From NCBI GenBank assembly GCA_037974665.1, contig CM075773.1, forward strand, positions 64,834,263 to 64,898,262: DNA of 64,000 nucleotides, given 5' to 3'. Numbering within the stretch: the first letter of the stretch is position 1; every line of letters starts with the position of its first letter. The notes under the pieces were generated by a model that worked only from the letters and a program-made list of their open reading frames with translations, searched no databases and had not been told where the DNA came from. Positions 1-64,000 of the stretch are shown one piece after another. Source of the stretch: Ehretia macrophylla (Eukaryota; Streptophyta; Magnoliopsida; Boraginales; Ehretiaceae). The position numbers were made by a program, and so were the translations under genes.

Positions 1-49
1 ATGAGAAGTAAAAATATTCTATTCTCTCAGATTTGATAAAGTATAAATT

Positions 50-190
50 CCAATACCATAATATGAGATATGTGGTTACTTCATCTACAACTAATTAATT
101 TTAGGATGAAATTTCATGTTTCTTAATATATTTTCAGAGTTAGGCCATAGTCTAATCCTATTGATCCACATGTGAATACTTTGCTCGCTA
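50..190 (+). repeat. Degenerate TRIM-like LTR end and leader
   Basis: This stretch resembles, in order, the end of the LTR, the primer-site region and the leader of the TRIM at 4564-5040. Shared landmarks are 'ggttacttca', a run like 'aattttaggatgaaa', 'tcttaatat', and then a decayed version of 'tatcaaagctgggcc' followed by 'taatccta'. No second LTR is seen in the window, so this is a fragment of an old copy. Confidence is low because similarity was judged by eye in AT-rich DNA. Confidence 0.35.
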
Positions 191-2275
191 TGTCGGCTAT
201 TGTACTCAACTCGTCTTACGTTCTCTATTTCTGTATTTCAGCTTATCTATTCAAAAGCCTCTTTCAATTCTAGTTTTATGTGAGGGAAAGTCTTAAAAAA
301 TACAATTCTTACACATTGATAAATCAAAATTTTAACAAGGGAAATTAAACTAACAAGCAAGCAACTGGGGTCAGATCCTTTTCGATTGGCAATTGAGCAA
401 TTCTTGTAGCTTTATTGTATCTTCTTCTTCAATAGATATTTTACATAAGAACTTGAAAGATATCATCAGATTAAACAGAACCAAAATAAAATAATTAATG
501 CTAGATAACACCTTAATTTCATCATTAATTTATTACCTCCTATATGGATGTTTAGTTTTCATGCTAGAAGAAAAGAGAGAAATAAAAAAAAGTTTATTAT
601 TTTAACATACTAACTAAGCATCCATGTAAATGGTGATAAATATAGGATATGAAAATAGGGTGGTGTAAAGCAATGCTAAAATAAAATACAGAAGAGAAAT
701 AAAAGATGATAGTTGTTGTCCCCTTGACCTTATGTATGAGAATTTTTTGGACAACGGTTGAACATGTCCTCCCTTATTCAACGAATCTAGAAATATTTTT
801 TAGTGGAGAGTGTAACACATAAATTTTCAACTATACAAATATATTCTTTTTTTAATGAGGGTTTAGTTTACTTTTTTAACTAAAAATACGTAAATATTTT
901 TAAAAAAATTAAAAATACATAGATATTTATCTTTTTTCAGGGCAGCAGGGGCTGAAGTGCATCCACCCATACTCTTAGTAAGTATTTTTTGTCACTCTTA
1001 TTATTGAAGAAATTTCTCTCCAAAAATGAATTTATTTAGAAATGAAAGAAGGTATTCACTAGAACATTTTAACTCTTTGGTAACACTCTATCTAAAAAAT
1101 GAAAAAATTATTACAGTATTGGTCTTATTACAATAGTTTTGTGGCCATTGCATAAGCTAAATAATTTTGCAATGGTTTTTAGTTAAAATGGTTAAAATTT
1201 TTGTTATCACTGTTTCCTCATAATTGCTCATAAGATTACTTTCTCACGGCAGTTTTAAAAATATACTTTAACTGCAACAGTATTGTTGCTTATTAATTAT
1301 TTACAAAAAAAGGGTTATAGTAGAGAATTTGTTATGAGTGTAGATCCTCATAATTTAAAATTAAGATTATGTGGCTTTCACATCTATAGATCTATAACTT
1401 AGATCCATAGAGGTGTTCACCTCTGCAATCTCTTTCTAGGTGGATACTAACAATTCCGCCATTGCAGAAGATGTTGAGAGTAGAGAGGGTAGAAGTCCTT
1501 TTCCCTACGGTTCTCTATAATATGACTATTTATATGAGTCTCCTGACTTGTAGCTAAAGTTGGGCCTATTATTATTTGAGTTCAAGTTCATCCAAACATA
1601 ATTGGCCTATTCGAAAAATAGGGTCAAGGGTGAGGTCATATTTTGGCCACTACAACGAGATCTTATGCATGTTGAAAAGTTTGCATAAAATTATTTGCAA
1701 CAGTATTCTTTTTTGTAATAGTTTTAAGTGTTATAATAAATTGAAAATGTAGCATTGACTCTTATAAAGTTGTCCTTCAATAAGTCTCATTTATTATTGT
1801 TAATAGAAAAAACAAAATATTTCTTTTACTTTAAAGAAAGGCAGAAAATTCAAATTTTGGACATATAATTCCACTAGCTAGGAGTTATTTGTCTTTGTTT
1901 AAAAGTAAAAATTTATAAGCTCTAAAGCCTGAACACTATAAAACAACGATTGGAAATTACATTAAATTTATATGTAAACTTGTTCCTCAAACTAATTAAT
2001 TAACTTAAATTCCAAAAGTTTATAAACTCAAGAAAACAAGTGAAAAATGAATTATCTCACAATGAACTCTTTTCTCTGTTTCTCTCTCCAAATTCAAAAA
2101 ACAGCTTATTGATAACTACCGATGAGTTTTTACCGACGAATTTTTAAACTTAATAATAATTTGTATATTGACCCAAAAAACGGCTCCATGTTCTTGCATA
2201 TTTTACTGCCAAGCAGCAAGATATTCTGAACCACGATAACGAGAAACAAAAGGAAAAGAGAATAACTTGCATACT
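191..2275. other. Gene-free AT-rich DNA
   Basis: No convincing coding region, RNA gene or bounded element was found. Reading frames are short and closed on both strands. A 'cactacaac' string near 1649 and several 'gcaac/caatgg' words between 1110 and 1700 faintly recall CACTA subterminal repeats, but no matching end was found. Confidence 0.5.
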
Positions 2276-2278
2276 TTA

Positions 2279-2698
2279 GGCTACGTTTGTTTGTCGTAAA
2301 ATAACTTGCTTGTATAAAATATTTTTAATAAAAAATATTTTCTTGAAAAATAAAATATTTTCTTTGGTTCTGTTTGTTTGTCGTAAAATAACTTGTTGAG
2401 AAAAAATATTTTTCTAGAAAATAAAATACTGGAAAATAATTTCTGGTGTTTAAATGTACAGTGAGTTCCGTAAAATATTTTATTCTCTCAAAGAATATGA
2501 AAACATTTTCTAGAATTTTGTATTAGCCGCAATTGTTGACTGGAAAATATTTTACAAATAATTAATTTTTTGGTATTACCAAACACTGAAAAATTAAGTA
2601 AAAACAATCATAATTGTTTACTAAAAAATATTTTCCAATTAATTAATTTTTCGGTGTTATCAAATATTAGAGAATCTGGAAAATGGCAAACAAACGGA
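2279..2698. mobile_element. Tourist-like MITE, copy 1
   Basis: The left end reads 'ggctacgtttgtttgtcg' and the right end is its inverted counterpart 'caaacaaacggag'. TTA lies directly before the left end, as expected for the 3-bp target duplication of PIF/Harbinger (Tourist) elements. The right flank is degraded, so the second TTA cannot be confirmed. The left-end sequence recurs about 88 bp inside as 'ggttctgtttgtttgtcg', a tandemly duplicated subterminal block that is also present in the copy at 9967-10413. The interior is filled with 'gaaaatatttt' motifs and has no coding capacity. It needs a transposase supplied in trans. Confidence 0.75.
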
Positions 2699-4563
2699 GA
2701 AGTGGAAAACCAAAGGAAAACTTAAAAGATTTAAGAATATAATAAAAGGGCGTATGACTAATGACTCCATTTGGATTTGAACAAATTTGTCGCTGGATAG
2801 CGACTGTCGGCAATTTCATCTGGTGCCACGTTGCAGTCAATAATATGTCTTGGACCGAGCAACGAACCTCCCATAAAAACATAATTTTATGAGATTTAAT
2901 TGTTGTGGACCCTCCATATCAATTTATTATAATTATATTAATAATTTAAAATTATTAAATTTTATTTATAAAATTATAACGTTACGAGTATATTTATGTA
3001 TGTATTAAACTCCCCCACTTATTCCTTTGGATGTAAACATCCTAACACGTGTCCTCTACTAATAAGTTTGCTTATATCATTTGATTATCTTTATTTTTTT
3101 CTTTTGTATTTTTGGTTATTCAAAAAGGTTATAAGTATTTTACCTCTTCACTTGGAAAATGGGCAATTTATTTGTATGAGTCTCTTGAAATGTCATCTTA
3201 TTACTTATAGTTATTTTTTAAATTATTTTATGAATGATGAATTATATCTTTTTTTTTTTTTTTTATCGAATTGCATTCATATATCATAAAAAGTTACATC
3301 ATCTAATCTGCTATGGATTGGTGTCTTGTCGGAACAACAAAGACAATTCCAAGGGTAGGGTGTTAACCCAGGTTATGGGAAGAGAGCTTATTCGAATTGC
3401 ACGAGCTTAAACAAATTTAATAAACTACTCTGTAAAAGTTTTAAAAACTCACTTGGCTAGGGGTGATAGGAGATCATATAAATTTTATAATTGAATTCAG
3501 TTTATGTTATGTCTATGAATAACAATAAACAAATTTAATAAATTACTCTATAAAAGTTTAACTTTTTTAAACTTTTAATTTTTAAATGAGATAATCAATT
3601 AAAATAGTGTTACATTTTAATAAATAAAAAAAATTAAGTTCAAGCCTCAATCTTGCCTGTACGTTATCGGCAAATAATCAAGAAAATAAACTGACAATGG
3701 TAACAGGCCTAACTTCCTATTTAATGAGACTGGCCAACTTCACAATGCTTCTCTCCCTCTCCCTCGCCCTCTCTTTTTCTCTCAAGAATGGAAAAATACT
3801 TGTGTTAGTTCAGCTTAGTCGTCGTGTTATATTGTTAATGAAATTTATACGTAAAAATTATATAAATATGTGATAAATTAATAATCGTCCTGAACCGTTA
3901 GCCCAGAAGAAAACTGATATTAGAGGGAAATAATGTGGTCTGCAAAGGTAACACGTAAATCACAATACTAAATTGTCTTTTGTTGAATTATATATGTGAT
4001 TGTGACAAGATTGTTCATTACAGGAGGACCCAGAGCTTGAAAAAAAAAAAAAAAAGGAGGACCCAGAGCCGTCAATCATTGGATTCCATTCACATAATGT
4101 TAGCAGAAGATATACTTTTCCTTTCAACTTTTTTAATTAATACAAACACCAAGAGGAAATATTTTATAAGGTAAAATCCTCGAACCATAGAATTAAGAAA
4201 AAGTTGTAGATACTACAATAAAAATATCATTTACATGTGTTTTTAAAATTTGGTTAGAGTGATCGAATAACAATTTATTATGATAATAAATTTCAAGTTT
4301 GAATTTATATTATCTTATTATAAATATTATTTGACTTTTAATTAATTTAAAATACACATTAGAGTACACCATTATATCATAAAATTTATAATTTTAAAAT
4401 AAATTTAATATAATTCTATTTAAATTAAAATTTTCAAAATTAAAAAAAAAACATTATTTACGTATTAACAACTTGCCAAGTTGTGTAAATGAATATGAAG
4501 GGGCTGACAAAGAATACATTGTAAATTAAAACACATTTGTTTTGGGACCAAAGAGGCATGATT
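2699..4563. other. Gene-free AT-rich DNA
   Basis: No gene or bounded mobile element is supported. It contains a 16-base T run (listed separately), short A/T homopolymers near 4039-4056 and 4440-4450, and a CT-rich patch near 3750-3785. Short open frames here have no recognisable protein character. Confidence 0.5.
3249..3264 (-). repeat. T run, possible 3' tail of a minus-strand LINE
   Basis: Sixteen T residues are followed by 'atcgaattgcattcatat'. That arrangement resembles the 3' end of a plant LINE read on the minus strand, like the tail at 57942-57958. No LINE coding sequence is visible to the right, so a short 5'-truncated insertion is only one possibility. A plain homopolymer is equally likely. 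Confidence 0.25.
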
Positions 4564-5040
4564 TATTATAATATAACACTTATTTTATATCGTAAAATTA
4601 AAAATTTTTAGACTACTTAATAAGATCTTTGGTTACTTCACTTGACACCAAATAGTTTTAAGATGAAACATCGATTATCTTAATATGATATCAAAGCTGG
4701 GCCCTTAATCCAATCATATTCATTCGCGTGCGACCCATATCAAATTAGGTCCACTTGTATTCAAGCTTTTGTGTGTGTCATGTTCCACATATTTTCAATC
4801 TTTCATGTGTGTTTAATCTTTCAAGTGTGACTCATATCAAAATTAGGTCCATATAAGTCCACGCTTGTTCAATCTTCTACGTGTAACTCCTTTCAAATTA
4901 TGTCACACGTGAAGGAGAATATTAAAATATAACACTTGTCTCATATCAAAAAATAAAAAACTCTTAAACTACTTAATAAAATATTAAATTATTTCACTTA
5001 ATATCAATTATTTTTAAAATAAAAGTTCAATTATCTTAAC
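4564..5040 (+). mobile_element. TRIM-like short LTR retrotransposon
   Basis: Two direct repeats of about 120 bp (4564-4683 and 4920-5040) share order and wording: 'aatataacactt', 'actacttaata', 'ttatttcactta/ggttacttcact' and 'ttatcttaa'. Immediately after the first copy, 'gatatcaaagc' at about 4687-4697 resembles the initiator-Met tRNA primer site. Immediately before the second copy, 'gtgaaggagaat' resembles a polypurine tract. The internal part is about 236 bp with no coding capacity. This is the layout of a terminal-repeat retrotransposon in miniature, which depends on proteins of other elements. The repeats have diverged considerably, so the insertion is old. Confidence 0.6.
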
Positions 5041-6318
5041 ATGATTCTTGGACCACAAGATCCAACTCCGTTCAATTATCAACAAAATGTCACGTTCGGG
5101 AATTAGGATGGTGCATATTACCTGAAAAATAATATTTGAGTCCTACTATGTGACAAGATGTATCTATTTTTTGTACGTTAATTCCTTGGATGATATTCTT
5201 CTCCTTTTAGAAAAGCAAAATTTTTCTTTTTGCAACAGTCGGCTCCGTCTGTATCAGTAAACTTTTGTCTCCTTCGGTCACGACAGGTGAAATAGAAAAT
5301 TTGCAAGAGGCTATGAACGAAGGGAACGTCTAGTATACGGGGTGCAGGAAACGGGGATGAAAGAGATTGGGACAAGTGGCAATTGGACCCGGCTGCATTA
5401 ATGGGTAGCAATTGAGATGAAAACAAAAAAGGATGAGTAAATATCTTTTATATCCTTGCGTATGTGTCAGTGGGATTGCAAGCATTTAATGGAGTCGGAT
5501 TGGGATAAATGATGTCAAGTGGTGATATCTTTTTTATGCCCTCATATTGTAGACTAAATGTCTATTATCTCCTTACAGTGGGATTTAAAATGTTATTAAA
5601 TAGTGAAGACAAAATAGTGGCCAAATGACAAAAATGACACGATGAGTAAAGACAAAATAATTTTTAAATGACGGAAAAAGGACAAATAATTCAAACAAAA
5701 TATATTTAGAAATGATCAAAATGGGCAAATAAATGAAGACAAAAGATATATAAAATGAATAGTAATATATGAAAATATCAAAGTGAAACATAAAGTTTTG
5801 AATTTTCTTTTTTGGCGCTCAAATTTGGAGAGCCTTTTCCTCATGTCATATAGGTTCATTATTTTTTTTTGAAATTAATGGGTTAATAGTAACGTATGAG
5901 TATGTATGATTCTATTGTTATATAATGTATCATTTATAAAAGTCAACAATTGTATGTATGATTCTATTGTTATATAATGTGTCATTTATAAAAGTCAACA
6001 ATTGACTATTTCTCGTAAATTAGAAGACAATGTAATTATAATAAATAATTATAAAATCAAGTTTAAAATCGATTGAATGGGCTTAACATACAATAAACTA
6101 ACATGTAATGAGGAACGTTTTACATATAAAGTATCATATGTGTTTAATGGTGAGAAAATTAATCTATACAATATCTTATATTTGACCAACATTGAAAAAT
6201 TATAAACCCCCTTAGTGCATGTAATGACCATGAGCATTCATGATTCGGTCGTACTAAATTTTATCGCTTGCACAAGGGTCGTCTCTTATGTCATTATATC
6301 TCATGGTTTGATCAACTA
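5041..6318. other. Gene-free DNA with one tandem duplication
   Basis: No gene is supported. The segment around 5180-5420 is less AT-rich than its surroundings, but its frames are short and unrecognisable. The only clear structure is the 52-bp tandem duplication at 5900-6003. Confidence 0.5.
5900..6003. repeat. 52-bp tandem duplication
   Basis: The unit beginning 'gtatgtatgattctattg' and ending 'aagtcaacaatt' occurs twice in a row (5900-5951 and 5952-6003). By eye there is one mismatch, 'gtatc' against 'gtgtc'. The near identity in otherwise decayed DNA points to a recent local duplication, for example by replication slippage or filled-in break repair. Confidence 0.9.
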
Positions 6319-6943
6319 CAGTAGAACCTCTTTAAATTAATACTCGATAAATTAATAATCTCTTTTAATTAATAAAAATGTCCGGTCCTAACTTGGGACC
6401 AGTGTAAAAAGTTAATAAATTCGATAAAATTATAAAATAATACATTTTAAAATTTTTTTTTTGTATTTTATTGATTTAAATATTTCATAAATTAATAATT
6501 AGCTAAAAAGTATATAAGAAATTGACTATGAGATTTTCTTAAAATATGAATCAAGAGTAGCTTGTCGTTTGTTGAACTTCAAATCTAGTTGAATCTCATA
6601 TTTAATTATTTAAAGAGAAAAAATTGAGATAATCCAACAAGGATTAGGATACAAGATTAGAGAAATTAATTCACATCCTAATCCTACAAGAACTTGGATA
6701 CGAGATTAGTAAAACTTTTTTCTACTTTCACTAAATTAAATTTTATATTCTATTCTCATTACTTATCTTTTCAAATTGGATAAAAAAAAAAGACATCATA
6801 ATCATAATATGTTTACTATAAAGCCAAAAAAATAAAAAATATATCTATTAATTAATAGTTATTAATTTATCAATAAATTAATATCTCGCTAAATTAATAG
6901 AATTTGGTGGTCCTAACACTATTAATTTAAAGAGATTCTACTG
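6319..6943. mobile_element. Emigrant-like (pogo-type) MITE
   Basis: The left end reads 'cagtagaacctctttaaatt' and the right end is its inverse 'aatttaaagagattctactg'. Both are flanked by TA (6317-6318 and 6944-6945), the target duplication of Tc1/mariner/pogo elements. The ends closely resemble the published terminal repeat of the Arabidopsis Emigrant/Lemi family. Inverted similarity continues inward for roughly 100 bp ('gataaattaat', 'ggtcctaac'). The roughly 625-bp body has no transposase frame, so this is a non-autonomous derivative. Confidence 0.85.
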
Positions 6944-6945
6944 TA

Positions 6946-7720
6946 GTTACCACATAAAAAAACTAAACACAATTTAAATTTATAAATAACAAAATTGACT
7001 TAATATTGTTTTCAATTCCAAACAAGAAAATTCATTTGTAAATGAATTCCTCATAAAATTCATTTATAAATTAAATGAATTCCACATGTGAATTGATTCC
7101 AAATATTATGTAAGTGTTTATTTATTTTTTAAATCGTGAGGAAGTGTGTCTGAGAAGTTTTGAATACAAATTTGGGTATAAAAGTAATTTCATGTTTGCA
7201 AAATCTTTTTTAAGTGTTAAGAAAAATTTAGTAAAGGCTGGTATTATAGTGTGATGTGATCTCATGTGGTATTAACCAATCCAAGGGTAATAATGTAATT
7301 AAGCATTAAAATATAATTAATGCTTTCAAAAAAGTTGAATATCAAATCGGTCAAATTGGGTCCTACAACCATCAAATACAATTAGGGATAAATTTTTAAT
7401 TACACAGTACAACTAAATTAAAAAAAAAAAACAGTCATCAACTTATGCCGTCGATTCGAATCAACAGCTTCAGATGCTCACCCCGTATTCCCGCATCCCG
7501 CACAGGAGAACGACCTATGAACGAAAACAGAAAATTTTAAAGTATATGTCAATTCCTTATGATTCGTTTATGATTTGTTCTAAGTCACGGATAACGGTAC
7601 TGATATTTTTTAAAAAAAAATTCTTTCTCGTTGAAATCTTCCTGTTTGGAGAATATGTAATCAAAGACTCATGTTTAGTTATTTATTTTTAACTTTTTAC
7701 AAAGTAAGCAAAATTGTGTA
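6946..7720. other. Gene-free DNA between two MITEs
   Basis: No gene or bounded element is supported. A small less AT-rich patch lies near 7440-7520. 'atgaattcc/ttcatttg' words near 7030-7090 form weak local inverted repeats. Confidence 0.45.
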
Positions 7721-7993
7721 TTTTAAAAAGGGTGAAATGTATTAGATATCCCTATACTGAAAGTGCATAATATCCCTCTATAGTTAAAAAACACCCTGAA
7801 TTAGTCCTTATAGTTTTTTTAAAAGTGCACAACACTCCCTTGCCGTTAAAAAATTCCTTAAATTTAACAGAAAGTGTATTTTACACTCATTAAGTGAGAT
7901 TTTTATTAATTTTAACGAATTTATTTATTAAATAATTATAAGAATTGACAAAATTACTCCTTTTAAAAAAAAGAAAAGAAAAAAGTCAATTTT

Positions 7994-8080
7994 CCCAACA
8001 CCTACCCACCCCCCCACCCTTCCAGCCCGTCACCCCTACCCCCACCCCCACCCCCACCCCCTAGCCCGTCACCCCTATCC
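7994..8080. repeat. C-rich CCCCA low-complexity tract
   Basis: Runs of 'ccccca' and 'agcccgtcacccct' words alternate here on the inner left side of the Mutator-type element, directly beside the hAT insertion. 'agcccgtcacccct' occurs twice, so part of the tract is a short duplication. It is a simple repeat, not coding. Confidence 0.8.
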
Positions 8081-8102
8081 TCAGCCAGCCCATCACCCAT
8101 CC

Positions 8103-9252
8103 TAGAGCTAGCAAGTGGGTCAGGCCAGCACGGCCTGACACAGCCCGGCCGAATCGTGGGTTAAGAAAAATGAGCCTGGCTCGGCACATATATTTAGTGG
8201 GCTGAGCTGGGTTGGGCTCAATTCTTGAAATATAGGACCTAACTCGGCCCACGAACCCGCTACCACGAGTCAAGAGCTGGGCCGAGCTGGGTTGGGCTAG
8301 GCCAACCCATCTTTTTTTAATTTTTTTTTATTAGTGTGTTCTGAATTTTGATAGTTAGATTAATAACAAAAAAAAGTTTAAGCTCAACCTTTTTTTACCA
8401 AGAAAGTTAATTTAACAATTAACAAGACATAAGTTGATTGATAATATTAATATAAATGATAAAATATTACTTAACAAACTACAAGTTCATGAGATACGGA
8501 TATGTTACTAATAAACATAAAAAAAGAACATTACATAAATGCTTGAAGAAAGTTGGTGGAGAAGTTTTCCATTTTATTATGCTCCTTGTACGGGTGTTGG
8601 GTCTGTTGGTGGTGGTAGTGGCAGTGGTTAAGGATTAAAATAGTTTGGAACATTTGAGTGTTGAGATACAAGATGCCTTACAAGCATTCTAGTTCTAAAT
8701 TAACGACGAAATATATATTTATGTTCACAACAGTTACAAATTACATATCTATGTTCTTCAAAGTAAGCAAAATGATTCCAAACATTTGAACGTAATTGTT
8801 GTGAAATATTTTCTTCTCCCAGAGCCATAGATATTGTGTATTCTCTTGTAGTAAAATAAAGAGACAATAGGTAGTAAAATAAATATATAGTTTTGTAGTA
8901 AAATGAAGTTGAATACACTAATTATTTATAAGAAAAATTACATGTACAAATTATAATATCAAGATGAGTTTTATCTGGGCTCGAATTGGGCCTGAGCTAC
9001 GCTCGAGCTGGGCTTGTGCTGGGTTCGAGCTTAGCTGGGCTGAACTTATTGGCTGAGCTGGGCTGGGTTTGGGCACAAATGGGTTTGGACACAAATGGGC
9101 TGGGTCTAAAAATATATGACCCAACTCGGCCCACCTATATGTGATGGGCTGAGCCGAGTTGAACTCACTTTCATTTGAGCTGGGCTGGGCTCGAATTTTC
9201 GTGTGGTGGGCTGAATTAGGCCTGTGTCGGCCTGACCCAAATGCCACCTCTA
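8103..9252. mobile_element. hAT-type non-autonomous element
   Basis: The left end 'tagagctagcaagtgggtc' and the inverted right end ('tagaggtggcatttgggtc' on the other strand) match well and extend into 'aggcc..cac..ggcct'. The flanking octamers 'acccatcc' (8095-8102) and 'acccaccc' (9253-9260) match at 7 of 8 bases, as expected for an 8-bp hAT duplication. Both subterminal zones (about 8110-8305 and 8970-9240) are arrays of 'gggctgagctgggttggg'-like words in opposite orientation. The centre is AT-rich. No transposase frame is present; the open frames in the GC-rich arms are by-products of the repeats. Confidence 0.8.
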
Positions 9253-9274
9253 ACCCACCCCCTATACCCAGTTG

Positions 9275-9328
9275 TGTTTTGTGTGTGTGGTGTATATATA
9301 TGTGTATGTGTACTGTTTTTTTGTATAA

Positions 9329-9359
<31 letters not shown>

Positions 9360-9385
9360 TATTTCTTCTTTTGTATATATATATT
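9275..9385. repeat. TG/TA microsatellite
   Basis: 'gtgtgtgtgg' leads into alternating 'ta' tracts (9331-9352) and repeated 'tatatatttcttcttttg' words. It lies between the right end of the hAT element and the right arm of the Mutator-type element. Confidence 0.9.
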
Positions 9386-9635
9386 TCTTTTTCTTTTATT
9401 TTTTTTGGTCTAAACAAAAGAGAAAAGGACAAAAAAGAGAAATGAAAAAAGATTGAGGGTATTTACGTTTTTTTTACAAAATCAATTAAATATTACGGAT
9501 TGTTTAACTATAGGAGGTGTTGTGCACTTTTAGAAAATACATGGAATAGTTCAGGGGATTTTTGAACTATAAGGGGGGTGTTATGCACTTTTGCTAAAGT
9601 ACAGAAGAGTTTGCTACACTTTAGCCTTTTAAAAA

Positions 9636-9838
9636 TAAAAGGATATACAATTATTTATACAGTGAATCGAACAAAAATCCAAAGCTAAATTGAGAAATAC
9701 CTAAAGCAACGAACAAAGCATGACTAATAAATGACAAGCCAAACCAACAAAGGCGAGGCAAAACCAGCCGGCAAGCTGTGAAAGGCAAACAAACAAATCC
9801 AAAGGAAACAATGAAAATGATGACTCTTAAAGGATAAC
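9636..9838 (-). pseudogene. LINE relic, distal part (probable 3' region)
   Basis: On the minus strand this segment follows, across Copia element D, the LINE ORF2 C-terminal relic that ends at 40739. It would then be the LINE's distal end and 3' untranslated region. It contains a pyrimidine-rich stretch like 'ttttcattgtttcctttgg' on the minus strand. No poly(A) tail is visible, because the Mutator-type element's target site directly adjoins it. The assignment rests on the nested geometry more than on motif content. Confidence 0.4.
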
Positions 9839-10476
9839 TACACATTTGAACTGCTTGCAACAATTTTCCTATAGTTTAGGATAATGACTATATTTTAAAT
9901 TCCCTCAGTTCAAGCCACTGTCAGTTAGCTTTGTACTTATCACATTGTAAGCTTGTGTGTATTTAAAGCTCCGTTTGTTTGCCGTAAAATAACTTGTTTG
10001 TTTAAAATATTTTCCGTGAAAAATATTTTCTTGAAAAATAAAATATTTAACAGGGCTCCGTTTGTTTGCCTTAAAATAACTTATTGGGAGAAAATATTTT
10101 TTCTGAAAAATAAAATATTAGAAAATATTTTCTGGCGTTTGGATGTACTATGAGTTCCGTAAAATATGTTTTTTCTCTCAAAGGAAATGAAAACATTTTT
10201 TAGAATTTTGTACTAGCCGCAATTGTTGACTGGAAAATATTTTACAGTTGACCAATTTTTCGGTGTTACCAAACACTGTAAAATTAAGCAAAAGCAGCCG
10301 TAATTTTTGACTAGAAAATATTTTACAGTTGACCAATTTTACAATGTTACCAAACATCATAAAATCCAAAAAATATTTTTTAGAAAAATATTTTACGACA
10401 AACAAACGGAGCCTAAGTTCTAACACTGATTCAGTTTCAATGCAAGACAATTAAGTTGTTTGTTTACTTTTCTATA
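9839..10476 (+). repeat. 5' LTR of Copia D (contains a MITE)
   Basis: It matches the 3' LTR at 40542-40738 through 'cacatttgaa', 'aggataatgact', 'aattccctcagttcaagcc', 'gtaagcttgtgtgtattt' and 'cagtttcaatgca'. The expected TG start has become TA. The match is interrupted exactly by the MITE at 9967-10413. The primer-binding site follows directly. Confidence 0.85.
9967..10413. mobile_element. Tourist-like MITE, copy 2, in the D LTR
   Basis: The terminal inverted repeats are 'agctccgtttgtttgccg' on the left and 'cgacaaacaaacggagcc' on the right, flanked by TAA on both sides (9964-9966 and 10414-10416). The empty site is visible in the 3' LTR near 40675 ('gtatttaagttgt'), which proves insertion. 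As in copy 1, the left end recurs inside ('ggctccgtttgtttgcc' at about 10055), so a roughly 88-bp subterminal block is tandemly duplicated. The body is full of 'aaaatatttt' words and is non-coding. Confidence 0.9.
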
Positions 10477-10487
10477 TGGTATCAGAC
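10477..10487 (+). other. Primer-binding site of Copia D
   Basis: 'tggtatcagac' immediately follows the 5' LTR and resembles the complement of the initiator-Met tRNA 3' end used by most plant Copia elements to start minus-strand DNA synthesis. Confidence 0.8.
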
Positions 10488-10531
10488 TTTCTCACCTCCA
10501 ATGAGTACTGATCCTGGTCTTCTTTCCCACA

Positions 10532-10582
10532 ATGGCTTCTGACGCCTCTACATCTTCTCAACCCACGAATCTTGCTAATCAT
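10532..10582 (+). pseudogene. Copia D gag, first fragment
   Basis: An ATG at 10532 opens a Ser/Thr/Asp-rich leader ('MASDASTSSQPTN'), typical of the disordered N-terminus of Copia gag. It is cut at 10582 by solo LTR 1; the same frame continues at 12356. Gag would form the cytoplasmic particle that packages the element RNA. Confidence 0.75.
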
Positions 10583-12355
10583 TGTCATGCCTTGACCTAA
10601 CCCCACGCTAAAAAGGTAAGTTTGGACCCGACAAACGGACAGAGTCTCCTTTGTACCGTGGACTAACCGGTTACCTGTACACAAAAGAAATAACCATAAA
10701 CCACAAAATATAACATCCACAACATACCCCAAGCTTCATCAACCCAACCTCCTCCAAACCTTAAGGCTATCCGAGCCTTAATCTACAACAATATAGACAT
10801 ACAAACATGCATTGACATAACTATTAAAATTCTATGTTTTAAAACCGCTTAACTTACCACTCTAATCTTATCTAATTTACTTTCTTATAGTTTAAGTCAA
10901 CTAACCAACCAACCTTCATTAAACCACACAAGCATGCAACACTAGATAATAAAGTAAAGCATTTTAAGTTATTACATGCCACTACAATTATAAAACCATA
11001 CAAAGATTAAACTATCTATTACAATCCTTCATAGCAACACAAATACAAACAAGACCCAAGGTCTCAAAATGGATCATATATACATAACAACTTCACATTC
11101 TTTACATAGCCATCCAAGACAAGCCAACCTCAAAGCAAACAGGCTACACAACAACTCAAGGCAACTACTCTAACTGAACCTCCTCACCCTCCTCAACAGC
11201 TAATAGTTGGGGGTCAACCTTAGCTCTTCCTAAAACATGTTAAAAGAGGAATAAGCAACCACAATTGCTCAGTGAGGGATATGATACAGTTAACCGAGGC
11301 GTTTTCGAAAGTTATTTCGTGCAATGCAACAGTTAAACACAAGATATAACAACTAAAGAATAAAGGATCAATAAAGCAATTAAATACCACACATTTTGAA
11401 AGGATACGATTTTGATAACCCCAAACAGTTTAGAATCAATCTTCAATCATGAATCTCGATCCACGAACTCGATCAATGTGCCTGCATAAATCTATAACAC
11501 TCATGTGGGTGTACTCTGAATGTATCCTAAAATGCTACGACCCAACACCCCTTGGCGATCTCCGGACCAAGCGAGAGTGGGAATAGGGACCATGGTAGCC
11601 GAGGTATACCGGCAAGCCTGACGCAGCCCAGAGTTCCCCGACACTACCATGCCCAAATGATTTTCAACTATGATAAGATTCACACAAGGTAACAATTGCA
11701 ATATATGTTCAATAAAAACAAATGAGAGACAACAAAGTAGGTTGCCCTCGCATATAGTTACAATCATATAAGTGATAAGACAAGAATTAAACATATTCAT
11801 TCGAACTAATCAAATAATACTATTCATGAAACTTTACCAAAGGGACAATCTATTCACGAAACTTCACCAAAAGGACAATCAATCTTACCAAACATCTTTT
11901 AGCACATAACCAACCACATAAAGATCAATTACTAGCATTTAATCCAATTTTAGCAATTTTTCCCTTTGTCTACTAATGCAATTTCGAGCACACACAAATC
12001 ATAAGTTACACAAACCGCAAACTAACTGTACTACATCTATAAGGACATATTATGGCACTATTTGGCACTAGGAAAATCCGTTTTTAACTATGTTTAGCAC
12101 AAAAGCCCTGAAGGCCCCGAGGTCCGTTTGAACTACAAGTACCCAACCAACCCCCAATTTAGTGCCATAAAAACATATTAAGCATCATCTAATGTTTTCA
12201 CTATTCACTTGGTCCAAAAACATTTTCCTAACGCGCTCTCCCAACACGCAATGCACAATTTATCAATGAACGAATACTAAATATATGTGAATGCATGTAG
12301 AATAAAATCATGAAAATAAAATAGTAGAATTTTATTTCCGGGCTCGGGTGTCACA
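10583..12355 (-). mobile_element. Solo Ty3/Gypsy LTR 1 (Tekay/Del-like)
   Basis: On the minus strand this 1773-bp sequence starts 'tgtgacacccgagcccgg' and ends '..aaggcatgaca', a typical TG..CA LTR. It has an exact 5-bp target duplication 'atcat' (10578-10582 and 12356-12360). No primer site, coding sequence or second LTR adjoins it, so it is a solo LTR left by recombination between the two LTRs of a complete element. At 11588-11653 it carries the structured module also found in E, G and (variant form) H. It interrupts D's gag. Confidence 0.9.
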
Positions 12356-12486
12356 ATCATCCTCTTTCCTCTATGTCCAAAAATCTCATAGCCACTAACG
12401 TTGCAGCCCAGTTACCTTTCAAACTTACCTCCACCAACTATTACTCTTGGAAAACCTAATTTGATGTGCTTCTGTATGGCTATTAT
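12356..12486 (+). pseudogene. Copia D gag, second fragment
   Basis: It encodes the start of the gag domain, with 'NVAAQLPFKLTSTNYYSWK', clearly related to 'NAAAQLPLKLTPQNFPSWK' of element F at about 59036-59095. A TAA stop follows the conserved 'SWKT', where F has Gln. The fragment is cut at 12486 by element E and continues in frame at 34932. Confidence 0.85.
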
Positions 12487-13419
12487 TGTAAGGCCCCGTA
12501 CGAGTCCCCATATGCATATCATGTCATTTAATATGTGTTTGTATCATTTTACGTGCATTTGCATTCACTTACGTATATTTGGGTGTTTTAGATGTCGTAG
12601 ACATTAATTAAAATTCATTGATTTAAGATTAACAACTAACTAGTTAGAAATCAACCAAGATGACAAACTAGTAGATAAGCTTTAATTAGAGGGGCACTTT
12701 GGTCATTAAGCTTTAAACTAAAATATCCTACCTGACTTCCATTAATAAAATATACATACACACCTGGTTTACACACACTCACACAAACTTACACGGTTGA
12801 GCTAAGGGCAAGAAGAAAGAAGAAAAAAAGAGGAAAGAGAGGAAGAAGAGGGATTTTCAAGCATTTTCAAGCCATTTCAAGTCATCTTCAAGCTTGTGTA
12901 GCACTTCTTCTTGCATCTTCAACCTCTTCTTTACATTCAATCACTTGTTCAAGGTAAGGGAAGTTTTTTAAAAGCTTCATAAAGGCATATAATGCATGCT
13001 GGTGAGTTTTATATACGTGTTGAGCATGATCAAGGCCATAGACATGCTCATTTTATGAATTGGAGTTTGTGGTGAACACCTAGGGTTTCAAAGTTACAAT
13101 GTATAAACATATGGTTTGAATTTGTTCTTGAATGCTAGCATGTTGTTTATATGGGAGTTTTACACTTGAATTAGAGTAGGAAAGTAGAGAATGCAACCCC
13201 TAGTGACAAGTCTTGGTTAATGACCTTGTTGGTGCGTTATAGTTGCTAGTTGAGATCTTCAATAGATTTTATGGTGGAATTGAGGCTAGATGATAGTTGT
13301 TGCATGCTTAGTTGGTTGGGTTTGAAGTTGTAGATGAAGAGAATTTGTACATGTGCTTGGGAGTAGCAAGAATGAAGTAAATGAAATGCAAAGGAACAAG
13401 TTGCCACCTAGACGAGGGT

Positions 13420-13575
13420 ATCCGGTCGAGTCACTCAACCGGATGACTCATTCAGATACTCTTTGTTGTCCATTTGACGAGAGAATTCGGTCGAGTCACT
13501 TGACTAGATAACTTATTCGGATGCTTACTACCACTCATCCGGACGAGTGGATCCGATCGAGTAACTTGACCGGAT
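13420..13575. repeat. Array of three palindromic units in E 5' LTR
   Basis: Near-palindromes starting at 13420, 13485 and 13551 have the plan 'tccggtcgagt' / 'actcgaccgga' around a central 'gagtcactc', with spacing 65 and 66 bp. The same array with the same spacing is in the 3' LTR at 33577-33732. The centre resembles a TGACTC-type bZIP recognition core, but binding is not shown by the sequence. Confidence 0.8.
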
Positions 13576-13874
13576 GCCCCTGTTTTAGCCTTTTGAGCTC
13601 CGTTTTTTATTGCTTTTAAATGCATACTTGTGTGTGAACATATTGTATTGTAAAGGTCAAGCTTGTGTATCTATAAATGTATTTTTGCATTATACATGAA
13701 GTCATATTTCATTGAGAATCACTTGATAGGTCTTGAATCTTCTTCATGCTTATATGATATGCAATATGATGAAATGTCTTTACATACTTGCATGATGGAG
13801 GAAACCTATTTTGTTGCTCTCCATATTGTGTTATTCATGTTCTATATGTAAATGTGATTGAATTGTGTACACGA

Positions 13875-13957
13875 CAAGGTTGCAACCTTTTGGCATGGTA
13901 GTATCGAGAAAACTGGGCGGCATCGGGCTTGCCGGTCTAGCTCAGCAACCATGGTCC
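13875..13957 (+). promoter_or_regulatory. Structured LTR module, copy in E 5' LTR
   Basis: In order it contains the palindrome 'aaggttgcaacctt', the arm 'ggcatggtag' (13892-13901), the core 'gggcggcatcgggcttgccgg', and the opposite arm 'caaccatggtc' (to about 13957) with one mismatch in the stem. Related copies are at 11588-11653 (minus strand), 18911-18976, 34050-34113 and 37992-38057 (minus strand). The function is unknown; it could act in DNA or in the element RNA. Confidence 0.7.
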
Positions 13958-14787
13958 CGATTCTCTCTCTCACTAGGAACTTTGCTACCTGGGAGAGTAA
14001 GGTCATATGAATGGGGTACATCTGGAGTATCCCCATGTAGAATAAGAAATGGGAGATCTTGACAGAAGCTTCGAGACTAGCCATCTCTAACAAATGTTCG
14101 TGATACTATATCTTTTTACAATATATGATTACCTACTCTTGCTAGGAACTTTGCTACCCTGGGAGAGTAGGATTACATGCTTGCTATCACGTTTAATTCC
14201 ATTTCTTGCTAAATGTTCATGTGTGCATGTCATGGTTTTTCTAAATGATTTCAAAAGGATAAAATGCTTGCGATAATCCCTTTCCCTTTATCCCTAACTG
14301 AGCTAGGTGTAGCTCACCCCTCTTTCTAACAATTACAGGAGAGGCTGAGCCTGAGCCAGCTCCCTAAGTTGAAGGCGAAATCGCTTTGTGTGATGAGACC
14401 GACTTCTGCCTTATGTAATTCGTGCTTGTGGATATTGATGAACCTTTTATTGTTTTAGAAGGGTGTGTTGTATATGTTTAAACAACTTTATGAATAGTAT
14501 TAATCTTATGGATATTAGGCTATTATTTTTTTGAGGCCTAGATGTTATTATTCTCGACATGTATTATTTACAAACATGTGGATCTAGGTCTTGTACATAT
14601 GTTCTTGTTGAATGAAATCTTGAATTGCCGAGGACTTGGGCGTACTTTTGGAGCTACTTGTTGTTTATTGATGGATGTTTAGGTTTAATTGATGATCTTA
14701 CAGGTATTGAACTACATGACACGTCACGCCTCACGTCCTGGCCTTAGCTTCTATGGGTTTTGGGTTCAAGGCGTGACATCCTTTAGG

Positions 14788-14800
14788 TGGTATCAAAGCT
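14788..14800 (+). other. Primer-binding site of element E
   Basis: 'tggtatcaaagct' lies 9 bp after the 5' LTR and resembles the complement of the initiator-Met tRNA 3' end, the usual primer of Tekay/Del elements. Confidence 0.8.
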
Positions 14801-15075
14801 AGCCTGTATTATTGTAGTCCGAGTTTTGAACTATGGTCCGTGGTTAGGAGTCTTAACATGAATAGGTCTTAAGTGATTTTGTGTGTCTATGAGACTTATG
14901 TGCTTATGTGTGACCCTATGTGCCTAAGGTACTATAATTGCTTCTTGCTTATGTAAAACTTATGTGTTAGGTATAGTTATACTACGTACATGTTAGGGGT
15001 ACTAGTGGTACACGTGTTCATGTCTCATATAATGCATACATATCATATAATTGTGGGTGGTATCTATACCTATAG

Positions 15076-16115
15076 ATGGTAGGACCTAGTACACGTAGGA
15101 ATACAGGGGATCAAGAAGCTGAGAATGCCAACCAAGCTAACCTTGGGATGACGATGTTTAACATGATAGCAACCGCTGTGGATCATATGAGTCGAATTCT
15201 AGAACAACAAGCCACTGGTAGAGTAGGCAATAATAATAATAATAACAATGTGGGGTTGGTAGCAACACCAACAATAATGGAGAAAACGGGGATGGAACAT
15301 TGAAGAATTTCTTAAGTACGGACCTCCTAGATTTTGAGATGAGCCTAACGATGAAAATGTGGAGGTTTGTCTTGCACAGGTTGAGAAAATATATACCGCT
15401 CTTAATTATTCCGACGAGATGAAGGTAATGTTTGCGGCCTTCTTGTTGGAAGGAGGTGCAGATCAATAGTGGCGAACGGAGAAGCTCTGTTGGGAGGAAC
15501 GTCACATACCTACCACTTGGGCTAACTTTGTGAGATCTTTTAAAGGGAATTATATTTCAGAGGTAGCCTGAGAGAAGAAAAAAGAAGAGTTCTTAACCTT
15601 GAGACAAGGTGGCATGTCGGTGTGCAATACGAAGTGCGTTTCAACAAGCTTTCTCATTATATTCCCAGTTGGTCCAGACAGAAAATAGAAGGATTAAATA
15701 GTTTGTTCAGGGACTGAGGTTGGAGATTCAAGACTTCTTAGCTGCACATTGCTTCACTTCCTATGGTGACATGATTAATGCGGCGGCTCGTGTTGAGAAG
15801 ATAAAGTTTGACACTCGAGGTGGGCCAAGTCAAGTTAGCAAGAGGCTACTTCTTTCTCAAGTACCACAATGATCCTATTCGACCCAAAGTCAAGGCCAGA
15901 GCCAAGTGAAACAGGTTGTTACAGGATCACAACCTAGTGCTTTAGCTGCTCAATCAGCTCGTGATTCATCCGGAAGTACAACCACCTCTTGGAATGTCAC
16001 ATGTAATTATTGCAATAGGAAGGGGCACACTGAAGCCCAGTGTTGGAGGAAGTCTTGCAGATGTGTTGGGTATGGGAGTGACCAACACCGAGCTAAGGAT
16101 TGCCCGAAGTGGTAA
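15076..16115 (+). pseudogene. Element E gag with zinc knuckle
   Basis: The likely start is the ATG at 15076 ('MVGPSTRRNTG'), followed by an Asn run encoded by AAT/AAC repeats (about 15229-15248). The gag domain continues in other frames with 'FLKYGPPRF', 'WANFVRSF' and 'EFLTLRQGGMSV'. The end carries a CX2CX4HX4C zinc knuckle (Cys, Cys, His, Cys at 16002-16043), the nucleic-acid-binding part of the nucleocapsid. Several frameshifts and stops separate the blocks, so no intact protein can be made. Confidence 0.85.
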
Positions 16116-16229
16116 GGTCGAGGTATACAAAACCGACCCACAGGAAATGCTCCTGCGTAGAGGCTTTAAGACCGAGTTTATGCTGTGGATCAAGAATAGC
16201 TACCAGAGGTTGTAGTAGTTGTTGAAGGT

Positions 16230-16620
16230 ACCTTCTTGATTCTAAATCAATTGGTTAAGGTGCTTATTGATTCTGGACCTACGCATTCATTTATTACCCC
16301 TCTATGTGTGCACCGCATTAAGTTATAAGTTGAACCTTTGACATGTGATGTAGAAGTTAGCAAACATATGGGTACTAAATACATTTCTAAATTTGGTTGT
16401 AAAGATTGTAAAATTCAAATAAAGGATTGAGAGTTTTTGGCCGACCTTGTTGTACTTCATTTCCAAAAGTATAATGCTATTTTGGGAATGAATTGGTTGG
16501 CTAGAAACTATGCACAATTGGATTGCCGAACGAAGGTTGTGAAGTTTCGAGTACCGGGACAACCTGTGATTGAAGTGAAGGGAAAAGGTGACTTGTCGGG
16601 AAATGCCGTGATATCTTCAA
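16230..16620 (+). pseudogene. Element E aspartic protease
   Basis: The catalytic motif is present as 'LIDSGPTHSFI' (Asp at 16269-16271), with Pro where related elements have Ala. Downstream 'AILGMNWLARNYAQLDC' is the conserved ILGMDWL-type strand of Ty3/Gypsy retropepsins, here Asn in place of Asp. Stops near 16325 and 16426 break the frame. Retropepsin cleaves the gag-pol polyprotein inside the particle. Confidence 0.85.
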
Positions 16621-16629
16621 ATTAAAGCT

Positions 16630-17453
16630 GTGAAGCATATGATAAAAGGTTGTAGTGGGTATTTGGCTTATCTAATCAACAAGCCAACAGATCAACACAA
16701 GTTATCGAAGGTACTTGTGGTTAAGGAATATGTTGATGTATTTTTAGAAGAGTTGTCAGGTTTGCCACCCGAAAGGAAGATTGAGTTCGTGATTGAAATA
16801 CTACTGGGTACGTATCCAATCTCTAAAGCTCCATACCATATGGCCCCGATCGAATTGCAAGAGTTAAAGATGCAATTACAAGGCTTATTGGAGAAAGGAT
16901 TCATACAACCTAGTTCATCTCCATAGGGTGCACCAGTTTTATTCGTAAAGAAGAAGGACGAGACTTTGAGATTATGCATTGATTACAGGGGGTTGAACCA
17001 CGTGACTATCAAGAACAAGTATCTGTTGCCATTGATCAATGAGTTGTTCGATCAACTTCAAGGAGCCAAGGTCTATTCAAAATTTAACTTGAGACAAGGA
17101 TATTACCAACTCCGTATCAGATAGGAAGATGTGCCTAAGTCAGCTTTTAGGATGAGGTACGGACATTATGAATTTGTTGTGATGTCATTTGGACTAACAA
17201 ATGCTTCTGCCGCTTTTATGGACTTGATGCACAGGGTGTTCCAACCGTATTTAGACCAGTTCGTGGTGTTCTTTATAGATGATATCTTAGTGTATTCAAA
17301 GATTGAGGAGAAGTACGAGAGACATTTGTATTTGGTGTTGCAGAAACTATGGGAGCATTAGTTATATGCCAAGTTCAGTAAATGCGAATTTGGCTCAAGC
17401 AGGTAGTACTCTTGAGATATGTAATCTCTCAAGAAGGGATTGCAGTGGATCCA
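16630..17453 (+). pseudogene. Element E reverse transcriptase, first part
   Basis: It carries 'YVDVFLEELSGLPPERKIEF', then 'LCIDYRGLN', '[17 protein letters not shown]' and the catalytic '[10 protein letters not shown]' (FIDD at 17272-17283). In-frame stops occur after 'QPSSSP', after 'LRIR' and after 'LWEH'. The frame ends at 17453, inside the RT connection region, where solo LTR G interrupts it; coding resumes at 30647. Confidence 0.9.
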
Positions 17454-18413
17454 TGTAAGGCCTGACACGAGACTTCATATTCATATAGCTCATATAATGC
17501 ATAATTAAGTCCTTTTATGTGCTGATATATTAATTTATGTGTATTTATCTTGATTTACGTGCACTTGCATCGTTTAACGTGCATTTGAGTATGTTAAGTA
17601 ACGTGGACAATAATTAAATTCTATCGAATAACATTGGCTAACTAAATTAGTTAGAAACTAACAAAATGGCAAACTAGCAAAATACAAACTAGTTGGAGGG
17701 CACTCTAGTCATTTGGCATCCTAGGATATTTTTAACATAAGAAAACACATACATGCACTATACTTATACACACAAAAATGTTGCACACATACACTCTCAC
17801 GGTTTGAAGAGGGAGAGAAAAGAAGAAAAAAGAGAAGAAGGAAGAAGATCAAGGGGATTTCAAAGCCATTCCAAGCATCTTCAAGCCATTCTTGAGTTTT
17901 TTCTTATATCCTACAACATTTTTCTTGCATGTTTAAGTCTTACAAAGGTGAGGGATCCTTTCAAAAGCTTTTCTTAAAGCTCGTACAAGGTTATATGATG
18001 TATATATGTTGTTTTCTTGCTTAAGGTGTATAAACTAAGAGCTTAGTGTATGAGTTGTTGTATTATGGATTGTTTGAGCTAGGGCTTCAACTTGTATATG
18101 CATATGATGATCTTGATGAGTTTAGAAGTGGTAGCATAAGTTAGATGTTGATCTTGCTTGTGTTGGAGTATGTATGAGTGGTATGAAAGAGTGAAAATAG
18201 AAGTTAAACATATTAGAGCTTGATTGGTGTTTTTGGTGTTCTCTAAGTTATTGGTTAGTTCATGGGTGTTGTAGCTTGATTCATGAGCTTCTAAGTGTTG
18301 TATGTTGAGGCCATTGAAATATGTTAGGTGCTTGGTTAGAATTTAGAGCAACAAAACTTGTTGAGAGCAAATGACCACTATCACATTTTGTCTTTGCAGA
18401 GGGCGGTCTTGTT

Positions 18414-18503
18414 ACCGATCATGTTGAACACGACCGGGTGCACCCCCAGATTTTTGAGGAGCTCTCTAATGGTCGTGTACCGGTTGTGTTCAACACGACT
18501 GGT
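18414..18503. repeat. Palindromic pair in LTR G
   Basis: Two near-palindromes, at 18414-18438 and 18479-18503, have the plan 'accgg..gtgtt' / 'aacacgaccggt'. They lie upstream of the structured module, the same relative place as the different palindromic array in E's LTRs. Confidence 0.7.
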
Positions 18504-18910
18504 TACACGGCCGGATTGCACAAAATATGTCCTCTTGTGACTGAGTGTTGTAGCATGTTATGTTTGGCCTGCTATGTCGTTAAATGTTGAACCTTGAAGG
18601 TTGAGTGCCGCATAAGTGAGTCTATAAATTTTTAGACACGTTACTTATACATATAGAACCCTTATCGTGTCATTGGTTAGTTAGGGCTTATAAATGTGAT
18701 CTCAATTGACTTTCATTAAATATTGGATTCGTTATAAGTTATGGGTTATCGGTTTATGCACCTAAGTACCAATGTGGCTACGTGCGATTATGTTTAAATG
18801 TTAAATGATTGGATGCAACCTACTTTGTTACCTTTCATCTTATTGTTATTTATGTTATGTATATATATGATTGGATCATGTGTGCGCGGCAAGGTTGCAA
18901 CTATTCTATG

Positions 18911-18976
18911 GGCATGGTAGCGTTCGTTTCCCTTGGGCAGCATCGGGCTTGCCAGTAAATCTCAACTACCATGGTC
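18911..18976 (+). promoter_or_regulatory. Structured LTR module, copy in G
   Basis: The arm 'ggcatggtag', the core 'catcgggcttgcc' and the opposite arm 'actaccatggtc' form an 8-bp perfect stem (CATGGTAG with CTACCATG). 'aaggttgcaac' precedes it, as in E. Confidence 0.7.
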
Positions 18977-19192
18977 TTCAATCCCACTCTTGCTTGGATC
19001 TTAACCCTTGGAGAGATGGGTCGTAGGAATTGGGTTCATCCGGATTATCCTATGGTATGGAGTAAGGGGTTGAGATTGTTGATGGATTCAAGGCCGGCCG
19101 ACTACAGCAACTGCAAGATCAACTGTATCTTTTTATCCTATATGTTACCACTTTTTCTAGGGCCCTAGCTCTTGGAGAGTTAGGTTATATGC

Positions 19193-20736
19193 TGATGCAA
19201 CCCAGTGGGCATGTGAAAAGTGTGTAAAATAAATCAAGTTAAAATACCTGCAAGTACACGGATCTTTATAGTGTAGTGTGCTCTGAGTGCAAGGTCGAAT
19301 TCCACAGGGAAGCTCGTTTAGTTAGTTAGTGAAGTAGTGTAAAAGTGTTAAAGCGTTTAAGTGACAGTTTGCAAAAAGTTTGGAGTAACGTGCGAAAATG
19401 TAAACTAAATTAAACTAAACTAACTAAGTATTTGATCAAATACGAGGGAAAGGAATCTAGGAGTCAAATATGCAAATAAGGTAATTAACCTAGGCTTGGT
19501 ATCTAGGATTCTTTGATTCAATGCTGGAGTTAAGCTACAAGCATTGACCCAGTTAAGCTACAAGCATTAACCTAGTTAATCTACCTAGTTCGATTAACCT
19601 AGTACAACAAGACAAACTAAACTAAGAAATTAACTTCTCAGGAATAAACTATGGTACAACCTATAGTTCATTAAAGCACGAATATATGGCACGAAAGTAA
19701 GACAATCATAATATCAACTACAAGTATAATATTATGAAAGACAATGCTGAATTAAAATAAGCCATGTATTGCAATTGAATCAAATTATCTGAATCCAAGA
19801 CCATAGATTACAAGACCGTTATTTATAATATCCTCCCATAGATAATAGTTTTACTCAGACATAATATTAAATACAAGTTGCACAAATAAGAGAGTCAAGA
19901 AAGGCTCCCTCGATATGATGACTTTGTATTTATGATTCCCGAAATTTGAGCAGAGGTTCGACACAAAATAGCTATTCGGCCAGAATTAATTTCCCCCGAA
20001 TAAGAGCTACTTGGGCTGAACTTCTCCCGAATAAGAGCTTTCCTATTAAAAGCTATTCGGCCAGAACTTCCCCGGTATTCTATAAATACTACTAAATTAA
20101 ACAAACTAATTAATTAAAACTAAAATTAAACTAATTAACTAATTAAATAAAACATAAATTAAACTAAAAAGTATTTCTAATTAATAATTAAAAACAAATA
20201 ATAAAACGAAAAAAACTAACTTAGTATTTTAGTCTCCATGGCAATCAATTTGATTGCCAAAGTTTGTATTGGACCCCAAAAGGGGGCCAATAAAAACGTT
20301 TGGATTGCCATGGTAATCCAAATTCACTTTGCTGTGACCCTTTGATTGGGTCACGACAAAGGACTTGGGCGGCCAATAAGTGGCTCGGGCCACGTGGACT
20401 TAATTTTTACTGTAAAGGCCCGGTGCCGACCGTGTTGGCCCGGTCAAAATTCTGAAAAGTGCAATTCTTGCAAAGTTTGACGTCCTGGGCTCAATTCTGG
20501 GTTAGGTTTGGCTCAATCTTTCTTCTACGAGCTCCAATTTGCCACCGAATCTCGAATCTTCTCCGTTCTTTAATTTTTTCACTTACAATTTGGATTGTAT
20601 TTAGGGATCGGTTTCTTCACTTTCGATATTACCCTACATTGCATCAAAAGTATATTAGTGTTGCATTTATTCCTAAGTTAAGATGCAAATGTAGTGGAAA
20701 TACAATGGTTTGAGTGCTGAAAATATAGTCACATCA
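19193..20736 (-). repeat. 3' LTR of element A
   Basis: This 1544-bp LTR is shared with 28471-30031. It lacks the GC-rich block with the TATA box that the 5' LTR has at about 29525-29580. At the corresponding place (about 20236-20310) it has 'ccatggcaatcaatttgatt' and a different spacer. It contains paired 'cccgaataagagct' and 'agctattcggcc' words that can form hairpins. Confidence 0.9.
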
Positions 20737-22709
20737 ACATCGCCAAACCTTAACCTTGTTTGTCCTCAAGCAAGACTGTCTTTAAAACAGATTCGAAAGT
20801 GAATTTTTAGAAAATTTTTACAAGCAAAAAATAGGTGAATGCTATATATCCTTTTGTCATTTTTTTTTCAACACTGAATCATGAAAAATGCAATCTACTA
20901 TCTCTAACCGATTCATTAGTTAATGATAAACATGCTAACAGAACCTTTACATAGTTTTCTCAAATAGATACTCTTTTTAGAAATGAACTATTGATTTCTT
21001 CAGAGTACATATTTAGAAGTAAACTAAGCAGATTAAGTTCAATCAGTTCCCAACTTTCAAGACATGCAATCAGATTGGACCTTGACATTCGTGCCTTTAT
21101 TTGCAATCAAACTCTTGATCATACCTTAACCCTTTTTACATTTGCCAGAAATAAAAAAGAACAACTTTCTACTATCTCTTTGTAGTGTTCAGTTTCCTTT
21201 GCTTTCTAGATATCCTATGTAGCGGGCTTTAAGGCCAACAATCCCCCGCCATTATGACTGAGGTTGCTAGGTTTCAAAGGGACCCCTACGTACCTTAATT
21301 ACCCGAGATATCCATGCTGAAACCTTACACTATAACACATATCCCAAATTGTAATGTCTAGAATAGCGGTGCTTCAGAGATTTACAGCATATTTACACAA
21401 AAATTATTCAACAGTAAGGGTATATACATCTTTCTTTTTTTTTTCTTTTTTTTTTCAGAGAGTACATACAGACATAATAACAGAACATAATGTACAGACA
21501 TGACATAAGGGTTTAGGTTTCAATCCCAAGAAGTTCTTATAACAAACGATAATCTTATCTTAGTCCTTTTATAATTACATACCTATCAATTGAAGAAAAG
21601 AAGAACAACTAGGTTTACTCGTGAATACAGTACCTCAAAGTTTTTCTTACAGAGTTTCCTAAGAGTTTTCGACAATACATAGCTAATAATACAGGTTCTC
21701 AAATCATCTAAATCATCTTCTTCTAAACAAGTAAGATAGCAAAATACTCTTTCTCATGAACAAAAATGGTGTATTTCTTGAAAAATGTTATCATGAAATG
21801 TATGCACCATCACACAAAAACTTTGTTTGTCCTCAAGCAAATAGCAATGTAAGACAGTGAGAGTGTAATATGCAAGTAATAACAAAATGACAAATTTTAC
21901 ATCCCCAAACCTATGGTTTGTTTACTATACAACCCATGTTGATCAGGTATAAAGGGAAATGTAGTAAAGAAAGATATCACCTAATATGAAACATTTCTAT
22001 GTTGATGTCAAGAATATGTCTACTGATCTTTGTCAAAAAGATGTATCATTCGGCAACTCACTGAAGATTAGTAGACAAAACATTTTTAAAATTATCATCA
22101 ACACAACAAAATATATGATCAACTAATCTATACAAAATAGTATAAGGGGAAGATTAAAAAGAACTATGGTCAAGGAAAATAACTAATATATTAAGCAAAT
22201 AAGTAAACTACCCAGACCATTTAAACTCTTTTTTTGGGATTCTAGAGTTGGTTCAAAACTACTGAAAAGACTAGCTCTTCCAGAGGTTTCTGTACTCACG
22301 ACATCTAGTGCTTTATTTCGGCACACTTAAGGCCAAAGCCAGTTCCATGGAGTCAAGGATACTACGGTGGGGTTTTACGTAACAGACGTTACGTCAAGTG
22401 TATGCTCACACTCCTAACTACCTTATCAAGTAATACCCAACATACCTAAACTACATAAAGCTGGTGGAGTGGCTCACACTATAAGACAGAGTTGCACAAT
22501 TAAACCAACCGCACACAGAAACGTACAGTGACCACTAGTAAAATGACACTGGTACCTCTATGAATTTTTCTCAAGGCTAAAACCCAAACTAACTAAAGCT
22601 GGAGAAAGATTCATAGAGTACATGTAAACAACATAAATTAAACAAATATTTACACAAAAGAGTATTAGGTTGCCTCATAGTAGTGTTAAGTTTAACGTCT
22701 TCAACCAGA
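20737..22709 (-). other. Non-coding 3' internal region of element A
   Basis: It lies between integrase and the 3' LTR and has no recognisable env-like protein. A block around 21215-21345 is strongly conserved with element B near 49605-49735 (words such as 'gggtaattaagg', 'acgtaggggtccctttgaaa', 'ggcctt/caaagccc'). A second conserved word, 'gttaaacttaacac', directly follows the integrase in both. The 3' end, 'ggttaaggtttggcgatg' on the minus strand, is the polypurine-like tract. T runs lie at 21431-21457. Confidence 0.75.
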
Positions 22710-23990
22710 CGGTTGTACTGAGTTGTAATGCCTTTAGCTTGGCAGAATCCCTTTTATGGAATGCATTCAAGGTCCCGAAGTTCGACATATTCAACTTCAT
22801 GAGGGACCGTATTTGGATCGAATGCATGCTTCAATCTTTGTCCATTGACTGTGAGGATACACCTATCCGTGGGATGCTTAATTAAGATAAATCCAAAAGG
22901 ATATGCTTTGAGCACCTCATAAGGACCATTCCATCTTGATCTTAACTTTCCTGGGAAGAACTTCAGTTTGGAGTTAAACAACCAAACTTTATCAGAAGGA
23001 GAGAAGGTCTTTCATAAAATAGATCTATCATGAATCCTCTTCATTCTTTCTTTGTAGAGTTTGACATTCTCATAAGCTTCGAAGCGAAGCTCTTCCAGTT
23101 TACTCAACGCCAACTTCCTACCTTCACCTACCTGTTGGAAGTCAAAGTTCAGGGCCTTAATAGCCCAATAGGCTTTATGTTCTAATTCAACAAGAAGGTG
23201 GCAAGCTTTGCCGTATACCAATCTATACGGGGACATGCCGATGAGAGTTTTAAAAGTAGTACGGTAGGCCCACAATGCATCGTGCAGATAACTTGACCAA
23301 TCCTTACAATTGGGCCTAACCGTTTTTTGAATAATTGACTTGATTTCTCTATTCGATACTTCTACTTGTCTACTAGTTTGTGGATGGTAAGGCGTCGCTA
23401 TCTTGTGGTGGACAGAGTATTTTCTTAATAGGGCTTCGAGTGTCCTGTGACGGAAATGCTGTCATCCATCACTTATAAGTACACGTGGCACCCCGAATCG
23501 AGAAAAAAATGTTCTATTTAATGAACTTGACCACAACTTTATGGTCATTGGTTTGGGTTACCCCTGCTTCTACCCACTTGGACACATAGTCCACACCAAC
23601 AAGAATATAAGTATAACCTGAGGAATGAGGGAAATAACCCATGAAGTCTATACCACACCGATTGAATATTTTACAAATGAGGATGGGTATAAGGGGCATC
23701 ATGTCCCTTCTCGAGATAGAGCCAGCTCTTTGACATTGGGGGCAATTTTTGCAAATTTGCTGGGCATCCTTGAAAAGAGTGAGCCAGAAAAACCCACATT
23801 GTAGGACTTTGGCAACTGTCATTTTTCCTCCGAAATGTCTACCACATGCTTGAGAGTGGCAAAAAATGAGTATGCTGTCAAATTCTTCCTCAGGTACACA
23901 TTTCCTAATGACCTGATCGGCACAAATCTTGAAAAGATAAGGATCTTCCCAGATAAAATACTTAACTTGTGTCATGAATTGTTCACTTTC
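22710..23990 (-). pseudogene. Element A integrase
   Basis: Read on the minus strand: the zinc-binding His-Cys domain ends with '[19 protein letters not shown]'. The core begins 'GIDFMGYFPHSSGYTYILV' with 'VDYVSKWVEA'. A later block has '[20 protein letters not shown]' (about 23275-23216), and the C-terminal domain has 'FPGKLRSRWNGPYEVLKAYP'. The block is broken by stops and frameshifts near 23513 and between 23012 and 22981. Integrase would join element DNA to the chromosome. Confidence 0.9.
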
Positions 23991-23999
23991 TCTTTTATC

Positions 24000-24539
24000 C
24001 TAATGAGTTGGATACTCTTGGGCAGCCAGATAATTGACATAGTGGGCATACCAAGGGATCTTATGTGAGAAGAAAAAAAGTTGCTCATCAGGGAACGTAT
24101 CTTTGAAAGGTAGAGTATTAATAGAAAAATCACGTACTAAACGTGATAGATGATCGGCAACAGAGTTCTCGCTTCCTTTCTTGTCGAGGTCGAACTCTTG
24201 AACGAGTAATAGCCAGCAGATTAAATGGGGCTTTGTATCCTTTTTAGTCAGTAAATACAGCAAAGTCGCATGGTCCGTGTAAACTATTACTTTGGATCCT
24301 AAGATATAAGACCTGAACTTGTCCAAAGAGAAGACTACAACCAGCAATTCTTTTTCGGTGGTTGTGTAATTCTTTTGTGCATCGTCCAAGGTTTTACTGG
24401 CATAATATATCACAGTAGGCAACTTATCCCTACACTGTCCTAATACAGCTCCCACTACATAATCAGATGCATCGCACATTATTTCAAAGGAGAGGCTGTA
24501 GTCAGGAGGTTGGATGATAGGAGCCGAAGATAACAAGGA
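24000..24539 (-). pseudogene. Element A RNase H domain
   Basis: An open block of 178 codons carries '[15 protein letters not shown]', '[20 protein letters not shown]', '[12 protein letters not shown]' and 'SVADHLSRL'. These are the ordered hallmarks of the Ty3/Gypsy RNase H, which removes the RNA strand after first-strand DNA synthesis. It is the best preserved domain of the element, but it is cut off from RT by breaks near 24545-24600. Confidence 0.9.
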
Positions 24540-25500
24540 TTTAAGTTTCTCAAATTCTTTTGAGCACTTGTCATCAAAATTGAATCAGTTTTGTGTGCTA
24601 GAAGACTAGAGAGGGGTCAGGCTATATGGCTGAAGTCCTTGATAAAACGCCGATAGAAATCGGCATGACCAAGGAGTGAACGAATATCACGCACCGTCTT
24701 GGGTGCGAGCAGCTTTTCTATTAGCTCGAATTTGGCTGGGTCCACATGGATTCAATCCTGTGTAATAACATGACCCAGAACTATACCTTGTCTAACCATA
24801 AAGTGGCTCTTTTCCCAACTTAGAACCAAGTTTGTTTCAATGCATCGGTCTAGCACTTGTGAAAGATGTGTGAGGCATTCGTCGAAAGTAGCTCCGAACA
24901 CTGAGAAGTCTTCCATGAAGACTTCTAGGAACTTTTCGATCATATCCGAGAAGAGAGCCATCACACATCTTTGAAATGTCGAAGGAGCGTTGCAAAGACT
25001 GAAAGACATACGCCTGAATGCAAAAGTTCCATAGGGACATGTGAATGTAGTCTTTTCCTGATCTTCAGGAAAGACTGGATTTGGTTATAACCTGAATGCC
25101 CATCCAAAAAGTAGTAGTAGCCTTGTTCGACTACTCTGTCTAAGACTTGGTCGTGGAAGGGTAAAAGAAAGTGGTCTTTTCTAGTTTTGGAATTGAGCTT
25201 TCTCTAGTAAATGCATACATGTCACCCAATGGTGGTGCATGTAAAAATTACCTCACATTTGTCATTTGGGACCACAGTAATCCTAGATTTCTTAAGTTCA
25301 ACTTGTATCGGACTTACCCATGGACTGTTAGAAATCGAGTATATAATACCCGCATCAAGCAACTTGATGATTTCTTGATGGACGACATCACCAATCTTTG
25401 GGTTTAGTCTTCTCTGAAATTCTTGAGAATGAGTAACTCCTTCCTCGAGATGAATCTTGTGCATACACACAGAGGGATCAATTACTTTCAAGTCAGAATT
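24540..25500 (-). pseudogene. Element A reverse transcriptase
   Basis: It begins with 'LNPKIGDVVHQEIIKLLDAG' and 'NSPWVSPIQVELKKS'. After frameshifts it continues with 'MSFSLCNAPSTFQRCVMALF' and the active-site strand 'FLEVFMEDFSVFG'. The first catalytic Asp is Glu here (codon at 24911-24913, minus strand), where element B keeps FMDD. At least two frameshifts and several stops are present, so the copy is dead. Confidence 0.9.
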
Positions 25501-25878
25501 TGTCTAACCTATCGCCTGTTTATGCGTACTCAGGACCTCTAAAAGTTTGTCTTCATACTCGGCAGTCAAATCCGAGGGAATAATGACTGGCAGGGTCTCA
25601 TTAGGTCTTAAGTAGGCATACTTAAGATGTTGGGGCAAGGTTTTGAGTTCCAACACTGGTGGAGACTCAATTGTGGGACAATCAGCGACTTCAGGGAAAT
25701 GAGTTGTTACTTGATCGTTCTTATCTGGATCAACAACAATGGAAGCGGAGGTGACTACTTCAGGTGAAATATCTTATTCATACAAAAGTTGTTCTAACTC
25801 CGTTATTTCTTCATCAGGAGTTAGAATCGACTGGGCAAACTCATTGATACATGAGTCAATGGTGTCTAGATGGAAGCA

Positions 25879-26470
25879 TTATTCTTCTTCATCTTGGTTC
25901 AACTTGTTAGCTGCATCAGCAACCCTGAGTTTTGTTCTCATGTTCCCAAATGTTAGTTCTATTATTCCCGTCCTACAGTAAATAACAACATCAGCTATTG
26001 CTAAGAATGGTCTGCCTAATAAGACGAGAATGGTATTTTTATTATCAGGGCCTAGGTCCATATCTAACACAATGAAATTCACTGGGAACAGAAATTCTCC
26101 TACTCTAACGATGACATCCTCTACAATACCTTGAGGTATTCGCTCAGATCTATCTGCCAGTTGGAGGGTTACATTTGTTGGTGTTAACACTCCAAGACCT
26201 AACCTTTGGTAAATTGTGTGAGAGATTAGGTTAACACTAGATCCTAAGTCTAGCAAGGCTCTTTCAATGCGTTGGTCATTAATTAAACATGGAATAGTGA
26301 AAGCTCCTGGGTCACTGCACTTTTGAGACAATCCTCTAGTGCAGATGTTACTAACCTTTTTAGTAAGACAGACTTCTGAGGAATAGAGTTGGTCCGTTTC
26401 TTTTTCACACAGAGATCCTTTAAAATTTGGCATAGACTGAAATCTGTTGTATTACCTCAACTAATGGAAA
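25879..26470 (-). pseudogene. Element A aspartic protease
   Basis: An open block of about 184 codons includes 'CTRGLSQKCSDPGAF', the catalytic 'ALLDLGSSVNLI' (Asp about 26248-26250) and 'LVLLGRPFLAIADVVI'. This DLG-type retropepsin motif and the ILLGRPFL strand are typical of Athila/Tat elements. The catalytic Asp is retained, in contrast to element B. The segment 25500-25878 is the linker to RT and is broken. Confidence 0.88.
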
Positions 26471-26739
26471 ATTGATCTTAATGTCTTTCAAATGCTCTAA
26501 GACCTTGAGCTGTTTAGGATCATTTATTGGCTTCGGATGGGACAGAGCTGTTGGGAAAGGTGCTCGAGAGGAGGCTTCAACTATTGACTCAACCACTAGG
26601 TAAGAATTCCTACGGGAGTCTTGGACATCATTGCCTAAAACCTCTATCTCTGGTTCTTCTATTTCCTCAATTTATTCAGGAACATCCCTAACCTTTTCTC
26701 TAACCTGGTTATCTATAGTCTTCCCACTTCTAAGAATAG

Positions 26740-28182
26740 TCACGACCTTAGCCTGTTCTTGGACAATCTCAGTTTGAACAGTACTACACTATCCTCGTGG
26801 ATTTGCCATGGTCTGAGACGGAAGTGCACCCTCGTTTCTCTTACTTAGAGTCTGGGCCAACTGCCAAACTTGTCCCTCAAGTTTAGCAATAGATTGTTGC
26901 TGAACTTGGACCAATTGTAATAGTTTGTCAAACTTGTCATTAGATGATGACTGTGTAGGAGGAAGAGCGGGGACATTGTTCCATTGTGTTCGGAACTGAT
27001 CTTTCTGGACTGGGTAAAAACCAGGAGGGTTAGAGTTTTGTGGCCTTTGATATGGCTGTTGTAGGAAACGAGGCTCAAAGTTTCCTTGTTGATTCTGAAA
27101 TTGTTGTTGTTGAGTAAACTGAGGCTCTTGATTCCTTTGTCGCTATGAAAATCCGGGATTATCTCACCAGTCAGGATTATACGTGTTGGAGTAAGGATCA
27201 TAATTTCTTGTATATCCTTGGGTGGCATAGACTTGTTCTTGCATGAACTCAGGAAATTGTGAACCAATTGGATAGTCTAGAGTAGAGTGATCTACTGCAG
27301 AACATATGACACATACTTCCATGATCTGAGGGGCTTGTGAAGAAGTAGACCCTAGAGAGATTAATTTTTCTACTTGCTGGGCTAGGGCATCTACTTTATC
27401 AGTCAAATGGGAATTGGAGTTAACCTCGAACAATGCCCTCTTTTGGGGGTTGTAGGTGCTCTTAGTTTCTCTATTTGTAGATGTGTTTTGAAGAGAGTCT
27501 TCAGCTATATTTTCTATTCTATCCCAAGCTTCGTCCGCTGTGAGGTTATAGAAACCTCCATTGCTCATTGCATTTACCATCATTTTATGCTGAGGTGTAA
27601 GACCTTTAAAGAAATAATGCAAGAGTTCGTGACGCGTAGACCCATGGTAAGGATATTGATTCCTAAGATCAATAAATCTTTCTCATGATTCATGAAAGGG
27701 CTCTAAGTCTGATTGAACGAATGACATGATGTCTGTTCGCAAAGTAGTAGTCTTGGCCATTGGAAAGAAACTATGTAAAAATTTACGAATAAGTTCTCCC
27801 TAAGATGTAATAACCCCTGCGTCTAAATGATTTAACCAATGCTTGGCTTTGTCTTTTAAGGAAAATGGAAACAGACGCAGTTGAATAATCTCATGGCTCA
27901 CGTTAGGGATGTGAAGCATAAAACATGCCTCAAGAATTGTATGATGTGAACATGAGGGCTTTTGTTGCTTTTTCTGTAAAAGGAAGGAAGATTCGAAATG
28001 GTACCTGTCTTAAGCTCAAAATTGACATTGACAAGAGTCGGTAGGGTTATGGCAAATTCAGGATTGTAATTGCCTGGAGAGAAATATTGACGAAGAGTCA
28101 TCGGTTAGTTCACGGGTTGATTAACAGGCTGAGCTATAAGAAGAGGCAGAGGGTTTTGAACATTTCATTCTTGATCCGCCAT
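26740..28182 (-). pseudogene. Element A gag
   Basis: The start is an ATG at 28180-28182, followed within 40 codons by two in-frame stops. Recognisable parts are 'MTLRQYFSPGNYNPEFAI', then after breaks 'FFKGLTPQHKMMVNAMSNGG', 'ADEAWDRIENIAEDSLQN', a Cys/His-poor knuckle region, and near the end a Gln-rich coiled-coil-like stretch followed by 'LRSGKT'. Element B encodes the same series. Gag builds the particle and binds the RNA. Confidence 0.85.
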
Positions 28183-28446
28183 TGTGAACTGTAACTTCCT
28201 ACGCAAATTTTTATGGAGCTTGGGATCAAACGGGGCGAGTTCTGGGTTCAAGGAACGATGCCCGTGCACACAACAATTTACAAACTTAAATACGAAATGA
28301 AACTACAAGATTTATAAAACTAATATACTTTGCAAACAGTAAAACAATTAAAACAGTGTAAAACAAGTAAACAATATAAACAGTAACTACAACACTTTAA
28401 AACAAATTCGCAATTACTTTTATGAAAAGCTAAACTATACCGTGCT

Positions 28447-28464
28447 TCCCCGACAACGGCGCCA
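28447..28464 (-). other. Primer-binding site of element A (tRNA-Asp type)
   Basis: On the minus strand 'tggcgccgttgtcgggga' lies 6 bp after the 5' LTR end. It is the canonical Athila/Tat site complementary to tRNA-Asp and appears undamaged. Confidence 0.9.
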
Positions 28465-28470
28465 AAAACT

Positions 28471-30031
28471 TGATGCAACCCGGTGGGCGTGTGAAAAATG
28501 TGTAAAATAAACCAAGTTAAAATACCTGCAAGTGCATGGATCTTTGTAGTGTAGTGTGCTCTGAGTGCGGAGTCGAATTCCACAGGGAAGCTCGTTTAGT
28601 TAGTTAATGAAGTAGTGTGAAAGTGTTAAAGCATTTAAGTGATAGTTTGTAAAGAGTTTGGAGTAACGTGCGAAAATGTAAACTAAATTAAACTAAACTA
28701 ACTAAGTACTTGTTAAAATACGAGGGAAAGGAATCTAGGAGTCGAACATGCAAATAAGGCAATTAACCTAGGCTTGGTATCCAGGATTCTCTGATTCAAT
28801 GCTGGGGTTAAGCTACAAGCATTGACCCGGTTAAGCTACAAGCATTAACCTAGTTAATCTACCTAGTTCGATTAACCTAGTACAACAAGGCAAACTAAAC
28901 TAAGTAATTAACTTCTCAGGAATAAACTATGGTACAACCTATAGTTCATTAAAGCACGAATATATGGCACGAAAGTAAAGCAATCATAATATCAACTACA
29001 AGTATAATATTATGAAAGACAATGCTGAATTAAAATAAGCCATATATTGCAATTGAATCAAATTATCCGAATCCAAAACCATAGATTACAAGACCGTTAT
29101 TTACAATATCCTCCCCTAGATAATAGCTATACTCAGGCATAATATTAAATACAAGTTGTACAAATAAGAGAGTCAAGAAAGGCTCCCCCGATATGACGAG
29201 TTTGTATTTTTGATTCCCAAAATTTGAGCAGAGGTTCGACACAAAATAGCTATTCGGGCGGAATTAATTTTCCCCGAATAAGAACTATTTCAGCTGAATT
29301 TCTCCCGAATAAGAGCTTTTATATTAAAAGCTATTCGGGCAGAACTTCCCCTGTATTCTATAAATACTACTAAATTAAACTAACTAATTAATTAAAACTA
29401 AAATTGAAACTAAAATTAAACTAATTAACTAATTAAATGAAACATAAATTAAACTTAAAACTATTTCTAATTGATAATTAAAAAAAAATAATAAAACAAA
29501 AAAACTAACTTAGTATTTTAGTCTCGGGGGAGGGGGTGGTATTTATAGACCCCCCCAATTGGTCTAATTGAAAAGGGTCCAATTAGATCAATTGATTGCC
29601 AAAGTTTTTTAGATTGCCATGGTAATCCAAATTCACTTTGTCGTGACCCTTTGATTGGGTCACAGCAAAGGACTTGGCTTGGGCCATGTGGACCTAATTT
29701 TTACTGTAAAGGCCCCGTGCCGATTGTGTCGGTCCGGGAAAAATTCTAAAAAGTGCAATTCTTGCAATGTTTGACGTCCTGGGCTCGATTCCGGGTTTGG
29801 TTTGGTTCAATCTTTCTTCTACGGGTTCCAATTTTCCACTGAATCTCAAATCTTCCCCGTTCTTTAATTCTTTCACTTGCAATTTGAATTGTGTTTAGGG
29901 CTTGATTTTTTTACTTTTCGATATTACTCTACATTGCATCGAAAGTATATTAGTGTTGCATTTATTCCTAAGTTAAGATACAAATGTAGTGGAAATACAA
30001 TGGTTTGAGTGCTGCAAATACAGTCATATCA
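28471..30031 (-). repeat. 5' LTR of element A
   Basis: This 1561-bp LTR reads TGATATGAC..GGTTGCATCA on the minus strand. A TATA box 'tataaat' (29541-29547, minus strand) follows a GC-rich 'ggtctattt'-flanked block that is absent from the 3' LTR. A strong hairpin 'cccgaataagagctttt' / 'aaaagctattcggg' lies at 29304-29339. Confidence 0.9.
29541..29547 (-). promoter_or_regulatory. TATA box of element A 5' LTR
   Basis: 'tataaat' on the minus strand, in the context 'gtctataaataccac', is the same context as the TATA boxes of element B's LTRs ('gtctataaata'). Transcription would run leftward from about 29510. Confidence 0.7.
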
Positions 30032-30646
30032 TATGCTATTTTTATCATGTTTAACTCCACACCTTGTTAATTGATCATATGTGTATGGCATGGTTTTCTA
30101 AATAGTTTCGAAAGGATAAAGCTCTTGTGAAAATCCCCTTCCCAAAAACCCTCACTGAGCTAAGTGGTATAGCTCACCATTCTTTCTAACAATTTCAAGA
30201 GAGGTTGAACCGGAGCTGGCTACGCAGGTCGAGCGCGATGCTGCATTGTGTGATAGGGCATATTTCTGCTTGTTGTGATTCATGCTTGTACTTGAAGATG
30301 TTCCTCTTTTGTACTAAGACCTGTTTTTGAACTTGTATAACTTCATGTATTGTAACTATTCTTTTGGACAATTGGGCATCTAATTAACTTAGTACCTTAT
30401 TCTTTTGAGACCTAGAGGTCGTTGATGGGATGATATCATATGAAATTGAAGTACTAAGTCTTGTATATATTGAACATATTAATGAAATCATGAAGTGCCC
30501 CAAAAGTTGGGCAATCTCTTGAAGTTTCTTTTGGTATATAAATGTATATTAGGTTATAAACTCATGATCTTACAAGTGTTAAGTTTATCGACACGTCACG
30601 TTCCGGCCTTAACCTCTGTGGATCGGGGTTTAGGCGTGATAATCCA

Positions 30647-31300
30647 TCGAAGATTGATGTTGTGCAATCATGGAAGAAGCCAGAGAATGTTATTAAGGCG
30701 CATAGTTTTCTCAGGTTAGCCGGATACTTCCGAAGGTTTGTGGAAGACTTCTCTAAAATTGTAAGGCCACTCACAAAGCTCACACAAAAGAAGACTAACT
30801 TTGTGTGGGATGACAAATATGAGAACAGTTTTCATGAGTTGAAGGGTAGATTGACAACTGCTCTTATACTAGCACTGCCCGAGGGAAATCAAGATTATGT
30901 TATTTACAGTGATACCTTGAAGGAGGGATTGAGATGTGTATTGATGAAGAATAACTTAGTTATCGCCTATGCATCCCGAAAGTTGAAGCCTTATGAAAAA
31001 AATTATCCCACACATGATTTAGAGCTTGCAGCAATTGTGCTTGCATTGAAAAAGTGGAGGCATTATCTGTGAGGAAGCAAATTTGAGATATTTACTTATC
31101 ATAAGAGCTTGAAGTACATGTTTTCCCAAAAGGAGATGAATATGAGACAAAGGAGATGGATGAAACTCTAGGATGACTACGACTGCACAATCAATTATAT
31201 GCCAGGGAAAGCAAATGTAGTAGCCGATGCTTTGAGCCGAAAGGCAAGTTTGGCAAGATTGGAGGTTAAAGAATGGGAAATGTTTAAGGAAGCAAGCCAA
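30647..31300 (+). pseudogene. Element E RT end and RNase H
   Basis: It resumes pol after solo LTR G with '[20 protein letters not shown]', then the RNase H parts '[16 protein letters not shown]', '[20 protein letters not shown]', and after a stop at 31071 'GKANVVADALSRKA'. The order and wording are standard for Ty3/Gypsy. In-frame stops and a His-to-Tyr type change in 'FTYHKSL' show decay. Confidence 0.9.
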
Positions 31301-31429
31301 TAGAGGCATGAGTTGACAAGACACGGTGTATTCTTTGCTGCTCATTTGTTGGTGCAACCTACATGGCTATCTCAAATCTAAGAAGCTCAGTAGCAAGATC
31401 CTCAATTCCAAAAGATTAAAGATGGCAAT

Positions 31430-32680
31430 CCGGATTTCAAATTGCATGAAGATGGCCTATGGGGATTCAGAAACCGGATTTGTGTGCCAAATGATGTAAA
31501 GTTGAAGAAAAAGATTCTTGAGGAAGCCCATAACTCCAAATATACCATCTACCCAGGAGGTACAAAGATGTATCGAGATTTGAAGCAATATTACTGGTGG
31601 AACAACATGAAGCGGGAGATTGCAGAGTTTATATCTTGATGCTTGACATGTCAGTGGGTGAAGGCAAAACATCAAAGACCCGCAGGGCTTCTACAACCTT
31701 TGGAGATTTCGCAATGGAAGTAGGAGCATGTAACTATGGACTTTGTCATGGAATTACTGAGGTTATCTCGAGGATGTGACGCAATTTGGGTCATTGTGGA
31801 TCGGTTGACAAAGACAGCTCATTTCATAGCAATGAATAAGAAGGATAGCCTTGAAAAATTAGTCGATTTATACATGACTAATGTGGTGAGATTGCATGGT
31901 GTACCAGCTAGCATTGTATCAAACAGAGATCCAAGGTTTATATCTTAGTTCTGACAGAAATTGCAAGTAGCCTTAGGGACGAAGTTGAGCTTCAGTACAG
32001 CATCCTCAGATTGACGGACAATCAGAAAGGACCATACAGATATTGGAAGACATGTTGAGGGCATGTGTATTGGATTTCAAAAGTAGTTGGGATAAGCATT
32101 TGCCTTTGGCAGAATTTGCTTATAATAACAGTTATCAGGAAACTATTGACATTTCACCATATGAGGCTTTGTATGGTCGGAAATGTAGATCACCTTGGTA
32201 TTGGGACAAGTTCGGTGAGATGAAAGCAATAGACCCCACACTATTGCCAGAGTTGATGGAGAAAATTGAAAATGTGCACTTGATACGCAAAAGAATGCTC
32301 ATGGCCCAAAGCAGACATAAAACCTATGCAGACAAACGGAAACGAGACATAGAATTTGAAGTTGGTGATCGGGTGTTCTTGAAGTTGTCACCTCAAAATG
32401 GATTGATTAGGCATGGCAAGGGTGGAAAGATAAAACCAAGGTATATAAGACAATTTGAAGTTATGGGAAGAGTCGACAAGTTAGCCTACCGATTGGATCT
32501 ACCTCAAAATCTCTCCAGCATTCACAACTTGTTCCATGTCTTGATGCTAAGAAAGTATCATCCTCATCTGTCTCACGTCCTAGAACCAGAACCATTGCAA
32601 CTTCGAGAGAATCTTTCATATGAGGAAAGACACGTGCAGATCTTAGATGAACAAGAACGGGAGTTGCGCAACAAAATTCA
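31430..32680 (+). pseudogene. Element E integrase, truncated at its 3' end
   Basis: The His-Cys zinc domain spans 'ILEEAHNSKYTIYPGGTKMY' to 'CLTCQWVKAKHQRPAG'. The core shows 'IWVIVDRLTKTAHFI' and 'SIVSNRDPRFIS', then after a frameshift near 32030 'HLPLAEFAYNNSYQETIDIS'. The C-terminal domain has 'FEVGDRVFLKLSP' and 'LVPHNLF'-like 'IHNLFHVLMLRKYHP'. The last recognisable residues are 'QERELRNKI', directly joined to 3' LTR sequence. The remaining C-terminus, including any chromodomain, and the polypurine tract are deleted. Confidence 0.9.
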
Positions 32681-34931
32681 CTTACATGCATTTGCATTCA
32701 CTTACGTGCATTTGGGTGTTTTAGATTTCGTAGACATTAATTAAAATTCATTGATTTAAGATTAGCAACTATCTAGTTAGAAATCAACCAAGATGGAAAA
32801 CTAGTAGATAAGCTTTAGTTAGAGGGGCACTTTGATCATTAAGCCTTAAACTAAAATATCCTACCTAACTTCCACTAACTAAAACAAAAAAAACACAAAA
32901 CACATACACACACACTTGATTCACATACACACTCATACATACTTACATGGTTGAGCTATGGGGGAAGAAGAAAGAAGAAAAGAAGAGGAAACGGAGAAAG
33001 AATAGGGATTTTCAAGCATTTTCAAGCCATTCCAAGTCATCTTCAAGCTTGTGTAGCACTTTTCTTGTATCTTCAACCACTTCTTTACATTCAATCACTT
33101 GTTCAAGGTGAGGGAAGTTTTCTAAAAACTTTATAAAGGCATATAATGCATGTTGGTGAGTTCTATATGCGTGTTGAGCATGATCAAGGCCATACATATG
33201 CTTATTTTGTGAATTGGAGTTCGTGGTGAACACCTAGGGTTTCAAAGTTATAATGTATTGTTACATGTGGTTTGAATTTGCTCTTGAATGCTAGCATGTT
33301 GTCTCTATGGGAGTTTTACACTTGAATTGGAGTAGGAAAGTGGAGAATGCAATCCCTAGTGACAAGTCTTGGTTAATGACCTTGTTGGTGTGTTATAGTT
33401 GCTAATTGAGTGCTTTAATGGATTTTATGGTGGAATTGAGTCTAGATGATAGTTGTTGCATGCTTAGTTGGTTGGGTTTGAAGTTGTGGATAAAGGGAAT
33501 TTGTACATGTGCTTGGGAGTAGCAAGAATGAAGTAAAATAAAGTGCAAAAGAATAAGTTGTCCCCTAGACGAGAGGATCCGATTGAGTGACTCAACCGGA
33601 TAACTCGTCCAGATACTCTCTATCGTTTATCCGGACGAAAGGATCCAGTTGAGTGACTCGATCGAATGACTCGTCCAGATGCTCACTACTACTCATCTGG
33701 ACGAGTGGATCTGGTCGAGTGACTCGACTTGATGCCCTTATTTTAGCTGTTTGAGCTTCGTTTTTTATTATTTTTAAATGCATACTTGTGTGTGAACATA
33801 TTGTATTGTAAAGGTCAAGCTTGTGTATCTATAAATGTATTTTTACATTATACATGGAGTCATATTTCATTGAGAATCACTTGATAGGTCTTGAATTTTC
33901 TTCATGCTTATATGATATGTAATATGATGAAATGTCTTTACAAACTTGCATGACAGAGGCAACCTACTTTGTTGCCCTCCAGATTGTGTTATTCATGTTC
34001 TATATGTAAATATGATTCAATTGTGTACATGACAAGGTTGCAACCTTTTGGCATGGTAGTGTCAAGAAAATTGGGCGGCGTCGAACTTGTGGGTCTAGCA
34101 CGGCTACCATGGTCTTGATTCCCTCTCTTGTTAAGAACTTTACTACCCTGGGAGAGTAGGGCCGAATGAATGGGGTACGTTCGGAGTATTCCCGTGTAGA
34201 GTAAGAAGGGGAAAATCTTGATAGAAGCTTCGAGAATGGCCATCTCCAGCAAATACTCGTGATAGTGTATCCTTTTACTATATATGGTTACCTACTCTCA
34301 CTAAGAAATTTGCTACCCTGGGAAAGCAGGATTACATGCTTGTTATCACGTTTAATTCCATTTCTTGCTAAATGTTGATCTGTGCATGTCATGGTTTTTC
34401 TAAATGATTTCAAAAGGATAAAATGCTTGCAAAAATCCCCTTTCCTTTATCCCTCACTGAGCTAGGTGTAGCTCACCCCTCTTTCTAACAATTACAGGTG
34501 AGGCTGAGGCTGAGCCATCTCCATTAGTTGAAGGTGAAGTCGCTTTGTGTGATGAGACCAACTTCTACCTCATGTGATCCGTGCTTGTGGATATTGATGA
34601 ACCTCTTGTTGTATTAGAAGGATGTGTTCTATATGTTGAAACAACTTTAGGAATTGTATTAATCTTATAGATATTAGACTATTATTCTTTTGAGGCCTAG
34701 ATGTTATTATTCTGGACATGTATTATTTACGAATAAGAGGATCTAGGTCTTGTACATATGTTCTTGTTGAATGAAATCTTGAATTGTCGAGGACTTGGGC
34801 ATACTTTTGGAGCTACTTGTGGTTTATTGATAGATGTTTAAGTTTTAATTGATGATCTTATAGGTATTGAACTACATGACACATCGCGTCCCCGCCTTTA
34901 CCTCTGCAGGTTTTGGGTTCGGGGCGTGACA
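32680..34931 (+). repeat. 3' LTR of element E, 5'-truncated
   Basis: It aligns with the 5' LTR from about 12549 onward and ends 'ggggcgtgaca' at 34931. The first 60 bp or so, including the TGTAAGG start, are missing. It keeps the palindromic array (33577-33732) and the structured module (34050-34113). Confidence 0.88.
34050..34113 (+). promoter_or_regulatory. Structured LTR module, copy in E 3' LTR
   Basis: 'ggcatggtag' and 'ctaccatggtc' form a perfect 8-bp stem. The core here has decayed to 'gggcggcgtcgaacttgtggg'. The palindrome 'aaggttgcaacctt' precedes it. Compared with the 5' LTR, the stem is intact here, whereas the 5' copy has one mismatch. Confidence 0.7.
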
Positions 34932-35560
34932 ATTATCTGTTAAGCTACATGGATGGCACCAATTCTTGCCCCTCTACCACGATTACCATTGACGTCAAAG
35001 CCTCTTCCAATATGGCTTATTCCTTTTGGATGCGCTAGGATATGTTTCTTCCCTTTGCTATCATTGGCTCTCTCAGCCCCAATGTGGTTCTTATTGTTCT
35101 TTCGTATTCTACTTTTGCTGAAGCCTGGACTCGCTTGGCCAAGAATTACACCAATCCATCTTTTTCCCAAATCATGGGTCTCACTAAGCAATTGACTTTC
35201 ATTTCACACGAAAATTAGCTTGTTGCCGAATACCTAGCTCAAATCTACGATATTGCTGACGAGCTGGCTCTCGTTGGCTCTCTTGTCCTTCCTCAGTGTT
35301 TAATTACTCACACACTCAATGGTGTATGCCCTACTTTTAAAGAAATAGCTACAATAGTTCAGGCTCGTGACACTGTCATTGGCTTTGATGAACTCTTTGA
35401 CAAGCTACTTGAATATGAAGTGTTCTTAAAACGCGAAGAGTTACGTGCTATTGGTGTGCTTGGGCCTATCAGGGCCAATGCCACACGTTTTTACTTATCT
35501 AGAAATCAGCAATAATCAGAAGAATTATTCTTCTACTAAAGGCAATTCACAAAAACGTTA
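34932..35560 (+). pseudogene. Copia D gag, third fragment
   Basis: It continues in frame from 12486. It includes 'AEAWTRLAKNYTNPSFSQIM', 'YLAQIYDIADELALVGS', 'THTLNGVCPTFKEIATIVQA' and 'GFDELFDKLLEYEVFLKREE', the C-terminal half of the Copia gag domain, closely parallel to element F gag at about 59290-59630. Two in-frame stops (near 35037 and 35217) are visible. Confidence 0.85.
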
Positions 35561-35599
35561 TCCTCCAAGCAACGATGACAAAAAGCACTCAAATTAAGG

Positions 35600-36160
35600 G
35601 AACTCCCTGCCAACTCCTCCAACTTCTCTAAAGCTCTTGTTTTTTGTCAGTTCAACGATAAGAAGGTCCACACTGCTAGGCAGTGTTATACTGTGAAAAA
35701 AATATATTTTTCTCCTCGCTACCACCTACCACTAATGCAGCCAACACATCTTCTTCCTCAAGCTGGCTTATAGACAATGGTGTTTCCCACTGTCACTACA
35801 GATCTTAGCAATCTATCCCTCTGACAGTCTTATAAGGGCCCAGATGATGTCGTGATTGGAAATGGTACAGGTTTGCAAATTTCTCATGTTGGTCAATCTA
35901 CTATATCCTCCTTTTCTCAATCCTTCTCCCTTTCTTATGTTCTTTGTGTACCTTCTATTGAAAAGAATTTAATTTTTATCAATCAGTTTTGTCCTTCGAA
36001 TAATGCCTCAATCGAGTTTTATCATTCTTGTCTTTGTGTCAAGAATCTCTCCATGGGGACACCACTCGTCACGGGGTTGAGCAAGAATAATATCTACAAA
36101 TGGCCTATTAATGGTGATAATGTTTCCTCCTCTAAGCAAGTGTTCACCGGGGTCAAGGCA
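35600..36160 (+). pseudogene. Copia D zinc knuckle and protease
   Basis: A decayed knuckle 'FCQFNDKKVHTARQC' has lost its second Cys and the Gly-His pair. The protease motif is 'WLIDNGVSHCHY', where Copia elements normally have DSGAS. The protease then continues openly with 'VIGNGTGLQISHVGQS' and 'SYVLCVPSIEKNLIFINQFC', the conserved C-terminal strands. Frameshifts near 35720 and 35830 separate the parts. Confidence 0.8.
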
Positions 36161-37165
36161 TCTCTCAATAAATGGAATGACATGCTTGGTCATCTTTTGA
36201 CCAACGTTCTTAGTCAATTAGCTGCCCGTAATTGCATTAGTTCTCTCCCTTCCCCTTATTTTTCCACTTGTGACTCGTGTCATTGTAACAAAAGCCATAA
36301 GTTACCGTTTAACAACTATAGTTTAAAAAGTAGCCATCCCTTAGAACTGATATTTACTGATATTGTTTGGGGCTTTCCCTTGTTCGCTAAATAAATGGAT
36401 TTTCGTATTATCTTTTATTTGTCAATCACTTCACAAAATATTGTTGGTTGTTCCCACTCACTTTTAAACCTGATTTTTTTTCTATTTTTCCTACTTTCAA
36501 ATCTACGATTGAAAAACAATTTAATACCTCAATAGCCATTGTGTATTCAGATGGTGGCACTGAATTTAAGGGTCTTTGTTTTATCTTTGCAAAATATGGC
36601 ATCCAACATCTGGTATCTACTCCTTACACTCCAAACCATGTTGCCTCTATTGAAAGGTGTTATTGTCATATTGTTGAAAGTGGTTTAACACTTCTTCACT
36701 GTGTTTCCCTCCATTTAGCATTCTAGCCTTTCATTTTTCCAGCAGCAAAATACCTTATAAATCATCTCCCTACACCTATTTTGAATGGACATTCATCATT
36801 TAAGTGCTTATTTCAGTCAACCCCAAATTACTCGAAACTAAGTGTCTTTGCTATCCCTGGATCAAGCCCTACATGCGTCACAAACTGGAACAACGGTCCT
36901 AACCTTGCCTCTTTTGGGGTTACTCCGCAGTTCATAATGTATACATATGTTTTGAACTAGTGTCACACAAATTCTACCACTCACGTCATGTCCATTTTGA
37001 TGAAGACTCATTGCCATATATATCCACTTACTCTGCCTCTTACGTAGTTAACTTTTATACAATGTCCAGATAGTGTCAGTCACTTTGTGGTCTTGAGTCA
37101 TTCTTTGTTTTCCCTATACCCATTATTCCCACGCCAACTGATACTCCTTTGGCTATATCTTTACC
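36161..37165 (+). pseudogene. Copia D integrase
   Basis: The pre-integrase His-Cys domain shows 'WNDMLGHL' and 'CDSCHCNKSHKLPF'. The core starts 'PLELIFTDIVWG', breaks at a stop near 36391, and continues with 'VYSDGGTEFKG' (second catalytic Asp) and 'TPYTPNHVASIERCYCHIVE' (catalytic Glu). Past 36726 it decays through several frames. Insertion H follows at 37166. Confidence 0.85.
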
Positions 37166-37991
37166 TGTAACGACCCCAACCCGACCCTTCTCAAGACTAG
37201 GTCAAAGTCCGCGTTTATCATCATTGCGAGTTCATAACTTTCTATTAAAAGGAACAGTAAATAAAGAATTACTTAATAACAAGCCTTTATATAATAATTG
37301 AACTACAAAAGGGTGTTACAACATCTGAGATCTGATAACTACCCGACTATCATACAAACTGAGGTTTCAACACAGATACCCTTCTTCCTGAAATTAATAC
37401 AATAAATTCTAACTTTTACAACTTGGATCCAACTATGACAGCAAGAGGCTTCAAGTAGGTAAACATTCAAAGTCAATTTCCATTTCAAGCTAAGCTACAC
37501 CTACACTGGGGAAAGAAAAGAGGGTGAACTCTGGGGAAGCTCAGTGAGGATGAAATAGAAGAGTTTTGAAAACATTTCTAGTCGGTCTCTTTTGCAAATC
37601 ATTATGCTATTTACGTATTGTAGTATAACAAATTATTCACATAAGATACATATAACAAGTAGAAATTACTATTCAAGTCACATATCGAGTAACGGTAATA
37701 ATTTTTAGATAGATAATCAATTTATATTGCAATAATAATCACATTTAGTGGCATATACCCACATCACATATCAGCCTACTCTCCAAGGATGGAATGCCAA
37801 GCGAGAGTAGGACACTACTCTCCAAGGATGGTACCAAGCAAGAATAGGAACAAGTCGATCATTTCACGAGGTGGCCAGCCTTGATCACAATTCCAACTTC
37901 TTATCTCTCCCAAGAGGATACTTCGAATTGTATCCAAAATCTACGACCCAATTCCCCGAGGGTGGAGATCGCTAAGCGGGAGAGGGAATAG

Positions 37992-38057
37992 GTCAACGAT
38001 AGACACGGGAGCACCGACAAGCCCTATGCCGCCCGAAGTTCGTGCAAGCTATCGGGC
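37992..38057 (-). promoter_or_regulatory. Structured LTR module, divergent copy in H
   Basis: On the minus strand it has 'ggcccgatag', the core 'gggcggcatagggcttgtcgg' and 'ctatcgttgacc'. The core matches those of E, G and solo LTR 1, but the stem bases differ (CGATAG with CTATCG in place of CATGGTAG with CTACCATG) while still pairing. 'ggttgcaacc' precedes it, as in the other copies. Confidence 0.65.
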
Positions 38058-38698
38058 CTAAGGTTGCAACCCCCAAGTACACACAAGCATGCACAAGTAG
38101 TCATAGAACACACACATATCATATGGGGATCAACTAAAGTGGTTGTCCCGGGCAGGTCATAAACATTTTCTTTGCAATTCAAAGTATAATTTTGGCAGAA
38201 TAACGACTATAACAAAGAAATTTCCAAGTGTAAATTGGGTATTATGATGACATGCAAATAACATGTATAATATTCCTGGAAATAGTTGGGCAGCATATTT
38301 GCTTATGCTAAAACAATCATATAAATCGGGCAGTATATATTAACAATTAATTGGACAAATTTAAGCATAACAGGGATATACTAACAACATGTAGATATCA
38401 TTAATAAGTAACGCAATAAAACCCTCACAGTCAAGCTTGTCTATATTTATAACTTATAAATTAATAACTAACTTGTACAAGAAATGAATTAACTCAAATA
38501 AACATGAGTTTTTCAAAAGTTTCCTCACCTTAAAATGCCAAAAATTGGAGAAGATTCAGGCCAATTTTGAAACTTTCGGAACGTTAACTAACTGAATCGA
38601 TATAATTTAGTAGAATCAGGTCAGAGAAAAATGTATGCCCGTTTGATTTTAGGAGGTCAAGTGACACATTTATATAGGCCTTCCAGGCCGACAGAGGG

Positions 38699-38880
38699 GG
38701 ACACGTGTCCCCCCACGTGTCACGCATGCGTGGCATATCCACACATGTGTGACACGTGTCCCTCCCACGTGTCACGTATGCGTGGCACGTCCATGCATGT
38801 GTGATACGTGTCCTTCCACGTGTCACATATGCGTGGTACGTCCACGCATGTATGACACGTGTCCCGAGACACGTGTCACT
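38699..38880. repeat. Tandem array with seven CACGTG sites in H
   Basis: Imperfect repeats of about 56-60 bp contain 'cacgtgtc', 'cgtatgcgtgg' and 'tccacgcatgtgtga' words. CACGTG occurs at 38702, 38714, 38753, 38766, 38817, 38856 and 38870. CACGTG is the palindromic G-box core bound by plant bHLH and bZIP factors. Whether it is bound here is inference. Open frames through this array are by-products of the repeat. Confidence 0.85.
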
Positions 38881-39439
38881 CCCTGAGAGTGACACCAACG
38901 TTCTGTTTTTTCGCCCATTTCACGCGCAGGTATCCCAATTTTTGTATTTTCGGGCCGGGATATAATTTTGTCAAATTTCACCATTAAGTAGTACAAGTTA
39001 AAGGAAACCCAATGGCGTATGCCCATTTTTCGCAGCGGGGTCCCGATTTTCCTATAATTGGCCTCGAAGTGAAATCCTTTTTCCTATAATCACCCATACT
39101 TTTGTAAGCAGCTGAAAAGGTTTACTTGGTCACGATATGGGGCTTTATATCCCTGTAACGACCCTAAGCTTAATATTAGTTCATGTTACAAGAACACCTA
39201 ATAATAGGTTACTATTAATCGTAATACCAATTGGTTTTGAAATAGTAAGACAATTAACTATAGGTTAAATGCAGGCAAATAATCACAAAGGCACATTTTT
39301 CAAAAATAATGAAAGAAATAAATATAAATAAATACTTATAAATACATGGTCGGCCTCGGGTATTACACTACCCTTCAAGACAACGTCTCCATCTTCAAGC
39401 TTATTATTTCTGTACGAGTCCTTTTCAACTGATGGTGTC

Positions 39440-40541
39440 AGGCACCGAGAGCTTGGTTCTGTGAACTCAAGAATTTCATCTTATCTCTTGGGTTTCTTAA
39501 TAATCGTTCTGATTCATCTCTATTTATCTATTCTAACAAAAATATTATTGCCTATGTTCTTGTTTATGTTGACGATCTACTGGTTACAGGAAACACTGCT
39601 GCCTTTGTTCGTTATGTTATTAATGCTATCTCAAGTAATTTCTTAGTGAAAGACTTGGGGCAATTATCCTATTTCTTTGGTGTAAAATGTGTTCCCTGTC
39701 ATTCGGGCATTTTTTTATCACAACAAAAATATGCAAGAGATCTCTTTGCCAAATTCCACATAGAAGGTGCAAAGGCATCTTGCACGCCTCTTAGCTCTAC
39801 TTCCAGACTTTCTTTGCCTGATGGTACACCTTTCATAGATGTGTCTTTTTATCACAGCCTTGTCGGTGGATTACAATACTTGGCCTTGACTCGCCCGAAC
39901 TTGTCATATGCAATAAATAAGCTTGCCCAGTTTATGCATGCTCCAACTCAATCATACTGGACAGTTGTAAAATGCCTACTGTGATGCATTAAACATACCA
40001 TATCTTTTGGTCTTTTGTTCCGAAAATCATCTCCACTCACGCTAACTACATACTCCGATATCGATTGGGTTGGGAATCGTGAGGATTTCACCTCCATTTT
40101 AGCTTATGTCATTTTTCTTGGCTGCAATCCAGTCTCATGGTGCTTTAAAAAGAAGTGGACAATTTTTTGATCTTCAATTGAAGCCGAATATCATTTCATT
40201 GCTTCTATAGTTGTTGAGGTATGTTGGCTCAATAATTTACTGCGATAGCTCATATTCTTGCCCCCTCAACCTTGTTACATGTTTTGCGACAACTTGGGTG
40301 CCACTTATTTATGTCTAAACCTCGTCTTCCACTTTCGAATGAAACATCTTGCGTTATACTATAATTTTGGTGCATGAGAAGGTTGCAAATGGCTCCCTAC
40401 AAGTAGCTCATGTTTCTACCTCTAATCAGGTTGCTAATGTGTTGACAAAACCACTACCTATATCTTACTTTGCTGAACTTCGGACCAAGCTGGGTGTCAC
40501 CGATGACTCTCCTATCTTGCCGGAACATATTAAGGGATAGT
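39440..40541 (+). pseudogene. Copia D RT (C-terminal part) and RNase H
   Basis: It starts at 'QAPRAWFCELKNFI' and includes the catalytic '[12 protein letters not shown]' (YVDD 39565-39576), 'KDLGQLSYFFGVK', 'GIFLSQQKYARDLFAKF', '[20 protein letters not shown]' and '[13 protein letters not shown]'. RNase H parts 'TYSDIDWVGNREDFTS' and 'SSIEAEYHFIAS' follow, with the end 'VAHVSTSNQVANVLTKPLP'. The RT N-terminus is missing next to H. Stops at about 39982 and 40169 and later frameshifts kill the gene. The last stop is at 40538-40540, immediately before the 3' LTR. Confidence 0.9.
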
Positions 40542-40738
40542 TGCACATTTGAATTACTTCAACTGCTTGCAACAACTTTCCTGTATTTGAGGATAATGAC
40601 TGTATTTTAAATTCCCTCAGTTCAAGCCACTATCAATTAGCTTTATACTTATCACATTGTAAGCTTGTGTGTATTTAAGTTGTAATACTGATCCAGTTTC
40701 AATGCAATACAATTATGTTGTTTGCTTACTTTTTTATA
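40542..40738 (+). repeat. 3' LTR of Copia D
   Basis: This 197-bp LTR directly follows pol and the purine-rich 'aagggatag'. It matches the 5' LTR on both sides of that copy's MITE, so it shows the empty MITE site. TATA-like 'tatttaag' lies near 40671. Confidence 0.85.
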
Positions 40739-41500
40739 TTAACATTCAGATGAACTCTATTGAAAAAATATCTATTAATTCTTGTGCTATTAAATCTTTT
40801 CTCCGCTCGAGCTTATGTGAAAACTACAGTCTGGATATTTCCCAAAATCTGCTCTTTTGTGTAAGCTTCATCTCGAAAGATACACCAATTTCTTTAAATC
40901 TAGATATGGTAAATTGCAATGCAAAACATAAGACGAAACATGAGCTTTTGAGGTCCTTGTTACCTGCAAGAAAATATACAAAGTTAAGAATTGAATCAAA
41001 GGAAGTCAAAAGATATCATTAATTAATAATTTAAGACTTTCTTTCCAAATTCGCTTTGTGAAGCTACAGTCAAAAAATATTTGATCCCTTGAATCACATT
41101 CGAGACAGCAAAAAATGCAACTAGCTCGGTGTTAATCGAACCAAGCTAGCAAGCCAAGTGATAAAACTGTGCTTGGGAATATTATGAGAAAATGAAATCA
41201 AATGATGCCATTCAAATTGGGGACCAAGATCTCTAATATAGTCTCAAGTACGACTAAAGAAAAAATATATTGTTAGTCGTATACCACCTAAATTGATCAT
41301 TCCTTTCAACACAAATAAAGATATTAAAATGAATAGGATTAAGTTGAACAAGAGAAGATGGATAGATTGGCCAAACCCAATGGTCATCCATGATAATGTT
41401 TGAAACTCTACTATTCAAGTATGGGTAGAGAACTCTAATGTTGTGCAAAAGAAGCAAAATCTCAGAAGGGTGCCATTTATCATGAGTAGATCGGTCATTG
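40739..41500 (-). pseudogene. LINE ORF2 C-terminal relic (zf-RVT region)
   Basis: On the minus strand from right to left: 'WHPSEILLLLHNIRVLYPYL' and 'DDHWVWPIYPS', as in the region following plant LINE RT. Next comes 'IPKHSFI'-like sequence near 41180. Then 'CIFCCLECDSRDQIFF' followed by 'FTKRIWKES' (about 41120-41040), the Cys-rich zf-RVT domain. Then remnants of the 'YHIWKERN'-type end. Frameshifts and stops are frequent. The 5' part is lost at the junction with element B's LTR at 41501; the 3' end is cut by Copia D. Confidence 0.75.
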
Positions 41501-41501
41501 C

Positions 41502-43127
41502 AAGTCAAAAAAATGAACAATGAAAAGAATTCGAGAACGAGTGCAAAACGAGCCTGTAGAAAAAGAATTTGGCCCAACCGAGCACAAAAAAGAAGTCAGG
41601 ACGTCAAAAATAGAATGAAATGCCCCTATCAAATTTATATCCAAAAAGTCAAAATCGTTCCGGCACCATCAACAGCGTACGAGGCAGGGCCCCAGCGTGG
41701 CTGTGGACGTTACCGACCTGATTTTGACTTTTTGGCCGAAAATTTGAAAGGGGCGTTCTATGCTATTTTTGATGTCCTGAGTTTATTTTTGTGCTCAGTT
41801 GGGCCAAATTCTTTCTCTATAGGCTCGTTTTGCCACCAGTTAGAGGCCATATCATGGCCACGCGAGCACCGGGGGCACGCCCTACCGTCTACGGCGGGGC
41901 CCTTGATTGGGCCACAGCATAGCCATGTGGACATAGGAAGCATAGCCTACCACCCACGCATGGGAGGAGGGGGTGACCACCACCCATACTACGACCCCTA
42001 ATTGGGCTGCGGCATGCCACGTGGCCCTATAAGCCCCAACAGTTGGCGAACCCAAGAGAAGGAGGTCTATAAATACCCCCGATTCCAAGAAGAAATCATC
42101 TTTCATTCAATTATTTTTCCGGCTTTCCTTTAGTTACTGTAGTAGGTTAGTTAGGTTCTTTTGTAATAGTTAGTATTTTTCAAGCATGGGAGAAACTCTG
42201 CCCAGGTAGCTACATTTCAAGGAGATTATTGTACAATTTAAATAGAGGACAAACATGGTGGTTGTGCTAGTAGAACCTCTGCTCAAACTGCTACGTCAGA
42301 AATACGAGTTCATCTAATGAAGGAGCCTTTCTTTGCTCTTTTTTATTTGTGTAGCTAGTATTCATTTTTAATGTTTGAGTAGATCTATTGTCTAGGGGAA
42401 GATATTGTAATGACGGTCATTTAATTTATGGTCTCAGATTCAAATGATTTAATTTTGATGCAATATATGGTTTATGTTATTCAGTTTATTATTGTCTTTC
42501 ATATTCATTATACTTGTAGTTAATGTTATAATTGTGTTACATACATGTCATATACTTGAGCTTTAATTGTAAATTTATTTGTTGTACCATAGTTTCAATG
42601 AAGTTATAGGTTGTACCATAATTTCTATTTGTGGATTTATGAATTGCTATGTTTAGTTAATTAGCCCGATCACTTTAGATTACAAGGAAAGATCTATATT
42701 TAGCTACATAAAGGACACGAGGATAGAACGACACCTATAGCTAAAATAGTGACCGAAAATTAATTAGAGTTAGGAAATTAACTAGGTTAGGCTTGTAGCT
42801 TAATCTGAGCATCAAAACAAAGAATCCTGAACCCGAGCCTAGGTTAATTGTCTCATTTCTTATCCGACCCTTAGACTATTTATCTTGAATTTGACAAAAC
42901 CGAACTTTAGGTTAATTTACATTTTTTCATGACACTTCAAATCATTCTCAACTATTTCACACATTTACTTAAACACTTTCACACACTTCTCCACGGATTA
43001 ACTTAGGAGCTTCCTCGTGGATTTGACCTCGCACTCAAACATATTACACTACACTGATCTGTGCACTTGCGGGTTTAAAACTTAGTTAATTTTGCACGCA
43101 TTTTATATACTGGCCAAGTAGCAATCA
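41502..43127 (+). repeat. 5' LTR of element B, truncated start
   Basis: It matches the 3' LTR from about 50402 onward ('gagcaat/gaacaat', 'attcgagaac', 'cagcg', 'gaggtctataaata') and ends 'gtagcaatca' at 43127. The first 150 bp or so of the LTR are replaced by LINE sequence. TATA 'tataaata' lies at 42068-42075. Two pieces of the GC-rich 'ccacgtggcc' type lie around 41870-42030. Confidence 0.88.
42068..42075 (+). promoter_or_regulatory. TATA box in element B 5' LTR
   Basis: 'tataaata' sits in the context 'ggaggtctataaatacccc'; the 3' LTR has the same at 50898-50905. The context is shared with element A's 5' LTR. Confidence 0.7.
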
Positions 43128-43133
43128 AGTTTT

Positions 43134-43151
43134 TGGTGTTGTTGCAGGTGA
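43134..43151 (+). other. Decayed primer-binding site of element B
   Basis: 'tggtgttgttgcaggtga' occupies the place and spacing of element A's 'tggcgccgttgtcgggga' but differs at several positions, including both CpG sites. It would prime poorly. Confidence 0.75.
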
Positions 43152-43441
43152 GGCACGGTATTGTTTTTTTTTTTTATAAAGTGTTTTGAATTTGTTTAAG
43201 TGTTTTACTTGTTGTCTTTATTTTGTAAAATTTGAAAATCAGAAAAGTACTTTTTGGTCTATTTTGAATAGTGCTATGATAATTGCGTGAAAATTTTTGT
43301 AAAGCACAAATTTTTGTGTAGTTTCTTTCTGCATTTAAACTACACCAATTTTGTATGCGTGGGTACCGTTCCTTGAATCCGAAACTAGACTCATGTGATC
43401 TCGAACCCTAGAGAATTCCTCATAGGAGATTATATTTCCCA

Positions 43442-44868
43442 ATGGTAAACCAAGATGAAAATTTCTAAAACCTTCCAAATCTTCATGTGGCTCAACCTAT
43501 GGATCAACCTATGAACTTAAGGCCTCCACCGATGACTCTTCGTTAATACTTTTCTCTAGGTGACTACAATCCCGAGTTCGCCATAGCCCCACCGACTCTT
43601 GAAAATGTAAATTTTGAACTCAAAATAGGAACAATATCGATGTTTCCTTCTTTCTATGGGAGGAGCAACGAAAATCCTCACGCTCACATCGTCGATTTCC
43701 TTGAAGCATGTTTTACTGTTCATATTCCTAATGTGAGTTGGGAAAACATTCAACTGTTACTCTTCCCATTCTCACTGAAAGATAAAGCCAAACAATGGCT
43801 ACATCATCTTGATGCTGGATCCATCACATGTTGGGAAGAACTTATTAGAAGATTCTTACATTGATTCTTCCCAATGGCCTAAATCACCACCCTGTGAATG
43901 GACATCATGATGTTCACTCAGTCTGATTTGGAACCATTCCACAAAGCATGGGAAAGTTTCAATGATCTGCGAAATCAGTGTCCCCATCATGGATTTGAAC
44001 ACCTCGAACTCTTGCATTACTTCTTTGAAGATCTTACCCTATAGCAGAAGATGATGGTCAAGCCAATGAGTAACCCCAGCATCTTCAATCTCACAACAAA
44101 TGATGCCTGGGGTAGAATTGAGAACATAGCCAAAGACTCCCTCCAGAATACTGCAATAGACCGAGAGGGAAGAAGTAGTCATAATTCTCCCAAAAAAAAA
44201 GCACTCTTCAAAGTTAGCTCAAACGCCAATCTAACTAACAAAACAGATGCCTTTGCTCAGCTAGTTGAAAATTTTATAACTCTAGGGTCTAATTTCTCAC
44301 TAGCTCCTCAGAACTCGGAGATGTGTGCCATATGCTCCGAATTAGACCATTATATTGTTACTTGTCCAATCGGTTCAGAATTCACCAAGTTCATGCAATA
44401 ATAAGTCTTTGCCACATAAGGATAGATGTGAAATTATAATCCATATTTGAATTCGTATAAACCTGGATAGCGAGACAATCTCGCGTTCTCTTAGTGATAG
44501 AGAAACCGCGAACCTCAGTTTTATCAGCAACAATTCCAAAGACCCCAAAATCCTCTAGGTTTCTATCAAGTACCAAAAGAAAATCCGTTTAGAATGTAAC
44601 AGAACAATCTTCCCACTCTTCTCCTGCTTAATCATCATCTGATGACAAATTCGATAAACTTCTACAAGTGGTTCAAGTCCAGGAACAGTCGATTACTAAA
44701 CTTGAAAACCAAATCGGGCAGTTAGCCCAACATCCGAACAAGAGAGACGAGGGCAAGCTCTCATCCCAGCCTGTAGAGAATCGACATGGACAATGCCAGA
44801 ATATCCAAATTGAGAGCACCCAAGAGCAAGCTAAGGCTATCAGCACCTTTAGAAGCGGAAAAAAATAG
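43442..44868 (+). pseudogene. Element B gag
   Basis: The ATG at 43442 starts a frame broken by a stop after eight codons and again near 43538. Open blocks encode 'MFPSFYGRSNENPHAHIVDF' (from 43640), 'LLLFPFSLKDKAKQWLHHLD', 'MMVKPMSNPSIFNLTTNDAW' (from 44051) and 'CAICSELDHYIVTCPIGS', and finally a Gln-rich 'QVQEQSITKLENQIGQLA' stretch and 'FRSGKK'. The same series is found in element A. Frameshifts near 43864, 44400 and 44600 separate the blocks. Confidence 0.88.
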
Positions 44869-45098
44869 ATAGCCATGTAGGACAAATGAGTCAAAATTTT
44901 CTCGAGGAAATAGAGGATGAAATTGAAATTGAAGATCAGGAAGATAATGTCAATGAGTCCCATAAGAATGAACAAGTTATGGTAGACCCAGTAGTGAAGC
45001 ATCCATCTCAAGTATTATACCCGGCAGCTCTGTCTTGACCAAATCCAAGTGAGGACCTTAAAAATCTAAATGGTTTAGAGAAAGATATTAAGATCAAT

Positions 45099-46046
45099 TT
45101 GCCTTTAGTAGAAGTGATCCAACAAATTCCGGCTTATGCTAAGTTTTTGAAAGACTTGTGTGTGGAGAAGAGACAGACCACTCACATACCAAAAAGGGTC
45201 AGGCTCACTGAAAAGGTTATCAATATCTGCACTCGAGGATTGCCCCTAAAGTTTAGTGATCCAGGAGCTTTTACCATTCTGTGCATCATTAAGGATCAAC
45301 AAGTAGAAAATGTTTTGCTCAACTTGGGATCTAGTGTTAACCTAATCCCACATACGGTCTATCAGAGATTATATTGGGGAAAATTGATGCCGACTAATGT
45401 AACCCTCCAATTTGTAGATAGATCTAAAAGAAGACCCAAAGGTACAGTAGAAGATGTTCTTGTTAACGTTAGGGAATTTTTACTTCCCGTCGATTTTATT
45501 GTGTTCGATATGGATTTTGGCCCTAACATTAAAAATACCACCCCCATCCTACTAGGCAGACCATTCTTAGCAACAGCTGACGCTGTTATCTACTACAAGA
45601 CTGGCATAATAGAATTGACCTTTGGGAATATGCGCACTAAGTTAAGGGTAGCTGATGTGGCCAATAGGATGAATAAAGATGATGTGGATGAATGTTTTCA
45701 TATAGATATCATTGACCATTATATAGAGGAACATGCCTACATACTCCTAACTCTTGAGGAAGAAATTAAAGAGCTAGAGCAGCTTTTATATCACTGCAAC
45801 ATTTCACTTAAAATAATCACCTCATCTTCTTTCATGATTGATCCAAGTGAGACCAATCAGGTCACGACTTCCCTCTCTCAAGATTCTGATTGTCACACAA
45901 TTGAGTCTCCCTTTGCTTTGGAGCTTAAACCATTGCTTAAAAATCTAAAATATGTCTATCTCGGACTTGATGAATCTTTGCCAGTGATAATTGCCTCAAA
46001 CTTGACTTCTGATCATGAGGAAAAGTTAATGGAAGTTTTGGGCTGA
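45099..46046 (+). pseudogene. Element B protease and linker
   Basis: A continuous block of 315 codons has 'LVEVIQQIPAYAKFLKDLC' at its start, 'CTRGLPLKFSDPGAF', the catalytic site as 'VLLNLGSSVNLIPHTVYQRL', and 'ILLGRPFLATADAVIYYKTG'. The catalytic Asp of the DLG motif is Asn (codon 45321-45323), which should abolish retropepsin activity even though the frame is open. The last hundred codons are the acidic linker that leads to RT. Confidence 0.9.
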
Positions 46047-46049
46047 CAT

Positions 46050-46990
46050 AAAACAACAATAGGATGGACCGTAGATGATTTGAGAAGAATAGATCCGGCT
46101 GTTTGCATGTATCGAATTCATTTTGAGGAAGGTGTCGTTCCCTCTCGAGAAATGCAAAGAAAACTGAACCCCAAACATGAGTGAGATTGTCCGCAAAGAA
46201 ATCATTAAGCTTCTTGACGCGGGTATTATTTACCCGATCTCTAGAAGCTCATAGGTCAGAACAATTCAAGTTGTCTTAAGAAGTCTGGGATCAAGGTGGT
46301 CCCTAATGATAAAGGTAAACTCATTCCCACACGCACCACTATTGTTTGGCGTGTCCGTATTGATGATAAAAAGCTCAATGCCAAGACTCGGAAAGACCAA
46401 TTTCTCTTACCCTTTCTTGATCTAATACTGGATAGAGTAGCTAGACAGGGCTATTATTATTTTTTAGATGGATATTCTGGGTATAATCATATCTCAGTCT
46501 TCCCCGAAGATAAAAAAAAGATCACTTCCACTCATCCCTATGGGACCTTTTCTAATTGTCGTTTGTCCTTTGGTTTATGCAATGCCCCTGCGATCTTTCA
46601 AAGGTGTATGATGGCCATTGTTCTGACATGGTTATGAAGTTTCTAGAGGTCTTTATGGATGACTTCTCAGTTTTTGGAACTACATTTGATGAATTTGGTA
46701 CTTAATTGGGAGAAAAGTCACTTCATGGTTAGGTGAGGGATAGTACTTGGTCATGTGGTATCTCAGGATGGTATCCATGTAGACACAACTAAGGTTGAAT
46801 TGATAAAGAAGTTCCCCGCACCCGAAACAGTGCGTGACATTGGATTATTCCTTGGTCATGCCGGTTTTTACAGGCATTGTATCAAGGACTTTAGCCACAT
46901 TGCTCGACCTCTTTTGAAGTCCCTTAGCCCATGATACTCCATTTAATTTTGATGACAAGTGTGCTAAGGTTTTTGAGAAGTTGAAGTCCT
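46050..46990 (+). pseudogene. Element B reverse transcriptase
   Basis: The parts are in order. 'ITTVW'-type sequence appears as 'TRTTIVWRVRIDDKKLNAKT' (from 46296). Then come 'FLDGYSGYNHISVFPEDKKK' and 'PYGTFSNCRLSFGLCNAP'; after a frameshift near 46630 the active site 'FMDDFSVFG' (46652-46663, intact), then 'HAGFYR'-type remnants. Deletions and frameshifts around 46690 and 46930 break the frame. Confidence 0.9.
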
Positions 46991-47040
46991 TACGTTACTC
47001 TGCACCTATTATCTAACGACTCGATTACAACCTCCCATTT

Positions 47041-47460
47041 AAGATTATGTGTGATACTTCAGATTATGCAGTGGGAGCTATTGCAACCACAAAGAAGGAA
47101 TTGTTAATTGTAGTATTCTTCCTTGACAAATTCATGCCATACATCCTAGGGTCAAAAGTGATAGTATATACGGATCATGCAGCCTTGCGTTACTCACTTA
47201 CCAAATGGGATACTAAGTCCCGTTTGATTCGTTGGTTACTATTACTTCAGGAATGTGACTTAGGCATCAAAGACAAAAAAAAAGGGAGTGAGAATTCTGT
47301 TGCTGACCACTTATCACATCTTGCTCTTGATTCCTCCATTTACTCTCTTCATTTTAATGATACATTTCCTAATGAGCAGCTCTTTGTTGTCTCACATCGG
47401 ATCCCTTGGTATGCCCATTTTGTTAATTACTTGGTGGCCCGAGAGTTACCTCCCCACTAG
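47041..47460 (+). pseudogene. Element B RNase H, internally deleted
   Basis: It begins '[12 protein letters not shown]' and jumps directly to '[17 protein letters not shown]'. Compared with element A, about 30 residues (from 'VLGQ' to 'KNYT') are missing in frame. The rest, '[16 protein letters not shown]' and '[14 protein letters not shown]', is well kept. The deleted part includes an active-site region, so the domain would not work. Confidence 0.9.
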
Positions 47461-48702
47461 GGAAAGAGAGAGAAAGAGCAATTTATGGCACATGTAAAGT
47501 ACTTTATCTGGGAAGATCCTTATATTTTTAATATCTGTATTGATCAAGTAATAAGGAGATGTGTACCTAAGGAGGAGTTTGACAGCATACTCTAATTCTG
47601 CCATTCTAAAGCTTGTGGTGGCCATTTTGAAGGTAAGAGGACTGCTGCTAAAGTCCTTCAGTGTGGGTTCTTTTGGCCCATTCTATTTAGAGATGCCTAA
47701 CAATTCTAAAAGAAATGCCCTCGATGTCAACATGCTGGGTCTATCTCTAGAAGGGACATGATGCCTTTGCACCCATTTTAGTTTGTGAAATATTCGATGT
47801 GTGGGGCATTGACTTTATGGGTCTGTTTTCTCCTTCTTCTGGGTGTACATATATTCTTGTGGATGTGGACTACATGTCTAAATGGGTAGAGGCAGTGGAA
47901 ACCCGAACCAACGACCACAGGGTTGTGGTCAAGTTCATTAAGGAACATATCTGTTTTAAATTCGGGGTGCCACGTGTACTTTTGAGTGACTGAGGACAAT
48001 ATTTCTGTCATCGGACACTTGAGGCATTATTGAAAAAATATTCAATCCGTCACAAATTGTGACACCTTATCACCCTTAGATGAGTGGGCAAGTGGAAGTG
48101 TCGAACAGGGAAATAAAATCCATTATGCAAAAAATGGTTAAACTCTTTCGAAAGGATTGGTCATGTCGTCTACATGATGCATTATGAGCCTATTGTACAG
48201 CTTTTAAGACTCCCATCGATATATCCCCGTATAGATTGGTATACAGTAAGGCTTGCCACCTCCCTGTTAAGTTTGAACATAAAGCTTATTGGGCTATTAA
48301 AGCCCTAAACTTTGACATTCAGCAAACAAGTGAGAGTAGGAGATTGGCCTTGAACGAGTTGGAAGAACTTCATTTTGAAGCCTTGAGAATGCCAAACTTT
48401 ATAAGGAGAGAATGAAGAAAATTTATGATAGATCTATTCTGAGAAAAACCTTTTCCCTCTCTGATAAAGTTTGGTTGTTTAACTCCAAACTAAAGTTATT
48501 CCCAGACAAGTTAAAGACTAAGTGGGATGAACCCTACGAGATGCATAAGGCATACCCTTCTGGAGCTACCAAGATTAAGCACCTCATAGATGGGCGAGTC
48601 TTCACAGTCAATGGTCAGCATTTGAAACATGCATTTGATACAAACTCGGTTCCTCATGAAGTTGAATCTATAGAGCTTCAGGATCCCTCTTACCTTACAT
48701 GA
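47461..48702 (+). pseudogene. Element B integrase
   Basis: The His-Cys region is spread over broken frames (about 47480-47770). The core block '[20 protein letters not shown]' (from 47799) with '[18 protein letters not shown]' and '[12 protein letters not shown]' ends at a stop near 47992. The C-terminal block (48412-48702) has 'LSDKVWLFNSKLKLFPDKLK' and 'WDEPYEMHKAYPSG'. Stops and frameshifts are frequent between them. Confidence 0.88.
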
Positions 48703-50230
48703 GTAAGGATTTTGCTGAGCTGACGGCGTTAAACTTAACACTCCTAGGAAGCAACCTAGATTTTTCATATTTGCTCGGGATTTTTTTTATGTCTTTTTTG
48801 TGTTTATCCCCTACACTTTTCGTTTAGATTTACTCAAAGTAGACTTACCGCTGTGTTGATGATAAACTTAAATTGTTTTGTCTATTGATCTTTTTTGAAT
48901 GATACATCTTTTAAAACAGATAATAGACATATTCTTTTGCATCAACATTGAATGAATTTGCTACACATCATGTGATCTCTTTCCTTATCACTACATTTCC
49001 CTTTGTATCTGATCAACATGTGCTAGAGAGTAAGCAAACCATAGGTTTGGGAATGTAGCATTTGATTTTCTATTTTTCCTTACATATTAAACTTTCCTGT
49101 GTACTGCATTGTCATTTGTTTGAGAACAAGCTCACTTTCGGTGTGGGGGTTCACATACATAATTTTTTTTCAAAAATATGTAAGAAAAACACTATTGTGA
49201 TAACCATTTTTCATGAGGAAGAGTAATTTGCTACCTTATTAGTTTATCAGAAGATGATTTGGATGATTTGAGAACCTGTGTTTTTAGTATTGTAATATGA
49301 AAATAAACTTTGAGGAATGTCTAAAGAAAAACTTTGGCTTATTGCATTCATGAGTTAACCTTGTTGTTATTCTTTTATTCAATTGATAGATATGTGAATT
49401 TGAGAGGAATCAGATAGGATTACCCTTTTCATGAGAGCTTCTTGTGATTGAAACCTGAACCAAGATGTCATATATGTATATTATGTTATTCAGTTATTCA
49501 AAAAAAAAAGATGTATATAACTTTACTTTTGAACATTTATGTTGTAAATCTCTAAGCACTACTATCCCAACACCTCATCATTATCATTCTGGATATGTGC
49601 TATGGTGTAAGGTTTTGGGCCTGGATATCTAGGGTAATTAAGGCACGTAGGGGTCCCTTTAAAACCTGGCAACCTCGGCCAACTGGCTGGGGATTATTGG
49701 CCTCAAAGCCCATTATATTGGATATTCAGAAAGCCAAAAGAAACTGAGCACTAAAAAGAGATAGTGTGAATTGTTCTTTCATTTAATGGCAAGTATAAAA
49801 GGGTAAAGGCATGATCAATGGTTTGATTACAAATGGGCAAGAATATCAAAATCTAATATGTTTGCATATCCTAAAGGTTGGGGAATTTCCATGAACTTAA
49901 TTTGCTTAGTTATCTCCTGAATGCATACTCCGAAGTGATCGATATATCATTTCCAAAAGAGTAGTTATTTTTGAAACTATATAAAGGTTCCCTTGTTGTT
50001 ATTGTCATTGACTTGTGAACTTGTCAAGAATGGAAATTGTATTTCTCAGAATTTATTTAGAAGAACATGACAGAGATGACATAGATTAAAATGGGTATGT
50101 AGTACTCATCTGTTAAGATGAAAAGATCAAATCCTGATAAGACTTGCGATGAATGTGGATTCATTTTCATGTTTGAGCAACTTAAACTTGAGTCAATTTC
50201 TTTTTGGGCAGTCATGCTTGAGGACAAACA
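48703..50230 (+). other. Non-coding 3' internal region of element B
   Basis: It has no env-like gene. 'gttaaacttaacac' (48727-48740) directly follows integrase, as in element A. Around 49605-49735 lies a block closely matching element A ('gggtaattaagg', 'acgtaggggtccctttaaaa', 'ggcctcaaagccc'). The conserved order of these words in two diverged copies suggests a cis-acting role. Confidence 0.75.
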
Positions 50231-50250
50231 AGGTTTAAGTTTGGGGATAT
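50231..50250 (+). other. Polypurine tract of element B
   Basis: 'aggtttaagtttggggatat' directly precedes the TGAT start of the 3' LTR and occupies the place of the plus-strand primer tract. Element A has the related 'ggttaaggtttggcgatg'. Confidence 0.75.
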
Positions 50251-51958
50251 TGATATATCTATAATTGTAGCACTCAAAACACGTTCTTTTAACTATATTT
50301 GCATATTAACTTGAGGTATGAATGTTATATTTAATACACCTTTGATGCAAGGTAGGTTGATTGAGGAAGTGAAAAAATCGGACCTAAAGCACAATTCAAA
50401 TTGAAAAACAAAGAAATGAGCAATAGAAAAGATTCGAGAACCAGTGGAAAAATGAGCCCGTAGAAAAAGAGTTTGGCCCAACCTGAGCACATAAAAGAAC
50501 TCAGGACGTCAAAAATAGCATAGAATGCCTCTTCAAATTTTTGGCCAAAAAGTCAAAATCGGGTCGGCACCATCAACAGCGAATGAAACAAGGCCTCAGC
50601 ATATGCCGGGCATACGCAAGAGGACCCTGCCGTCCACGTCGTGGCCTCTGATTGGGCCATGGCGTGGCCACAACATGAGGGACTCGCCTCTTCCGCCCAC
50701 ACTGTGGCCCCTGATTAGGCCTATGCAGGCATGGGAGGCATGGCCTGTAGCCCACGTCGTGGCTGTTGATTAGGCTACGGCCTGCCCACACGTGGGGGAC
50801 AACCAACACCCATGTCGCGGCCCTTGATTAGGTCCCAACATGCCCCCGTGTCCCCATGGGCCCCCACGGCTGGCCAACACAAGAGAGGAAGGGGGTCTAT
50901 AAATATCTCCCGGGTCCAAAAAGAAATCATCTTTCATTCAGTTATTTTTTCAGCTTTGCTTTAGTTATTGTAGTAGGTTAGTTAGGTTCTTTTGTAAGAG
51001 TTAGTATTTTGTCAAACATAGGGGAAACTCACCGGGTAGCTACATTTCAAGGAGATTATTGTACATTTTAACCTGAGGAAAAGCCCGATAGCTATGCCAG
51101 TGGAATCTCTGCTCAAATCACTACGTCAAAAATACGAGTTCATCTAATGGGGGAACCTTTCTTTACACTCTTTAATTTATGTAGCTCGTATTCATTTTTA
51201 ATATTTGAGTAGATATATTGTCTAGGGGAGGATATTATAATGGTGGTCTTTTAAATTTCGGTCTCGGATTCGGATGATTTGATTTTGATGCAATATATGG
51301 TTTCTGTTATTTAGTTTATTGTTGTCTTTCATATTCATTATACTTGTAGTTAATGTTATAATTGCTTTACATACGTGCCATATACTCGTGCTTTAATTGT
51401 GAATCTATCCGTTGTATCATAGTTTCTATGAAGTTATAGGTTGTACCATAATTTCTATTTGTAGATTTGTTAATTGTTGTGTTTAGTTAATTTGTCCGAT
51501 CACTTTAGATTACAAGGACAGATTTATACTTCGGCTAGATAAAGAACACGAGTATAGAACGACACCTATAACTAAAATAGTGACCGGGAATTAATTAGAC
51601 TTAGGAAATTAACTAGGTTAGGCTTGTAGTTTAATTCGAGCATGAAAACAAAGAATCTTGAACCCGAGCCAAGGTTAATTGCCTCATTGCTTATCCGACC
51701 CTTAGACTATTTCCCCTGAATTTGACAAAACCGAACTTTAGGTTAATTTACATTTTTTCACGACAGTTCAAATCACTCTTAACTATTTCACACATTTACT
51801 TAAACACTTTCACACACTTCTTCACAAACTAACTTAGGAGCCTCCCCGTGGATTCGACCTCACAATCAAGGATACTACACTACACTGATCTGTGCATTTG
51901 CAGGTTTAAAACTTGGTTAATTTTGCACGAATTTTATATACCGACCATGTAGCGATCA
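50251..51958 (+). repeat. 3' LTR of element B
   Basis: This 1708-bp LTR runs from 'tgatatatctataattg' to 'gtagcgatca', with the TATA box at 50898-50905. It abuts Copia coding sequence of element C at 51959. It is clearly alignable with 41502-43127, but with many substitutions and indels, particularly in the GC-rich 50570-50880 part. Confidence 0.9.
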
Positions 51959-52690
51959 GCACGCCAATGAGAACATCAACCAAACTCAACATGAATGAGA
52001 AAGATAAATTGGTTGATGAGAAAAAGTATTGAGGTATAACTGGTAGCCTACTATATTTAACTATTTCTAGGCCCGATATTATATTTATAGTGTGCTTCGG
52101 TGCTCGTTTCCAATCATATCATAAACAATCACACTTGAGTGCAATAAAAAGGATCTTTAGGTATCTAAAAGGCACATATGACTTGGGCTTATGGTATCCA
52201 AAAGGAACTTTATTTGAACTTGTAGGATATTTGGATGCCGACTTTGCTGGTTGTAAACTTGATAGAAAAAGTACTAGTAGATGTTGTCAATTTTCATGTT
52301 ACTCTTTAGTATCTTGGTTTAGTAAGAAACAAAATAGTGTGACACGTTCAACGACAAAATCCGAATATATGGCCATAAGAAATTGTGTTGCTAAGATTTT
52401 GTAGATAAAACAAACTTTGCTCGACTTTGGTTTGCAATATGATCATATTCCAATCAAATGTGATAATACAAGTGCCATAAATTTCACCAAGACTCTTATT
52501 CAACATTCTAGGACTAAGCATATTGAGATTAACCATCATCTCATATGTGATCATGTGTAAAAGGGTGATATCAAGCTTGAATTTGTTTAGTACATCAATT
52601 GGCTAACATTTTTACTAAACCATTGTTTAAAAGTCAATTTTTTTGTTATTAGAAGAGAGTTGGACATACAAAAACTAGTTTCAAAATAAA
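51959..52690 (+). pseudogene. Element C RT end and RNase H
   Basis: It opens at 'TPMRTSTKLNMNEKDKLVDE', the connection after the RT fingers and palm. It continues with 'GSLLYLTISRPDIIF', 'AIKRIFRYLKGTYDLGLWYP', 'YLDADFAGCKLDRKSTS' (first RNase H Asp), 'SWFSKKQNSVTRSTTKSEYM', 'IPIKCDNTSAINFTK' and 'HIEINHHLICDHV'. In-frame stops occur near 52029, 52402 and 52558. The wording is that of Sirevirus-type Copia elements and differs from D and F. Confidence 0.88.
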
Positions 52691-53028
52691 TTTTAAGTAT
52701 TCTAGAAAGTCGGGGTGAGTAGAGCAAGTTTAATGACTCAACTGCCCTCTCAACTAACCTTGTATATGAATGTTGGACGAGTGATACTGGTTGACTAGCT
52801 CAACCGACATACACTGGACATGCTGGGCGACTACTCGACCGACATTGACGGGTTTGGCAGAATTTGAAGGGTTTTACCCTTTTTTTCTCAAAATCTAAAC
52901 CCCTAAACTCAAAACTTCTCTCAAAACCTCTCATTTTTTTCACCATTTAACCTCAAAATTGTCCCAATTAAAACATTACCAACTTCATCCTAAGCCAAAA
53001 TCTTGAATTTTTTTCTCAAAATTTCATC

Positions 53029-54087
53029 ATGGTTAACACAAGATCAATAGGATCAAGGGCAAAAAGAGGTAGACCAAATTCTTCTCCTCAACAACCTCCT
53101 CAAGCTCCTCCACAAGTTCAACAAAGACTGGACAAGTAAAAGATTTACACTCATATGGTGTTTCTGAGTAAGGCCATTGTTAACCTTCATACAATGTGGC
53201 ATAAAATTCTTTTACCAAATCTTCATAAATATCAGTCTCTAAATGAATATATTTATGCCAACCTTGACATTCTAGCATAGTTACAATATCGGTACCATCA
53301 AAAGCAAGCTGCAACAACAATAAAGCCACAAATTCTTATTCTTGCATTGTCCATACTACAAAACAGATTGAGTTGTTGGCATCAAAGGTCCGAGATATTA
53401 AGGTTCTTTTAGATTAAAAGATTTTCAGCAAGGTGTTTGATCTCCCCACTCATGGTAAAAGATATTATAGTGTGCATGGCTGGCCCACAATATGTGTTAA
53501 TGAGAAAAATGCTATGACTGAGATGACATAGGATAGATTTAATCATGTTTTTGTTGATAGTACTCCAGATAATCGTGAAATCACTGGGTGAAACTTTCTT
53601 CTTCAACATATTATTACGATATAATAATGCCTTGAGTGACTAATAATGGAATGAATTTGATCAAATGCAGCCTGATCTTGCTCAAGAAGAGCAAAATATG
53701 TAGACTGCTATTGCACGATCTCGAGAGACTTTAGCAACCGATGAAGCTCGAAGACAAGGTATCGGTACATGTAGATCAGTTCCTCTAACCAGTTCTTAGG
53801 AGGCTTATATGGGAGATATTGCTCGTCTTATATCTGAAATGCATCAAATGGAAAGCCGCTTGAATAGCCGTATTAATTCATAGGGAAGATCCATTCAGAG
53901 AGATGTTGGGAGGGTACGGACTGAGGCCCGTAACATAAACATTTGGCTAGACAATTATGTGGTATGGATCCAAGAATGTGGAGGAAAACCTCGTCTACCA
54001 CTAAACCAAGTTCAAATGCCTTGGCCCGAGTATGAAGAGTTTGATGAAGAGGGGTATGAGGATGACAATAAGGATGATTATGCTTAG
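53029..54087 (+). pseudogene. Decayed frame of unknown function downstream of pol in element C
   Basis: An ATG at 53029 starts 'MVNTRSIGSRAKRGRPN', then a Pro/Gln-rich part ('QQPPQAPPQ'). The frame is broken several times. The last part (about 53820-54087) encodes a helical, Glu/Arg-rich stretch ('RLISEMHQMESRLNSRINS') and an acidic tail ending at TAG 54085-54087. Its place between pol and the 3' LTR is where some Sireviruses carry an env-like gene. I see no clear signal peptide or membrane segment, so the function is not assigned. Confidence 0.5.
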
Positions 54088-54289
54088 GCCCTTTTTCGAT
54101 CCGAAGACAATACATTTTTTTGAAAGAAAAACTTCTTTCCATTACCTCATTGTGGAACAATTTAGACTTTATCTTTGCTTTCAATACTTTTTAGCAGTTT
54201 CCTTTTTCCTTAGCACAATTTGCTCTAATGTTTTTGGCTAATATTCTAATTGATACTGATTGTTTGTTTGTGCACTTTATCTTTATTTG

Positions 54290-54671
54290 TTTTTGATGAT
54301 GTCCAAGTAGGAGAAGTTTGTGTTGAATAATATGCCAAAGGGGGAAGTTTGATTTGTGTTGAATGATGTGGCAAAGAGAGAAGTTTGATAGTCTGTATGT
54401 GTTGTGCTAAATGGTTTGAATATGTGCACATGCTTGTGATTATGCTAATATATATACTTGTGGAATATACATGTTTATGGTTATATTGAGATGCATACTT
54501 GTGGTTATTCTTGATTGCTTAAATTGTGGAAATAGATAATGATGCATGGAGTAAGGGAGAAGTTACTCATTTGAATATATTGGTTGATATGCATGATCTT
54601 AAGGGGAGTCTTCATTGTGTTTATTAGTGTTAATTGATACAGATTTTGTCATCATAAAAAAAATGGGTGAT
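54290..54671 (+). other. Repeated purine-rich tracts before element C's LTR
   Basis: 'gtaggagaagtttgtgttgaa', 'caaagggggaagtttg', 'caaagagagaagtttg', 'agtaagggagaagtta' and 'taaggggagtc' follow each other over 300 bp before the LTR. Multiple polypurine tracts in this place are a described Sirevirus feature. The tract directly at the LTR is 'aaaaaaatgggtgat'. Confidence 0.6.
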
Positions 54672-55905
54672 TGTTAGCCTAAGGTCTTAAATCAAATGTT
54701 TTGATAATAACTAAAATCTTGATTATGATCTTAATGATTAAACTAATCACTTAATATGTGTCGATAATATTTATATGTGATTAGTTTTGATAAACAAACA
54801 ATGAAGATAGGTTGAATAAATGGTGAAGACATGATGAGCTTTCACTAGATCATTAAATGCTAAGATGTCCATTCACCTTTGAATAATGAAGAAGAAGATT
54901 CAAGAGGGAGTTACAACTGGTGGTGGCATTGAAATATCATTTGCCCTTAAGATGCTTGTAAAAGCTGAATTATGTGGTAAAATTGCTTAAATGATTTTGA
55001 ACTCATTTTGGAAAATGGTTTCACATGTTTTAAAATATTTTGAGAATCAATTTGTTATTTCAAAGAGGTTTTTAACACTTTGTTTCAAATTGATCCTATT
55101 GCCAAAAAGAAATTTCAAAGATAGTGCAAATTTCAATGTCAAAATTTTGCTCAAGTAGCTCAACTTGTTTTGGTTGCCAAGACTGGACAAGCCGGTTGAG
55201 CAAAGCCGGTCGAGGTACTCTACCAACTTAGCCAACTGACTTGGACAGTGAGAAAAAACTAGTCGTAGCTAGCCAATATTTTGAGCCTTTATATATTTCC
55301 CAATACCCCATTTTCACTATTTACCTCTTTTATTAATAAGCAGCAATTGTTCCAAAGCTTTTATATCATTTATTGCTCTATTTTTTCGCATTTATTGAGT
55401 TTAAACTTGCAAATCATTGAGCATTCAAGAGAGCTATAATTGTATCATTCTACTCTTGAGGATATATTTATTGTACTCATTTTTTATTTCAATCTTTGTT
55501 GTAAACAAATACTCTAGAGCTATATTTGAGATATTCATAGTATAGAAGAGTGTTGAGAAGTCTTCTTTGTGGACTCAAAGAAGTGAAGAGGCTTGTATTG
55601 CTCTTGTGGACTCAAGAGTAAAGGTAAGGTTAATTTGTTGTTTCACAAACTTTTGAAGAAGCAATCTTAGTAAAGGATTAAGCAAAGCCTAAGGAGGAAG
55701 ACCTTCGGTAGTACATATAAGCTTGACCAAACCACTATAAATCATTGTGCTAGCTCTTGCTCTCAACTCCTAATTGTTTTTATATTGGGCTCACTAGCTG
55801 TTTGCAAATTTGTATGATTAAAATTGTTGATCATTTAGCAATTTTAATTGGTAATAATTGACTACATACTTATTTCACCATCTCTTAAGTATATTTGCCC
55901 TAACA
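54672..55905 (+). repeat. 3' LTR of element C
   Basis: It begins 'tgttagcctaaggtc' and ends 'tatttgccctaaca', giving a 6-bp TGTTAG/CTAACA terminal inverted repeat. A TATA-like 'tatatatttccc' lies near 55292. Palindrome-like 'ccggttgagcaaagccggtcgag' words lie just upstream (about 55193-55217). No second LTR is in the window. Confidence 0.7.
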
Positions 55906-57136
55906 ACGCAATTCACTGGATTAAAGCTTGTCAACTGGACAAATCAGGCATTGGGTGCACTATTTCTTCCATGTGTCGCACCACACTAGATCATAACCTT
56001 CATCAGATCAGGCTCTCTCAAGATCATAACCTTCATCAGATAGACCATGGCCCACAGTATCAAAGCCTTACATCTGGAATCGAAAAACTCTTCAAAAAGT
56101 CTAGACAGACCGGACAGTTAATTTTTTACTCATATGAAATGGTCCTCACATGTGTGTGGCCTCCCATATTTTGTGAGTAAAAAGTTGACTAACCGATCAA
56201 TCTAGACTTTTTGAAGAGTTTCTCTAACCTTTAACCTAGTAACCCGAACCATTTCTATCTCTAAATTGTACTATCCGATTGACACTCCGTCAATGGCTAT
56301 GGATTCGTTGATGACTTGTGACCAAATAGAAACTCTCAAATTGCCGATCAGAGAACCAAAACTTTGTTAACCATCATCGCCCATTTCCATCATCCTTTTC
56401 ACTTTGCTGACACTACTATCGGCTTGGACAAGCTATGAAGACAATAGTAGCGTGTTCTTTTCACTTCGGCGACTCTCCTCCAGCCACGAATCTCTTCTAC
56501 CATCTTATATTTTATTTGACTTAACTTTTGAACACTTAAAAATATTTTTTATTAGTTTAGAAACTGAAATTAACATGTTTGGCCTATTTCTGAAATACCT
56601 TTACGTAAAAGTTGAAACTAATAAAAACTAAAAAATATAAGTTTCAAATTGAAACTTTTCAATAGTGATTTTTGTAAAGTTATTTTTCTTTTTCTTTCTC
56701 AAATATGCCCTACTGTATATTTAAAAGTTCAATATTTTCCTCAAATTTTATAAAATCTTAACATTACCTAACATAAGTTAAACCAATTAATAACTTTTAT
56801 TTAACAACACTTTTAACTAAAACTCTACTACCGAAAATTTTACACTTCTAATCAAAATTTCTGTCTTTGCTGATATTAGTGTCAATGTCTATTTTTATCA
56901 CACTAACCACGGACTGTGGCTTTACTCCTATGACATCAACACAAATTGTGGCGATGTTAGCATGCAACTAACTCTTCTGCAATAATACATTAGGGTTCGA
57001 TCTTGTCGTTTCGTGCACCCTCAACGCATCATGGCCACGTGCCCCTCAGTACAACACTAAAGTGTTCTATTCACGTCATTACCAATCTTCAAACTTAGGC
57101 TCTAATACTACTTTATTAGACTCTAATATTACTTTA
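55906..57136. other. Gene-free DNA with a foldback repeat
   Basis: No gene is supported. A 21-bp direct repeat 'agatcataaccttcatcagat' occurs twice (about 55988 and 56020), and the foldback at 56085-56221 is listed separately. The segment 57098-57139 contains two near copies of 'ctctaatactactttattaga'. Confidence 0.5.
56085..56221. repeat. 137-bp foldback element
   Basis: The ends 'aaactcttcaaaaagtctag' and 'ctagactttttgaagagttt' are perfectly inverted. Inverted similarity continues inward ('ttttttactcat' with 'gtgagtaaaaa'). It is a small hairpin-forming sequence, possibly a MITE. No target duplication was recognised. Confidence 0.7.
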
Positions 57137-57139
57137 TTA

Positions 57140-57439
57140 GAGTATCTCTAATAAGAACATATTATTTTTAACAATTTTTAGAAATTAGGTTTTTAAATTT
57201 AGAGTCAAAATACATAGACCCCGTCACTTTTATCAACTTTTTAACTAAAATAGAGACTCAATCATTTTTTGAGTCTTTAAATTTAGAAACCCAAAAAGTG
57301 ATTGGGTCTCTATTTTAATCAAAAAATCGATAAAAATGGTGGGTCTCATGTATTTTGACTCTAAATTTAGAGACTCAATCTCTAAAAATTATCAAAAATA
57401 GTATATTTTTATAAATAGTATCTCTCATTAAAAATACTC
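57140..57439. mobile_element. Palindromic MITE with TTA duplication
   Basis: The element runs 'gagtatctctaataaga' to 'tctcattaaaaatactc' and is flanked by TTA on both sides (57137-57139 and 57440-57442), the PIF/Harbinger pattern. Almost the whole 300 bp is one inverted repeat of two arms of about 150 bp ('tttagagtcaaaatacat', 'aaaatagagac..caatcatttttt'). A transcript would fold into a long hairpin. It has no coding capacity. Confidence 0.8.
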
Positions 57440-57442
57440 TTA

Positions 57443-57941
57443 AGAAGTAGGACACACGCACTCAAACAAAGCAAAATACACAATAGAATTTAGATTGAGA
57501 TTCCCTTATTCTATTCTTACTGGACTTAGACTTGAGAGAAAACACGAATAGTCGTTAATTTTGTAAGTAAAACATTTTGGTGGCATAACTACTAAGCTAT
57601 TGTAGGAGTCCAAAATAGCCAATTACAAAATTTTTAATAGCAAAATAACCATCCAACATAGCAATTGGATGTAAAAGGTCCTGCATTTTATATTCCATGA
57701 AAAAAGAACGAAAAGCTTGGCGACGGTCAAATAAATGATATTGTAAAATTTGTTACTTAAAATCATTAGCTTAATAATATATTTGTTAATATAGCTCGTC
57801 CTTGGTAGATCATCTTCATTTATTACTATTAGAAGAATACTCTTTGATTAGGGTGGTTGGGTTGGGTTGGGTTGGGTTGGGTAGGGTTGGGTTAGGATAG
57901 AGCGAGTGAAAAAAGATGGTGAGAGGGAAAAGTCAAGGTAC
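57443..57941. other. Gene-free DNA with GGGTT microsatellite
   Basis: No gene is supported. At about 57850-57897 'gggtt' is repeated with small changes ('gggtagggttgggttagg'). Directly before the LINE tail, 'agtcaagg' (57931-57938) is a candidate LINE target duplication. Confidence 0.6.
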
Positions 57942-58620
57942 TTTTTTTTTTTTTTTTTGTTAAGTAAGTAAGTATATTCATTTCAAAGTAATAAACTTCA
58001 AATAGAGATACAAAATAAGAATGTTCCAGACCTATTTTAGCAAAAACTCAATATTTCACTTTTTACAAATATTCCTATTTATGTTATTGTTTCTAAATCT
58101 ACAGTGAAGGCGAATCTTTTACCTAACAACAACCATAGTCATAACAAAAAATTACTTCTCAAATAAAACACTTTTATCATGCATTCTATTGTTCCTCTCC
58201 ATCCAAATATTATAGACCACAGAACCAACAAGGAGACGAGTCAAGACTGCTTGAAGACTTGTACCCTTGCAAAAGCTATTGCTCTATTGCAGCAAGTCAT
58301 CCCATCTCGATATTCGTCCATCAATCAAGCACAAGCTCAAGCCCTTTTTCCAGATTCTTGCACAAAGACTACACTGAAAAAATAAACGATCCCTGTCTTC
58401 TACAACCAAGTAGCAAAAAATACATAAACCATTTGTATTCAGTCCCCAAGATAGCATCTTCCATTTAGTCGGGAGGCGATTAGTAATAGCAAGCCAGAGG
58501 ATAAAACTATGCTTCTGAATACGAAACCTATCCTAGACAAGAAAATGTCAAGGGACAGTTGGATTTCTACTTCTACAAGTTTCCCAAGCAGAAGAGATGG
58601 GGAAAACTCCATTTGATCCC
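57942..58620 (-). pseudogene. LINE relic 2, 3' part with poly(A) tail
   Basis: The 17 T residues at 57942-57958 are the poly(A) tail on the minus strand. Reading leftward from 58620, fragments encode 'HSFILWLAITNRLPTKWKML' and 'GLCIFCYLVVEDRDRLFF', the zf-RVT domain at the end of plant LINE ORF2, followed by a decayed C-terminus and a 3' untranslated region. It continues element 63100-63789 across Copia F. Several stops and frameshifts are present. Confidence 0.85.
58616..58620. repeat. Target-site duplication of Copia F, left
   Basis: 'atccc' here is repeated exactly at 63100-63104, directly outside the two LTRs. Confidence 0.9.
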
Positions 58621-58837
58621 TGTCAAGACGTAGTCTTTGTATCTATCTAGAACACACTTGGTAGATAGCTTATCTTTATCCACTGCAACTTCCTGATAGT
58701 CAATAGACATTTTAAACTCCTAGTAACTAGGATGTAGTTTGTATCAGTATTATCTTTCTGATGTATATAAGCCTACGTAGGCTAAACACTTGTGTATTAT
58801 GAATACATTCAAAAGCTTTGCTACTCAAATCTCTTCA
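58621..58837 (+). repeat. 5' LTR of Copia F
   Basis: It starts 'tgtcaagacgtag' and ends 'caaatctcttca'. TATA 'tatataa' lies at 58764-58770, directly followed by the 14-bp perfect palindrome 'agcctacgtaggct' (58770-58783). It is identical to the 3' copy as far as I can read. Confidence 0.95.
58764..58783 (+). promoter_or_regulatory. TATA box and adjoining palindrome in Copia F LTR
   Basis: 'tatataa' overlaps the start of 'agcctacgtaggct'. The palindrome would sit close to the transcription start, so it could act as a DNA binding site or as a short hairpin near the RNA 5' end. It is repeated at 63032-63045. Confidence 0.65.
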
Positions 58838-58851
58838 TGGTAATCAGAGCC
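58838..58851 (+). other. Primer-binding site of Copia F
   Basis: 'tggtaatcagagcc' directly follows the LTR. It differs from the usual initiator-Met tRNA site 'tggtatcagagcc' by one inserted A. Confidence 0.85.
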
Positions 58852-58952
58852 ACATTGACTCTAAACGAGTAGTTTTTTTTCCCCGCAGTGCACTCATTTC
58901 TCGATTTTTGAGCAGCAATCCTTTTCATTTCTCTGCATACTCAGTGTGCACC

Positions 58953-59850
58953 ATGTCTGCGTCTCAGTCTTCATTTGCCGGCACCAGTGTTACTGTCGCT
59001 TCCGCATCTTCTTCTACAGATGGCCTTATTGCCATTAATGCCGCTGCCCAGCTTCCGCTTAAGTTGACTCCGCAAAATTTTCCCTCATGGAAGGCGCAAT
59101 TTGATGCCCTTCTCATTGGGTATGATCTCATGGGGTACCTTGATGGTTCCTTGCCATGTCCTTCACCTACTATTGTCTCGGCTGATCGAACAACACCAAA
59201 TCCAGCTTATTCGGTGTGGATTCATCAGGACAAGTTCTTGCTTCATGCCATTCTGGCATCTTTATCTGAGGGTGTTACGGCTCTCTATTCCTCAGCTATA
59301 ACTTCGAAGGCGGCCTGGGACAAACTTCTAAAATTATATGCAAATAAGTCTAGGTCTCGGGTCATGAGTTTGAAGGAAAAGCTTACAAATATCTCCAAGG
59401 GTACTCAGTCCGTGACTGCCTATCTTCAAACAATTCGCAGCACTGCCGATGAGTTGGCCATTGTGGGCGCTCCTATTGGTGATGATGATCTTACTCTTTT
59501 TACTCTAAATGGTCTTGGCCCTGCTTTTAAGGAAATTTCAGCGGCACTTCGGGCTCGTGACACCGCCATTTCATTTGAGGAATTGTATGATAAATTGGTT
59601 GAATATGAAATAACTTTACAGAGGGAGGATACTCGCACCTCTGCTTCTGCTTTTATTACAGTAAATGCCACGTAATCTTCCCACAATCAGTCTGGTTTTT
59701 CCTCTTTCAAATAGAATGGGCAATCTTCTTCTCACAACAAACCCAAGGGTTCGTAACAGTGGCGCAAGAATGGTAATAGGGGCAATCAAAATAAGCCTCC
59801 AGTTGTTTGTCAATTCTGTGATAAGAAAGGCCATATGGCTAAGAATTGTT
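58953..59850 (+). pseudogene. Copia F gag with zinc knuckle
   Basis: The ATG at 58953 is chosen because it follows 'cacc' and starts the Ser/Ala-rich 'MSASQSSFAGTS' leader; the frame itself is open further upstream. The gag domain has 'NAAAQLPLKLTPQNFPSWK', 'LIGYDLMGYLDGSLPCP', 'SKAAWDKLLKLYANKSRSRV' and 'FEELYDKLVEYEITLQRED'. Stops at 59673-59675 (TAA), about 59712-59714 (TAG) and about 59757-59759 (TAA) follow in the same frame, which then encodes an intact CX2CX4HX4C knuckle 'CQFCDKKGHMAKNC' (59808-59849). So the gene is in one frame with three nonsense changes and no frameshift. Confidence 0.92.
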
Positions 59851-59960
59851 TTACTGCCAAGAAGCTTATGCAACAACCCACGGCAAATCATACTACTACT
59901 AGGCCGTCGACTTCAAACACATGGCTTCTTGATTCAGGGGCGTCACACCATGTGACTAGT
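59851..59960 (+). pseudogene. Copia F protease, N-terminal remnant
   Basis: It continues the gag frame to the active site 'WLLDSGASHHVTS' (Asp at 59931-59933). Copia homology stops at 59960. The open frame that continues to 60035 is only the reverse complement of the integrase-end coding sequence. The rest of the protease is missing. Confidence 0.9.
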
Positions 59961-61311
59961 TTGAAGATGTTATTTTTTGATCGAGTGACAACGCGTGGTT
60001 CTATCATAGAAGTGGGGGGTAATGTTGAGGACTGAGAAGTGACAGATTTAGATTGAATAACTTGAGCTATTGATGAAGGACTGGAAGACACAACATTAGG
60101 CGACAAAGAGAGATGAGAATCATACCTAGAGGGTGCCAACTGTTCAGATTGAAGCAGGGGAGACGACACAAGTGTCCTGGGAGTAGTCGGTGTTGTGGGC
60201 AAATCATGAGCACGTGGTGCAATTGAAAGAGCAGCAGAACTGGGAGCATTGTTATGCGAATTAAAGGGTGGAGTAGAGGTGCGAAAGACAAGAGGTTGAA
60301 GAGCCGCTAAAGCTTTGGAGCAAGACGTCCATGATGACACATCTGATGTGGGATTTGAACCAGACTGAGTAGTGGTAAAATAAAATTGGGCCTCCACAAA
60401 TTGTACATGACGAGAGACATAGAGCTTACGAGCAATTGGGTCATAATATTTGTACGCATTGTGTATGTTGGAGTAGCCCAAAAAAACACAAGGTTTGGAA
60501 CGTACTTGAAGTTTATGGGAATTGTATGGCCGAAGCCAAGGAAAACAAACGCAGCCAAAAACACGAAGTTTTGCATAATGAGGTAGGTGACCAAATAACG
60601 CTTGAAAAAGAGTGTTATGCTTAAGAATCGTTGTAGGGAGGCGATTAATAAGATAAACCACAGTTAAAAAAACATGAGACCAATAGGAAATAGGAAGCTG
60701 AGTTGTGTGAAGTAATGCAAGACCCATTTCGACTATGTGCCTATGCCGACGCTCAACAGAACCAACATGTTCTGGGGTATATGGCGGGGAAACTAGGTGT
60801 TGTATACCTTGGTTTTCAAAAAAAGATTTGAGGCCTTTATACTCTGTGCCACCATCAGAATAAAGTGTTACAATTGATTTGCTGAAGTATTTTTCAACCA
60901 TTGGCTTGAATTTTTGAAAAATGAGAAAGACATCAGATTTATACTGCATCGGAAAAAGCCATACATATTTAGTGAAATGATCCACAAATAGAACATAATA
61001 TCAAAATCCATCAATAGACTGAATTGGGGAAGGCCCCCAAACATCAGTATAGATTAAGTCCAGAGGATGACAACTTTGCAAAGTAGAAGCGCCAAAGGGC
61101 AGCTTGTGACTTTTGTTACAGAGGCAAGAATGACAAGAAATGTCTAATTTATTACTTGACACAGAAATACATTTATTCCGAAAAAGATAACTAAGAACTT
61201 TTCTGGAGGGATGGCGTAATCGTTGATGCCAGTGGATCGGAGAAGCTCGCACGTGCACATGAGTAGCAGAAGGTGAAGCTTGACTGAAACTGCTCACGGC
61301 AGGCCACTCGT
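59960..61311 (-). pseudogene. Inverted integrase block of Copia F
   Basis: On the minus strand from 61311 downward: 'VSSFSQASPSATHVHVRA', 'IHWHQRLRHPSRKVLSYLF', 'CHSCLCNKSHKLPFG' (His-Cys domain), 'HPLDLIYTDVWGPSP' (first catalytic Asp), a TGA stop near 61001, then 'VDHFTKYVWLF', 'VTLYSDGGTEYKGL' (second Asp) and 'TPEHVGSVERRHRHIVEMGL' (catalytic Glu). The C-terminal part runs to 'RVVTRSKNNIFK', which ends at the left breakpoint 59960-59963. Apart from the stop it is in one frame and well preserved. It points opposite to the rest of the element, so it cannot be made as part of the polyprotein. Confidence 0.95.
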
Positions 61312-62882
61312 AAACGTCATCCCCTTCCCACTCCCATTGAACCCACTCGCGGTTCGCAAGCTCTTAATGATCCTAAGTGGCTCGCTGCGATGCGTGATGA
61401 GGTTTCGGCATTACATAAGAATCATACATGGGTGCTCGTTCCTCGACCCCCCAATCACAACGTTGTGGGCTGCAAGTGGGTTTTCCGAATTAAATGAAAT
61501 CCGGATGGCTCGATTGCATGCTATAAGGCACGATTAGTGGCCCAAGGTTTTAGTCAGCATCCGGGAATAGATTATCATGATACATTTAGTCCTGTTGTCA
61601 AACCCACAACAATCCGTGTTGTCTTGTCAATAGCGTTAAGTTTTGGGTGGTCTATTAATCAGCTTGATGTTAACAATGCTTTTTTGCATGGTCGTCTTAC
61701 TGAAAAAGTTTTTATGGCACAACCTCCTGGCTTCACTGATGTCTTGTATCCCGATCATGTATGTTGTTTAAAAAAGGCTATTTATGGTTTGAAACAAGCA
61801 CCTCGTGCTTGGTACACTGAGTTAAAAACCTTTCTACTTCAATTTGGTTTTCAAAACTCAAAGTCCGATGCGTCGTTGTTTATCTATAGGTGTGGTTCTG
61901 CACTAATGTATTTTCTAGTTTATGTGGATGATCTGCTTGTGACAGGGAATTGCCCTAACACCATCACTCAGTTCATTGCAGTCATCTCAAAGAGGTTTTC
62001 TGTTAAAGATCTTGGTTCGTTGAGTTATTTTCTTGGCATAGAGGCAGTGCACACATCCAAGGGCTTATTTTTATCCCAACATAAATACATTAGGGATCTT
62101 CTTGACAAACATCACCTCAGTGGTATTAAGGAAGCCACAACACCCATGAGTTCGACTGGAAGATTAGTGCTTCATGATGGGTCACCACCGGCAGATGGCT
62201 CGGTCTATAGGAGCCTTGTTGGAGGTCTTCAATACCTACTTTTAACGAGGCCGGATATTGCTTTTTCTGTCAATCGCCTAGCACAGTTCATGCATGCTCC
62301 AAGTCAAGCTCATTGGTCTGCCGCAAAAAAGCTGTTGCGTTATCTTAAGCGCACTATACATTTTGGTCTTTATCTTTTGAGCACTCAGTCTTTGAATCTG
62401 CAAGCATATTCTGATTCTGATTGGGCAGGGGATCGTGATGATTATACTTCTACTACTGCCTTCATTCTCTGCCTTGGTAATAATCCTATCTCTTGGTGCT
62501 CGAAAAAACAAAAGACGGTTGCTCGTTCCTCCACTGAAGCTGAATATCGTGCCATTGCTGCCACAACGGCTGAACTTGCATAGGTTTCGAATTTGTTGTC
62601 TGAGCTTGGTCTTAAACCTTCCCAGCCACCGACTATTTTTTGTGATAATTTAGGAGCTACTTTTCTATGTGCTAATCCAGTTTTTCATTCACGGATGAAG
62701 CATATTGCACTTGATTATCATTTTGTTAGAGATAAGGTACTTGCAGGTGATCTTAAGGTGGCTCACATTCACACTTCACGCCAACTAGCTGATGTCCTAA
62801 CAAAGCCACTACCAAAGCTGCAGTTTAGCAATTTGAGGCCCAAGATTGGTGTCACTAATGGCACCACAATCTTGCAGGGGCA
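61312..62882 (+). pseudogene. Copia F reverse transcriptase and RNase H
   Basis: From the right breakpoint the frame encodes 'RHPLPTPIEPTRGSQALNDP' and 'WVLVPRPPNHNVVGCKWVF', and reaches a TGA stop at 61495-61497. It then runs openly to 62580 with '[20 protein letters not shown]', '[19 protein letters not shown]', '[12 protein letters not shown]' (YVDD near 61921), '[14 protein letters not shown]', '[13 protein letters not shown]' and '[12 protein letters not shown]'. A TAG at 62581-62583 interrupts it where a conserved Trp is normal. The RNase H end '[20 protein letters not shown]' follows to the stop 62893-62895, inside the 3' LTR. No frameshift is seen. Confidence 0.93.
62868..62882 (+). 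other. Putative polypurine tract of Copia F
   Basis: 'aatcttgcaggggca' directly precedes the 3' LTR start; 'caggggca' is the only purine-rich sequence at the place where the plus-strand primer is expected. It is short and overlaps pol coding. Confidence 0.55.
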
Positions 62883-63099
62883 TGTCAAGACGTAGTCTTT
62901 GTATCTATCTAGAACACACTTGGTAGATAGCTTATCTTTATCCACTGCAACTTCCTGATAGTCAATAGACATTTTAAACTCCTAGTAACTAGGATGTAGT
63001 TTGTATCAGTATTATCTTTCTGATGTATATAAGCCTACGTAGGCTAAACACTTGTGTATTATGAATACATTCAAAAGCTTTGCTACTCAAATCTCTTCA
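62883..63099 (+). repeat. 3' LTR of Copia F
   Basis: 217 bp, no difference from 58621-58837 found by eye. The pol stop codon lies 11-13 bases inside it. It is followed by the target duplication 'atccc' (63100-63104). Confidence 0.95.
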
Positions 63100-63789
63100 A
63101 TCCCGAACGCCAAAGGAACCTATTGTCCTTGTGAGGTTGAGGCAGAAGGTTATGAAGATTATGAAAAATTTCAACCATCCTTTGATCACCCCCATCCCAG
63201 AACAATTTCTCCCAGAAATGAGCCTGGAAACTTTGTCATCCCAATTCCTTGGATTATCGCCATCAATAGTAATGTTGAAATGTCTAGTCAAACAACCAAA
63301 TGGATGCCATGAATCATGCCAGAAAAAAAAAAAAAAAAGGCTGAGTTTCCATTGTCAATCTTGCTGTCAACAAGCAATCTAACTTCATTTCTGATCATTT
63401 TCATAAGCTTCTTCTAGGCCCAAGTCGAACTGTTTGTAACTTTTGCCACCGAAATAAATTGGCCTTTAAGAAGGTTTCTGTCAACCCAATGCCCCCAAAT
63501 AGACTCCTTTTTGGTGTTCATATTCCATATATGTTTAAACATAGCTGCTTTATTACGTTCAGTGAAACTCCTGATACCCAAACCACCCTCAATATAAGGC
63601 TTACAAACATCGGACCAAGCAACTCTCGCCCCAGCTCCAGTACCATCATTTCTTTTCCACAAGAAAGAGGCACACTTACTCTCAACAAGTTTCACAATGC
63701 TTTTAGGTAGAACAAAGATACTTGCCCAGAAGGCTTGAGTATTAGAAAGCATCGATTTGAGCAAACCCAAATGCCCCGAGTAGTCAAGG
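63100..63789 (-). pseudogene. LINE relic 2, RT C-terminal part
   Basis: On the minus strand from the right, an open block (63770-63414) encodes 'FWASIFVLPKSIVKLVESKC', 'FLWKRNDGTGAGARVAWSDV' and 'PYIEGGLGIRSFTERNKAAM', the classic region after the RT domain of plant LINE ORF2. Then comes 'WHPFGCLTRHFNITID' (about 63310), parallel to LINE relic 1. It is interrupted at 63104 by Copia F and continues at 58620. The 5' end near 63789 lies beside 'agtcaagg' (63782-63789), which also precedes the poly(A) tail at 57931-57938, so a 5'-truncated insertion with an 8-bp duplication is plausible. Confidence 0.88.
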
Positions 63790-63806
63790 CAGTTTTAAGA
63801 TAGGGT

Positions 63807-63851
63807 AGAGAGAGAGAGAGAGAGAGGAATTTTTTTTTTTTTTTTTTTTTT
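63807..63851. repeat. AG microsatellite and T run
   Basis: About ten AG units (63807-63827) are followed by 22 T residues (63830-63851). The T run could be the tail of another minus-strand retroelement to the right, but nothing downstream supports this. Confidence 0.9.
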
Positions 63852-64000
63852 GTTGAGGTGTGCCTGCAATTTTGTTTAATTCGTTTCATGTTTTCCTAAT
63901 TATACCCTCCGAGCAAAATTTCTAACAGCTTAAATTTTTAAGTGAAATAGTCATTTAATAAGTTATCAGAACCTAACTTACCAAATGATCTTCCGCTCAA
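63852..64000 (+). repeat. Unassigned end of window with LTR-like remnant
   Basis: No gene. 'taacagcttaaatttttaag', 'gaaatagtcatttaa' and 'gttatcagaaccta' (about 63923-63975) recall the end of a short plant LTR followed by a Met-tRNA primer site, as in the TRIM at 4564-5040. The window ends too soon to test it. Confidence 0.3.

Follow-up and report, generated by a model that had tools for sequence, protein, structure and literature searches.

An inverted integrase block inside a Ty1/Copia insertion with identical LTRs

How does an LTR retrotransposon with intact ends come to carry its integrase on the strand opposite to gag and reverse transcriptase (RT), and does such a copy stand alone or belong to a family? 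The question is raised by element F, which lies in the window analyzed here, a 64-kb stretch (C10:64834263-64898262) of a 1.58 Gb assembly in 20 contigs, which its protein relatives suggest to be that of a plant. The initial annotation placed the reversal either in the last round of reverse transcription or in an already inverted template, held that in both cases the copy had moved with foreign protein, and raised the prospect of a propagating, inverted-core non-autonomous family. F as it stands is one rearranged, defective Copia element, of a kind already known.

Anatomy and junctions of element F

F is bounded by two + strand LTRs of 217 bp (58621-58837, TG...CA, and 62883-63099) that have the same sequence (0/217 differences), and these are flanked by a perfect target-site duplication, ATCCC (58616-58620 and 63100-63104, read from the letters); both features had been reported initially and are confirmed. 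Directly after the 5' LTR, the + strand carries a probable primer-binding site (TGGTAATCAGAGCC, 58838-58851), assigned from the letters by its motif, which, one additional base aside, resembles the site for initiator-Met tRNA in plant Copia elements. Gag, a zinc knuckle and protease as far as DSGASHHVTS follow on the same strand (58953-59960), with stops at 59673, 59712 and 59754. Gag was identified by Pfam (PF14223, frame 58803-59675), the knuckle (PF00098, in 59757-59960) scored 20.2 bits, just under its cut-off of 20.8, and the protease is presumed from its motif. The next block (59960-61311) lies on the - strand, has a stop at 61003 and comprises pre-integrase (gag_pre-integrs, PF13976, frame 61001-61363), the integrase core (rve, PF00665, in 59960-61000, at 23.6 bits under the curated cut-off of 32.6) and an SH3-like domain (SH3_retrovirus, PF25597, frame 59960-61000, E 9.1e-26). 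RT and RNase H are again on the + strand (61312-62882, stops at 61495 and 62581). RT was recognized by RVT_2 (PF07727, frame 61498-62583), and a search of solved structures with it gave no match; the RNase H part is presumed, as in the initial annotation, and 62584-62895 has no Pfam match. That pre-integrase and integrase run antisense to gag and RT is borne out by these - strand domains lying between + strand ones.

Judged against Ty1/Copia criteria, F has the LTR pair and the target-site duplication, and PF14223, PF13976, PF25597 and PF07727 pass their cut-offs. The canonical position of integrase upstream of RT is kept and its sense is reversed; F is a rearranged Ty1/Copia derivative, not a canonical member. 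The left flank contains a LINE-type zf-RVT domain on the - strand (58284-58532, Pfam), and the right flank gave no Pfam match in the reading frames tested. When the flanks are rejoined with one ATCCC, one - strand frame is open across the site, and zf-RVT lies in a different frame. The best explanation is a fairly recent insertion, beside or into a LINE-like remnant, of an element that is defective and apparently single.

The coding sense flips at ~59957-59960, where protease meets the reversed integrase end (NNIFK), and at 61311-61316, where the reversed integrase start (DDVYEWP) meets the RT start (RHPLP). Both positions, read from the letters and relatives, are ambiguous by a few bases and lie close to those first given (59960-59963 and about 61311). 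The two sources share 1–2 bases at the left junction and ~3–4 at the right, as read from the letters and judged from relatives in place of F's own parent. The 200-bp stretches at the two breakpoints gave no inverted match with each other, and the longest exact one within 25 bp was 5 bases. This combination does not indicate homologous or site-specific flipping, and a repeat-mediated or site-specific invertible segment was rejected because the breakpoints have no inverted repeats.

Compared with eight relatives that have terminal-repeat pairs, F is without the 285–288 bp normally found between protease VTS and integrase DDVYEWP, a protease tail present in all eight. Also missing are the ~42 bp of linker that normally lead from integrase NNIFK to the start of RT; by match coordinates, like the other distances, this linker measures 42 bp in five of the eight and 37, 33 and 16 bp in the other three. 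The rearrangement is a deletion combined with an inversion, not a clean flip, and both junctions join parts of apparently one lineage.

Integrase orientation and copy number

Integrase sense relative to gag was surveyed at 35 other related loci, which are not all independent (L006 and L007 are 95% identical duplicates): 31 have the same sense, four have no detected integrase and none is inverted. The gag-derived part covers 30 loci (L015-L044, including F) out of 40 scored gag places; 26 of the 29 non-self loci carry integrase on the gag strand, three (L020, L021 and L032) have none within the sequence stretch examined, and none is inverted. Integrase is in the normal sense in L006-L009 and L053 and was not detected in L057. 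The count leaves out L045-L050, L054, L055 and L058, which belong to elements that it already includes; L051 and L052, which lack both gag and integrase; and some weaker matches, within L006, L007 and L055, to other elements. A second Copia-like set in the window (34937-40519), also outside the count, runs all on one strand.

Some of these loci have features of their own. In L057 (C16 near 36795673), gag extends to F residue 287 and RT lies 113 bp further on, so that this is apparently an integrase-deleted copy. In L038 (C6:65797078) and L040 (C6:65862946), integrase runs only to residue 172, and ~15 bp on the RT match picks up at residue 58; the two lie 66 kb apart, and their common internal deletion reflects either duplication or a small deleted family. 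The duplicates L006 and L007, ~44 kb apart on C20, have another insertion nested between protease and integrase (3748-5276 and 3977-5499, respectively), with direct repeats of ~342 bp. Within the window, 24447-28820 and 42791-47079 form an inverted pair of ~4.4 kb at 68% identity, with related pairs around, and 12549-14778 and 32682-34931 form a direct repeat of ~2.2 kb at 88% identity, the latter copy ending shortly ahead of position 34937, where the gag match of the second Copia-like set begins.

Copy number was assessed in one assembly with probes for the left junction, the right junction, the LTR and gag, and the genome-search counts are lower bounds. Only F matched the 201-bp left probe (59860-60060) in full, the other four matches stopping at 59956-59960; the same was true of the 201-bp right probe (61211-61411), where the other two matches start at 61318 and 61332. 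The LTR probe returned F's own LTRs and three pieces of 53–63 bp at 86–87%, with no other full match. With gag there were at least 58 matches (40 of 191 candidates scored); other long matches were 67–73% identical, and one 71-bp piece reached 80%. The closest long DNA matches found (~82%) are truncated 3' fragments on C20 (L051 and L052), and no parent copy of F was found by the junction, LTR and gag probes of the assembly. At the point where the match is interrupted, L051 (near 2.49 Mb) and L052 (2.40 Mb) each have two 119-bp direct repeats spaced ~380–500 bp apart, probably a nested insertion.

The initial annotation had proposed that breakpoint probes would recover several copies with the same junctions if an inverted family were propagating; only F was recovered. 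With F alone spanning the junctions, no second full LTR match and 0/35 loci inverted, an inverted-core family is unsupported in this assembly. By these probes, F looks like a one-off accident, apparently in a single copy, rather than a novel type of element. Protein searches of other plants found no close relative: the best RT identity was 68% among the 120 matches listed of 7970, and the best integrase identity was 66% over 54% of the query among the 120 listed of 1755. These values give no sign of recent transfer, as far as proteins can tell.

Timing and origin of the inversion

Across integrase residues 5–284 of 457, F has two private replacements at 81 conserved columns (one adjoins a junction), and in gag it has three at 89; the most decayed relatives show 31. 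Alignment to F defined the columns, which may favor F slightly. So few private integrase changes suggest that sense-strand constraint lasted until recently and that the flip is young. Nucleotide identity is lower for integrase than for gag in 7/7 pairs involving F (mean ~-2.3 points) versus 5/21 relative-relative pairs, which hints at relaxation and so perhaps an older flip, although relaxation is not seen at the conserved columns. Acquisition of integrase from another family is disfavored because the identities of F to the seven relatives are close across gag, integrase and RT, despite this deficit; the integrase looks native, which is short of proof.

Six in-frame stops with no LTR change have P = 3.9e-4, taken at face value under a flat mutation model. 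Eight dated relatives (L008, L009, L045-L049 and L055), all with LTR differences (2 to 12 substitutions), together have 53 stops versus 18.4 expected from LTR divergence; this is an excess of ~3x, with seven of the eight above expectation and L055 below, which suggests that templates were dead, that LTRs underwent conversion or that mutation is biased. Rescaled by this excess, the P value for F becomes ~0.02 (our own arithmetic), and the support from the six stops for a template that was already dead is weakened. The stops in F and the excess in its relatives could have arisen from biased mutation, from LTR conversion or through stops that predate the last hop, and trans-mobilization of a dead F template is possible.

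The most likely of the readings, at a probability of about 0.55, is that F was inverted by an error in its last reverse-transcription cycle; we infer both this timing and the following template-switch path. The growing DNA strand would leave its template at the RT start, re-prime near the protease/integrase boundary by pairing over a few bases with the complementary strand of a sister cDNA, copy ~1.35 kb in the wrong sense and return to the template at protease in a second switch. Two switches would explain why both segments were lost. The same product would result if cDNA fragments were joined before integration. For F to integrate, integrase would then have to come from normal copies, having been made before the error or by other elements, a case of ordinary trans-complementation. 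If the flip occurred during reverse transcription, the template could have been normal. That the copy moved with foreign protein in either case, as had been supposed, does not follow from the inversion. The last-cycle error is consistent with two junctions with losses, microhomology of ~1–4 bp, a single copy by probes, identical LTRs and little integrase decay. However, no datum places the flip before integration, and break repair in resident DNA just as typically leaves junctions with short homology and deletions.

LTR identity dates the last insertion and not the interior, so the choice first offered, between the last round and an inverted template, was incomplete: both remain readings, and inversion after insertion has to be added. 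Here, resident F would suffer two breaks, and end joining would put the fragment back in reverse with the ends trimmed. This main rival fits nearly as well and is a serious possibility, if a less probable one: the LTRs and the target-site duplication would stay untouched, and microhomology, segments lost at both joins and little-decayed conserved integrase columns all suit it. Against it, the time seems short given 0/217 LTR differences, and no inversion occurs in the eight dated relatives, every one of which has accumulated LTR differences, or at the 35 surveyed loci.

We consider it unlikely that F was copied from an RNA already inverted and dead, as a member of a trans-mobilized inverted lineage, the rest of which has been lost or resides in other haplotypes or species. 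The six stops beside identical LTRs, with their face-value P, and the lower integrase identity in every F pair speak for such a template; the assembly has no second copy across either junction and no second full LTR match, long gag matches do not exceed 73% (the 71-bp piece at 80% apart), relatives share the stop excess and integrase is nearly intact at conserved columns. Fainter still is the prospect of a small trans-mobilized Copia lineage that stably carries reversed integrase and is sampled, in this one assembled haplotype, through F alone; antisense integrase RNA or lost integrase function would perhaps be tolerated or help the lineage to parasitize normal elements. An assembly or scaffolding error is the least credible source of the inverted block: the 64-kb window contains no N bases, the junctions are short and precise and delete 285–288 and ~42 bp, unlike a misjoin at a long repeat, and the block has diverged from relatives about as far as gag and RT have. 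If both inverted and non-inverted accessions were found, they would tell a cDNA origin, as in the favored last-cycle error, from one in resident DNA.

Comparison with known LTR elements

F is a clear case of deletion and inversion combined inside an LTR element with intact ends. Its LTR identity is uninformative on the interior, and annotation that is blind to orientation could label the element complete. The normal Copia elements of the genome (the L045/L046/L048 family, L047, L049, L055, L008 and L009) resemble F in having gag, protease, integrase and RT modules in that order, with direct terminal repeats of ~114–258 bp and protein identities to F of 44–76% by block. Unlike in F, their integrase reads in the same direction as gag and RT, and 8/8 retain the protease tail. 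The C20 fragments L051 and L052 match the RT/RNase H end and the LTR start of F at ~82% DNA identity in their longer pieces (one L052 piece is at 75%); in contrast to F, neither gag nor integrase was detected in them.

BARE-2, LARD and TRIM are non-autonomous plant LTR families, multi-copy and made up of defective copies moved by the proteins of others. Movement of a defective copy by such proteins is a likeness that F may share, whereas F is single by junction, LTR and gag probes and those families are multi-copy. Our literature search, in which several queries performed poorly, found no plant element with an inverted integrase, and we do not claim that none is in print. Internal inversions are a standard category in HIV-1 provirus defect pipelines (PMC8473067, PMC8809251). 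Like F, such proviruses are bounded by LTRs, have an internal stretch inverted and are classed as defective (PMC8473067). HIV-1 differs in being an animal retrovirus, and the inversion passages of these reports list the category without a mechanism (PMC8473067, PMC8809251). With internal inversions a standard category there, an event of this type in an LTR element such as F would not be surprising.
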